Shown: positions 1 to 39,315 of the stretch, piece by piece
Position numbering within the stretch: position 1 is the stretch's first letter
Layout of the letters: every line of letters begins with the position of its first letter
IMG/VR virus record: IMGVR_UViG_3300046311_000246
Location: 1-39,315 of that record
Length of the DNA: 39,315 nucleotides
Strand: one strand, 5' to 3'
Source of the DNA: a virus
Position numbers and translations under genes: made by a program
The notes under the pieces: model-generated
Told to the model about the DNA's origin: nothing
The model's database searches: none
Seen by the model: only the letters and a program-made list of their open reading frames with translations

Positions 1-1093
1 CTTTTTCTATGAGGGTTAAATTATCTCTTAAATATGGTTTGATTGATATGTATGTTTTACCATATTCAGGTGTGGGTAAATTCTCCCCACCATATACAGT
101 AATTGTTTCAATGTCATCGAATTGGTTGGATATAATTGCAAGATAATCTGTTTCAGTAACACATCTATCTTGAGCAGTAAATAATCTTTTACTATTAAAG
201 CGGATTGTTTCAATATCTTCTCTATCTAAACCACTTGCGGATATTGCCACCACAGATAGGGTAATGTCATTATTACCCCCAATCGCATCAGATATGGAGA
301 ATGTCTTTGCACCATTCACTTCCAATCCCTTAGTTGAAATATATTGTGCATGAATGACGTTATTATTTTCTAATTTCTTTCCCATAACATCATCACCAAA
401 TGATATTTGGAATAGTCCGTCATAATTTTCATCAATAAAATAAATTTGCGAATCAATATTAATTTCCCGTAAACTTGTGTATCTTGTATAAACAACTGAA
501 TTTAACGCTGAATCATGCTCCTTTACTGTTATCAATAATGTGTTGGTGTCTATATTATAATCAGGAATAACAAATACAGGATAAGTATCTCTATCATCAT
601 ATACAAAATATGTATCCTTTAAAACGCCCTGTACAATTTCAATATTAGTAAAGCGGAATTTTCCGTCCAATGATTTACTTGATGAATAACTTTGATTTGT
701 TACAAATGGATATTCCGTATTGTTTATTGTTGTTGTAAAGCGTGTACCTTTTGGTAGAATTAATGTATTTGAAACGCCTATTGGATTATTAACGGTTATA
801 TTTACTACAGCTTTTGACGCTATTTTTGAACGAGGTTTATACCCTAGAGCAGATGCACGAGTAACAACATTCCCCCTAAGTTGTGCTGATTCTATATTTG
901 TTTCGTTAAAGTTAATATAAGCATTAAGAGCCATAATATGTGTGGAATAACTAAGCGTATCAAGTAAAATGTTGAGGTTTGACCCTTCAAAATTAAAATC
1001 TTGATAAGTGCTTTTACTGGAGAGATATTGTTTGAAAGATTCCTTTATCTCAGAAAAGTCAAGTTTTTTAGGGTCAATTCTTGTTTTAGCCAT
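1..1093 (-). CDS. 6: Baseplate wedge subunit, T4 gp6-like (partial, C-terminus outside window)
   Basis: The reading frame starts at ATG 1093 and stays open to the window edge, giving 364 N-terminal residues. The N-terminus (LDFSEIKESFKQYL, then DFNFEGSNLNILLDTL, then a YSTHIMALNAY stretch) matches the opening of gp6 proteins of T4-like phages (DYDEIKGSFKNYL, YNFDGSALSNLLNVLAYNTHI in T4). A later VYGGENLPTPEYGKTYISIKP stretch is also typical of gp6. In T4, gp6 forms the ring joining neighbouring wedges in the baseplate, so this is a late virion gene. A CTAATTA motif ends 18 nt before the start codon, and no strong ribosome binding site is seen. The gene diverges from the NAD operon. Family assignment rests on remembered T4 and cyanophage sequences. 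Confidence 0.88.
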   Translation of the reverse strand, partial: MAKTRIDPKKLDFSEIKESFKQYLSSKSTYQDFNFEGSNLNILLDTLSYSTHIMALNAYINFNETNIESAQLRGNVVTRASALGYKPRSKIASKAVVNITVNNPIGVSNTLILPKGTRFTTTINNTEYPFVTNQSYSSSKSLDGKFRFTNIEIVQGVLKDTYFVYDDRDTYPVFVIPDYNIDTNTLLITVKEHDSALNSVVYTRYTSLREINIDSQIYFIDENYDGLFQISFGDDVMGKKLENNNVIHAQYISTKGLEVNGAKTFSISDAIGGNNDITLSVVAISASGLDREDIETIRFNSKRLFTAQDRCVTETDYLAIISNQFDDIETITVYGGENLPTPEYGKTYISIKPYLRDNLTLIEK

Positions 1094-1104
1094 ATATTAT
1101 AATC

Positions 1105-1118
1105 TTTATGATAATTAG
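1105..1118 (-). promoter_or_regulatory. Putative phage late promoter of gp6 (CTAATTA motif)
   Basis: On the minus strand the site reads CTAATTATCATAAA, with CTAATTA at 1118-1112 and 18 nt to the gp6 start codon. It matches the CTAATTA-N3-TAAA pattern found before the other virion genes in this window. Confidence 0.6.
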
Positions 1119-1132
1119 CAATTATTTTTACC

Positions 1133-1161
1133 TTTACAAACATTAGTTTTTATGTTATTTT
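1133..1161 (+). promoter_or_regulatory. Sigma70-type promoter for the NAD salvage operon
   Basis: A TTTACA box at 1133-1138 is followed after 17 nt by TATTTT at 1156-1161, about 30 nt before the start of the nadM-like gene. The -10 is weak; an overlapping A/T-rich alternative lies a few bases downstream. Confidence 0.45.
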
Positions 1162-1192
1162 ATAAAAAATTAAACAATTATAGGAACATATT

Positions 1193-2179
1193 ATGAAAAA
1201 CGGTATTTTTATTGGTCGGTTCTCCCCCCTCCACGAAGGTCATTATAGTTTGATAACAAGGGCTATTGAAAAATACAGTATTGATAAACTATATATTGGT
1301 ATTGGTAGTGCAAACATTTCTGGAACTATTAAGAATCCCATGACTGTTTTTGAAAGAGAAAGCTATATTAAACAATTTTTTATTCATAAGGGGGATATTT
1401 TTAACCTAGAAAAATTGTCATTTGAGTATATAGATGATTCTTATAATGAAGAACGTTGGCTATATTACATTGATAAAAAAATAAAAGATTATAAAATTGA
1501 TTATTTATTTTATCATGCAAAAAAAGATGGCTCAAGTTCATGGGTGGAAAATGTTTATTGTAAAAATGTTATTGATATTGAACCAATTACAGATATATCA
1601 GCAACACAAATTAGACAATCTATCATTGACAATCCTCTCGTGGAAAACTATTTTTACGACTTCAATCCATATAGGGAGTATGTAAAATTTATAAATGATT
1701 ATAATTCTAAATTTACCCATCCATACTGCAACAAAACAACTCATGTAACTGTTGATTTACTAATAAGAACAATAGATAATAACCATAATAATGCTATTGT
1801 ATTAATTAAACGAAATAAAGGCTTGGGTAGCGGTAAATATGCTTTAATTGGGGGGTTTGTTGAACCACATGAAACTTGTCTTGATGCAGTGATTAGAGAG
1901 TGTTACGAGGAAACAGGAATTATTATCCCTAAACAATTAATAGATGATGAATCAAAAGTATTTGATGCTCCAAATAGAAGTGATAGAGGACGTATCATCA
2001 CCCATGTTTATCAATGTTATTTGGAGTATTATAAATTGTTGGACATTATAAATAATTTTAAACCTAACGATGAAGTATCTGAAATAAAAATTGTATCTGA
2101 AGGAGAATTTAATTCAAATATTAAATATAACTCGTTTGAAGACCATTCTCTATTAGTCGATTATTGTATGAATTGGTAA
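1193..2179 (+). CDS. nadM: Bifunctional nicotinamide-nucleotide adenylyltransferase / Nudix hydrolase
   Basis: The 328-aa protein has two enzyme domains. Residues 1-150 form a nucleotidyltransferase with the GRFSPLHEGH motif (HxGH at 14-17) and the ISATQIR motif (135-141), the signature of NMN adenylyltransferases that make NAD from NMN and ATP. Residues 185-328 form a Nudix domain with a complete Nudix box at 221-243 (G221, E227, R235-E236, E239-E240, G242). In this fusion family the Nudix part usually acts on ADP-ribose; vibriophage KVP40 encodes such a protein (NatV). It is the first gene of an operon with the 166-aa unknown and NAMPT, a layout that fits nicotinamide-to-NAD salvage. Both active sites look intact although the NAMPT partner is broken. 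Start ATG is the only one near the sigma70-type promoter. Confidence 0.92.
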   Translation: MKNGIFIGRFSPLHEGHYSLITRAIEKYSIDKLYIGIGSANISGTIKNPMTVFERESYIKQFFIHKGDIFNLEKLSFEYIDDSYNEERWLYYIDKKIKDYKIDYLFYHAKKDGSSSWVENVYCKNVIDIEPITDISATQIRQSIIDNPLVENYFYDFNPYREYVKFINDYNSKFTHPYCNKTTHVTVDLLIRTIDNNHNNAIVLIKRNKGLGSGKYALIGGFVEPHETCLDAVIRECYEETGIIIPKQLIDDESKVFDAPNRSDRGRIITHVYQCYLEYYKLLDIINNFKPNDEVSEIKIVSEGEFNSNIKYNSFEDHSLLVDYCMNW

Positions 2180-2183
2180 AATT

Positions 2184-2684
2184 ATGAGTTATTGGTCTCA
2201 AATATCAGGATTAATTGTCGTCAGTGGATTTTTTGACATCAAAATCATTAATAAAAACTCTCCTTTTGGTAGCGAGGGTGGGTTGGATTTTACTATAAAC
2301 AGCTCCATAACAAACGATTATGGCACAAGTTATAGCAATAAACACCCTCAAGGAAAATCATATTTAAAATCAGAAATGTTCACCAATATATCATTTTCTG
2401 GAAATTTGAGAGATTTTGAATCTGATAAAATCGTAAGAGTTGAAAAATGGTTAAATGGAATAGCACAATATTTTACTAAATTAAGTGATACTAATAAATA
2501 TAAATATTTTAATGATGGTAAGGATTATCATCCTGAAAAACTAATGCCAATATTGTGTGATGTGAATATAAGAGTTTATAATCGAGATTTATTAGTACAT
2601 TTCTATCTTGATGAATCCTTTAAAGACAACACCACCATATACGAAATCTATAAAAGAGAAATCATAGAAAAGGAAATTATATGA
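2184..2684 (+). CDS. Conserved phage protein of unknown function in the NAD operon
   Basis: A 166-aa protein lying 4 nt after nadM and overlapping the NAMPT start by 4 nt (ATGA), so it is translated within the NAD operon. It has an N-terminal MSYWSQISGLIVVSG strand-like segment, a PFGSEGGLDF motif, and a later FSGNLRDFESD motif. I recall a loose family of small phage proteins with a GSEGxL...GDLRDY pattern and no known function; the match is from memory only. No signal peptide, membrane segment or catalytic motif is visible. Its place between two NAD enzymes could mean a linked role, or it could be a passenger. Confidence 0.6.
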   Translation: MSYWSQISGLIVVSGFFDIKIINKNSPFGSEGGLDFTINSSITNDYGTSYSNKHPQGKSYLKSEMFTNISFSGNLRDFESDKIVRVEKWLNGIAQYFTKLSDTNKYKYFNDGKDYHPEKLMPILCDVNIRVYNRDLLVHFYLDESFKDNTTIYEIYKREIIEKEII

Positions 2685-2911
2685 AACACAACCTATTATT
2701 AAACAGTGATGCTTACAAACATTCGCACAAAGATATGCTAGATAATGACATAGCATATATGAATAGTTATCTTGAATCTAGGGGAGGAACATTTAATAAA
2801 GTTTATTTCTTTGGGTTACAATATATCTTAAAAGAATATTTAACTACACCAATAACCCAAGCAGACCTTGATTATGCTTTTCCTATCCTCGATACAATAG
2901 GAACTGGATAG
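2681..2911 (+). pseudogene. Nicotinamide phosphoribosyltransferase, 5' fragment (interrupted)
   Basis: These 76 codons carry the N-terminus of NAMPT: LLLNSDAYKHSHKDML matches the conserved LLxTDSYKxxHxxxYP start, and VYFFGLQYILKEYL matches the FYGLQYILxKYL segment. The frame ends in TAG right after IGTG, where NAMPT proteins continue toward a GWxYI segment. The downstream remainder of the gene lies beyond the IS607-family element. Full-length NAMPT is about 460-490 residues, so this fragment cannot fold as an enzyme by itself. NAMPT joins nicotinamide to PRPP to give NMN, the substrate of the upstream adenylyltransferase. Confidence 0.88.
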
Positions 2912-2990
2912 TTACAAATTTCTATGAAAAATCAAGAAACTTGTTTTAGATGTAAACATCTTGGGTGAACTACAACACCCTCTATTTCAT
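2870..2990 (-). ncRNA. Predicted TnpB guide RNA (omega/reRNA) region, approximate limits
   Basis: Inferred only from position. In TnpB elements the guide RNA comes from the 3' end of tnpB through the transposon end, and its guide is the adjoining flank. Here tnpB stops at 2932, about 20 nt from the element end, so the RNA would overlap the tnpB 3' end and the guide would be the minus strand of roughly 2890-2910, that is NAMPT coding sequence. A short ATAG/CTAT inverted repeat (2908-2911 and 2922-2925) sits at the junction. No structure could be computed. Confidence 0.3.
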
Positions 2991-4158
2991 TCTTATTTTG
3001 GAATAATCCTGAAATTGCCTTTCTCATAATATTAAACGCACCGTTTAAATCAGAGTTTATTAATCTTCCATCCGAAGCACGAAACATTCCACGTTTAATT
3101 CTTTTACCTTTATATGTTTCATGTTTCTTGACATCTTCTAAGTCAAGAAAACTACACTTACTTGTATAAGATTCTTCGTGCTTGTTTACTACTATCCCAA
3201 CTAATTCACATTTATAAGTTATCATTTTAACAAATGTATCATGGGGTATGTTTACAAAATTTTGATTATTCTTACTACCAATATTGATTTCTTGTTTTTG
3301 GTTAATGTTTTTCCCAATAATTAAATTAGTAACATCATTGGAAACTAAATGATTAACCAATAATCGACTTGCTTTATGCAAATAATCGTTTATTTTATTG
3401 TTACGCTTAAATGTAAGCTTTTCTATGGATAATGAACTTTTCTTCCCTCCCTTTAATTTAATTTGAAGTTTTGCTTTCTTTTTATTATAGAACTGGTTCA
3501 TTGATTTTAATGGATTGCCGTTAATAATAAATGGATTTTTCAAATCTGAGAAAGCAACAGTTGCTAAGTTTTTTAAACCTAAGTCAATAGAAGCTATATT
3601 TCCAACATCCTCTTTAAATGGGGTAATTTCTTTATTATACACAACCTCCACAACATAATGTGATTTCCTAGGTACTACCCTGACTTGAGCTATATCGTTA
3701 AAATTTTCTATTTTACTTTTAATTCTAACATCACATCCTGAGAGTTTAATATATCCTTTTTTAAACTCTGTTTTTGAAATCGCTTGATTAGTAAATATTG
3801 TTACAAATCTTCCATCTGTTTTATCTAGGTAGCCAGGTATTTTCGGTTTACCTAAATATTTCTTTGGATTTTTCTTATAATCATTATTTGCTTTAAAAAA
3901 ACTTACAAAATTTTTATCAAGAACTTTTAATGTTTGTTGTACAACTTTAGCAGGTAATAATGAATAGCATTCCTTATATTTAGTTTTTAATTTCTTTTCA
4001 ACTGAATAATAATTTAAATATTTTTCATTTTTTATAAATTCCTGTCTTATTAAGAAAAGTCCCATATTATAAATATTCTTAGATTGAAAACATAATTCAT
4101 CTAAAGACTTAAATGTCTTATTTGATTTCTTTATAATATGTTTCTCTACTAATTGCAT
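2932..4158 (-). CDS. tnpB: TnpB, RNA-guided RuvC-like nuclease of an IS607-family element
   Basis: A full-length 408-aa TnpB. RuvC-I is IASIDLGLKNLA with D192, and RuvC-III is INSDLNGAFNI with D370. At the usual RuvC-II position the segment reads NLIIGKNINQKQ, with Gly282 where many TnpBs have the catalytic Glu. This belongs to the subgroup with IGKN...NNQNFVNIP...EESYTSK, where a nearby Glu (328 or 329) may serve instead. The CxxC zinc finger of typical TnpB is not seen: CSFLD replaces CSxCG. TnpB is an RNA-guided DNA nuclease that cuts at the donor or at unoccupied targets and so helps element retention; here the guide would point at NAMPT. Its start overlaps the tnpA stop, which suggests coupled translation. 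Confidence 0.9.
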   Translation of the reverse strand: MQLVEKHIIKKSNKTFKSLDELCFQSKNIYNMGLFLIRQEFIKNEKYLNYYSVEKKLKTKYKECYSLLPAKVVQQTLKVLDKNFVSFFKANNDYKKNPKKYLGKPKIPGYLDKTDGRFVTIFTNQAISKTEFKKGYIKLSGCDVRIKSKIENFNDIAQVRVVPRKSHYVVEVVYNKEITPFKEDVGNIASIDLGLKNLATVAFSDLKNPFIINGNPLKSMNQFYNKKKAKLQIKLKGGKKSSLSIEKLTFKRNNKINDYLHKASRLLVNHLVSNDVTNLIIGKNINQKQEINIGSKNNQNFVNIPHDTFVKMITYKCELVGIVVNKHEESYTSKCSFLDLEDVKKHETYKGKRIKRGMFRASDGRLINSDLNGAFNIMRKAISGLFQNKNEIEGVVVHPRCLHLKQVS

Positions 4159-4727
4159 GATAATTCTTGTATAAGTTTTTCAGTTTTACGTTTGGTTCGT
4201 CTTAGTCCGTATAATCGTGCAGTGAATGAAGTTATGATAGAAACAAAATCTTCCATTAAATCTTCTTTAATATTTTCTGGTGGGTTAATTATCTCAATAC
4301 GCCTATTATCATTTGCCATAAGTTTCTCAATATAATTTAAACCAAATCTACAGAATCTATCTGAATGTTCAACAACTATAACATTTATATTTCTATTAGT
4401 CAATAACTTTTCTAGTTTAGGTCTTTTATCATTTAACCCAGAACCAATTTCACAGACAGCCTGCTCAACAATATATCCTTTAGCACTACAATAATCTAAA
4501 AGTCTATTCTTTTGTTTTTCTAAATTATCTTTGTTTTCAGATGATGACACTCTTGCATATATAGCAACTTTATTTATCGTATCATTATCTTCTTCCACAA
4601 CAAAGTTCAAACCTGTTGTTAATTTTTCAATTTTGATAAGACCTTTATAAAACCAGTTCCAAACAGTCCTCACAGTAACACCATGCTTTTTAGCATAGTC
4701 AGATAACTTTAATATTTTTCTTGACAT
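4149..4727 (-). CDS. tnpA: TnpA, IS607-family serine recombinase
   Basis: The 192-aa protein has an N-terminal MerR-like helix-turn-helix (residues 1-45, KLSDYAKKHGVTVRTVWNW) followed by a small serine recombinase domain. AIYARVSSS carries Arg59 and the nucleophile Ser61, and SDRFCRFG is the second conserved arginine motif. The length and HTH-first domain order are those of IS607 transposases, which move DNA through a covalent 5'-phosphoserine intermediate. An AAGGAAG ribosome binding site precedes the ATG. The CTAATTA motif, the presumed phage late promoter, ends 18 nt before the start, the same spacing as for several virion genes. The gene looks intact. Confidence 0.92.
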   Translation of the reverse strand: MSRKILKLSDYAKKHGVTVRTVWNWFYKGLIKIEKLTTGLNFVVEEDNDTINKVAIYARVSSSENKDNLEKQKNRLLDYCSAKGYIVEQAVCEIGSGLNDKRPKLEKLLTNRNINVIVVEHSDRFCRFGLNYIEKLMANDNRRIEIINPPENIKEDLMEDFVSIITSFTARLYGLRRTKRKTEKLIQELSCN

Positions 4728-4738
4728 TTACTTCCTTT

Positions 4739-4752
4739 CTTTATATAATTAG
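4739..4752 (-). promoter_or_regulatory. CTAATTA late-promoter-like site upstream of tnpA
   Basis: The minus strand reads CTAATTATATAAAG, with CTAATTA at 4752-4746 and 18 nt to the tnpA ATG. It matches the phage motif in both sequence and spacing, although it lies inside the inserted element. Confidence 0.5.
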
Positions 4753-4821
4753 CTAATGTTGTTTTATGAAAAATTACATTATTTTTTCATAATATTTCAT
4801 AAGAAAATAAGAAGTTATTTA

Positions 4822-5580
4822 ATACCTGCCCTACAATTATTGATTGATTATTATAATTACCTACCCACTAATCCTATTAGCGTAAGAGCGTCTGAGCATA
4901 GCATCATGTGTCAACGAGGACGTTTAGGTGAACATGATATTGCTAGAAATATTGTATTATCACACCCCGATAAAATCACATCTATTGTAATTGATGCGTA
5001 CAACGATGAAAAATTCTTGGATTTTATTGGCACTGAATTAAAAGAAGATATTAAGAAAAGAACAGCACCCCTGATTATAAGACCTGATAGTAAGACACCG
5101 ATCGAAGCAATTATGATGTGCTTTAATAAATTGGAATATTATTTTGGTTCAACATTTAACTCTAAAGGGTATAAAGTTCTACCACCATATATCCGTATTA
5201 TTCAAGGAGATGGTATCAATATTGATTCTATTGATGAAATATTAATACAGTTAGTCGATAATAAAATATCCATTGATAATGTTATTTTCGGTATGGGAGG
5301 TGCGTTGTTGCAAAAAATTGATAGAGATACCCAAAAATTTGCAATCAAATGTAGTCAAGTAACATTAAAAGATGGTACTACAAGAAATGTTTTCAAAGAC
5401 CCTATTGGTGATAAGGGTAAGAAGTCTAAATCAGGTAAACTGGCATTAATTTATGATGATGGTTATCACACAATGAGAATACAAGAAATTCGAGGAAAAG
5501 AAAATTTATTGAAATTAGTTTATAAAAACGGTAAACTAATGAACGAACAATCATTTCCATTCAAGGTAACGTCAAACTAA
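4822..5580 (+). pseudogene. Nicotinamide phosphoribosyltransferase, 3' fragment
   Basis: About 250 codons of NAMPT C-terminal sequence. ISVRASEHSIM holds the catalytic-histidine motif (AAEHS in human NAMPT). Further matches are APLIIRPDSKTP (PLIIRPDSGNP in human), KVLPPYIRIIQGDGINID (KLLPPYLRVIQGDGVDIN), NVIFGMGGALLQKI, NVFKDPIGDKGKKSKSGKL and VYKNGKL. The first 20 or so codons of the open frame beginning at 4756 are element sequence. Compared with human NAMPT, about residues 90-230 are absent, including the HDFGYRG region that binds substrate, so excision of the element would not restore the enzyme. The fragment has no visible ribosome binding site. Confidence 0.88.
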
Positions 5581-5586
5581 AAAAAC

Positions 5587-5615
5587 TTGACAAACGTCAT
5601 ATTATATATTATAAT
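5587..5615 (+). promoter_or_regulatory. Consensus sigma70-type promoter
   Basis: TTGACA at 5587-5592, a 17-nt spacer and TATAAT at 5610-5615 form a perfect consensus 47 nt before the 84-aa gene. It probably drives the three small genes 5662-6444. Confidence 0.85.
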
Positions 5616-5661
5616 AAATCTGTAGAAGCTAAAATTTCTACATTTTTATGAAGATTATTTT

Positions 5662-5916
5662 ATGCCATATATAAAACCAACAGACCGACCAAACCTTGAC
5701 GATATTATATCTACTTTAGATATATTTGAACTTGATGTGGGGGATATTAATTATCTGGTAACAAAGTTACTGAAGGAATATATAAGTATTCATGGGGAAA
5801 ATTATGAAAATTATAATTCTCTTGTGGGTGTACTTGAATGTATTAAGCAGGAGTTTTATCGGAGGCAGATCGCACCGTATGAAGATATAAAAATTCGGCA
5901 GAACGGTGATGTCTGA
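5662..5916 (+). CDS. Small conserved protein of unknown function (DUF6899-like)
   Basis: An 84-aa soluble protein, first gene after a consensus promoter. Its pattern (MPYI start, a DINYLVTKLLKEYI helix, a LVGVLECIKQEFYRR helix, and the ending APYEDIKIRQNGDV) matches a small family I recall from phages and bacteria with a GDLNYVITKLL ... VGVLECxKLELYRR ... APYEDxKIxENGDV signature. The function is unknown. The next frame overlaps its end, so the three small genes probably form one operon. Confidence 0.7.
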   Translation: MPYIKPTDRPNLDDIISTLDIFELDVGDINYLVTKLLKEYISIHGENYENYNSLVGVLECIKQEFYRRQIAPYEDIKIRQNGDV

Positions 5917-6250
5917 AAATTTAAAATGGTATCGTTATGATATGGATAACTATCAGAACTTCTTCCGAACGAATCTTCCAATAAAAGATAAACCTTTAAC
6001 TATTTACCACATAGAGAAACATGATAAATTTACTTACCTTGACAACATATATTCTTTTGTATTATGTTTGGATGACACCGATAATTTCTTTAAAGAAAAT
6101 TCAGATTACCATTTAAGAAATCCCAAATACCCATCAAGAACAGTAGATTTTCTTGGTAATGACGGATTGGTGGAATCTTATTTTTTAAGAGATGATAAAA
6201 TAGATTGTTTAATATGCGAAATTGTTAAAAATAGAAAGGAAAGAGTTTAA
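5909..6250 (+). CDS. Hypothetical protein
   Basis: A 113-aa protein rich in Asp, Asn and aromatic residues, with no membrane segment or recognised motif. An in-frame GTG lies one codon upstream at 5906; ATG 5909 is chosen because it is an ATG. It overlaps the preceding gene by 8 nt and the following one by 1 nt (TAATG), so translation is likely coupled. I do not recognise the family. Confidence 0.6.
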   Translation: MSENLKWYRYDMDNYQNFFRTNLPIKDKPLTIYHIEKHDKFTYLDNIYSFVLCLDDTDNFFKENSDYHLRNPKYPSRTVDFLGNDGLVESYFLRDDKIDCLICEIVKNRKERV

Positions 6251-6444
6251 TGGAAGAAAAATTTGTCATAACAAAAGAACAACTTTTGGACTTTATTGAG
6301 GCTTCAATTAAAGTGAGAGCTTACGAGAGAATGCCAAGCTATAATAGGGTTTTACTTGATTATCTTCTCGATGAATGGATAAATAGTTTTAGAGATGAAG
6401 CGTTAAATCGACTTGGAAATTACGAACAATTACCACAAAGTTAA
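6250..6444 (+). CDS. Small hypothetical protein
   Basis: A 64-aa, mostly helical, acidic protein, last of the three-gene operon started by the 5587 promoter. An AAGGAAAG ribosome binding site precedes the ATG. It is convergent with the gp54-like gene, with only 5 nt between stop codons and no obvious terminator hairpin. Not recognised. Confidence 0.55.
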   Translation: MEEKFVITKEQLLDFIEASIKVRAYERMPSYNRVLLDYLLDEWINSFRDEALNRLGNYEQLPQS

Positions 6445-6449
6445 AATAA

Positions 6450-7331
6450 TTAAATTGATGGTAACGGTTTACTTATGATCGTACCGCTTGGATTACCCTG
6501 TGCTTTAAAAAAATCAGGTAGGGGGGTTGAAGTTATATTATCGGATACGTTAAGATTTTCTAAAAAACCCCCAACACTTTTTAATGTACTAGAAACAGCG
6601 TCAGTTAAGTCCCCAAACATTTCACTGATACTATATTCCTCAAAATCATCATAAGCAAAAGTAACGTTATATGTTACATAAGCGTTCATTTCACTTTCAT
6701 TAAATACCATTTCAGATTGTGTTATGGGAAAAGCCCCTTTTATTTTTACGACATAATTGGGAATATTATTATCATCACAACATACGATAAAAGCATCTCT
6801 TGCATATTGGTTTTTGTATTTCACCCTATTTGTTTTACGATCAACGATAGATTTTTCCCACGTCTTAAACATTCTTGGAATAAAATAATCATTCGTAACG
6901 ATAAAACTTATACTAAATTCCGTATTATTAAAACCATTTACCATAGTTTGATTATGTTTTTCAAGAGAATAATTAAACGTGTTTAAATTGCTTGATGGTA
7001 TTGATACGGATTCACAAAAAATACCAATATCCCTTGGATCATCTAAAAAACTTTGAACATACCCATTACTTAAACCGTATGCAATAGACATAGCATTTTG
7101 ATTAAATAAATTATAATCGGGGGTTTTCATTATAACAGAAAATCTATTAGTACGAGCAATAGATCCGTGACGATTAATACCTGCTTTTAAATCTTCAGCA
7201 GTGTTTCCAAGGATTGTTGCTGTAACTTTTCCCGCAGCTTTTGTTAGATTCCTTAATCCTGAATCTGTAAAATCAGTCAGTCTGTTAAGCCCAACGGAAT
7301 TTGCTAGACCTCCAAGGCGGGGGATACTCAT
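6450..7331 (-). CDS. 54: Tail-tube-fold baseplate protein, T4 gp54-like
   Basis: The 293-aa protein has a core (about residues 60-240) with the order seen in T4 gp54. FCESVSIPSS corresponds to IYSVKMPENRL, FSISFIVTNDY to VISFRMDSEAC, a MFKTWEKSIVD helix to MQDWVNSVQDP, VKIKGAFPITQSEMVF to MFTGCIPISVSAPELS, and YVTYNVTFAYDDFE to TTFDVTFAYRVMQ. This is the tail-tube fold shared by gp19, gp48 and gp54. In T4, gp54 starts tail tube assembly on the baseplate. gp48 or another tube-fold protein is a possible alternative. A CTAATTA late motif ends 19 nt before the start codon. It is the second of two adjacent minus-strand tail genes. Confidence 0.6.
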   Translation of the reverse strand: MSIPRLGGLANSVGLNRLTDFTDSGLRNLTKAAGKVTATILGNTAEDLKAGINRHGSIARTNRFSVIMKTPDYNLFNQNAMSIAYGLSNGYVQSFLDDPRDIGIFCESVSIPSSNLNTFNYSLEKHNQTMVNGFNNTEFSISFIVTNDYFIPRMFKTWEKSIVDRKTNRVKYKNQYARDAFIVCCDDNNIPNYVVKIKGAFPITQSEMVFNESEMNAYVTYNVTFAYDDFEEYSISEMFGDLTDAVSSTLKSVGGFLENLNVSDNITSTPLPDFFKAQGNPSGTIISKPLPSI

Positions 7332-7343
7332 AATTTGTTATCT

Positions 7344-7357
7344 TTTATGATAATTAG
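7344..7357 (-). promoter_or_regulatory. Putative phage late promoter of the gp54-like gene
   Basis: The minus strand reads CTAATTATCATAAA, identical over 14 nt to the gp6 site, with CTAATTA at 7357-7351 and 19 nt to the start codon. It overlaps the stop end of the upstream 211-aa gene. Confidence 0.6.
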
Positions 7358-7989
7358 GTTAATGATTTTCTAATATAATCATTCCACACAGAACTATCAC
7401 TAGCACCTTTTTGCCATTGTGCGGTTGGCGTTGTTAATGCTATATCCATATATTTTAAAGGGATACAATAAAAATTGGTCTGCACCTGCGATAAAAGATA
7501 TTTTTTGTAGGAAAAACCAAATCCATTATTTTCAAGCAATCCTTTCAAAGCGTAATAATCACCAACCCCAGTAAATTTATTAACATTATTATCCATATTC
7601 CAATAATTGTATTTTTCTATTAATTTTTGCATTATACGAAATCTAACAGTTAAAGGTAGATAATGGAAATTTATTCCATCCATGTAGATTCGACCATTTT
7701 CCGTCCATTTGTTTATAATTAATGTCATAGGATAAGCATCAAAATATTTTAAACTCTCCGTTATTGCTTCATATTGAAAATAAACTAACATACCACTTTG
7801 AACTTGAGAAATATCTAATAATTCACTATCCTTAGCGAAACCTGGTGATTTTCTCAGACTAGACCGTAAAAGCTTTATTCTCTTAATAAAAAAATTGAAA
7901 CTATCAATGGTTCTAGGGCGTAGCCCTGCATTTGATGCTTGTTGACGGAGCTTGTATAAAATCGAGGTCTTTTCACTTATATCTACCAT
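7354..7989 (-). CDS. Probable virion/baseplate-associated protein of unknown role
   Basis: A 211-aa soluble protein directly upstream of the gp54-like gene and on the same strand. The central section (GMLVYFQYEAI, YFDAYPMTLIINKW, then INFHYLPLTVRFRIMQKL) resembles a family found in tail regions of T4-like marine phages, with an FxYxP...YYDxFPLxL...GxNLHYLP pattern. I recall it only as a structural protein and cannot give it a T4 number. HEG1 ends 7 nt before its start codon, so HEG1 appears inserted just upstream, between this gene and the CTAATTA promoter at 8735. Confidence 0.6.
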   Translation of the reverse strand: MVDISEKTSILYKLRQQASNAGLRPRTIDSFNFFIKRIKLLRSSLRKSPGFAKDSELLDISQVQSGMLVYFQYEAITESLKYFDAYPMTLIINKWTENGRIYMDGINFHYLPLTVRFRIMQKLIEKYNYWNMDNNVNKFTGVGDYYALKGLLENNGFGFSYKKYLLSQVQTNFYCIPLKYMDIALTTPTAQWQKGASDSSVWNDYIRKSLT

Positions 7990-7996
7990 ACCTTAA

Positions 7997-8674
7997 TTAG
8001 AGTATAAATGTCCACTGATACCCTTTATGTGATTTACTTTTACCGATACAACATTTTGAAACAGTGCTAAAATCGAACCCGTCTAATTTTGTTGCATTAA
8101 CTGATGGGTATTCCTTTATAAGGACATCATCTTTATATTGACCAACTCTTTTCTTTGGTTTTGCATCACTCATTTTCTTTCTTGTTTCATCTGTATGTTT
8201 ATATCCTAAACTATTTGTATTACCTTTATATGCGTCACTTATTTTCTTTCTTGTTTCATCCGTCCTTTTTTTACCCCTATTACCATCACTCATTTTCTTT
8301 CTTGCTTCTTCAGTATGTTTATAACCAACAGAACCCTCTCCTCCTGCTGTCATATTCACTAAAGTACCAGTTCCTAAATCTCTTCTCCCATAAAGTAGAA
8401 TAAACTCAACTTCTTTTCTATTTGCTTCCTCTTCTGATAAGCCCTCTATCATTATTTCTATTCTATATTCAGTTTTATTAATCACATTATGCCAATGTGG
8501 ATTACTACGGTGTGTATTTTTACTTCTTTCATATTTTCCATCAATATTAGTTCCTTTACCTATATAAAATACTTCATTTTTATCTAAACGAATATGTCTG
8601 TATATGTAACAGAGTTTTTGTTCTTGATTATTTTTATTATTTATGGTACTATGACCATGTGGATTATTATCCAT
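7997..8674 (-). CDS. GIY-YIG homing endonuclease with NUMOD3 and NUMOD1-like motifs (HEG1)
   Basis: The 225-aa protein has three parts. The N-terminal GIY-YIG nuclease domain has YIYRHIRLDKNEVFYIGKG followed by YGRRDLGTGTLVN and an RKEVEF segment with the likely catalytic Glu. Next come three NUMOD3-type units (KHTEEARKKMSD, KRTDETRKKISD, KHTDETRKKMSD). The C-terminal NUMOD1/IENR1-like segment is VGQYKDDVLIKEYPSVNATK to KSHKGYQW. An in-frame GTG lies at 8704, but ATG 8674 is preferred because a GAGAGG ribosome binding site stands 8 nt before it and it aligns with the starts of HEG2 and HEG3. Such free-standing endonucleases cut phage genomes lacking the gene and spread by repair. Confidence 0.85.
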   Translation of the reverse strand: MDNNPHGHSTINNKNNQEQKLCYIYRHIRLDKNEVFYIGKGTNIDGKYERSKNTHRSNPHWHNVINKTEYRIEIMIEGLSEEEANRKEVEFILLYGRRDLGTGTLVNMTAGGEGSVGYKHTEEARKKMSDGNRGKKRTDETRKKISDAYKGNTNSLGYKHTDETRKKMSDAKPKKRVGQYKDDVLIKEYPSVNATKLDGFDFSTVSKCCIGKSKSHKGYQWTFIL

Positions 8675-8734
8675 GCTGATGTCCTCTCTGACGTTAGAAC
8701 CCACAGATGTTTCAGCATCGTGGTGGGTATAATT
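8675..8734 (-). promoter_or_regulatory. Structured 5' leader of HEG1 (two hairpins)
   Basis: Hairpin 1 (8699-8728) pairs ACCCAC with GTGGGT and GATG with CATC. Hairpin 2 (8681-8692) pairs GTC with GAC and holds the AGAGAG ribosome binding region in its loop. Both hairpins recur before HEG2 and HEG3 with compensatory base changes. Confidence 0.55.
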
Positions 8735-8741
8735 TAATTAG
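8728..8741 (-). promoter_or_regulatory. Putative phage late promoter of HEG1
   Basis: The minus strand reads CTAATTAAATTATA, with CTAATTA at 8741-8735, directly before the structured leader. It may originally have served the 211-aa virion gene downstream. Confidence 0.5.
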
Positions 8742-8746
8742 CCTTT

Positions 8747-8776
8747 ATTATAACATTATAGGTTTTACAATGTCAA
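8747..8776 (-). promoter_or_regulatory. Sigma70-type promoter of HEG1, tandem with the late motif
   Basis: On the minus strand TTGACA (8776-8771), an 18-nt spacer and TATAAT (8752-8747) form a consensus promoter just upstream of the late motif, so HEG1 could be transcribed both early and late. Confidence 0.65.
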
Positions 8777-8837
8777 ATTTATTTACCACTTACAAAGCAA
8801 TGACTTACATAATAATTATCTAAAATAAATTGTTTCC

Positions 8838-8851
8838 CTAATTACTTTAAA
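8838..8851 (+). promoter_or_regulatory. Putative phage late promoter of the gp8-like gene
   Basis: Reads CTAATTACTTTAAA, with 24 nt from the end of CTAATTA to the start codon; an AAGGAAT ribosome binding site lies between. Confidence 0.6.
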
Positions 8852-8868
8852 ATATTAAGGAATACAAT

Positions 8869-10233
8869 ATGCCAGCTAAAGCAATGCACTCGAGCAGGAT
8901 TAACAATGCACAAAACTTCATTGATGATGTTGCTGAAAGTGGTAACTCATTTTTTGTGGGAATCGGAAAATCCGACAGTTGGTCTGACACATTTGATGAT
9001 TTTACGGATGATAATCTTTACCCCGAATTAGTTAATGGTGCAACCCGTACATTGACATACGAAGCACAAGTAAGACAAAATATACTAGCAATGAAAAAAC
9101 TATCTGTGCCATTTGTATCACATGGGATAAGAAGATATAATTGGATAAGTGGACAGACTTATGTTGCATGGGATTCGACTGATCCAGATATATTTACGAA
9201 AAGATTTTATGTAGTTACGGATGATTTAAATGTTTATAAATGTATTCGGAGAGGAGCTGGTGCATCATCTGTTCGTCCATCCCACACAAATGCAACACCA
9301 ACGACTGAGGCTGATGGGTATATGTGGCGTTTTATGTATTACCTTTCTGCTGTTAATACGCAAAGATTTTTAACGGATGTATATATACCTGTTAAGACTG
9401 TTTTGGGTGTTGGTGCTATTGACGCTGATAATGACCAATATGCAAATCAATTAGAATCCTTAAATATCAAAGGGGACATTTACACCATTAAAGTTGTTAA
9501 TGGGGGCAGTGGCTATACATCTGCAACTGTTGTTATTGATGGGAATGGTACTGGTGCTACTGCAACAGCTACTTTATCGGGGGGTGTTGTTACAGGAATT
9601 ACAGTAACGAATGTTGGAAGTAACTATAACGTAGCCAAAGTAACAATTACAGGTAATGGTACGGGTGCTACTGCTGTTGCTGTTTTATCACCACCAAACG
9701 GACATGGCTATGATCCTGTGGCTGAACTTGGGGGAGAATTTGTACTTGTTAGCTTTACATTGGTTGGGGATGAAGAAAATACATTTATTGTGGATGATGA
9801 TTTCCGTCAAATTTCCCTTATTAAAAATCCTTTAAATTTTGGTACGTCTGTTATAGCAACTGCTGATAGGTTAGAAGCTGTTAAAACTATGCGATTAAGT
9901 TCAGTAACAAATGGTACATCTTTTACACAAAGTAACGTGGGTTCTGTTATAAGAAGTCAATCGGACGAATCGATCAAGGCTTTTGTTGTTAGTTATGATA
10001 CAGCTTCTGGTGATTTAAAATATACACAAAATGATAAGACTGGATATAAGCCTTTTGTGCAAGGCAGTACGATTTTATCGAATACCGGTGCGACAGGAAC
10101 AATATCAGTTTTAGCACAAGCAACGCCTGATGTAAATATTCATAGCGGACAATTACTTATTGTGGATAATATCCAAGCTGTGAATAGAACTATTACTGGA
10201 CAAGAATCTTTAACATTTATTATTCAACATTAA
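8869..10233 (+). CDS. 8: Baseplate wedge protein, T4 gp8-like, with an inserted glycine-rich repeat domain
   Basis: The 454-aa protein begins with an INNAQNFID segment, then [13 protein letters not shown], which matches FITFGRSEPWSS of T4 gp8. Next come VYKCIRRG (LVYRCLD in T4), the [13 protein letters not shown] motif (GDGYVWEYLFEIP), YIPVKTV, and [16 protein letters not shown] (GFRQISIITNPLEA). gp8 is a dimeric wedge protein of the contractile-tail baseplate. Unlike T4 gp8 (334 aa), residues about 210-275 hold two copies of a beta-type repeat ([12 protein letters not shown] then [23 protein letters not shown] then [12 protein letters not shown]), a unit common in phage fibre proteins. A late promoter motif precedes it. 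Confidence 0.8.
9496..9695 (+). repeat. Two-copy glycine-rich coding repeat within gp8
   Basis: Two tandem units encode GYTxA-like strands followed by GNGTGATA; the DNA segment GGTAC-GGTGCTACTGC recurs with a single changed base. The unit resembles repeat modules of tail-fibre and surface proteins and is absent from T4 gp8. Confidence 0.6.
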
Positions 10234-10241
10234 AATATGGA

Positions 10242-10270
10242 TTGACATAATTTATTTCTCGTGTTATTAT
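10242..10270 (+). promoter_or_regulatory. Sigma70-type promoter
   Basis: TTGACA (10242-10247), a 17-nt spacer and TATTAT (10265-10270), 28 nt before the 181-aa gene. It probably drives the three non-virion genes up to 11368. Confidence 0.75.
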
Positions 10271-10298
10271 TATTTTAAAATTAACATGGAGAATTTAA

Positions 10299-10844
10299 AT
10301 GTCTGAAAAAAATTACACATTACTAACTTGGGCTTACAATGATAGTGGTGTTTGTATTGGCGATGTAGAACTTGCCAAAGAATTATTCCAATTAGGGATT
10401 GATCCACAACCAGCAAAACCTAGAAATCAAGTATGTAGTATTGGTTGGTGTGAACATGAACAAAAATGGTACGGTTGGTCACATCGTGCGAGATGGGGCT
10501 TTGGTATTGGTTCTGGGGTTAAAAAAGGCGACATAGCATATAATCCTGCTAACCTAGATGATTGGATAGAGAATAAAGTAGCGTTTGAGGTTGATGAGTA
10601 TCAAACACTTATAAGAACTGAAATAAAACCCAATCAAAAAGTCGATCTTGATGATAGTGGGGATAGAACGGTTCTTACTATTACTACACGTTACAATAAT
10701 GAAGTACCGATCGAAAGTCGCAGAAATACTATTAATCATGATCATTTTGTAGTTCCTGAAACATTTGGACGTGGGGAGTGGACAGCACAAACTCTTGAAG
10801 ATGCAAAACAGATGGCTATAGACTTCGCAGATAACACAGGATAA
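10299..10844 (+). CDS. Conserved phage protein of unknown function
   Basis: A 181-aa soluble protein preceded by ATGGAGAA (ribosome binding site) and a sigma70-type promoter. It contains a conserved-looking VCSIGWCEHEQKWYGWSHRA segment followed by FGIGSGVKKGD. I recall this segment from several large phages, without a function. An acidic middle and the C-terminal TLEDAKQMAIDFAD helix follow. It sits with two small genes between virion genes, which suggests an early accessory cluster. Confidence 0.6.
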   Translation: MSEKNYTLLTWAYNDSGVCIGDVELAKELFQLGIDPQPAKPRNQVCSIGWCEHEQKWYGWSHRARWGFGIGSGVKKGDIAYNPANLDDWIENKVAFEVDEYQTLIRTEIKPNQKVDLDDSGDRTVLTITTRYNNEVPIESRRNTINHDHFVVPETFGRGEWTAQTLEDAKQMAIDFADNTG

Positions 10845-10847
10845 ATA

Positions 10848-11048
10848 ATGGACAAAGACAAACTTTTAGAACAAATATTAAAAGCTAAAGATACTATTAC
10901 AATGTTTAATATTGAAGAACTTGTTGAGGAATGTGATTTTTTTATGCCTGAAAAAGTTAAGAATAGGGTACAAGATGCTATAAAATTCCATGACGCTCTT
11001 TTCATCGGGAGAATAAATAGGCTATTAAGAAAAGATGATTTAAAATGA
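10848..11048 (+). CDS. Small hypothetical protein
   Basis: A 66-aa, predicted helical, charged protein 3 nt after the preceding gene and overlapping the next start by 4 nt (ATGA). No recognised domain. Confidence 0.5.
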   Translation: MDKDKLLEQILKAKDTITMFNIEELVEECDFFMPEKVKNRVQDAIKFHDALFIGRINRLLRKDDLK

Positions 11049-11368
11049 TAATGCCTGATAAAATGATTACAGCATCTCAATCATTATTTTACAAATCTTT
11101 ACTAATCCTAAAGGAATTAAATAAAACCAAAGAACCTGTGAAAATATTTTTAGCATTACAAAATTCTATGAGTGCTAAGGATTTTATTTTATGTTTAAAC
11201 TATCTATTTATTATAGGGGAGATCACTATGGAAAAAGAGCCGTCCAATCATTTAGAAAGCTATGAAAAACCAAATGACGAAACCATTGAAGCTATGGAAG
11301 ATGCGATAAATGGTAACGTCATTCATTATAATTCTGTTGATGAATTATTTGATGATTGGGAACAATAA
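11045..11368 (+). CDS. Small protein with an antitoxin-like C-terminus
   Basis: The full frame encodes 107 aa. Its last 35 residues (KPNDETIEAMEDAINGN, then NSVDELFDDWEQ) resemble the C-terminal tail of RelB/DinJ-type antitoxins, which often read PNxETxxAMxEAxxG ... SxDELFxDL. An internal in-frame ATG at 11228 has a strong AGGGGAG ribosome binding site (11215-11221), so a 46-aa protein holding just this tail may be the main or an extra product. No toxin gene is adjacent on either strand. The N-terminal 60 residues are helical and unrecognised. Confidence 0.55.
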   Translation: MIMPDKMITASQSLFYKSLLILKELNKTKEPVKIFLALQNSMSAKDFILCLNYLFIIGEITMEKEPSNHLESYEKPNDETIEAMEDAINGNVIHYNSVDELFDDWEQ

Positions 11369-11396
11369 TAAAAAAATAATTATCTATTCCCCTTTG

Positions 11397-11410
11397 CTAA
11401 TTAAGTAAAA
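11397..11410 (+). promoter_or_regulatory. Putative phage late promoter of the giant baseplate gene
   Basis: Reads CTAATTAAGTAAAA, with 23 nt from the end of CTAATTA to the start codon. Confidence 0.55.
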
Positions 11411-11426
11411 CATAGTGGAATAGATA

Positions 11427-14400
11427 ATGCCAATTACCCCTTACGAATCGTCCCCATACCATGACGATTTTGACCAAGCAAAAAACTTTTATAGAATATT
11501 ATTCTCGGGGGGTAGACCAGTCCAACCAAGAGAATTAAATCAATTACAAACAATTATAAATAATCAATTTGATCAATTAACAAGTCATTTTTTCAAAGAT
11601 GGCTCTCCTGTTGTTGGTGGTAATGTTGTTTTTAATAATGAATATTCCTTTGTTAAATTAGAATCAACATTTACACATTCCGCTACAAGTTATACTGCTA
11701 CGAATTATGCAAACGAATATGTGGGTACGATATTAACTGGATTGACATCAGGCGTTAAAGCACGAGTATTACAAGTTGTACAGCCTGTTGGTTCTGATCC
11801 GCTAACAATATATGTTCGATATGAAGGTTCAGGTACAGACAATGAAACAAAGACGTTCTCACCATCGGAAGTATTATCATCGAATGGTTCGCCAGTAAGA
11901 TATGCCAAAGTAAAAAACTTAGCATCTGTTCCAACTGGGTATGGGGCTAGTTTTTCTGTCGATGAGGGTTATTGGTATGTTAATGGTGCTTTGGTGTATG
12001 CACCGTTTCAATCTATTATTTTAGGTAAATATTCCCCCGATAATATTAATACGAGATTATCTTATAAAATATCCGAACAGACAGTAACATCTGCTACAGA
12101 CAGTTCATTGTTTGATAATACTTTGGGTGCTACTACACTTGGGGGTACAGGTGCAGATAGACAAAAAATAAGTCTTGCATTAATACGAGAAGATTTAGAT
12201 TATGATAATAGAGATCCGTTAAACAATAAACTTATACAATTAATAGTTATTGAAAATTCAAGAGTAAAGAAAAGTGCAAAGACTGAATATTCCGATTTGG
12301 GAGATACTTTAGCCCAAAGAACTTATGATGAATCGGGTAATTACACCGTTAATAACTTTGGTATTAACATTAAAGAACATTTAAATGATGGTAGTAATTT
12401 AGGACAATATACTGCTGAGGGAGGTGGCACTGCTACTAAACTTGCTGTTGGTATTGAAAAGGGGAAAGCTTATGTATATGGTTATCCCATTGAAATAGAA
12501 GATACCATTTATTTAGATGTTGATAAATCAAGAGATGTTGAATATAAAAATAATGCGTCCCTAACAGTAAAATATGGTAATTATATTGAAATTAATACTG
12601 TTGTATCAATACCTGATATACAAAATTTTACAACAGCGAATTTAAGAAATTCAGGGAATACGACTATAGGAACAGCAAGAATTAGACACATTCAATATGT
12701 TTCTGGAAGTGGTAGCAGTGCTAAATATAGGTTATATATTTTTGATGTTATAATGAATAGCGGACAGTCCTTTTCTAATGTGGATAACATTCAACAAACT
12801 GTACCTTATGGAGGATCTGCTTTTACTGCTGATGTCATATCTGCATCTTCCTTATTTGATACTGACACAAATAAAATGTTATTTGATTTACCGTTCGCTA
12901 CAACTAAAACATTAAGAGATACATTAGGGAATATAGAATCTATTTACGATGCTAAAGTATTATTAAGTGGAACTGTTACAACAGGTTCTGTTACTATCAA
13001 TACTGGCAATGCTAATATTACGTTCAATTCGTCATCTACATCTGAGTATATTATAACACGAGATGATAATGGTACGATTATATCACCAACATCCATTACT
13101 ATAAATTCTCCTGCCAATACTGCAACACTAACATTTACAGGACAAGATGGTAATCTTATTTATGTATATGCCCCCGTTACAAAAGTTAATACAAGTGCAA
13201 GAGAAAAAACTAAAACTCTCACCACTGGTGCAACAGTCAATCTTAGTTCGCCCGATGTAACATCCAGTGGTGTTTTCTATTCTCTTGGTAAGTGTGATGT
13301 ATTACGCATTAATTCCATTACTAATGGTGGTGTTAATATAACAAATAGATTTACCCTAGATAACGGACAAAGAGATAATTTTTACACAGTATCAAGGGTT
13401 CAACTAAAATCAGGGTTTAGTCAACCAAGTGGAACAACCACAGTAAATTTTGATTATTTCACTCATGGTGCGGGGGATTATTTTTCAGTGGATTCGTATG
13501 CCAATATTGATTATGAGGATATACCATCTTACAAGGGGAAATCCTTACGAGATTTATTGGACTTTAGACCTGTTAAAGATTATGCAGGGGTTAATTTTAC
13601 ATCTACAGGAGCTTCTAAGGGGGATGTTATTGAACCTAATAGTGTATTTCGTTCTGATATGCAATTTTACTTACCACGCATTGATAAAATATTCATTAAT
13701 AAAAGTGGTAAATTTGGCATTGTAAAGGGTATATCTTCTGTACCTCCCCAAGTACCAAATAACCCAAAAGACAGCATGGTAATATATACCTTAACGATTA
13801 ACCCCTTTACCTTTGGTGCGTATGATGTCATTCCTAACCTGGTTGATAATTCTCGCTCCACTATGGAAGATATTAGAAGATTGAAGAAGCGTGTTGATAA
13901 ATTAGAATATTACGTTGCATTATCATTACTTGAAAAAGAGACTTCAAATTTACAAATATTTGACGATTCAGGATTAGAAAAGTATAAAAACGGATTTATT
14001 GCAAATTCTTTTTATGGACATAATTTATCATACACAACACATCCCGACTATTCTTGTTCGATTGATAAGATTAAAGGACATTTAAGACCACAGTTTTATC
14101 AAGACAACGTAAAGATGTATTATAATTCAGGAGCGTCAACTAATGTGCAAAAAACAGGGGCGTTATTAACATTACCATATAGCAAAGTGGTGGAGGAAAG
14201 ACAACCATTTGCCACTGAAGCTATCAATGTAAACCCATACAATGTGTTTTTGTGGTCTGGTACAATGACTTTATCCCCCAGTTCTGATGAATGGAAAGAA
14301 ACCAAAAGAAGACCTGACGTTATTTTTAACAACGAGGGTATATATGATTCTCTTGTAAATATTATTGATGAAACAAATGCTAATGGTACACTATGGAATG

Positions 14401-16721
14401 AATGGACGACAAATTGGATAGGTGTTGAAACCAACCAACAGACCGTTTTTGACAGTGCTACAGCTCACGGTCTTAGTATGAGTGAAACATTAGGAACAGC
14501 AGTAAATTTCAATAGAGGAATAGGTATTGGTGCTAATGGATCTCACTTACGACAAACTGATTCTGTTATAACAACCACATCAACGGGACAAGCTAGAACA
14601 GGCATAGAAAGACGCACGGTAAGTGAAACATTAACAAACAATATTGGCGATAGAGTTGTTGAAGTAAACTTTATTCCGTTTATGCGTTCTCGTAAAGTAT
14701 ATTTTAAAGCGGAAAGATTAAAACCAAATACCAAAGTATATCCATTTTTTGACGGACAAGATATAAGTAACTACGTTAAATCTGAAACTTTTGTGGAATA
14801 TTCAGATGTAAATGATTCAGACGTAACAAATTATTTAAATCGTACAAGCCATCCTAATGGTTCGTCCGCATTAATAACTAATGCTAATGGTGTGGTTCAA
14901 GGATCATTCATTATACCAAATAATAGTAGTTTAAGATTCAAAACGGGGGCAAGACCGTTTAAACTAACAGATTCCCCAACAAATAATACAAACGAAGAAA
15001 CAACAACTTCTGAGATTATTTATGAAGCGAAGGGTATAATTGAACAGAAAGAAAATGTTGTTATATCTACACAAGTACCACGGATTGAGAGAAGTGTTGT
15101 GCGGGAAAATCGTGTTGTTGTTGATACAAGAATACAAGAAACGACACAATGGATCGATCCTTTAGCACAATCATTTTTATTGGATCGTGTGGGGGGTGTA
15201 TTTCTTGAATCTATTGATATATTTTTCAAAACTAAAGACCCATCAATACCTGTCACATTACAAATAAGAGTTATGGAAAATGGTATTCCAACAAACAGAA
15301 TAGTACCATTTTCAGAAGTAACCATATTACCTGCAAGTGTTAATATTAGCAATAACGCATCCTCATCAACTAACTTTAAATTTAGAAGTTTAGTATATTT
15401 ACAACAATCTGTTGAATATTGTTTTGTTTTATTATCTAACTCTGATAAGTATCTTGTATGGATTGCCACGTTGGGGGGTACTGACGTTACAAACACATCA
15501 TATCGTGTTGATAAGCAACCATACGCAGGTGTTATGTTTAAATCCCAAAATGCTTCTACATGGACACCAGAACAGACACAAGATATTAAATTTACCCTTA
15601 ATAGAGCGGATTTTACACAAACATCAGGTACAGCAGTTTTTAATAACGTGATAATGCCTTTAGCTTTACTTGATACAGATTCTTTAGAATTTACAAATGG
15701 TTCTAATGTTATAAAAGTGTACCATAGAAATCATGGTATGTTTGAGGGGTCAAGAGTAAGAATATCGGGTGTTCAAGCGACATCAGGATCTAACATTAAC
15801 AATATACCGCTAACACAAATTAATAAAGTTGCATCATCAAATGATACAACACCCCAAACAACAAATACTCATGCTATATCAGATGTTGAAATGGATAGTT
15901 ATAAAATAACTGTTACAACAAATGCTAATGCTACTGGAAGAGCAGGTGGTTCTGCCATATATGCTTCGGAGAATAACGTAGCGAATACAATGACCCCCAT
16001 TGTTCAAGAGATTGTATTGCCAAACACAGACATAAGTTATCGGTGCAGAATTTCAACAGCACAATCATTAGCGGGTTCGGAAACACCATATTCCCTATCT
16101 AACTATTTTAGTGTGATACCAAATGAAACACTATCGTTGCGTCAACCCTATTGTGTTGCAAGTCAACAAAACGAAACCTTATCTGCTTTATCAGGTGCAA
16201 AGTCTTTAAGATTTGAAGCGAACTTCACCACAACACAAAGCAATTTAAGCCCCGTTATAGACTTAGAAAGAATATCTTTAGTAACTGTAGCTAACAGAAT
16301 AGATCGCCCTAGTAACACTGATATAAATGGATTTAACACGGTTTCAGGATTTGTTTCTCATACTAAGGGAATTGGTGGCAGTGCGTTGGCGTGTCATGTT
16401 GATAAAAAGTTTGTGGTTAAGGAAGATGCCGATTCTCTAAAAGTATATTTCAATGTAAGTCGTCCATCAGGTAGTTATATTGATTTTTATTATAAAATAT
16501 CTTCGGGGGATGAAAGTAATTTTGATGAAACTGATTGGGTTTTAGCAACACCTGACGATCCGATTAAATTTTCAGAAACGCTAGATACGTTTAATGAGGT
16601 TTCATATACTATAAATAACTTGGAAAACTTTACAACGTATTCGGGGAAAATAGTTTTAACATCAACTAATTCATCAAATGTACCTGTAATTAAGGATTAC
16701 CGTATAATCGCAACTACCTAA
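11427..16721 (+). CDS. Giant virion structural protein with DUF4815-type N-terminus
   Basis: A 1764-aa protein. The N-terminus (PYESSPYHDDFD, KNFYRILFSGGRPVQPRELN, then HFFKDGSPVVGG) is the DUF4815-type start seen in large baseplate or tail-fibre-attachment proteins of T4-like marine phages. Later hallmarks are a RRLKKRVDKLEYYVALSLLE helix (about residue 815), VNFIPFMRSRKVYFKAE with LKPNTKVYPFFDGQDISNYV (about 1080-1130), and WIDPLAQSFLLD with FKTKDPSIPVTLQIRVMENG (about 1240-1280). The C-terminus is beta-rich and Thr/Ser/Asn-rich. It is probably a baseplate or fibre-network component; the exact T4 equivalent is unclear (gp10 is a candidate). A late motif precedes it. Confidence 0.8.
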   Translation: MPITPYESSPYHDDFDQAKNFYRILFSGGRPVQPRELNQLQTIINNQFDQLTSHFFKDGSPVVGGNVVFNNEYSFVKLESTFTHSATSYTATNYANEYVGTILTGLTSGVKARVLQVVQPVGSDPLTIYVRYEGSGTDNETKTFSPSEVLSSNGSPVRYAKVKNLASVPTGYGASFSVDEGYWYVNGALVYAPFQSIILGKYSPDNINTRLSYKISEQTVTSATDSSLFDNTLGATTLGGTGADRQKISLALIREDLDYDNRDPLNNKLIQLIVIENSRVKKSAKTEYSDLGDTLAQRTYDESGNYTVNNFGINIKEHLNDGSNLGQYTAEGGGTATKLAVGIEKGKAYVYGYPIEIEDTIYLDVDKSRDVEYKNNASLTVKYGNYIEINTVVSIPDIQNFTTANLRNSGNTTIGTARIRHIQYVSGSGSSAKYRLYIFDVIMNSGQSFSNVDNIQQTVPYGGSAFTADVISASSLFDTDTNKMLFDLPFATTKTLRDTLGNIESIYDAKVLLSGTVTTGSVTINTGNANITFNSSSTSEYIITRDDNGTIISPTSITINSPANTATLTFTGQDGNLIYVYAPVTKVNTSAREKTKTLTTGATVNLSSPDVTSSGVFYSLGKCDVLRINSITNGGVNITNRFTLDNGQRDNFYTVSRVQLKSGFSQPSGTTTVNFDYFTHGAGDYFSVDSYANIDYEDIPSYKGKSLRDLLDFRPVKDYAGVNFTSTGASKGDVIEPNSVFRSDMQFYLPRIDKIFINKSGKFGIVKGISSVPPQVPNNPKDSMVIYTLTINPFTFGAYDVIPNLVDNSRSTMEDIRRLKKRVDKLEYYVALSLLEKETSNLQIFDDSGLEKYKNGFIANSFYGHNLSYTTHPDYSCSIDKIKGHLRPQFYQDNVKMYYNSGASTNVQKTGALLTLPYSKVVEERQPFATEAINVNPYNVFLWSGTMTLSPSSDEWKETKRRPDVIFNNEGIYDSLVNIIDETNANGTLWNEWTTNWIGVETNQQTVFDSATAHGLSMSETLGTAVNFNRGIGIGANGSHLRQTDSVITTTSTGQARTGIERRTVSETLTNNIGDRVVEVNFIPFMRSRKVYFKAERLKPNTKVYPFFDGQDISNYVKSETFVEYSDVNDSDVTNYLNRTSHPNGSSALITNANGVVQGSFIIPNNSSLRFKTGARPFKLTDSPTNNTNEETTTSEIIYEAKGIIEQKENVVISTQVPRIERSVVRENRVVVDTRIQETTQWIDPLAQSFLLDRVGGVFLESIDIFFKTKDPSIPVTLQIRVMENGIPTNRIVPFSEVTILPASVNISNNASSSTNFKFRSLVYLQQSVEYCFVLLSNSDKYLVWIATLGGTDVTNTSYRVDKQPYAGVMFKSQNASTWTPEQTQDIKFTLNRADFTQTSGTAVFNNVIMPLALLDTDSLEFTNGSNVIKVYHRNHGMFEGSRVRISGVQATSGSNINNIPLTQINKVASSNDTTPQTTNTHAISDVEMDSYKITVTTNANATGRAGGSAIYASENNVANTMTPIVQEIVLPNTDISYRCRISTAQSLAGSETPYSLSNYFSVIPNETLSLRQPYCVASQQNETLSALSGAKSLRFEANFTTTQSNLSPVIDLERISLVTVANRIDRPSNTDINGFNTVSGFVSHTKGIGGSALACHVDKKFVVKEDADSLKVYFNVSRPSGSYIDFYYKISSGDESNFDETDWVLATPDDPIKFSETLDTFNEVSYTINNLENFTTYSGKIVLTSTNSSNVPVIKDYRIIATT

Positions 16722-16731
16722 TTATTTTAGA
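16718..16731 (+). promoter_or_regulatory. Putative phage late promoter
   Basis: Reads CTAATTATTTTAGA, overlapping the stop codon of the giant gene; 18 nt from the end of CTAATTA to the 73-aa gene start. Confidence 0.5.
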
Positions 16732-16742
16732 AAGATTTAATT

Positions 16743-16964
16743 ATGGCAAGAAAAAAAGCGAAAGTATTAGATAACCCCGATTTAGAAAAAGATTTAGAAA
16801 CTGGGGTTATCATTAACAACAATAAGAGTAATTTAATTAACCGCAAGATGGTTAAAAGGAATATCTTACAAAAGGAAAATGATTTACAAAAATATAAAGA
16901 TTTATGTGAAACTCTAATTCAACGCCTTGAAATCATTGAAGACAAAATTCAACAATCTAATTAA
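16743..16964 (+). CDS. Small lysine-rich coiled-coil protein between virion genes
   Basis: A 73-aa basic protein. The N-terminal half is Lys/Asn-rich (ARKKAKVLDNPDLEKDLE) and the C-terminal half is a continuous coiled coil (about residues 40-72). Its position between the giant baseplate gene and the tail fibre, with its own late motif, suggests a virion or assembly role such as a fibre connector or chaperone. This is inference; no family is recognised. Confidence 0.6.
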   Translation: MARKKAKVLDNPDLEKDLETGVIINNNKSNLINRKMVKRNILQKENDLQKYKDLCETLIQRLEIIEDKIQQSN

Positions 16965-16970
16965 GTTAAA
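16957..16970 (+). promoter_or_regulatory. Putative phage late promoter of the tail fibre
   Basis: Reads CTAATTAAGTTAAA, starting just before the stop codon of the 73-aa gene; 18 nt from the end of CTAATTA to the fibre start. Confidence 0.55.
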
Positions 16971-16981
16971 GTGGAAAAATA

Positions 16982-19900
16982 ATGTCTGAAAAAATTAGAG
17001 ATGGCGTTACTGGTGGGACATACAACACTGGTATAGAGTTTGAAATGTTTGCTCCAACTGGAGACAGATTGGGGGTTACTGGAAAATTCAATCTATTAGT
17101 TGATGAAGTAGGACAAATAACATCTTTAAATACTACAAATAAATCTTCCATAATCAATTCTATCAATGAGGTAAATACGAATGCAAATGCCTCTGTAAAA
17201 TTAAACAGCTCTCCTCAAACGCTTGTTGGATCATACACGTTCGGTAATGCTGTAGGAACATCAAATAATGTTATGTTTAAACATGACGTTGAATTTCAAG
17301 GATCTGTAAGATTTACTGGTGGTGCGGGTGATACCCTAGATTTAAGCAATACTTTTATTGCTTTGGGAGATGATACATCTCTAACACCAGTTGGAGATGG
17401 TGGTCTTATTTTACAAAGAGCCAATAATATACCTGATGCAAGAATTTTTTGGGACGAATCAGAAAATGAATGGAAGATGAAACCTGGTACAGCACTCTCT
17501 TATGGAGTGTTACACAAAGGTAACGTCAACGCAACAGCATTACCTTACATTTTAACGGGAGATCTTAACGCAGGAGATTTAGAATTAATAAGTAATGCAC
17601 CCTTTTTAAGAACAAGAAAATCCAATGGTACATCAAACGGTAAAGTTTGGTCGTTTAATAATTCTACTACGAATGATGATTTACAGATAAGAGGATTATC
17701 GGATAACTTTGCAACACCTTATCAAGCGTACACAATAAACAGAACTTCAGGTTCTATTACAGGGCATCAATTTTTTACAAATGAACTTGAAAGATTAAAA
17801 ATTGATAATACCAATGTAACAAGTACCCTACCAATTTTAGTTAATACTATATCTGAAAGAACATTGAATAATGGTGTTCTTGTTGACAGTTTAATTATCA
17901 AAGATGAAGGTATCTTAAATGGTGCGAATCGACTTGTAAGTTATTTAAATAGCGGAAGTATATTCAATCCCACATCTGCAAATTTAGATTTCACTATTAA
18001 TGGACAAGGTACTGAAGCATTATTCATTGATGCAAGCAGTACACAAATTTTTAATAGATATAATACTTATTTAGACCAAGGGTTGTTTGTTGATACAATT
18101 AACCAAAGAAATTCAAATGGAATAACATTTAATCATTTAGCTAAATTTAATGCCAATATAAATATTTCTAAATCAAACCCCAAAATAGTATTAAACGCAA
18201 CAGATCAAGGCGTTGACAGTAAGAATTGGGAGGTTTATTCCACCTCAGGAACGTTTAGAATCTCAAGTAACAATGATGCGTCAAATGCTCTTAAACAGGC
18301 ATATTCCATAGGCAGAACAGGGAACTCAATAGTTTCTCACTCATGGAATATTGGCGATAATGTAAATCTTCTTTTACAAGGTACTACATTAACTGTTGGG
18401 GATACAGTCAATGATGCCAATCAGCAAATAACATTACAATCCAAAGTTGGCTTCAATACAAGTGTAGTATTTAGACAAAGTGATGGAGTAAAGGGCAGTA
18501 TAGGGTACAGTGATTCAACGAATAGATTTAATATTAGTAGAAATGCGGATGTTGGAGGAGGATTACTTGGGGGGATTTTTATCAGTGAAACTGATGTTCT
18601 AGTTGACAATCTTACACTCAGAGTAGAAACCAGCTTAGAAGCAAATACTATTAACCCTTACTCAGGCAATTTAACTGCATTTGGACAAAATGTTAATATC
18701 ACTGGCATATTATCAACAAATTCCGATAAATTAGTGTTTGGTTCATTTGCTAGTCAAGACGATAGAATTGAATTTGATGAAGCAAGTAATGAATTTAGGT
18801 TTTTTGAAGGTAATGATATATCAAATTCATCTATAAAAACAGGAAACATTCAGCTATTTTCTTCTTCAGCCCCATTAAATACAAAAACAACAGCGATTGA
18901 TGTATTCAACAGTGGTGCATTTGTTATATTCAATATTTCAGATGATGGTGCTACGACAAACAATCTTTATACGATACTTAAAACAGGCATTTCCCCAACA
19001 AGTCATAATTTTTATATTGGGGATGTCATTGAAACAAAAATATCCAATGGTGTATATGAATTTGGTAATGGAACAAACGACAACGCAACAACTATAAAAT
19101 TAGTATCAAAAGACGCATTTAATAATGTTTTGACATTTACACAGGCAGGTGATGCGTTAAAAGGTGATATTGGCTATATAGATTCTACCAATGTGTTTAG
19201 TATTAATAGATACGCCAATTCAGGAGGATCTTTACTTGGAGGTATTAGATTACATGAAACAAGAATAAGTGTTGATACTCTTCCCCTAGAAACGCCTGCA
19301 TCCTTAAAAACAAATAATATATTGGAACTTACTAATAATAATGGCGTTGACATTGATGGTGTTCTAATAAAAGATGGGTCTATAAATTTAGGAACAGGTA
19401 ATGCTATTCAATCTATTGGTGATGTGAATATCGTTTTAGATTCTGATAATAATGCAACAACTAACTTTAACATATATTCCAATTCTATAAATTCCACCAA
19501 CAGATTATTTGGTATAACCGAATTAGGAACTACCACTATAAATTCTGTTTCTGGTGGTGATATTTTAAGTATCGTTGATGCCAATGCTACAAGTGCTGTG
19601 CTAGCTAATCCAATTATAAGCTTTGATTACTCCAACGGTGTTGGGGGTGCTATAACACGGGCAGGATATATAGGATTTGGTACAACATCTAATGACAGTC
19701 TATATGTTCTTAACGATACAGGATCTATTATATTATCAGGTACAAACATTACATTAGATGCTAATAATCTTGATTTAAATACAGTAATAACCACCAGTAA
19801 TAAAAATATCAATATAGGTTCTGGTAGTTTAACCATGGGGCTTAGTGGATTATATTTTGATACAGGCGATATAGTATTAAAACAAAATACATCTGGTGCA

Positions 19901-20557
19901 AATACAATAAGGTTTCAAAGTTCTGGGGGTATGGTATTTAATATTGACGATGACAATAATAATACTGGTAAGGATTTTCAATGGAGACATAACGGTGTTG
20001 GGTACGGCGGATCGCCATTAATGCAATTAGATGATACTGGAATTTTATCTCTATATGGTCGGTTGGATACAAGAAATAATGATATTCACGTTGGTACTGG
20101 TAATTTATCGTTTGCGTCTTTAAATTCAGATTATATTAGTTTCAATGATTCCACAAATGAATTTGCATTTGTCGCTGATGGTGCAACAGCCAGTTCAAAA
20201 ATTGCAGTGGGTACAGTGGATACAAATACTGTTAATACTGCTACAATATTATCATCAAACGGACAAGTTATTTCAACTTGGTGTACGTTTAATGGCACAG
20301 GAACACCACAAATTATAGATTCCTATAATATAAGTTCCATAACAGATAACGGAGTGGGGGATTACACATTAAATTTCACTAATCCTCTCCCTGCTAACTA
20401 CTGTGTTTCAGTATGTGGTGATTTTTCTGGTGGTATATATCAAGTTGCTAGTCCAGCAACAACTTCCGTTAGAATAAGAGCAAGAAGTTTTGATGGAAAT
20501 CTTTTTAACCTAGGTGACCCAACAAGAATTTATGTAACGATTAATTGTAAGCAGTAA
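16982..20557 (+). CDS. Long tail fibre protein
   Basis: A 1191-aa, beta-rich, Asn/Thr/Ser/Gly-rich protein. The N-terminus (MSEKIRDGVTGGTYNTGIEFE) may attach to the baseplate. The shaft repeats fibre-type units such as ARIFWDESENEWKM (about 155), DRIEFDEASNEFRFFEG (about 597) and DYISFNDSTNEFAF (about 1050). The C-terminal 110 residues (TWCTFNGTGTPQIIDSYNIS, then ITDNGVGDYTLNFTNPLPAN) are a tail-fibre tip domain common in phages. Two long internal units are duplicated (18382-18650 and 19050-19320). It probably binds the host receptor. GTGG precedes the start and a late motif lies 18 nt upstream. No fibre chaperone gene is recognised next to it. Confidence 0.85.
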   Translation: MSEKIRDGVTGGTYNTGIEFEMFAPTGDRLGVTGKFNLLVDEVGQITSLNTTNKSSIINSINEVNTNANASVKLNSSPQTLVGSYTFGNAVGTSNNVMFKHDVEFQGSVRFTGGAGDTLDLSNTFIALGDDTSLTPVGDGGLILQRANNIPDARIFWDESENEWKMKPGTALSYGVLHKGNVNATALPYILTGDLNAGDLELISNAPFLRTRKSNGTSNGKVWSFNNSTTNDDLQIRGLSDNFATPYQAYTINRTSGSITGHQFFTNELERLKIDNTNVTSTLPILVNTISERTLNNGVLVDSLIIKDEGILNGANRLVSYLNSGSIFNPTSANLDFTINGQGTEALFIDASSTQIFNRYNTYLDQGLFVDTINQRNSNGITFNHLAKFNANINISKSNPKIVLNATDQGVDSKNWEVYSTSGTFRISSNNDASNALKQAYSIGRTGNSIVSHSWNIGDNVNLLLQGTTLTVGDTVNDANQQITLQSKVGFNTSVVFRQSDGVKGSIGYSDSTNRFNISRNADVGGGLLGGIFISETDVLVDNLTLRVETSLEANTINPYSGNLTAFGQNVNITGILSTNSDKLVFGSFASQDDRIEFDEASNEFRFFEGNDISNSSIKTGNIQLFSSSAPLNTKTTAIDVFNSGAFVIFNISDDGATTNNLYTILKTGISPTSHNFYIGDVIETKISNGVYEFGNGTNDNATTIKLVSKDAFNNVLTFTQAGDALKGDIGYIDSTNVFSINRYANSGGSLLGGIRLHETRISVDTLPLETPASLKTNNILELTNNNGVDIDGVLIKDGSINLGTGNAIQSIGDVNIVLDSDNNATTNFNIYSNSINSTNRLFGITELGTTTINSVSGGDILSIVDANATSAVLANPIISFDYSNGVGGAITRAGYIGFGTTSNDSLYVLNDTGSIILSGTNITLDANNLDLNTVITTSNKNINIGSGSLTMGLSGLYFDTGDIVLKQNTSGANTIRFQSSGGMVFNIDDDNNNTGKDFQWRHNGVGYGGSPLMQLDDTGILSLYGRLDTRNNDIHVGTGNLSFASLNSDYISFNDSTNEFAFVADGATASSKIAVGTVDTNTVNTATILSSNGQVISTWCTFNGTGTPQIIDSYNISSITDNGVGDYTLNFTNPLPANYCVSVCGDFSGGIYQVASPATTSVRIRARSFDGNLFNLGDPTRIYVTINCKQ
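18382..18650 (+). repeat. Tail-fibre internal duplication, copy 1
   Basis: About 90 codons including ITLQSKVGFNTSVVF, KGSIGYSDSTNRFNISR and GGGLLGGIFISET line up with copy 2 in the same order and spacing. Confidence 0.7.
19050..19320 (+). repeat. Tail-fibre internal duplication, copy 2
   Basis: IKLVSKDAFNNVLTF, KGDIGYIDSTNVFSINR and GGSLLGGIRLHET match copy 1 at roughly half of the residues, which points to an old duplication in the fibre shaft. Confidence 0.7.
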
Positions 20558-20562
20558 AATTT

Positions 20563-20982
20563 ATGGATATACATTTTAACCCAAATGAAATCATGCTAAA
20601 AATAGAGAGAATTGATTTAGCCATGGTTCATTTTAAAGAAACTCTATCAATCATTAAAAGTAATGATGAGGATATTACTAATATTGAAAAACATATTATT
20701 AATATCACAAATGAATTGAGGGATATTCGTAAAGATGTTAAATATATTGAGGATAAACTTCACACTAAACTTATTTCAATAGAAGATAACAACAATAAAC
20801 TACATAAAAAATTAGAAACTGTTATAGAAAAAATACAATCTGAAAAAGAAAACAATACTTTAAATCTTCTCAATAAAAATAAATTAGTTACATTATTGGT
20901 TTCCATAATATCCTTATTGTTTATATCATCTAATGAGAAGACCCAAGAAATATTAACTAAGATTTTAGCAATGATATTATAA
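20563..20982 (+). CDS. Coiled-coil protein with C-terminal membrane segment (lysis candidate)
   Basis: A 139-aa protein 5 nt after the fibre gene. Residues 1-100 are a charged helix with heptad-like spacing (repeated NEIMLKIERID, NITNELRDIRKDVKYIEDKL). A hydrophobic segment follows at about 107-122 (LVTLLVSIISLLFISS), then a short amphipathic tail. A coiled coil plus one membrane helix next to a small polytopic membrane protein after the fibre gene recalls the position of lysis genes in T4 (holin t follows the fibre genes). It could be a spanin-like or holin-regulating protein, or a fibre-related membrane protein; no family is recognised. Confidence 0.55.
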   Translation: MDIHFNPNEIMLKIERIDLAMVHFKETLSIIKSNDEDITNIEKHIINITNELRDIRKDVKYIEDKLHTKLISIEDNNNKLHKKLETVIEKIQSEKENNTLNLLNKNKLVTLLVSIISLLFISSNEKTQEILTKILAMIL

Positions 20983-20984
20983 CA

Positions 20985-21284
20985 ATGAACATATTTTTTT
21001 ATCTCTGTATTTTTATATTCGTAGCCAATATTATAATTGGGTTGTACATATCAAAGCAAATCATAGATAAAACCCACCCTCTTATATACAGTTTTTTGTT
21101 ATACACCATTACAATGTCATTATATTTTACGATAGTAACGTGTAGTTGTCATTTTATTCTTCTAGAACATAATATAATTCAGATAATAACAAAAGTTACA
21201 ATATCGGTATTTATTCTTTTATTTTACTACATTTTGTTATTTAAATCGAAAACTTTAAGTTCGGTAAAAAATTTGACAAATTAA
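20985..21284 (+). CDS. Small polytopic membrane protein, putative holin
   Basis: A 99-aa, very hydrophobic protein with three likely membrane helices (about residues 3-22, 32-54 and 64-88) and a short positive C-terminus (FKSKTLSSVKNLTN). Size and topology fit a class I holin, and its place directly after the tail fibre and a coiled-coil membrane protein supports a lysis role. No endolysin lies in the window, so this stays a topology-based guess. The TTGACA box of the phoH promoter overlaps its end. Confidence 0.5.
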   Translation: MNIFFYLCIFIFVANIIIGLYISKQIIDKTHPLIYSFLLYTITMSLYFTIVTCSCHFILLEHNIIQIITKVTISVFILLFYYILLFKSKTLSSVKNLTN

Positions 21285-21301
21285 AATAAAGCATCTATAA
21301 T
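21273..21301 (+). promoter_or_regulatory. Consensus sigma70-type promoter of phoH
   Basis: TTGACA (21273-21278), a 17-nt spacer and TATAAT (21296-21301) form a perfect consensus 23 nt before the phoH start, partly inside the end of the upstream gene. Confidence 0.85.
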
Positions 21302-21324
21302 TTAAGTAATCATTTAGGAATAGC

Positions 21325-22050
21325 ATGGTTCGACAATACAAATCAAAAACTAAAACATCTCTATTAATAGATAGTGATGAAAAAATACCAAATACAGGTA
21401 AATACAACCCCCCTTTTGAACTAACAAGTAAACAGAAAAATATAAAAACCGCTTTTTCCAAGAATCATATAATTCTTGATGGTTCAGCAGGTACTGGTAA
21501 AACATACATTTCTCTTTATTTATCATTACTTGCTCTACAAGAAAAAAAGTTTGAAAAAATCATTATTGTGAGAAGTCCACAACAGACGGTGGAGGTAGGT
21601 TTCTTACCAGGTGGTATAGATTTTTCAACGGACGGTGCTAAATTAGCACCTTTTTTAATACCCTATGAAAACATTGTAAATGAAATTGCAGGTAAGGGTT
21701 TTTGGTTTAGTAATTTTGGTAAAAGAATTATATTTGAACCTGGTGTTGCAATAAGAGGATTAACTTTTGACAATGCTATTGTTTTTGTTGATGAAGCACA
21801 GAATTTTAATTTTCATGCGTTGGACAGCATTATTACAAGACTTGGTAAAAATAGTAAATTCATCATGGCGGGGGATTACTATCAAACAGATTTAAAGAAA
21901 TCCCATGATAAAAATGGTTTTTTAGACTTTTTAAATATCCTAGAGAATGTTGATTACTTTACAAGATTTACCTTTGCACATAAAGATATTGTGCGAAGTG
22001 AATTGGTAAAATCATATATTATTGCAAAAGAGAACTATCAAAAACCCTAA
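21325..22050 (+). CDS. phoH: PhoH-like P-loop ATPase
   Basis: The 241-aa protein has Walker A GSAGTGKT (53-60), Walker B AIVFVDEAQN (151-160), the LTSKQKNIKTAF segment before the P-loop and IIIVRSPQQTVEVGFLPG after it, all typical of PhoH. The conserved FIMAGDYYQTDL (GDxxQxDL) motif follows. PhoH-like proteins are widespread in phages; they are ATPases related to superfamily 1 helicases and are linked to RNA metabolism or phosphate stress, with unsettled phage function. It has its own consensus promoter, so it is probably expressed separately from the late genes around it. Confidence 0.92.
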   Translation: MVRQYKSKTKTSLLIDSDEKIPNTGKYNPPFELTSKQKNIKTAFSKNHIILDGSAGTGKTYISLYLSLLALQEKKFEKIIIVRSPQQTVEVGFLPGGIDFSTDGAKLAPFLIPYENIVNEIAGKGFWFSNFGKRIIFEPGVAIRGLTFDNAIVFVDEAQNFNFHALDSIITRLGKNSKFIMAGDYYQTDLKKSHDKNGFLDFLNILENVDYFTRFTFAHKDIVRSELVKSYIIAKENYQKP

Positions 22051-22057
22051 TTTTCTA

Positions 22058-22086
22058 TTGACAATTTTACTTTTTTATGATTTAAT
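22058..22086 (+). promoter_or_regulatory. Sigma70-type promoter of the flotillin-like gene
   Basis: TTGACA (22058-22063), a 17-nt spacer and TTTAAT (22081-22086), 36 nt before the start codon. Confidence 0.7.
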
Positions 22087-22122
22087 AATAATTGTTAAAA
22101 TATTTTTCAGAAAGTTAATAGA

Positions 22123-23469
22123 ATGACTATTTCATTTTTTTATATTATAAGTGGCTTAATTATAGTTACTTTATGTGCATTGGGTGCTTGGGTAACAAGC
22201 CTAAGGCGTGTCGTAAGCACTAATGAAGTGCATATAATCCAAAGCTCAAAAACGACAATTTCATTTGGTAAAGATGAAATGTCAGGTAACAGTTATTATG
22301 AATTTCCAAGTTGGATACCCGTTATAGGTATAAATGTTATTAAATTGCCAGTCAGTGTTTTTAGTTTAAGATTAAATAATTATGAAGCTTATGATAACGG
22401 AAGATTACCATTCGTATTAGACCTAGAGGCTTTTTTTAGAATTGAAAATTCAAATGTTGCCGCTCAACGAGTATCGAGTGTGCAAGAATTAAATAATCAA
22501 TTAACATCAATTTTACAAGGAGCTGCACGAACTATTCTTGCTAGTAAAACTATTGAAGAGATTATGCAAGGTCGTTCTGAGTTTGGAGATGCTTTCACAA
22601 AAGAAGTTAATGAACAATTAAAGGCTTGGGGTGTGGTCACTGTTAAAAATATCGAATTGATGGATATTCGAGATAGCAGAGAAAGTAATGTCATTCAAAA
22701 TATTATGGATAAGAAAAAATCTGAAATAGAAAAAGAGAGTAGAATTGTTGTTGCTTCAAATAAAAAAATAGCTCAAAATGCAGAGATTGATGCTAATAGG
22801 GAAGTCGAATTAAACAAGCAAATGGCTAGTGAACAAATTGGTATTCGTACAGCTGAGAAAGATAAAGCTATTGGTATATCGCAAGAAAAAACCAACCAAG
22901 ACATAAAGGAACAACAAAAAATAACTGCTGAAAAAAGTATGGAAGTTTCGAGAATAGAAAATGTTAAATCTGCGGAGATTAACAAAGACGTTAATATTGT
23001 TAAGGCGGAGGAACAACGTCAAACAGAAATTGTAAAAGCTGAAGGTGAAAAGCAAAAAACTGTCTTGATAGCGGAAGGTAGATTAGAAGCACAAAAACGT
23101 GAAGCTGAAGCTGTGTTGGCTAATGGTAAAGCAAAAGCGGAATCTGAAAAACTATTACAACTTGCTCCTGTAGAGGCTCAAATTGTCCTTGCTAAGGAAA
23201 TTGGTGATAATGGCAACTATCAAAAATACTTAATAACCATAAGACAGATTGAATCGTCCCAGGCTATAGGTATAGAACAAGCAAAAGCATTAGATAAAGC
23301 TGATATTAAAGTTATAGCAAATAGTGGTACTGTTACCAATGGCATCAATTCTATTGGTGATTTATTTACTTCGCATGGCGGTACTTCCATTGCATCTTCT
23401 TTGGAGGGATTAGCACAAAGCCCAATAGGAAAACAAATTATTGATAAGATAACATCAATTAAGAACTAA
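22123..23469 (+). CDS. Flotillin-like SPFH/Band 7 membrane protein
   Basis: The 448-aa protein has one N-terminal membrane helix (about residues 4-24) and an SPFH domain (about 28-185, with VVSTNEVHIIQSS, LEAFFRIENSNVAAQRV, ILQGAARTILASKTIEEIMQ and AWGVVTVKNIELMDIRD). A long Ala/Glu/Lys/Gln coiled coil follows (about 190-345, with flotillin-type EAEAVLANGKAKAESEK), then a short Gly/Ser-rich end. Flotillins form membrane-bound oligomers that organise protein complexes and proteases. In a phage it might alter the host membrane or act in superinfection control or lysis timing, but the sequence does not show which. It has its own promoter and a strong terminator, so it is an independent transcription unit set between late genes. 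Confidence 0.9.
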   Translation: MTISFFYIISGLIIVTLCALGAWVTSLRRVVSTNEVHIIQSSKTTISFGKDEMSGNSYYEFPSWIPVIGINVIKLPVSVFSLRLNNYEAYDNGRLPFVLDLEAFFRIENSNVAAQRVSSVQELNNQLTSILQGAARTILASKTIEEIMQGRSEFGDAFTKEVNEQLKAWGVVTVKNIELMDIRDSRESNVIQNIMDKKKSEIEKESRIVVASNKKIAQNAEIDANREVELNKQMASEQIGIRTAEKDKAIGISQEKTNQDIKEQQKITAEKSMEVSRIENVKSAEINKDVNIVKAEEQRQTEIVKAEGEKQKTVLIAEGRLEAQKREAEAVLANGKAKAESEKLLQLAPVEAQIVLAKEIGDNGNYQKYLITIRQIESSQAIGIEQAKALDKADIKVIANSGTVTNGINSIGDLFTSHGGTSIASSLEGLAQSPIGKQIIDKITSIKN

Positions 23470-23489
23470 TCAAATAACCTTTCGTATTT

Positions 23490-23524
23490 CCCCCTCAAAG
23501 GATTATTCTTTTGGGGGGTTTTTA
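23490..23524 (+). terminator. Intrinsic terminator after the flotillin-like gene
   Basis: CCCCCTCAAAG pairs with CTTTTGGGGGG (11 positions with one mismatch and one G-T pair) around a 7-nt loop, followed by a T run. It is the only clear rho-independent terminator in the window. Confidence 0.9.
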
Positions 23525-23533
23525 TTATAAAAC

Positions 23534-23547
23534 CTAATTAATTTAAA
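23534..23547 (+). promoter_or_regulatory. Putative phage late promoter of the neck operon
   Basis: Reads CTAATTAATTTAAA, with 18 nt from the end of CTAATTA to the gp13-like start, directly after the terminator. Confidence 0.65.
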
Positions 23548-23558
23548 ACGGATTAATA

Positions 23559-24311
23559 ATGGTAACGAAAGCTCAATTAAAAGATAAGGTACTTGCAAAA
23601 CTAGGTCAAGGAGCTATTCGTCCAAATATTACCGATACGCAACTTACCAATGCCATCGATGAAGCAATACAATTCTTTCACGATAGGGTGGAAGATGGTA
23701 CTGAACAAAAATACTACAAGTACCTTATCACGCAAGATGATGTTACAAGAGCGGATAATGCAATTACGTTACCAACACAAATCGTTGATATATTAAAATT
23801 TATACCTGTACGAAAAAGAGCATCTTTATCTATTGAGGATGGTGTTGACGTTTATTCCGCTTTAAATACAGGTGTTATGACAATGAATCATACAAACACC
23901 AGTACAATATCCGATTATTATATAGCCAAGCAATACATTGAATTATTTAAGTCTGTATTTTCCACATCGGACGGTTTCTCTTATTCTAAATTTTCCAATA
24001 GAGTACAACTCGATTTAGAGATTGGTATTGATATTGTAGCGGGGGATTACCTTGTATTTTTAGTGAAGACTATTGTTGATCCTGAAGTACATAATAAAAT
24101 GTATGGGGATAGGTTATTATTAAATTTAGCGACAGCATACGCCTCAAAATATGAAGCAGTAAATCTTACAAAATTAAATGGCATTGATATTCCAGGGGGT
24201 ATCAAATTTGATGTGGCTAGATTGGAAAAAAGAGCGGACGAAGCAATAAGTAAATTTGAGCAAGAAATTGAGAATTATTATAGAATGCCATTAGGGATTT
24301 ATGTTTACTGA
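23559..24311 (+). CDS. 13: Neck protein, T4 gp13-like
   Basis: A 250-aa protein. MVTKAQLKDKVLAKLGQGAI, then ITDTQLTNAIDEAIQFFHD and the KYYKYLIT segment, match gp13-type neck proteins (RQELKDYCLRALG, DDQVEDRIDEALEY in marine T4-like phages). In T4, gp13 and gp14 form the neck that closes the filled head and receives the tail. It is first in the 13-14-15 gene order of T4, which supports all three calls. It overlaps the next gene by one base (TGATG). Confidence 0.8.
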   Translation: MVTKAQLKDKVLAKLGQGAIRPNITDTQLTNAIDEAIQFFHDRVEDGTEQKYYKYLITQDDVTRADNAITLPTQIVDILKFIPVRKRASLSIEDGVDVYSALNTGVMTMNHTNTSTISDYYIAKQYIELFKSVFSTSDGFSYSKFSNRVQLDLEIGIDIVAGDYLVFLVKTIVDPEVHNKMYGDRLLLNLATAYASKYEAVNLTKLNGIDIPGGIKFDVARLEKRADEAISKFEQEIENYYRMPLGIYVY

Positions 24312-25213
24312 TGACAATTAATAATCTAACAGCTTTCGTTGATATTGACGCACAAAATATGTACAAGCAGTTGGCGGATGATATTATCCAAGCTGTTGGA
24401 ACTGATTTTTATTACTTACCAAAAGAACGCTTGGATGTTGATGCTTTCCTAAGAGAAGATATACATAGAGTATTTAAAAATGCGTATATAATTGAAGGAT
24501 ATGTAAAAAACAAAGAACAATATGTTCATACGATTAATGCACAAGCAAAATACGGTATGGATTATAGAGAATATATTACATTATGTATCACTAAAAATAG
24601 ATTCCACCAAGTATTACCTATTGAATTTGCAAGACCACGCACGGGGGATTTAATTTATTCCCCTGTTTATAAGGGTGTATTTACAATTAATTATACTGAA
24701 CATGAAATGCCTTTTTACCAATTACAACAATTAACTTTTTATGAATTATATTTAGAAAGATATGTTTATAATCAAGATACGATTGAAACGGGTATTGCAG
24801 TTGTTGATAATATACAATATGAATATGGCTATCAAATTACAATACAATACACAGATAGGGTCGGTACATTTGTTGTGGGAGATAAAGTTGATCAAACATG
24901 GAGCGGTATCACGATAAGGGGTAAAATAGCAAGTATTGATACGGTAAATAACCGCATGACAATCACTGATATTACATCCAACAATGAATTACAATTAAAT
25001 TTTGTTGTATCTGAAACATATCTAGTATATAAAAGCACAGATAATACTCGAAGATTTGAAATCAGTAAGATTTATGATGTCAATAGCACCTTAGCTACCA
25101 ATGAAACCGATTTAGTAATACCTAATTCTGATCAAGCACAGAATCAAGAGTTAGAAAAAGATATTAAGGATTATATAAATCCTGTACCGTCAAATAACCC
25201 ATTTTGGAGTTAG
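24311..25213 (+). CDS. 14: Neck protein, T4 gp14-like
   Basis: A 300-aa protein. The N-terminal QNMYKQLADDIIQAVGTDFYYLPKE segment matches the YEDLVIEAIKIYGQDVYYLPR signature of gp14, and EYITLCITKNRF matches the later FVVAKRRW-type segment. gp14 works with gp13 in head completion and tail joining. The gene is translated directly from the end of gene 13 and is followed 3 nt later by gene 15. Confidence 0.8.
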   Translation: MTINNLTAFVDIDAQNMYKQLADDIIQAVGTDFYYLPKERLDVDAFLREDIHRVFKNAYIIEGYVKNKEQYVHTINAQAKYGMDYREYITLCITKNRFHQVLPIEFARPRTGDLIYSPVYKGVFTINYTEHEMPFYQLQQLTFYELYLERYVYNQDTIETGIAVVDNIQYEYGYQITIQYTDRVGTFVVGDKVDQTWSGITIRGKIASIDTVNNRMTITDITSNNELQLNFVVSETYLVYKSTDNTRRFEISKIYDVNSTLATNETDLVIPNSDQAQNQELEKDIKDYINPVPSNNPFWS

Positions 25214-25216
25214 TAA

Positions 25217-25951
25217 ATGGCAATAGCAACATATAACGAAGCAACAAGAAAATTACTAACAGCATTTGGTGATTTGTTTAATAATATTACAATACATAGA
25301 AATACCAATAATGGATATAAGCCTGTAAAATTACCAATACATTTTGCACCTGCATCGTATGATTATCTTAATATATTGGAACACCCCAATCTAACAAACA
25401 TTAAACCATCAATAAATTTACCTATCTTAACTTTTGAGATAACACGAATGGAATTGGATTCAAGTCGAAAAGAAAATAGGTATTTTACTAAAACTTCTTG
25501 TGTTGCTAATGCAAATGGAACTTTTGATGTTATTCGTTCACCAACACCATTTATTGTAAATTTCAGTCTTTATTTATATACACATTACCTCGATGATGTT
25601 TATGAAGTACAAGAAAGAATATTTACAGGATTTAATCCCAAGGTTACAGTTCAAATAAAACAGGATAATGGTATAGTTACGCAAGTGCCAATTACTTTTG
25701 CAGGTATATCAAAAACTGATAATTATGAGGGTTCACCAAAAGATAAATCAAGATTAATAATGACTACATTTAGTTTTGATGCTAAGATGGATTTCTATCG
25801 TACAAGTGGGGAAGTAGTGGATGTTATTAAAAAGATAACATTAAAGTATGATTATCCTCCGTCACCTCAAATAGATCATACCACAGAAATAAAGGTTGAC
25901 CCAATAGATGCGGACGTAACGGACAACTGGACAATTATTGTTACTCCTTGA
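25217..25951 (+). CDS. 15: Tail sheath stabiliser / terminator, T4 gp15-like
   Basis: A 244-aa protein with ATRKLLTAFGDLFNNITIHR near the N-terminus (RRYATLMGDLFSNIQIKR in T4 gp15), then KLPIHFAPASYDYL and INLPILTFEITRMELDSSRK, corresponding to the VPITYASKEHF and LPRINLHLVDFSYNA segments of gp15. gp15 caps the finished tail tube and sheath and binds the neck. gp3 has a related fold, but the 13-14-15 order favours gp15. Confidence 0.8.
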   Translation: MAIATYNEATRKLLTAFGDLFNNITIHRNTNNGYKPVKLPIHFAPASYDYLNILEHPNLTNIKPSINLPILTFEITRMELDSSRKENRYFTKTSCVANANGTFDVIRSPTPFIVNFSLYLYTHYLDDVYEVQERIFTGFNPKVTVQIKQDNGIVTQVPITFAGISKTDNYEGSPKDKSRLIMTTFSFDAKMDFYRTSGEVVDVIKKITLKYDYPPSPQIDHTTEIKVDPIDADVTDNWTIIVTP

Positions 25952-25963
25952 TAATAATTTCTC

Positions 25964-25992
25964 TTTACTTTTTAAAAAATATATGCTAATTT
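25964..25992 (+). promoter_or_regulatory. Sigma70-type promoter of the replication operon
   Basis: TTTACT (25964-25969), a 17-nt spacer and TAATTT (25987-25992), 23 nt before the helicase start, with an AAAAAGGAA ribosome binding site between. Confidence 0.55.
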
Positions 25993-26015
25993 ATTAAAAT
26001 TAAAAAAGGAACATT

Positions 26016-27500
26016 ATGCAGAACATATTTTCGGAAAAAATGTTATTAGTTGCATTAATAAGAGAAGAAAAAATAAGCAACACCATATCGCATATAAAAT
26101 CAGAATACTTTAACGATAACTATTATCAATACATCTTTAAATCCTTAAAAAAATACCATACTGATTATAATACTTTGCCGAGTATGGATATAATTATGGA
26201 TATGTCTTTGAAGGATATGTCTTTTCATAAGTTTTTCAAAGAAGACCAAGATATTTATCAGGAAAAACTTGGGGAATTATACCAATATAATAAAGCTGAT
26301 ATAGACATACCATATATTACAAATGAAACACAAAATTGGTTAGTGAACAACAGTGTTTTGGGTATTGGTGTAAAAATACAAGATATACTACAAAAACCTA
26401 ATGAGAGTAAAGAAAAGTTTGATGAAATAGGACGACTTGTTCCTGAATTGACTGAGGCTGTAAATTTAAGTTTAACACCTAAAAAAGTAACGAAACTTAA
26501 TGATATAAATACATACTTCTCTTTAATTAAAGAATTGAGTGAGGGTAAGCCATTAGTTGCAACATCTTTAAAAACTATTTCTGAAGTTGCGGGATTTAAC
26601 TTAAAAAGAGGTTCTACAAATGTTGTTATTGGTGCAACAGGTTCTGGTAAATCATGTCATCTCATGGGACATTATATCGGTGCTTTAGATATGGGTTATA
26701 ACTGTCTATATGCTTCATTTGAATTACAAGAGGCTGATCTAATACAAAGATACATGAGTAACATATATGACATTCCAATGAATGAAATATATGCAAAATC
26801 TCTCAAAGAAACTGATGATTTCACTAGCCATTTCAAAGATAAATTCAATGATTTATCATCCCATACAAGAGGGGAAAGTTATGTATCATATTTTTCACCC
26901 AAAAGGACGGGCGTTGAAGAAGTTGAAAATTATGTTAAGTTTATTGAAGACCGTGACAATATAAAGATAGATTGTGTTATTTTTGATTATCTTTCTAAAA
27001 TGAAATTGGGACGTATGTTTGGTAGAAACACCGATGCGGAATGGTCACAATTAATATCCTTAACCAGAGAGATGGATTCCTTTTCAAAAGCCAATAATTT
27101 GGTATCATGGACAGCGATGCAATTAAAACCCGACGCACAACAAAAAGAATATTTAAGTTCTGTTGATATTGCTTATGCTAAAGGTATTTTAGATGAGGTA
27201 TCATTTGCTTATGCGTATTTAGAAGATAAAGAAACAAAACATCACAAATGTTTCACATTAAAAAGCAGACAAGGTAAAAAAACAGATTTATTTATGTTAG
27301 GCTTTAATCCTGCCTATCAAAGAATATACGATATAGATCAATCCATATTAAAGGTGACATCATTTGACAGAGAAATAATTGAAGCGTTGAAAGTTGATGT
27401 TAAGAGTGTTGATGAAATGAGATCGTATAAACCACAACAAAATATATTTGGCATGACTACCCCCACAAACGTACATAACGCTTTTAATTTAACTATCTAA
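26016..27500 (+). CDS. 41: Replicative DNA helicase, T4 gp41-like (DnaB family)
   Basis: The 494-aa protein has an N-terminal DnaB-type helical domain (1-150) and a RecA-like core with Walker A GATGSGKS (206-213), the CLYASFELQEADLIQRYM segment, Walker B CVIFDYLSKM, the VSWTAMQLKPDAQ motif and KSRQGKK near the end. T4 gp41 (475 aa) has the same layout and unwinds the lagging-strand template as a hexamer. It heads a tight operon with the dNMP kinase, a cysteine-motif protein and a primase-like protein. Confidence 0.92.
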   Translation: MQNIFSEKMLLVALIREEKISNTISHIKSEYFNDNYYQYIFKSLKKYHTDYNTLPSMDIIMDMSLKDMSFHKFFKEDQDIYQEKLGELYQYNKADIDIPYITNETQNWLVNNSVLGIGVKIQDILQKPNESKEKFDEIGRLVPELTEAVNLSLTPKKVTKLNDINTYFSLIKELSEGKPLVATSLKTISEVAGFNLKRGSTNVVIGATGSGKSCHLMGHYIGALDMGYNCLYASFELQEADLIQRYMSNIYDIPMNEIYAKSLKETDDFTSHFKDKFNDLSSHTRGESYVSYFSPKRTGVEEVENYVKFIEDRDNIKIDCVIFDYLSKMKLGRMFGRNTDAEWSQLISLTREMDSFSKANNLVSWTAMQLKPDAQQKEYLSSVDIAYAKGILDEVSFAYAYLEDKETKHHKCFTLKSRQGKKTDLFMLGFNPAYQRIYDIDQSILKVTSFDREIIEALKVDVKSVDEMRSYKPQQNIFGMTTPTNVHNAFNLTI

Positions 27501-27517
27501 TTTAATAAAGGTAAAAC

Positions 27518-28210
27518 ATGAAACAGAAAATAGTCTTAATAAATGGTGATATTGGTATAGGAAAGTCATTTCTTTCCAATATTTTCGTGCAAAATGGTTT
27601 CATTAAGGAATCATTCGCTCATACCCTTAAAGAATTGGCGTACACCATGATGAAAGAATATTTTGATGGGGTAGTACCTGAAATGATTTACGGTGATTAT
27701 AAAGCAAAAAAACAGCGTTTAAAGTCATGTAAGGATTTTCGTGCAATAAATGCTTCTTTATATTTTGATTATTGGTTGAGATGTCAAAAAATATCGTTAT
27801 TGGATGATAAGACTATATCGGAATGTAAGGTTGATTTATTTAAAAAACTATCCAGCCCTAAAATAACAGCGAGAGAAATTATGCAATATTTAGGGACGGA
27901 AATTCTAAGAGATAGAATACATAAAGACTTTCATGTCTTATCATTTTTAGATAGAAATAAAGGGGAAGAAAACAATATCGTTATAGATGATTTTAGATTC
28001 CCCAATGAATATATTATTCTTAATCGTAAAAGAAAATTTGACACATATTCTATTAAGATTGAAAAAGATTATAAAGAGGGTAAAAAAAGAGATAGTCATG
28101 TTTCCGAAAACCAAGATTTACATATTGACTTTACTGTAAAATTGGAACAGGATGAATTGGTATCAATCAAGCACTATCAACAAATTATGGATTTTATAAA
28201 TGGATTATGA
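27518..28210 (+). CDS. 1: Deoxynucleoside monophosphate kinase, T4 gp1-like
   Basis: A 230-aa P-loop kinase with Walker A GDIGIGKS (10-17), a SFAHTLKELAY segment, TAREIMQYLGTEILRD and IDDFRFPNE, the last two being signatures of the phage dNMP kinase family. These enzymes make dNDPs for DNA synthesis. The AAAGG ribosome binding site and 17-nt gap after the helicase indicate the same operon; the gene overlaps the next by 11 nt. Confidence 0.85.
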   Translation: MKQKIVLINGDIGIGKSFLSNIFVQNGFIKESFAHTLKELAYTMMKEYFDGVVPEMIYGDYKAKKQRLKSCKDFRAINASLYFDYWLRCQKISLLDDKTISECKVDLFKKLSSPKITAREIMQYLGTEILRDRIHKDFHVLSFLDRNKGEENNIVIDDFRFPNEYIILNRKRKFDTYSIKIEKDYKEGKKRDSHVSENQDLHIDFTVKLEQDELVSIKHYQQIMDFINGL

Positions 28211-28688
28211 AATAGATGCGAGATTTAAAAAGGTCTTAAAGAAAACTAAAAAAGGTTATACTTATGAGGAAACTTTTTCTAACGATGTGAGATGTATGAT
28301 ACAGGATTCATTAACAATGGAATCTGATACTTACGCCCCATGTAATTGTCATTTAGAACCAATAGAAAATGAGGAAGATCCTCGTAACGTGTCGATATTC
28401 CCTCTTCCAATGATTACCCCCGATATGAATAACATTATATATTTATCCTTGAGAATTATATGCACTGATTGTGGGGCTTTGAGGGATTTTGAATTGGAAA
28501 CTGTTGTTAGAGAAGTCGAAAAACACAATGCTTTTATTGATAAGATAATAAAGGACATTGAAACTTATGAGAAAAAACCGAATGATGGTACAAATATTAT
28601 TCCAATACCCGTCAATACTAAAAAGCCTCAAGGGAATAATGGCATGGGTAAGGTTATTAAATTTACCAAAGATAAATCTAAGGAATAA
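28200..28688 (+). CDS. Hypothetical protein with cysteine motifs
   Basis: A 162-aa protein with CNC (about residues 48-50) and CTDC (about 90-93), which together could hold a zinc ion, and a basic C-terminal tail (MGKVIKFTKDKSKE). It overlaps the dNMP kinase gene and lies 2 nt before the primase-like gene, so it belongs to the replication operon. Not recognised. Confidence 0.6.
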   Translation: MDYEIDARFKKVLKKTKKGYTYEETFSNDVRCMIQDSLTMESDTYAPCNCHLEPIENEEDPRNVSIFPLPMITPDMNNIIYLSLRIICTDCGALRDFELETVVREVEKHNAFIDKIIKDIETYEKKPNDGTNIIPIPVNTKKPQGNNGMGKVIKFTKDKSKE

Positions 28689-28690
28689 CT

Positions 28691-29629
28691 ATGCCTTATA
28701 CGATTTCTATTTTTGGGGATAATAAAGTTCTCGTTGGGGATAAATACCAGGACAAGGTTTCTAATATTATACACTTCTCAGAATGGGAACATTTAAAGAA
28801 ATGGTTATACGAACAACATAATATATATACCCCCTCCAAGAAAAACAATTTACATATTGTATCGGGGGAAACAACAACAGGCTTTAGAAAAAAGGGTTCT
28901 TTCCCATCGACAAGTTGTTGTTATTTTATGGATATTGATAATTTAAATGGTATGTCCATGAATGGCTTTATTGAAAAGTATAAACATTTAAACCATCATT
29001 ACATAGCATATAACTCAGCGTCATGTCGCAGAGAAGATATAAGATTTAGGTTGGTATTTGAATTGGATAGACCTGTTGAAAATAAAGAATTTTTACATTT
29101 TTGGACAAACCTTAATCGTTTATATGATAATTTATTTGATAAACAGACAAATTTCATTGAAAAAACCAATGCTTGTCCAAGAACTTTTGACGGATCGTTA
29201 AATTTTATTTTAGAAAAGGGGAGTAAAAAAGTATGTGTAAACAAAGTCAAAAACGCCTTTATATATACACCACCCCCAAAGACTTTAGATATGGAAATGT
29301 TTTCTGATTTTAAAGCGAAACAGATAAAATTAAATGGGAGAGATATTTATTGGAGTAGCATTCGGGATTGTCCTTTTGTTCCAATGGATAAGGTACAAGA
29401 ATACCAATCCATTATGAATACTGATGGCACAGGACGATTCGATTTATTTTTTAGAATAATGTGTTCTGTCAGTAGTAAAGCTTATAAGAGAAAATATCCT
29501 TTAACGACATCAGAATTAAACATGATTATGTCGGAAGTAGATGCTAATGGGTATCAACGTAGAGAAAAGAAAATGAGTTATATTAAATCCCTCACAAACG
29601 CCATTAAACTTGGTCAAACTGCTGGATAA
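28691..29629 (+). CDS. AEP/PrimPol-like protein, putative primase
   Basis: A 312-aa protein. CCYFMDIDNLNG gives an acidic D81-x-D83 pair after a beta strand, followed by HHYIAYNSASCRREDIRFRLVF (S109, S111, R118, R120) and ELDRPVENKEF. This D-x-D, then YxSxS, then RFRLVF order is that of archaeo-eukaryotic primase (AEP/PrimPol) domains of mobile elements. A TNACPRTFDGSLNF segment may carry the third motif. The C-terminal 100 residues are helical, like the PriCT-type extensions of such proteins. It lies in the gp41 operon. T4 instead uses the TOPRIM-type primase gp61, and none is seen here. Activity is unproven. Confidence 0.6.
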   Translation: MPYTISIFGDNKVLVGDKYQDKVSNIIHFSEWEHLKKWLYEQHNIYTPSKKNNLHIVSGETTTGFRKKGSFPSTSCCYFMDIDNLNGMSMNGFIEKYKHLNHHYIAYNSASCRREDIRFRLVFELDRPVENKEFLHFWTNLNRLYDNLFDKQTNFIEKTNACPRTFDGSLNFILEKGSKKVCVNKVKNAFIYTPPPKTLDMEMFSDFKAKQIKLNGRDIYWSSIRDCPFVPMDKVQEYQSIMNTDGTGRFDLFFRIMCSVSSKAYKRKYPLTTSELNMIMSEVDANGYQRREKKMSYIKSLTNAIKLGQTAG

Positions 29630-29638
29630 AAATAATGC

Positions 29639-29667
29639 TTGATTTTTGTAAAAAGTTATGCTATATT
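29639..29667 (+). promoter_or_regulatory. Sigma70-type promoter
   Basis: TTGATT (29639-29644), a 17-nt spacer and TATATT (29662-29667), 30 nt before ATG 29698. The promoter would fall inside any protein started at the upstream ATG 29635, so 29698 is chosen as the real start. Confidence 0.6.
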
Positions 29668-29697
29668 AACAAAGATAAACATTCAAAGGAGAATACA

Positions 29698-30078
29698 ATG
29701 TCATTTCTAAATATTTTTAAATCAAAACAACCCATTATTAAAAAAGAATTACCTGAAAGTCAAAAAACACTCATTAAATGTCTAATGAACGGTGGAGGTG
29801 ATTACGGGTATCGTATTAGTGCGGATAAAAAAGAATTATTTTTTGAAAATTATAAAGTAATCATGTTAAAACCGAAAGACAAACAGCATTCCCCCACATT
29901 TATCATATCGGAAAATGGTGAATTTGTAAAAGACCAAGTACATATAGATGATATGTACGAATACGATCATCATTTGGTTTCATACATCAAAGATAGACTG
30001 GAAGGTCTATTAATCGACTTTAACACTATTGTTAAAAAAGAATTATCTGAAGAAGTTTATGAACTAAGAAACGAGTAA
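29698..30078 (+). CDS. Hypothetical protein
   Basis: A 126-aa protein with start ATG 29698, preceded by AAAGGAG at good spacing and by a promoter. An in-frame ATG at 29635 is rejected because it has no ribosome binding site and lies before the promoter. The N-terminus MSFLNIFKSKQP is amphipathic and positive, like a membrane-peripheral helix; the rest is a mixed charged domain. It is followed 6 nt later by the thymidylate synthase family gene. Not recognised. Confidence 0.6.
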   Translation: MSFLNIFKSKQPIIKKELPESQKTLIKCLMNGGGDYGYRISADKKELFFENYKVIMLKPKDKQHSPTFIISENGEFVKDQVHIDDMYEYDHHLVSYIKDRLEGLLIDFNTIVKKELSEEVYELRNE

Positions 30079-30084
30079 AAAATA

Positions 30085-30921
30085 ATGATTATAAACGAGC
30101 AAGAATTGCAGTACCACAATTTATTACAAGAAGTTTTAGATTGTGGTAAAGAAAATATTGATAGGACAGAGGTAGGCACTCTATCTTTGTTCCGTCCAGA
30201 CACCATGAAATTTTATTTGGATGATGGTAAGAACTTCCCCCTGTTTACAAAGAAATTTGTTAATTTTAACGCCATTGTTAAAGAATTATTATGGTTCTTA
30301 TCAGGAAGTAATAACATAAACGATTTAGATTCAAGTATATGGAATCAATGGAGTAATGAAGAAGGTTCTATCGGTGAGATGTATTCAGCTCATTTCAGAA
30401 ATATTGACGGTGAAGACCCATATATGGATATTGTAAAACAAATCAAAGAAGATCCTTATAGTAGAAGGCACTGCATCACAACATGGCGACATTCATTTTT
30501 ACCTTTAAAAGGAATACCCTTAACTGAGAACGCTAAGTTAGGCAGGGGAAATTTAGCTTGTTGTTGGGGTACTGTAATTCAATGGTATGTAAATTCCGAT
30601 GGAGAGTTGGACGCTTCAACGTACCAACGTTCATGCGACACCTTTTTAGGGGGATTTTTTAATATTCCACAACAAGCATTATTATTAATGATAACTGCTA
30701 AATTAACAGGTTATAAAGCAGGAACGCTTTTTTATGACATCGGAAACGCACATATTTATAAAAATCATATCAATCAAGTTAAAGAATATTTAACAAGACC
30801 ATTTTTACATAAATCGCCATCCGTTGTTATAAACGAGTGTGACGGAATACCTACATTTGATGATATTCATTTATTAAACTACCAACATCAATCAAAAATA
30901 AAAGCACCAATAGCAGTTTAA
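30085..30921 (+). CDS. thyA: Thymidylate synthase family enzyme with altered signature residues
   Basis: The 278-aa protein is clearly in the thymidylate synthase/deoxynucleotide hydroxymethylase family: DRTEVGTLSLF, FNAIVKELLWFLSG, YSRRHCITTW, YQRSCDTFLGGFFNIP and GNAHIYKNH. Several usually fixed positions differ. The active-site LAPCH reads LACCW (catalytic Cys160, His to Trp161), VSAWN reads TTWRH, GPVYGxxWR reads GEMYSAHFR, and GDxHxY reads GNAHIY (Asn221). Asn193, which favours dUMP over dCMP, is kept. It may make dTMP, or another 5-substituted dUMP such as hydroxymethyl-dUMP; the sequence alone does not decide. It is co-transcribed with the preceding small gene. Confidence 0.8.
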   Translation: MIINEQELQYHNLLQEVLDCGKENIDRTEVGTLSLFRPDTMKFYLDDGKNFPLFTKKFVNFNAIVKELLWFLSGSNNINDLDSSIWNQWSNEEGSIGEMYSAHFRNIDGEDPYMDIVKQIKEDPYSRRHCITTWRHSFLPLKGIPLTENAKLGRGNLACCWGTVIQWYVNSDGELDASTYQRSCDTFLGGFFNIPQQALLLMITAKLTGYKAGTLFYDIGNAHIYKNHINQVKEYLTRPFLHKSPSVVINECDGIPTFDDIHLLNYQHQSKIKAPIAV

Positions 30922-30932
30922 AGGAGTAAACC

Positions 30933-31202
30933 ATGATAGAAATGACTGATGATGAAAAAATAGCAACATTACAACTTGCCATAAGATGTTCTTTGAGGGG
31001 TTTAACTACCATTGACGATAGAATAGTACCTACATTAGAGCGTAATTGGGATAAATTCGATGATGGATTTAAAGCATTTATTAAAAGAGAAGTTAAAAGT
31101 GCTTACGATTTCATGGGAGCAGATGATGATTACCCCACATATAGATCAGCAGACCATCGAACAATTACTAATCATTGGATTAAATTTTTGACGATGGAAT
31201 AA
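30933..31202 (+). CDS. Hypothetical protein
   Basis: An 89-aa, acidic, helical protein with an AAAGGAG ribosome binding site, 11 nt after the thymidylate synthase family gene. It contains LQLAIRCSLRGLTTIDDRIVP and a Tyr/Asp-rich second half. Not recognised. Confidence 0.55.
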   Translation: MIEMTDDEKIATLQLAIRCSLRGLTTIDDRIVPTLERNWDKFDDGFKAFIKREVKSAYDFMGADDDYPTYRSADHRTITNHWIKFLTME

Positions 31203-31205
31203 ATT

Positions 31206-31439
31206 ATGTCATTTAAACATAAAGGAATAGTAGAAAATGGTCGAAAATCCAAACCTATAAAATTATTTACTAAAGAAGAACTTGACATTGAATTAAATGA
31301 CAATCAACTAGAATCTTTAAACAGAAGAGTTAGAAAAAAACATTCAGAAAAGGAAAGTTATGGTTATTGGGGAATAGTTTGTTGCACTAACAGAAAAAAA
31401 TCTTTAAGAAGTACGTCTATATGGAAACATTTAAATTAG
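31206..31439 (+). CDS. Small basic hypothetical protein
   Basis: A 77-aa protein rich in Lys, Arg and Ser (SLNRRVRKKHSEKES), 3 nt after the previous stop. Charge suggests nucleic-acid contact, but no domain is recognised. A new promoter begins 3 nt after its stop. Confidence 0.5.
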   Translation: MSFKHKGIVENGRKSKPIKLFTKEELDIELNDNQLESLNRRVRKKHSEKESYGYWGIVCCTNRKKSLRSTSIWKHLN

Positions 31440-31441
31440 CC

Positions 31442-31470
31442 TTGACTATAAATTATTTTTATGCTACAAT
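31442..31470 (+). promoter_or_regulatory. Sigma70-type promoter
   Basis: TTGACT (31442-31447), a 17-nt spacer and TACAAT (31465-31470), 33 nt before the next start. It probably drives the run of small genes up to 34039. Confidence 0.7.
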
Positions 31471-31503
31471 GTTAAAGATAAAACATAAATAAGGAGCAAA
31501 ATT

Positions 31504-31764
31504 ATGTTTAATTGTGTAAAAAAACTTTTTTGTAATCACGATTATAAAAATATTATGAAACACAGCGAAGATTTACTTGATATTGCAGTACATATAAATT
31601 ACTGTAAAAAATGCAAAAAGGTTCAAGTTAAAAAACTATCCACAGATAAAGCAATATTTTCTAAATGGGTTCTATTTAAGATGGGTACGTTAAGTTTAAT
31701 TTTTATCTTTGGTGTAATATATTATGTTCATTCTTTAATCAACATATTTTTTAATCATGTATAA
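31504..31764 (+). CDS. Small membrane protein with a zinc-ribbon-like motif
   Basis: An 86-aa protein with CxxC-type cysteines (CVKKLFCNHDY, then YCKKCKKVQ at about 33-41) followed by one membrane helix at about 60-83 (MGTLSLIFIFGVIYYVHSLI). The AAGGAGC ribosome binding site is strong. It overlaps the next gene by 8 nt. A cytoplasmic metal-binding head on a membrane anchor is the likely layout; function unknown. Confidence 0.6.
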   Translation: MFNCVKKLFCNHDYKNIMKHSEDLLDIAVHINYCKKCKKVQVKKLSTDKAIFSKWVLFKMGTLSLIFIFGVIYYVHSLINIFFNHV

Positions 31765-32347
31765 AATTATGATTTCCAATAAAAAAGTTTATTGTTGTAA
31801 TTGTCAATCTGATATGACGTGTAATCTGATTGATGCAAAGACAGCAAAGACAGCATATCCACATAGGAACGATATATATGCTCATTTTTGGCAATATCCA
31901 TCATGTAAACATTTTGTTGGTTGTCATAACGGAATCAAGAAAAGACCGCTTGGTTGTATTCCAACCCCTCACATAAAATATGCACGGTCAAAATTACATG
32001 AAATAATTGATCCTTTATGGCAAAAAGGTAAAATTACTCGTGGTGATTTGTATCGTAAAATATCAGAACATTTAGGATGGCAATATCATACAGCAGAATT
32101 GCGAACTATTGAGGATTGCCGAAAAATTTGGACTTTCGTTAAAAAGTTAGAAAAAACCTTGACTGGACATATTTTAGGAATAATAGATAAACCGCAAGAT
32201 TATATCGGTCAAAAAGTTCACGTTGTCGATTGGCATATTGGTATGGTTTTTTATTTAAAATCTATTGAGAATGGATTTTTCATACTTGAAACCCCCAAGA
32301 ATAAAAAAATCTACAAAACTAAAAATCAATTAGCATATTTAAGGTAA
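31757..32347 (+). CDS. DUF3268-type zinc protein with a C-terminal extension
   Basis: A 196-aa protein. Residues 10-120 match the DUF3268 pattern: VYCCNCQSDM, YPHRNDIYAHFWQYPSCKHFVGCHNG, RPLGCIPTPHIKYARSKLHE, DPLWQKGKITRGDLYRKISEHLG, then HTAELRTIEDCRKIW. The C-terminal 60 residues (HILGIIDKPQDYIGQKVHVVD to the end) look like a small beta domain. DUF3268 proteins are common in phages and their role is unknown. The start at 31757 overlaps the previous stop; a second ATG at 31769 is possible. Confidence 0.75.
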   Translation: MYKIMISNKKVYCCNCQSDMTCNLIDAKTAKTAYPHRNDIYAHFWQYPSCKHFVGCHNGIKKRPLGCIPTPHIKYARSKLHEIIDPLWQKGKITRGDLYRKISEHLGWQYHTAELRTIEDCRKIWTFVKKLEKTLTGHILGIIDKPQDYIGQKVHVVDWHIGMVFYLKSIENGFFILETPKNKKIYKTKNQLAYLR

Positions 32348-32349
32348 GT

Positions 32350-32823
32350 ATGAAAAAACACATTGAAAGAATAGAAAATTTAACCACACCACTAGACATA
32401 AATAATTTGACCATTGAAAAATTGGGGAATTTTAATCTGTTTTGTGGTAAAGTAGAAAATGGCTACAATGATATTATTCCATATTTAAAAGGTTATTTTG
32501 ATATTGGCGAACGTAACTGCCAAAAATCGCCTGTAAAGGTATTTGACAATTTTTTGCATTTTTCACATTATACAAAATTAAAGTTTTACATAAAACATTT
32601 TTTTATTGAGTGTCAAATGGATTATCAAATATTTGCAACAACCCAACGCCTCGATGTTATCCAAGTGTTCGCAGAAGTAGCACAAGAATATAAAGATGTG
32701 GAGGCTTATTATTATCGGTTAGGACGTAGTGCAAGAAACAGTACAAAAAACCAATCAATAGCCACAATGTATGATATAGAAGATTTAATTAACTTAACAA
32801 ATCAAAATATAGAGGTAAGATGA
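32350..32823 (+). CDS. Hypothetical protein
   Basis: A 157-aa soluble protein 2 nt after the DUF3268 gene, mixed alpha/beta in look, with a YYYRLGRSARNSTKNQSIAT segment near the end. It overlaps the next start by 4 nt. Not recognised. Confidence 0.55.
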   Translation: MKKHIERIENLTTPLDINNLTIEKLGNFNLFCGKVENGYNDIIPYLKGYFDIGERNCQKSPVKVFDNFLHFSHYTKLKFYIKHFFIECQMDYQIFATTQRLDVIQVFAEVAQEYKDVEAYYYRLGRSARNSTKNQSIATMYDIEDLINLTNQNIEVR

Positions 32824-33023
32824 TGACTGATAAAAAAAATTATCTAAGGAAAGCATTGATTCACATCACAATATTCATAACATTAGCTATTTTAATTTTA
32901 ATTATCGGATATTACTTCAACTCAAGCGATTTATTAGGACTTTGTGTTGTTGTTATGTGGATTAATATAGTAATATTTGGTGAAAGGGATGTTTATTTTA
33001 CTAGAAAATTGGGCGATAAATAA
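32820..33023 (+). CDS. Small two-helix membrane protein
   Basis: A 67-aa protein with two likely membrane helices (about 10-30 and 36-55) and charged ends. An AGAGGTAAG ribosome binding site precedes it. It overlaps the previous and next genes by 4 and 1 nt. Possible roles (membrane modulator, holin-like or immunity peptide) cannot be told apart from sequence. Confidence 0.5.
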   Translation: MMTDKKNYLRKALIHITIFITLAILILIIGYYFNSSDLLGLCVVVMWINIVIFGERDVYFTRKLGDK

Positions 33024-33274
33024 TGTACTCCTGTAAAATTATTAACATTAACGATGACATTACCTTTAATGTAAAAGCCATTAATTATAAGGATGAAAAT
33101 GCAGTTTTGCTATTAACTTTTCATTTTTATGAAGTAACTAATCCCAATATGATTAAATTGGGAAATTTATTTGATTGGAATATTGGTGATGAAGAAGTAA
33201 CTATTAAAGAATATATTATAGTCACTGAAATTTTGACAATAACAGATGAACAAATTAACAATATTTTTGAGTAA
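33023..33274 (+). CDS. Small hypothetical protein
   Basis: An 83-aa, beta-rich, acidic protein translated from the previous stop (TAATG). No motif recognised. Confidence 0.5.
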   Translation: MYSCKIININDDITFNVKAINYKDENAVLLLTFHFYEVTNPNMIKLGNLFDWNIGDEEVTIKEYIIVTEILTITDEQINNIFE

Positions 33275-33278
33275 AATA

Positions 33279-33632
33279 ATGGAAATATCAGAATTAACAT
33301 TAACAAACGGCAACATTTACCTCTTACAAAATTTCTCGCTACAAAAATTTATAATTTTTACGCTTCGTAAAAATATATTTAAATTTATTGATTTTCGTTA
33401 TGAAGATGGTGAACCTGAAAAGGGATATATTCAATTTAATAATTTTGGTTCATGTTTTTCTATATCATGCAAAGAATTATCCGATAGGAGACTTTATATA
33501 TTAAATGAAAGATTGTGGAATCTCAGTAGTGACGAACTTAATATGATAACTTTATTAGATTTAAACCAATATCATCCCTTTACTACGAGAGAAAAAATTA
33601 TTCGCAATTCTTTTTTAATAGATTTAACATGA
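33279..33632 (+). CDS. Hypothetical protein
   Basis: A 117-aa protein. ATG 33279 is chosen because it directly follows the previous stop (33274); a longer frame from 33246 would overlap the upstream gene by 29 nt. It is beta-rich at the start (EISELTLTNGNIYLLQNF) with helices later. It overlaps the DUF4325-like gene by 4 nt. Not recognised. Confidence 0.5.
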   Translation: MEISELTLTNGNIYLLQNFSLQKFIIFTLRKNIFKFIDFRYEDGEPEKGYIQFNNFGSCFSISCKELSDRRLYILNERLWNLSSDELNMITLLDLNQYHPFTTREKIIRNSFLIDLT

Positions 33633-34039
33633 AACATTATTTAGAAATACGCAACTTACGCAAAACCCTTGGATTAGATTCGGGTTATGTTAAAAAGACG
33701 GGATGTTATATTGAGGTGATGCGTTCTGATGTAACCATTAACATAGCAAAGGATTTTTCACGAACTCCCTATGGCAGATATTTAGGTAGTAGTTCCGCTA
33801 AAGTTTTTAAGGATAAATTTCTAAAACCATTTATTGATATTGGTGCTGATAAAATAATAATTATTCTTGATGGTACTTATGGATTTGTTTCTTCATGGTT
33901 ACATGAAGCTTTTGGCAATCTCTTAAAAGAATACCCCCAAGAAAAAAGACAATCCATAATGGATATGTTTTCACTTATCTCAGATGAAGACCCATCAGTG
34001 GCTGTAGAAATAAGAGAATATATGTGGGAAAATTTGTAA
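33629..34039 (+). CDS. STAS-like DUF4325 protein
   Basis: A 136-aa protein. The INIAKDFSRTPYGRYLGSSS segment, then VFKDKFLKPFID, then IIIILDGTYGFVSSWLHEAF followed by GNLLKEY, is the DUF4325 signature (DFSxTPxGRY ... SGExFRxxxLxP ... xxxDLDGxxGxxSSFLEEAFG). This STAS-like domain often appears alone in phages and bacterial defence or regulatory loci, sometimes near histidine-kinase-type ATPases. Here it ends a string of small overlapping genes and is convergent with HEG2. Confidence 0.8.
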   Translation: MKHYLEIRNLRKTLGLDSGYVKKTGCYIEVMRSDVTINIAKDFSRTPYGRYLGSSSAKVFKDKFLKPFIDIGADKIIIILDGTYGFVSSWLHEAFGNLLKEYPQEKRQSIMDMFSLISDEDPSVAVEIREYMWENL

Positions 34040-34045
34040 TTCTTT

Positions 34046-35005
34046 CTATAAATATTTCCAATAATAACTTTTGTGTGATTTACGTTTACCTAAACAACAA
34101 GCACTGACATTACTGGGGATATAACCATCAGCTCTGGTAGCTTCAATGGAATGATATACTTTTATAAGAATACCGTCCTTATATTGTCCTACTGGTTTAC
34201 AGTATGACGCATGACGCAGATTTTCTTTAGCCTCCTCAGACATTTTCTTACTTTTATGTTTATCGCTAATTTTCTTTCTAACCTGTTCCGATTGACAGGC
34301 ATTCTCAAATCCATATTTTTCCAAATTAGTCTTTTTTACCTTATTACGAACCTCCTCTAAAAGAAATACGTTTTCTACCCCATATTTTTCTAAAAAACTA
34401 TTTTTTCTTTTTTTATTTATAAGATCATACCCTACAGAACTTTCTGTGCCATACCTTATTACATTAGTTTTATTCCTTTTTTCTTTAACGTACTCGCTAC
34501 TTCTAGCATCCTCAACACCATACTTTTTTAAATTAGTTTCCCTAGTTTTACTTGCAACAGAATCTGATAATAAAGGACATTCCACCCCATATCTCTCTAC
34601 GTTTGTATTACGTCTTTTCTCCTTAGATTCCTCCGTTGTTAATGCCCCATGACTACCCTGTCCACCGCTTGTTTTATTTACTAAAGTTCCTGTTCCTAAA
34701 TCAACTCTTCCATATAATTTAATAAAATATTTTTCCTTTTTACCTAACATCTTAACAGGAACGTCTTTTAGCAAGATTTCAACTCTATATTCTGTATTAT
34801 CAACTACTTCACTCCATTCGTCACTCCTATCCCTTGAATAAGCACGTTCATATTTTCCGTTATCCGTGGTACTTATACCTATGTAAAACGGCATATTAGT
34901 ATCAAGTCTTATATGACGATAAACATACCCAAATTTAATTTTATCTTGATTTTTTGTTTCTTCTGTGTTATCATTAACACATGAATTAGCGTTGCTAATT
35001 ATCAT
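34046..35005 (-). CDS. GIY-YIG homing endonuclease with five KYGVE repeats and NUMOD1-like end (HEG2)
   Basis: The 319-aa protein has a GIY-YIG domain (FGYVYRHIRLDTNMPFYIGIS, then YGRVDLGTGTLVN) like HEG1 and HEG3. Its middle differs, with five DUF723-like DNA-binding units of the form KTNLxKYGVExxxxSexVxxK, then a KKMSEEAKENLRHA unit. The NUMOD1/IENR1-like end (VGQYKDGILIKVYHSIEATR to KSHKSYYW) is shared with its paralogues. ATG 35005 is preferred over the in-frame ATG 35053 because AAGGAAGG stands before it and it aligns with the HEG3 start. It lies between the DUF4325 gene and uvsX. Confidence 0.85.
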   Translation of the reverse strand: MIISNANSCVNDNTEETKNQDKIKFGYVYRHIRLDTNMPFYIGISTTDNGKYERAYSRDRSDEWSEVVDNTEYRVEILLKDVPVKMLGKKEKYFIKLYGRVDLGTGTLVNKTSGGQGSHGALTTEESKEKRRNTNVERYGVECPLLSDSVASKTRETNLKKYGVEDARSSEYVKEKRNKTNVIRYGTESSVGYDLINKKRKNSFLEKYGVENVFLLEEVRNKVKKTNLEKYGFENACQSEQVRKKISDKHKSKKMSEEAKENLRHASYCKPVGQYKDGILIKVYHSIEATRADGYIPSNVSACCLGKRKSHKSYYWKYL

Positions 35006-35074
35006 AACCTGGTGTCCTTCCTTGACATTAGAGCCAACAGATGCTGAACACATCGTGTTGGCGTTTTTATATAA
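35006..35074 (-). promoter_or_regulatory. Structured 5' leader of HEG2 (two hairpins)
   Basis: Hairpin 1 (35033-35062) pairs GCCAACA with TGTTGGC and GATG with the CATC across the loop. Hairpin 2 (35013-35027) pairs TGTC with GACA and holds AAGGAAG, the ribosome binding site, in its loop. The leader is open in frame with HEG2 from ATG 35053 (SVGSNVKEGHQV). Confidence 0.6.
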
Positions 35075-35081
35075 TAATTAG
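35068..35081 (-). promoter_or_regulatory. Putative phage late promoter of HEG2
   Basis: The minus strand reads CTAATTATTATATA, with CTAATTA at 35081-35075, just before the structured leader. Confidence 0.5.
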
Positions 35082-35082
35082 G

Positions 35083-35110
35083 AAAATATAAAAATAATTT
35101 CAAATGTCAA
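35083..35110 (-). promoter_or_regulatory. Possible sigma70-type promoter of HEG2
   Basis: On the minus strand TTGACA (35110-35105), a 16-nt spacer and TATTTT (35088-35083). It would sit in tandem with the late motif, as at HEG1. Its TTGACA and that of the uvsX promoter form an inverted repeat (AAATGTCAA/TTGACATTT). Confidence 0.4.
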
Positions 35111-35141
35111 CACCACCAAAGACTTACGTCTTTAAAAAAAT

Positions 35142-35171
35142 TTGACATTTCTAAACGTCTTGTGATATTAT
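35142..35171 (+). promoter_or_regulatory. Sigma70-type promoter of uvsX
   Basis: TTGACA (35142-35147), an 18-nt spacer and TATTAT (35166-35171), 28 nt before the GTG start of uvsX. Confidence 0.7.
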
Positions 35172-35199
35172 ATGTATATAAAATAAGAAAGACAACACA

Positions 35200-36345
35200 G
35201 TGGCGACAAAACCGAGTAATTATGTAAAAAACTTAAAAAGAGAATATGATTTTAAGATTGGGTGCAGCCCATCAGACCTAGAAGAAAGTGTTATATCATA
35301 TCCAACACCATACCCTACATTAAATTTCATGTTATCGGGCGATTTCTTTGGCGGATTGCAAACAAATCGTGGATATATGCTAGTCGGAGAGGCTTCTTCG
35401 TTCAAAAGTAGTGTAGCTTTAGCTTGTGCGGCAAGTGTTTTGAGACAAAATCCCAATGCTATTTTTATAGGGTATGATAGTGAGGGGGTACTAACACTTG
35501 AAAACTTCCAAAAATTTGATATAAATTTAAACCAAATTGTAAAACCTAGAAAATTCTACGATCCTGACGAATTAGGAAGATTGGTTTTAAATGATACTTT
35601 AAATATTATACAAGCTAAAGGTAACGAAGATAAAACTTTTATTTTAGTTATTGATGGTATAGGGCAAATTGGTACAACTACTGAAATCAGCCGTGTTATC
35701 GAAGATGATGTTAGTCCACAACCTGCTGTTAGAGCAAAAAAACTAAACGAAGTTGCCAGACATCTTTTAACTGTGATAAATAACCATAATGTTATATTGA
35801 TAACAGTCAATCATTCTTATCAATCTATTGGTGGACTTTATCAAAAATCTATCCCATCTGGTGGCACTGGATTCGTTAAGATTTCAGATAGCGTGATATT
35901 AATGTCAGCAAAAAATATTTCAGCGGACAAAGACGAAGAAACGAAAGTATCCTATGGCTCTACATTTTCCATGAAAGCATTAAAATCCAGAAGTATTTCA
36001 AAAGATTTTTCATTACCACTTGATGTCAGCTATGATTCAGGAATTTTAGCCTACAGTGGTTTATTTGATTTACTCATTCGTATGTCAAGTCATTTAAAGC
36101 AGGTAACATCACAAAAGTTTTCTCTTATTAGTAAGGATGGTGAAATACTTGAATATAATAAAAAACTTGATTTTAAGCGGACTGATGTTGAACATTCCAA
36201 TGATTTTTGGAGATTCGTCTTTAAAAATACTTCATTCTCCGATGAGGTAAAAAGTAAAGTTTCCCTTAAAGAAAAAAAACTTATTGATGAAAAAGCTTTA
36301 GCGTCATGGGACTTAATCTCTGAATTTTCAAATAATTCTAATTAA
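35200..36345 (+). CDS. uvsX: UvsX-like recombinase (RecA family)
   Basis: The 381-aa protein (T4 UvsX is 391) has the UvsX-type P-loop GEASSFKS (63-70; T4 has GPSKSFKS), FIGYDSEGVLT, FILVIDGIGQIG for Walker B, ARHLLTVINNHNVILITVNHSYQSIG, and GGTGFVKISDSVILM. It forms filaments on single-stranded DNA for strand exchange and recombination-dependent replication. The start is GTG; no closer ATG exists, and the residues after it (ATKPSNYVKNL) look like a true N-terminus. No strong ribosome binding site is visible. It has its own sigma70-type promoter. Confidence 0.92.
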   Translation: MATKPSNYVKNLKREYDFKIGCSPSDLEESVISYPTPYPTLNFMLSGDFFGGLQTNRGYMLVGEASSFKSSVALACAASVLRQNPNAIFIGYDSEGVLTLENFQKFDINLNQIVKPRKFYDPDELGRLVLNDTLNIIQAKGNEDKTFILVIDGIGQIGTTTEISRVIEDDVSPQPAVRAKKLNEVARHLLTVINNHNVILITVNHSYQSIGGLYQKSIPSGGTGFVKISDSVILMSAKNISADKDEETKVSYGSTFSMKALKSRSISKDFSLPLDVSYDSGILAYSGLFDLLIRMSSHLKQVTSQKFSLISKDGEILEYNKKLDFKRTDVEHSNDFWRFVFKNTSFSDEVKSKVSLKEKKLIDEKALASWDLISEFSNNSN

Positions 36346-36361
36346 CAAGAAAGCCATATAA

Positions 36362-36766
36362 ATGACAACTAGCGAACCCACCCCAGAAATTCCTTATGAA
36401 GCGGGAATAAGATTTTTGGAAGAAGATTCCGAAATAAACGCATATAATTCAAAATACCGTACTCAAATAAACCATGAGTATGAAGAGGATTTTATAGATT
36501 TACTATATGTGTTTACCTTTAAAAAGGATGAAAAGTTAATTGAGGTATTTGTTAAGGGTATTAACTTTGATGAAGAACCTGATCCGATAGATGGTTATAG
36601 AAATGGTATTATCATATATGGTATTATGACATTAGAGCCGTATGATGTCGATTTAACTGAGGAAGATTTAGCGATTGCGAAACAACTAACGGAGGAATCC
36701 GTTAATAAATACATTAACGATCTGCAAGTTGCATTGGAGAACATTAAAGGCTATGGCGGTATTTGA
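36362..36766 (+). CDS. Hypothetical acidic protein
   Basis: A 134-aa, strongly acidic protein 16 nt after uvsX, with a FIDLLYVFTFKKDEKLIEVFVKG-type strand pair and a helical C-terminus (LAIAKQLTEESVNKYIND). It overlaps the next gene by 14 nt. Its place after uvsX suggests a recombination or replication link, but no family is recognised. Confidence 0.55.
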   Translation: MTTSEPTPEIPYEAGIRFLEEDSEINAYNSKYRTQINHEYEEDFIDLLYVFTFKKDEKLIEVFVKGINFDEEPDPIDGYRNGIIIYGIMTLEPYDVDLTEEDLAIAKQLTEESVNKYINDLQVALENIKGYGGI

Positions 36767-37364
36767 TGAAAATGGGGAATACACCCCCCATTATTTAAAA
36801 GAATATAGAAAATATTTGAAATATACATTTTTAGGATATGACAATAGTCCCGATAAGAATGAATATTTTAAACATAAAGAATACAAGGAATTTGTCGATT
36901 TAGATAAATTATTTAAAAACATTAAAAAAGTAGAAAGAAAAGATATGATACAAAAAGGAAGACCTAAAAAGGTTAATGTAAAAGAAGAAGTACAAGAAAT
37001 CAGAGAGGTAGTTCAAGAAACCCCAACGATTATTGATACCCAGGAAACTGTGGTGGTGCAACCAACAGTACAAAGAACTAAATATTCGATAAGACCCATT
37101 CAATATTTTACAAAGTTTGAGGACTTAAATCGAGCATTTCATTTAATATTACATACCCTCAATGAAATTGGGTTTATAAAAATAAATGCGGAAGAATTTA
37201 AGAAATTGTCGGAAAACCCCACAAACGCACAAAAGACGAACTTATTATGTTATTCTATATTATTTGATAAACTATCCCAAAATGGTTTATTTCAATATAC
37301 AGACGAGGAATATTCAAAACTTCCCGATATGTTTAAAAAAGGTATTTTATTATACAATGCTTGA
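36753..37364 (+). CDS. Hypothetical protein with an AT-hook-like segment
   Basis: A 203-aa protein. ATG 36753 with an AAAGG ribosome binding site is chosen over a TTG at 36729. It has an N-terminal charged helical part (1-60), a QKGRPKKVN segment like a single AT-hook, a Val/Thr/Gln-rich linker, and a C-terminal helical domain (IRPIQYFTKFEDLNRAFHLI to the end). The layout suggests a DNA-binding linker protein. It overlaps the next gene by 8 nt. Confidence 0.55.
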   Translation: MAVFDENGEYTPHYLKEYRKYLKYTFLGYDNSPDKNEYFKHKEYKEFVDLDKLFKNIKKVERKDMIQKGRPKKVNVKEEVQEIREVVQETPTIIDTQETVVVQPTVQRTKYSIRPIQYFTKFEDLNRAFHLILHTLNEIGFIKINAEEFKKLSENPTNAQKTNLLCYSILFDKLSQNGLFQYTDEEYSKLPDMFKKGILLYNA

Positions 37365-37779
37365 TGTTTGGTATTTTAAGGATACCATATTTACAGTATC
37401 TGATATAGGGGATTACACAGGATTTGTATATCAGATACACAATCTTACCAATGATAAAAAATATATTGGTAAGAAAGAATTTTATAAGGTTATAAAAAGA
37501 CCCCCTTTAAAAGGTAAAAAGAATAAAAGAAAAGCTACTGTATTTACAGATTGGCAAACCTATACAGGTTCATCAAACGATTTAAATAATGATATAGGAT
37601 TAGGGCATATAATAAGAAAAGAAATACTAAAATTATGCACCTCTAAAAGCTCCACAACATATTATGAATTAAAAGAACAAATGTTTGTTGATGCTTTATT
37701 TAAAGATGATTACTATAATCAGATAATAAATATTCGTTTATCAAGTATCTGTAAAAATAATATTTTAAAAGATTTATAA
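37357..37779 (+). CDS. GIY-YIG-like conserved phage nuclease
   Basis: A 140-aa protein. ATG 37357 is chosen because homologues I recall start with a YDVWxFxD-type sequence (here LDVWYFKDTIFT); the frame upstream is only a shadow of the previous gene. DYTGFVYQIHN and KKYIGKKEF form a GIY-YIG-like core, followed by DWQTYTGSSNDL and YYELKEQMFVDALF, where the Glu is a candidate metal ligand. This small single-domain family is widespread in T4-like phages, is not mobile in context, and has no clear role. Its stop overlaps the HEG3 stop by 6 nt on opposite strands, so HEG3 was probably inserted at this gene's 3' end and may have changed its last residues. Confidence 0.7.
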   Translation: MLDVWYFKDTIFTVSDIGDYTGFVYQIHNLTNDKKYIGKKEFYKVIKRPPLKGKKNKRKATVFTDWQTYTGSSNDLNNDIGLGHIIRKEILKLCTSKSSTTYYELKEQMFVDALFKDDYYNQIINIRLSSICKNNILKDL

Positions 37780-38460
37780 ATATCCCCACTCATAACCTCC
37801 ATGGGTTTTACGTTTACCTAAACAACAATCACCTACATTAGCAAGAATAAAACCATCTAATTTAGTTGATGTTAATGATGGGTATTCTTTTATAAGGATT
37901 CCATCTTTATATTTACCTACTCTTTTCTTTGGTTTTGCATCGCTCATTTTTTTTCTTGATTCTTCAGTGCGTTTTTTACCCGTGTTAGATTTTATCCGTT
38001 TTGTTATGTGTTCTTCAGTCTGTTTTTTACCTAAACAATATTTATGTCCTTTATTTGCATCACTTTGTTTCTTTCTTGTTTCTTCAGAGCGAATAGCACC
38101 ACTAGAACCCTCTCCACCATCAGTCATATTCACTAAAGTACCTGTCCCCAAATCCCTTCTTCCATATAATTTAATGAAATATTTTTCTTTTTTATTGACT
38201 TCCTCTTCTGATAATTCTTCCAACATTATTTCTACTCTATACTCACATTTATTAACCACATTATGCCAATGTGGATTGACCCTATCTTTAGAGTATGCTC
38301 TCGAATATCTACCGTTCGTATTTGTTCCTTTACCTATATAAAACACTTCATTTCTATCAAGTCTTATATGACGATAAACGTAACCTAATTTATTTTTTGA
38401 TTGATTTTTATTTGAATATGTGATACTATTTTCACATGATTTAGCAATGCTAATTATCAT
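37774..38460 (-). CDS. GIY-YIG homing endonuclease with NUMOD3 units (HEG3)
   Basis: The 228-aa protein has a GIY-YIG domain (LGYVYRHIRLDRNEVFYIGKG, then YGRRDLGTGTLVN), NUMOD3-type units (RSEETRKKQSD, KQTEEHITKRI, KRTEESRKKMSD) and the NUMOD1-like end (VGKYKDGILIKEYPSLTSTK to KTHGGYEW). It is nearest to HEG1 in layout. The AGGAGG ribosome binding site lies 9 nt before ATG 38460. A 16-codon upstream frame (38507-38457) ends in TGA overlapping the ATG, so its translation may be coupled. It lies between the GIY-YIG-like gene and the 71-aa gene. Confidence 0.87.
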   Translation of the reverse strand: MIISIAKSCENSITYSNKNQSKNKLGYVYRHIRLDRNEVFYIGKGTNTNGRYSRAYSKDRVNPHWHNVVNKCEYRVEIMLEELSEEEVNKKEKYFIKLYGRRDLGTGTLVNMTDGGEGSSGAIRSEETRKKQSDANKGHKYCLGKKQTEEHITKRIKSNTGKKRTEESRKKMSDAKPKKRVGKYKDGILIKEYPSLTSTKLDGFILANVGDCCLGKRKTHGGYEWGYL

Positions 38461-38525
38461 ACCTGATGCCCTCCTATGGCGTTAGTGCCAACAGATGTGA
38501 CAAGCATCGTGTTGGCTTTATAATT
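38461..38525 (-). promoter_or_regulatory. Structured 5' leader of HEG3 (two hairpins, upstream frame)
   Basis: Hairpin 1 (38487-38516) pairs GCCAACA with TGTTGGC plus GATG with CATC. Hairpin 2 (38468-38480) pairs GCC with GGC, with ATAGGAG (ribosome binding site) in the loop. A short frame MLVTSVGTNAIGGHQV starts at 38507 and overlaps the HEG3 start by 4 nt. Confidence 0.6.
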
Positions 38526-38532
38526 TAATTAG
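38519..38532 (-). promoter_or_regulatory. Putative phage late promoter of HEG3
   Basis: The minus strand reads CTAATTAAATTATA, identical to the HEG1 site, with CTAATTA at 38532-38526. Confidence 0.5.
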
Positions 38533-38546
38533 CTAAAATAAATCCC

Positions 38547-38575
38547 TTTACAAACAAATTATTTTATGTTATAAA
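38547..38575 (+). promoter_or_regulatory. Sigma70-type promoter
   Basis: TTTACA (38547-38552), a 17-nt spacer and TATAAA (38570-38575), 28 nt before the 71-aa gene. Confidence 0.65.
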
Positions 38576-38603
38576 CAATTTAAGTAAACAAAAGGAGCAA
38601 CTT

Positions 38604-38819
38604 ATGTATAGCATGGGTAACGAATGGGAGGAATTTATCAAACCACCACTAGGATCGGTTTGGGATATTAAAATAATTTCAAATAATCAAGAGTTCACAA
38701 TTAATAATGTATATTTTGTTGATGGACGAGTAATGTCTTGGTATAAAAATTGGACTGATTTTGAAAAGATATATCCGAATTATACTATAACAAAAATTAG
38801 ACATCACAAAGGAAGATAA
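38604..38819 (+). CDS. Small hypothetical protein
   Basis: A 71-aa protein with an AAAGGAGC ribosome binding site. It is aromatic-rich, with a PPLGSVWDIKIISNNQEF beta-like start and a TKIRHHKGR basic end. It is 3 nt before the kinase gene, so likely co-transcribed. Not recognised. Confidence 0.6.
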   Translation: MYSMGNEWEEFIKPPLGSVWDIKIISNNQEFTINNVYFVDGRVMSWYKNWTDFEKIYPNYTITKIRHHKGR

Positions 38820-38822
38820 CCC

Positions 38823-39315
38823 ATGAAATTTATCACCATAATCACAGGTATTCCCAGTAGTGGAAAATCCACATTCATTAATAATTCTCTTTTATCTCAT
38901 CATGTTATATCAAGAGATAAAATTAAAGAGATGTTTTTTGGTACAACTATTGAAAATGGTACTATGGTAAGAGATAATCATTCCATGGATAAAAGCCATA
39001 ATAATACAAACAGTAAGAAAATATACTCTACCATTCTTAGAAACCGTATGGTTAAAGGTGATTTTATCGTACTCGATGAGACAAATTGCATCATTTCTAA
39101 TATACAAAATCTTTTAAATCTATGTTCATGTTATCAATATGAACCATTATTTATAGACTTCTATATCCCTTTAGAAGAGGCGATTAGTCGTAATAATAAT
39201 AGAAAGGGTACTATTGGTTATGTACCTGAACACGTCATAGAAGATTTTTATGAAAAACAAAAAGAGGTTATTGCTTATCTCAAAAAGAATAAACATAAAA
39301 TATATGATAAAGGGG
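38823..39315 (+). CDS. Polynucleotide-kinase-like P-loop kinase (partial, C-terminus outside window)
   Basis: 164 codons are visible from ATG 38823 to the edge. Walker A is GIPSSGKS (9-16), followed by ISRDKIKEMFFG, VLDETNCI, IDFYIPLEEAISRNNNR (lid-type arginines) and GYVPEHVIEDFYEKQK. This matches the kinase domain of T4 polynucleotide kinase and its relatives. T4 Pnk repairs tRNA and DNA ends and helps counter host tRNA-cutting defences. Whether a phosphatase domain follows cannot be seen. Confidence 0.75.
   Translation, partial: MKFITIITGIPSSGKSTFINNSLLSHHVISRDKIKEMFFGTTIENGTMVRDNHSMDKSHNNTNSKKIYSTILRNRMVKGDFIVLDETNCIISNIQNLLNLCSCYQYEPLFIDFYIPLEEAISRNNNRKGTIGYVPEHVIEDFYEKQKEVIAYLKKNKHKIYDKG

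Follow-up and report, generated by a model that had tools for sequence, protein, structure and literature searches.

NAMPT gene pieces and internal deletion

The NARP2 pathway reconstitutes NAD+ by NadV/NadM salvage, that is, through phage Nampt (NadV) and NadM. In the window analysed here (39,315 nucleotides of an uncultured T4-like phage, a linear 39-kb fragment of what is probably a larger genome), NadM lies close to a NAMPT gene that is interrupted by a mobile element, raising the question of whether this gene can still work and, if not, what destroyed it. As an earlier note on this DNA had proposed, the gene is in two parts, with an N-terminal piece at 2681-2908 and a C-terminal piece at 4822-5580, separated by a complete IS607-type tnpA-tnpB element. 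Profile matches and alignment with relatives define an N-terminal remnant of 72 codons (2681-2896, plus strand) and a C-terminal remnant of 252 codons (4822-5580, plus strand). The N-terminal open reading frame (ORF, 2681-2911) matches PF18127 (NAMPT_N; 2e-14) and positions 13-84 of phrog_448, and the C-terminal ORF (4756-5580), whose first 22 codons are transposon end rather than NAMPT, matches PF04095 (NAPRTase; 1.1e-29) and positions 225-486 of phrog_448 (1e-71).

To map what is missing, the two fragments were aligned with NAMPT of 19 relatives, part of the 28 matched by the N-terminal fragment; L005, L007, L009, L011-L013 and L020 were left out without a test, L024 because of a cut and L008 because of an interruption. 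Apart from a sister contig, the closest relatives are 50-52% identical over the N-terminal fragment and 46% over the C-terminal one, and because identity is this distant the deletion end may be off by 1-2 codons. With that precision, the junction falls at 2896/2897 (plus strand), where 119-131 residues of the relatives (124 in 10 of the 19), including the H[DNA]FGxR motif, have no counterpart; the large internal loss announced in the earlier note thus holds, at a smaller size than its 140 codons. In relatives the C-terminal part is directly preceded by the motif xGTD, and we take the four codons between this junction and the element (2897-2908, plus strand; I-G-T-G) for a derivative of it, their mean BLOSUM62 score across the 19 being 9.7 against the C-terminal side and -1.4 against the N-terminal continuation. 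Since the codons adjoining the element fit the far side of the deletion, deletion and insertion are two lesions about 12 bp apart, the large gap being the separate one to the left of the element. The claim that the element broke and partly deleted the gene therefore survives for the break, whereas the deletion cannot simply be ascribed to the element.

The surviving GT codons reveal a further discrepancy. All 19 relatives have two codons between GT and the C-terminal part, and the corresponding stretch in the window is 4 nt shorter, presuming that the ancestor had the family spacing. The N- and C-terminal coding pieces are consequently in different reading frames when the flanks of the element are joined and, with the H[DNA]FGxR motif also gone, clean excision could not restore NAMPT, in agreement with the earlier note. 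Nor was the missing segment found elsewhere in the window: a PF04095 search returned one match, the C-terminal piece, and tblastn with the 19 internal segments of the relatives gave only two matches (E 0.33 and 0.61), apart from a match of the L003 segment to the N-terminal fragment itself, into which that query extended. We conclude that the phage NAMPT (NadV) gene of this NARP2-type NAD-salvage cluster is, as judged from sequence, very probably dead. At least two lesions emerge from the comparison: about 124 codons have been lost from mid-gene, in frame with the N-terminal part, and the IS607-family element has entered the GTD motif, some 12 bp rightward of the deletion junction. The 4-nt shortfall comes in addition and leaves the coding pieces mutually out of frame, so that removal of the element would not join them.

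The C-terminal piece shows no sign of long decay, because its 252 codons are open and it departs from the family at 4 of 34 invariant positions, against 0 to 5 such departures among intact relatives (L004 5 of 39, L010 4 of 38, most 0). For the same reason, no conclusion could be drawn on relaxed selection in this part. The loss may be recent or restricted to part of the population.

The IS607-type element

Comparison with related tnpA-tnpB elements places the element at 2911-4822, antisense to NAMPT, with a putative TA crossover dinucleotide at both the right, tnpB-side end (2909-2910) and the left, tnpA-side end (4823-4824). On the minus strand, the left end (4728-4822) is followed by tnpA (4149-4727), encoding an IS607-type serine transposase of 192 aa (PF00239, 3.6e-17; phrog_6620, 3e-52), and by tnpB (2932-4158), encoding a 408-aa protein with OrfB_IS605 (PF01385, 4.6e-21) and Cas12f1-like TNB (PF07282, 1.4e-9) domains. 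The RuvC residues of TnpB are present: D192, E328, E329 and D370 lie in columns that are invariant among the 4 sequences of our alignment A1 (where the numbering is one lower). The right end (2911-3040, minus strand), which overlaps the 3' end of tnpB, is structured and omega-RNA-like, with a fold z-score of -4.21 and compensatory changes in 10 of 14 consensus pairs across 9 elements (a raw count without a shuffled control). A lone copy of the right end (L002, 442-491) was considered as a guide RNA in its own right and doubted, its fold being close to that of shuffled sequence (z -0.46 and 0.12 on the two strands).

Ten related elements were compared, two of which (L045 and L054) were not joined because their left ends could not be placed. 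The ends of the window element and of the other eight were placed by eye to make the pairs match, so that the dinucleotide match is partly by construction. The sole independent check on the ends, a single case, is L123, where a related element interrupts a deaminase-like gene in a different phage (the right part of the gene was put to a family search, the left flank was read by eye) and the joined flanks form one open frame without loss. Since these flanks join in frame with the pair TC, an initial assignment of the crossover pair as AT (element 2910-4821) was replaced by TA. The other seven joins are weaker or carry no information: joining L118 and L095 gave no spanning frame of 60 codons, the frames at the joins of L117, L110, L120 and L127 lie mostly on one side, and the contig of L041 stops at the right end of the element. 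For L117, an insertion into an MmcB-like gene with a neighbouring deletion was likewise considered, but family searches found nothing and the idea was dropped. The window element has the serine TnpA, the TnpB and the structured right end of the IS607 family and, with its ends placed by eye, would also share the lack of target duplication and the dinucleotide common to both ends; its putative dinucleotide is TA (TN in relatives) rather than the GG of IS607 itself, and it adjoins a 124-codon deletion. No pair of alleles, one carrying and one lacking the element, came to light. TnpB-bearing insertion elements are also resident in the virulent Campylobacter phages CP220 and CPt10; these belong to the IS200/IS605 family, unlike the window element, and the available portion of that report does not describe interruption of NAMPT by them (PMC2853527).

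Origin of the lesions

Could the gene nonetheless be whole, either in the phage or at the RNA level? The window is a metagenome contig, and the earlier note had raised the possibility of an assembly chimera. A second IMG/VR contig (3300046315_000147), however, aligns to window positions 1-8951 without a single mismatch, the only differences being gaps of 20 bases at 105-124 and 6 bases at 4383-4388, neither at a junction, and reproduces both NAMPT junctions, so the structure is not a one-off chimera; with the predicted element ends also coinciding with the junctions, we regard an artefact as very improbable. (Positions 5540-17203 recur unchanged in a third contig, 3300046096_000409, which stops short of the junctions.) Still less credible is a working gene restored at the RNA level by splicing of an IStron-like or intron-like element. 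Such an interruption does seem to occur in L008, which shares with the window the presence of foreign DNA within a phage NAMPT and in which the NAMPT parts look continuous in protein around an HNH ORF; there, by contrast, no residues are apparently lost and the HNH ORF takes the place of tnpA-tnpB. An Rfam search of L008 found no group I intron, and one of window positions 2400-5700 (E up to 5) likewise found none, its sole match being to an sRNA and scoring under the gathering threshold. With about 124 codons missing, the flanks out of frame and tnpA-tnpB antisense to NAMPT, we rejected rescue by splicing.

For the preferred reading, a NAMPT inactivated by at least two lesions, the order of events is less clear. 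We tentatively lean towards a deletion that came first, with the element landing later, at no cost because the gene was dead by then: the N-terminal part reads in frame across the deletion through the GT codons, so that the loss is conceivable as an independent event. Landing about 12 bp from an unrelated deletion end would, however, be a coincidence, and an exact gapped pattern for the deletion with an empty site matched 0 stretches in viral_contigs, a narrow search of a set that may omit records very near the window. Slightly less probable is the reverse order, in which the element inserted into the whole gene and ordinary deletion removed the flank once selection on the gene had ceased. IS607 is reported to insert without duplicating host sequence (PMC6188088), and L123 exemplifies insertion without loss, yet a clean insertion alone leaves the 4-nt shortfall unexplained. 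An unlikely third course would have the element make the deletion itself: after excision, TnpB guided by the right-end flank would have cleaved the re-formed site, and misrepair templated by a copy still bearing the element would have reinserted the element at the price of some 370 bp of guide-side sequence. The putative junction does lie on that side, 14 bases inward when counted on the element strand from where TA begins (2910 down to 2897), and the TnpB residues and structured right end are present. The TnpB of ISDra2 cleaves at a distance of 15-21 bp from its TAM (PMC8612924), although the window TnpB may differ in both TAM and distance. Against this stand the placement of the junction only to 1-2 codons and the fact that this is a single case, the related L123 element having no deletion. 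If true, a TnpB homing cut would have turned a reversible insertion into permanent loss of a phage counter-defence gene, leaving NadM without NAMPT.

NadM-Nudix beside a probably dead NAMPT

Upstream of the NAMPT remnants, at 1193-2179 (plus strand), lies a 328-aa NadM-type NMN adenylyltransferase fused to a Nudix domain (PF01467, 1.6e-9; PF00293, 2.6e-14), which matches phrog_395 over positions 14-372 of 373 (5.5e-30) and is, at the level of sequence, intact, as previously claimed. Between the two genes lies a 166-aa ORF (2184-2684, plus strand), for which Pfam and PHROG profile searches found no family and which, of the loci L003-L032, the sister contig L016 alone shares. Phage DSS3_MAL1 has the same order of NadM-Nudix, one small ORF and NAMPT, but the broken NAMPT of the window no longer codes for the enzyme.

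A published survey states that every NadM phage also has NadV (NAMPT) and concludes that their function is strictly joint (PMC9503650). Consistently, one near-full-length NAMPT was found in 16 of 16 hand-picked NadM phages. In the reverse direction, 21 of 29 other NAMPT loci have a NadM-like ORF, some weak or partial, and a phrog_395 search of 14 other NAMPT records gave a near-full-length match in 10 and only a partial one in 4; full-length NadM beside NAMPT is thus not universal. The window contig looks like an exception to the NadM-with-NadV rule, unless a second NAMPT, which there could be, lies outside the 39-kb fragment. For the earlier note's claim that this lineage has lost the first step, the support consists of two contigs, both from one virus, and a 39-kb fragment of what is probably a larger genome.

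The phage would no longer make NMN from nicotinamide itself, and NadM-Nudix would either use host NMN or be a leftover heading for loss. The contig records loss of a counter-defence pathway, unusual yet an ordinary kind of gene loss, and its intact NadM-Nudix beside a dead NadV would offer a natural test of the use of NadM alone, for example with host NMN or through the Nudix domain. The same contig encodes a predicted Thoeris inhibitor, Tad6 (PF25188), which, as another shield against NAD-depleting defence, may have eased the loss of NAMPT; the literature searched contained no mention of Tad6 together with Thoeris. A further candidate NAD gene at 37186-37779, suggested by the phrog_447 label 'NAD synthetase', was rejected, Pfam identifying it as a SegE GIY-YIG protein.

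Deletion of internal NAMPT codons beside the element

The tnpA-tnpB element is flanked by N-terminal (2681-2908) and C-terminal (4822-5580) NAMPT pieces, as the earlier note had proposed and as sequence and family matches confirm, the former covering positions 13-84 and the latter 225-486 of the 500-position NAMPT profile phrog_448. Between them, 119-131 residues are missing by comparison with 19 relatives, ten of which have 124 there, and in all 19 the missing stretch contains an H[DNA]FGxR motif, to which Phe193 and Arg196, the residues of human NAMPT that bind nicotinamide, belong. The loss had been placed at the element itself, which is contradicted by the four codons directly before it, I-G-T-G (2897-2908). 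Scored against the 19 relatives (BLOSUM62), these codons average -1.4 when read on from the N part and 9.7 when aligned to the x-G-T-D motif that directly adjoins the C part in the relatives, and whose aspartate is presumably Asp219 of human NAMPT. This fit to the C side, together with the low probability of the GGNACNG match by base composition (2.3e-4 at one fixed place, 0.009 when GGN is conceded to the N side), points to a deletion junction at about 2896/2897, some 12 bp to the left of the element.

In all 19 relatives two codons lie between GT and the first residue of the C part; the joined window site is 4 nt short, because 2 nt stand where the relatives have 6, and the flanks joined without the element lie in two different reading frames. 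The claim that excision could not repair the gene was thus borne out, the joined flanks being out of frame and codons missing. We conclude that the window NAMPT cannot encode a complete enzyme.

The two lesions may have arisen in any of three orders: deletion first, insertion first, or a single repair accident in which TnpB, on its guide side, cut the empty site re-formed by excision and flanking sequence was lost during repair. The inferred deletion junction falls on the guide side, 14 bases inward of the TA, and the ISDra2 TnpB cuts 15-21 bp from its TAM (PMC8612924). We regard such an accident as unlikely because it is read from one single case, the junction is positioned to within one or two codons and the TAM-based distance is that of ISDra2, not of the window TnpB.

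Ends and coding capacity of the element

TnpB relatives were fetched from 70 loci in genome contigs and 26 in viral contigs; ten tnpA-bearing relatives were compared at both ends, and the flanks of eight of these, and of the window element, were joined. Element ends were set by eye, so that the matching of end pairs is partly by construction. At the right end the shared pair is preceded by AAC in six of nine elements and by TAC or AAT in the other three, and the left end opens with this pair, some 27 bases ahead of the end of a GAAA-like block. With ends so placed, the window pair is TA, at 2909-2910 and 4823-4824, and the element measures 1912 bases plus one TA. An independent check of end placement came from L123, a locus on a 324-kb phage contig, where the joined flanks give one open frame of 173 codons, its right part a dCMP deaminase (phrog_174, 5.8e-35), and the insertion is therefore clean. 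This agrees with PMC6188088 and PMC4058570, which describe for IS607 recombination over a two-base overlap with no target duplication, although the overlap is GG in IS607 itself and the window pair, as placed here, is TA.

The window TnpB keeps the RuvC residues D192, E328/E329 and D370, in columns invariant among four sequences. The right end folds with a z of -4.21, compared to -2.73 to 2.05 for eight control stretches within tnpB and -0.64 to -3.18 for eight related right ends, some of which overlap the control range and so are not distinct from the controls. The consensus structure computed for all nine right ends, without a shuffled control, has 14 pairs, 10 of them changed on both sides, which fits a candidate omega-RNA scaffold. 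In the second contig of this phage, 3300046315_000147, tnpA is 6 bases shorter, in frame. The same contig carries a lone 50-bp copy of the tnpB end (48/50; locus L002, 442-491) just past the baseplate gene stop, with no adjoining tnpB ORF.

An apparent exception to the NadM-NAMPT association

The partner NadM-Nudix gene (1193-2179), held to be intact, is indeed complete by family match. A NadM-like ORF occurs in 21/29 of the NAMPT comparison loci (L003-L032) other than the sister contig (E <=1e-3, some weak or partial). The NadM profile phrog_395 matched 15 of 16 records searched; without the two contigs of the window phage, one with and one without a match, matches were near full length in 10/14 and partial only in 4/14. 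Conversely, 370 phage records match NadM, and each of 16 of varied kinds, hand-picked from 60 of them, carries a single phrog_448 match of nearly full length, free of inner stops. One match is likewise present in DSS3_MAL1, a 17th record, which was reached by way of its NAMPT. The link from NadM to NAMPT is tight and that from NAMPT to NadM looser. The hand-picked records (16/16) agree with the statement in PMC9503650 that every NadM phage has NadV. The window phage, whose genome is incomplete, is an apparent exception, which adds interest to a NAMPT loss that is real and well supported and otherwise of ordinary kind.

The phage might use host NMN, possess other protection, or retain NadM as a leftover. 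A 181-aa protein (10299-10844) matches Pfam PF25188 Tad6, 'Type I Thoeris inhibitor' (5.5e-39), its role being taken from the label alone; among named phage records (E 1e-5) it has one match, in Phage NCTB (35%).

Among the open-licence PubMed Central papers searched, none combined NAMPT (spelled out), TnpB and phage, and none of those consulted showed a TnpB element in a phage NAMPT; 'pseudogene' in place of TnpB led to bacterial genome papers. Another phage's NAMPT (locus L008, 100-2498) is interrupted by a 248-aa ORF, HNH-like as read by eye, apparently with no residues lost, an intron-like arrangement; Rfam detected no group I intron in this locus.

The phage and its contigs

The record is linear (39,315 bases, 31% G+C) and encodes a T4-like set comprising a baseplate wedge (phrog_438), tail tube (phrog_45), T4 gp15-type tail sheath stabiliser, UvsX-like recombinase, DnaB-like helicase, DNA end protector and thymidylate synthase. 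It has no close named relative among the best 15 of 2123 records, since the helicase reaches 25.8% identity to the top named phage. Contig 3300046315_000147, from a sample not necessarily independent, shows 0 mismatches over window 1-8951, both NAMPT junctions included, with two gaps (20 and 6 bases) away from the junctions; 3300046096_000409 is identical over 5540-17203. Scanning viral_contigs with NAMPT, TnpB, NadM and tail tube revealed no further contig of this phage. The second contig lacks 20 bases at window 105-124, its baseplate gene then spanning two reading frames.

A 107-aa protein (11045-11368) weakly matches ABC-3C middle components (MC7 1.6e-7, MC6 9.5e-7). Four homing-endonuclease-like genes are present (7997-8704, 34046-35053, 37186-37779 and 37774-38460); the phrog_447 label 'NAD synthetase' on 37186-37779 looks wrong, Pfam assigning it to SegE GIY-YIG endonucleases, and 37775-38533 shares 73% identity with the counterpart of the 7997-8704 region on the sister contig.

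What the first reader, a model, noticed from the sequence alone, without database searches (positions are those of the whole stretch)
22123..23469. Phage-encoded flotillin (SPFH) as a self-contained transcription unit
A complete membrane-anchored flotillin with its own sigma70-type promoter and the window's only strong terminator is set between tail and neck genes. Phage flotillins are rarely discussed; it might reorganise the host membrane, affect HflKC-type protease control, or block superinfection.
Basis: partly seen in the sequence, partly recalled or inferred. Interest (0 to 1): 0.6.

Follow-up and report, generated by a model that had tools for sequence, protein, structure and literature searches.

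The report
Early-expressed flotillin gene in phages
This T4-like phage carries an intact gene for a membrane-scaffold protein (a flotillin) with its own on and off signals; closely similar copies occur in many otherwise unrelated large phages, so viruses seem to use it early in infection to reorganise or protect the host's inner membrane, but what it does there has never been tested.

Summary
ORF 22123-23469 is a complete 448-aa SPFH/Band-7 protein with an N-terminal membrane helix, a sigma70-like promoter (11 of 12 consensus bases) and the window's strongest terminator by far (-18.7 kcal/mol; next -10.3). It lies between tail-fibre/PhoH genes and neck genes. The nearest phage copies show the same promoter-gene-terminator arrangement far above chance, beside different neighbours.

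It is a flotillin-type cage protein, not HflK/C and not the FloT equivalog. Relatives (40-82% identity) occur in 48 sequenced phages, all of 120 kb or more, about 70 viral contigs and 45 bacterial contigs. In the same phage pairs the flotillin is 73-80% identical while core genes are 20-37%: it moves between phages. It is under strong purifying selection (dN/dS about 0.06-0.1), so it is not a silent host fragment. Phage structural genes here carry a different upstream motif (CTAATTA, candidate late promoter), so the flotillin looks like an early gene inside a late cluster. Coil length varies almost only in 11-residue steps.

Best reading: an early 'moron' cassette making a cytosol-facing membrane cage for host takeover or counter-defence. 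The role is inferred, not shown. Phage SPFH genes have been listed since 2006: a new member of a known kind.

The parts
22058..22086 (+). sigma70-like promoter TTGACA-17-TTTAAT of the flotillin gene
   Evidence: 11/12 match; 7 of the 15 other members of the nearest clade have a 10-12/12 match 60-75 nt before the start
22123..23469 (+). flotillin (SPFH/Band 7) gene, 448 aa
   Evidence: Band_7 E=1.2e-16; 48 phage records at 43-56% identity; IMG/VR copies at 40-82%; dN/dS about 0.06-0.1
22129..22185 (+). N-terminal membrane anchor (residues 3-21), followed by conserved LRRVV
   Evidence: hydrophobicity and charge bias; helix 2-26 in the model
22213..22761 (+). SPFH (Band 7) domain
   Evidence: Pfam match; model matches solved SPFH domains, Z up to 16
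22690..23166 (+). long helical wall segment (residues about 190-348) whose length varies by 11 residues in the family
   Evidence: model helix 190-362; 67 of 71 length differences are multiples of 11
23491..23518 (+). intrinsic terminator stem, with U tract following
   Evidence: dG -18.7 kcal/mol, best in window
23534..23540 (+). CTAATTA motif before the neck operon (candidate late promoter), marking the boundary of the flotillin unit
   Evidence: 12 of 15 CTAATTA sites lie within 40 nt upstream of a start, 28-fold enriched
21273..21301 (+). 12/12 sigma70 promoter of phoH; transcripts may run on through the flotillin gene
21325..22050 (+). phoH-like gene directly upstream, no strong terminator between
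   Evidence: PhoH PF02562 E=6.8e-40

Best explanation
A moron-type cassette (own early promoter, one gene, own terminator) inserted in the late tail/neck cluster of a T4-like phage. Host RNA polymerase with sigma70 transcribes it early. The product is a phage-adapted flotillin: one N-terminal membrane helix, the SPFH domain and a long hendecad helix on the cytosolic side, assembling with itself into a closed basket on the inner membrane (about 38-41 subunits if the published coil-length rule holds). The basket walls off and stabilises a patch of host inner membrane and the proteins in it. The most likely use is early host takeover or counter-defence: keeping the membrane working, or shielding it from membrane-targeting immune effectors or a second phage. 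Shown by sequence: gene, promoter-like and terminator-like sites, fold, conservation, transfer between phages, early-type promoter class. Inferred: expression timing, topology, cage assembly, subunit number. Speculative: the protected target.
For: Fold: best Foldseek matches are the Flot1/2 cage chains 9bq2 and 9l3g (E down to 2e-12), then stomatin, HflK/C, prohibitin, QmcA, erlin; profile hits to Flotillin-1 at 1e-12. Solved flotillin cages are hole-free baskets that isolate membrane (PMC11260169). Early class: consensus sigma70 boxes precede Tad6 (Thoeris inhibitor, PF25188 E=5.5e-39), phoH, flotillin and uvsX, while CTAATTA precedes two baseplate wedge genes, tail tube, tail fibre, neck and the giant ORF at 11427. 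Unit conserved with different neighbours. None of 80 neck loci of other phages carries it. Moves between phages: 73-80% identity against 20-23% for DnaB and 27-37% for baseplate wedge in distant phage pairs. Selection: dN/dS 0.06-0.11.
Against: No expression, localisation or phenotype data. Tad6 and the NAD-salvage genes are several kb away, and distance between flotillin and NAMPT in other phages is not closer than chance (P 0.10-0.20). No PADLOC hit for the flotillin itself (PADLOC holds defence families, so this says little). Full-length model pTM is only 0.46 and residues 274-286 are below pLDDT 50. CTAATTA as a late promoter is inferred from position only. The -10 box has T where A is most conserved.
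Confidence: 0.5

Rival explanations
1. Superinfection exclusion: the flotillin cage changes the inner membrane or traps an injection partner so that a second phage's DNA cannot enter.
For: Early-type promoter, membrane anchor, stand-alone gene carried between phages; the Vi01-like phage PhiSH19 lists an SPFH gene next to an annotated superinfection-exclusion gene (PMC3220722).
Against: Known exclusion proteins such as T4 Imm are small (from general knowledge); a very large cage protein is an expensive way to do this; no test.
Confidence: 0.2
2. Modulator of the host FtsH-HflK/C protease or of host flotillins: phage subunits co-assemble with or displace host SPFH proteins.
For: Same fold class as HflK/C, 7vhq and 9cz2. 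In locus L011 a 266-aa SPFH gene lies directly upstream of the flotillin, like an hflK-hflC pair.
Against: Predicted cytosolic topology in 64 of 71 members whereas HflK/C are periplasmic (PMC12048511); 21 of 24 carrier records searched hold only one SPFH gene.
Confidence: 0.12
3. Scaffold that anchors or encloses a phage compartment (replication or assembly site) at the membrane of cells infected by large phages.
For: All 48 close phage records have genomes of 120-635 kb; flotillin cages can bridge two membranes (PMC11260169).
Against: No conserved partner gene next to it; carriers are very different phage types.
Confidence: 0.12
4. Virion or DNA-entry component, as others have guessed for phage SPFH proteins.
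For: Position between tail and neck genes; one SPFH protein (RisingSun gp131) was seen in a virion proteome with a single 95% peptide (PMC6034870); an adsorption or entry role was proposed for GIB1 (PMC13239085).
Against: Early-type promoter and strong terminator separate it from the CTAATTA late genes on both sides; absent from 80 other neck loci; found in quite different contexts in other phages, among tRNAs in Thalassavirus.
Confidence: 0.06
5. Neutral passenger: a captured host gene or fragment without function.
For: Related genes exist in bacteria, and several Helicobacteraceae copies are broken.
Against: Full-length open frames in nearly all viral copies, dN/dS 0.06-0.11, recurring promoter and terminator, nested in a phage-only clade.
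Confidence: 0.03

Closest known systems
Eukaryotic Flotillin-1/2 cage (PDB 9bq2, 9l3g)
   Same: N-terminal membrane-facing SPFH region, very long wall helix, helical C-terminal region; best fold matches
   Different: One gene, so a homo-oligomer is expected; a true N-terminal membrane helix; about 20% identity
Bacterial FloT/FloA (NCBIfam NF058507 for FloT)
   Same: Membrane anchor, SPFH domain, long EA-rich coil; weak NF058507 match, E=1.8e-7
   Different: 30.6 bits against an equivalog cut-off of 700; no NfeD gene found in the window or in 22 other carrier phage records searched
HflK/HflC
   Same: SPFH cage fold
   Different: No hflK-hflC pair in the window, predicted cytosolic rather than periplasmic, longer coil
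Phage SPFH/Band-7 genes listed before (44RR ORF098c, Aeh1 ORF064c, RB43 ORF139c, PhiSH19, RisingSun gp131, Xanthomonas phage X1, Brevundimonas phages)
   Same: SPFH genes in large phages; X1 and the Brevundimonas phages are members of this same family
   Different: The T4-like ones and PhiSH19 (263 aa) did not come up with this query at E 1e-5; none has been studied functionally in the papers found

Membership tests
SPFH / Band 7 superfamily | SPFH domain by curated profile | tested here: met
   PF01145 61.7 bits against cut-off 23.6
SPFH / Band 7 superfamily | SPFH fold in a structural model | tested here: met
   SPFH domain matches 4fvg Z 15.8, rmsd 1.6 over 109 residues
Flotillin | Long EA-rich coil of flotillin size plus helical C-terminal domain | tested here: met
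   Model helix 190-362 and C-terminal helices; Flot1/2 top Foldseek hits along about 415 columns, though part of the coil is low confidence
Flotillin | Oligomeric membrane cage or microdomain scaffold | not testable with these tools
   needs biochemistry or cryo-EM
FloT equivalog (NF058507) | Score above curated cut-off | tested here: not met
   30.6 against 700 bits
Flotillin-NfeD operon | NfeD partner gene | tested here: not met
   No PF01957 match in the window or 22 carrier phage records; in two bacterial carriers NfeD lies beside another SPFH gene. The window is a fragment
HflK/HflC | Periplasmic SPFH domain | tested here: inconclusive
   Charge bias predicts cytosolic (64 of 71); prediction only
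HflK/HflC | Adjacent pair of SPFH genes | tested here: not met
   One SPFH gene in the window
Phage moron | Own promoter and own terminator between phage genes | tested here: met
   Consensus sites in sequence; transcription itself not tested
Phage moron | Absent at the same site in other phages | tested here: met
   0 of 80 neck loci carry it; those phages are distant (neck identity about 30%) and many loci are short
Phage moron | Base composition unlike the phage | tested here: not met
   GC 33.5% against 31.0% in the rest: long resident
Superinfection exclusion protein | Blocks a second phage | not testable with these tools
   needs a plaque assay

The most novel reading that the evidence does not exclude
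A phage-specialised flotillin family, spread as an early self-contained cassette among unrelated large phages, builds a sealed cytosolic basket on the host inner membrane as a counter-defence device. Cage size is tuned in evolution by adding or removing 11-residue wall repeats, about two subunits per repeat if the published coil-length rule applies.
Probability: 0.25. Interest if true: 0.8.

Novelty: new member of a known kind. Interest (0 to 1): 0.47.

Why it matters
Bacterial flotillins are hard to study because single mutants show almost no phenotype (PMC13086221). A phage version that is stand-alone, strongly selected, expressed from its own promoter and present in cultured Vibrio, Xanthomonas and Brevundimonas phages offers a tractable system: delete it from a lab phage and ask what fails. 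It would also show whether phages protect or remodel the host inner membrane with a protein cage.

Tried and rejected
HflK/C pair: only one SPFH gene in the window. NfeD partner: none found. Conserved neighbour that would give a function: none beyond close relatives; the loci sit beside clamp and clamp-loader-like, UvdE-like, tRNA, NAD-salvage, ATP-grasp or neck genes. Physical linkage to NAD-salvage genes: 24 of 52 carrier records have a PF04095 gene, but it is no closer to the flotillin than chance, and no size-matched baseline was run. T4 late promoter TATAAATA: no more frequent than chance and never within 40 nt of a start. PHROG family: none for the window protein; 8 of 71 members match a 'lipoprotein' family weakly. 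PADLOC: none. Plasmids: no relative. Two literature searches for an existing study of phage flotillins found only annotation-level mentions.

Full report
What is there. The window is a 39,315-base viral record from a T4-like myophage: baseplate wedge, tail tube, DNA-end protector, neck Ad2/Hc2, tail-sheath stabiliser, DnaB-like helicase, UvsX and thymidylate synthase were identified. At 22123-23469 lies an intact 448-codon ORF with a Band_7/SPFH domain, E=1.2e-16. It has no PHROG family and scores far below the FloT equivalog cut-off.

Transcription unit. A TTGACA-17-TTTAAT box (11/12) ends 36 nt before the start codon, and the strongest hairpin-plus-U-tract in the window (-18.7 kcal/mol, next -10.3) follows the stop. 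In the nearest phage clade the same architecture recurs: 7 of 16 members have a >=11/12 promoter (random segments 1.25%), and 10 of 16 have a terminator of <=-10 kcal/mol (random 1%). One sub-group (L004-L007, L010), beside T4-type clamp genes in L010, has neither and is probably in an operon. The upstream phoH gene has its own perfect promoter and no strong terminator after it, so both single-gene and phoH-flotillin transcripts are likely.

Promoter classes. Sigma70-consensus boxes lie before Tad6 (10299), phoH, flotillin, uvsX and a few others. The 7-mer CTAATTA is the most enriched word upstream of genes: 12 of its 15 sites lie within 40 nt of a start, most at 17-24 nt, 28-fold over background, and it stands before baseplate, tail-tube, tail-fibre, giant-ORF and neck genes. 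I read CTAATTA as this phage's late promoter (inference). The flotillin therefore looks like an early gene embedded in a late cluster, and its terminator (to 23518) keeps early transcription out of the neck operon, whose CTAATTA begins at 23534.

Family and spread. tblastn finds 48 phage records at 43-56% identity, in Demerecviridae (Thalassavirus), Brevundimonas jumbo phages, Xanthomonas phages, an Erwinia phage and a 635-kb phage, all with genomes of 120 kb or more, plus one distant hit in a human-gut phage. IMG/VR gives about 70 contigs at 40-82%. Bacterial contigs give 45 loci at 42-60% in Campylobacterota, Alphaproteobacteria, Neisseriaceae, Bacteriovorax and candidate phyla. In bacteria it is patchy: 7 of 121 genomes in the family of the Helicobacter cinaedi genome, three of them with stops or split, and 1 of 198 in the family of the Cypionkella genome. 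The careful tree puts the window in a phage-only clade (100/99) and needs about six phage-bacterium changes, at least four forced by well-supported branches (first tree). The flotillin of the window is 73-80% identical to those of L007, L010, L011 and L068, while DnaB is 20-23% identical in the carriers where it was found and the baseplate wedge 27-37%. It therefore travels between phages. GC is close to its present genome (33.5 against 31.0%) and synonymous sites are saturated against relatives, so it is not a recent arrival. dN/dS between relatives is 0.06-0.11. None of 80 neck-region loci of other phages carries it.

Structure. AlphaFold from 71 family sequences (mean pLDDT 79, pTM 0.46) gives a membrane helix (2-26), SPFH domains and a continuous helix 190-362 with a low-confidence stretch at 274-286. 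Foldseek's best matches are the Flot1/2 cages, then stomatin, HflK/C, prohibitin, QmcA, erlin and the vault. Wall length between two conserved anchors differs from the window by multiples of 11 in 67 of 71 members, and the other four differ by 7 modulo 11. This is a hendecad signature. A published regression links coil length to subunit number (y=0.1782x+10.22; PMC12624060); applied to a wall of about 156-173 residues it gives about 38-41 subunits, and about two more per 11-residue repeat. That is extrapolation. Charges flanking the anchor favour a cytosolic SPFH domain in 64 of 71 members, opposite to HflK/C.

Function. Flotillin cages are hole-free baskets attached to membrane (PMC11260169) and bacterial flotillin can stabilise unfolded proteins at the membrane (PMC11222466). 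With an early-type promoter, a stand-alone cassette and promoter-class company that includes a Thoeris inhibitor, the best reading is an early host-takeover or counter-defence protein acting on the inner membrane. The exact target is unknown; superinfection exclusion is the main rival. A virion role and a silent host remnant are disfavoured.

Novelty. SPFH genes in T4-like phages were listed in 2006 (PMC1524935) and annotated since. No functional study was found. What is added here: the definition of one family with its spread, the recurring promoter-gene-terminator cassette, the contrast with late genes, and the 11-residue length steps.

Noticed in passing
window, e.g. 1112-1118(-), 7351-7357(-), 8838-8844, 11397-11403, 16957-16963, 23534-23540: CTAATTA is strongly enriched 17-24 nt before start codons of mostly structural genes: a candidate late-promoter motif that differs from T4's TATAAATA.
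   Followed up: partly
window 10299-10844: A Tad6-type Thoeris inhibitor (PF25188, E=5.5e-39) with its own near-consensus sigma70 promoter, inside the tail cluster.
   Followed up: no
window 2681-5580: A NAMPT-like gene appears split: N-terminal part 2681-2911 and C-terminal part 4756-5580, with a serine resolvase and a TnpB-like gene (IS607-type element) between them.
   Followed up: partly
window 1193-2179 and 4756-5580; 24 of 52 flotillin-carrying viral records: NAD-salvage genes often co-occur with this flotillin in the same phage genome, without being significantly close to it. No size-matched baseline was run.
   Followed up: partly
L011 7189-7986 and 8001-9347: A 266-aa SPFH gene sits directly upstream of the flotillin, like an hflK-hflC pair; phage X1 and the L088 contig also carry a second short SPFH gene elsewhere.
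   Followed up: no
Helicobacteraceae genomes (G074, G081, G084): Bacterial copies of the family are patchy and partly decayed by stops or splits, unlike the mostly intact phage copies.
   Followed up: no
window 7997-8704(-), 34046-35053(-), 37774-38460(-), 37186-37779: Three HNH/homing endonucleases and a SegE-like GIY-YIG endonuclease in 39 kb.
   Followed up: no
window 20985-21284 and 20563-20982: A small multi-helix membrane protein and a coiled-coil protein with a C-terminal hydrophobic helix, both without confident relatives in the libraries, lie just before phoH.
   Followed up: no
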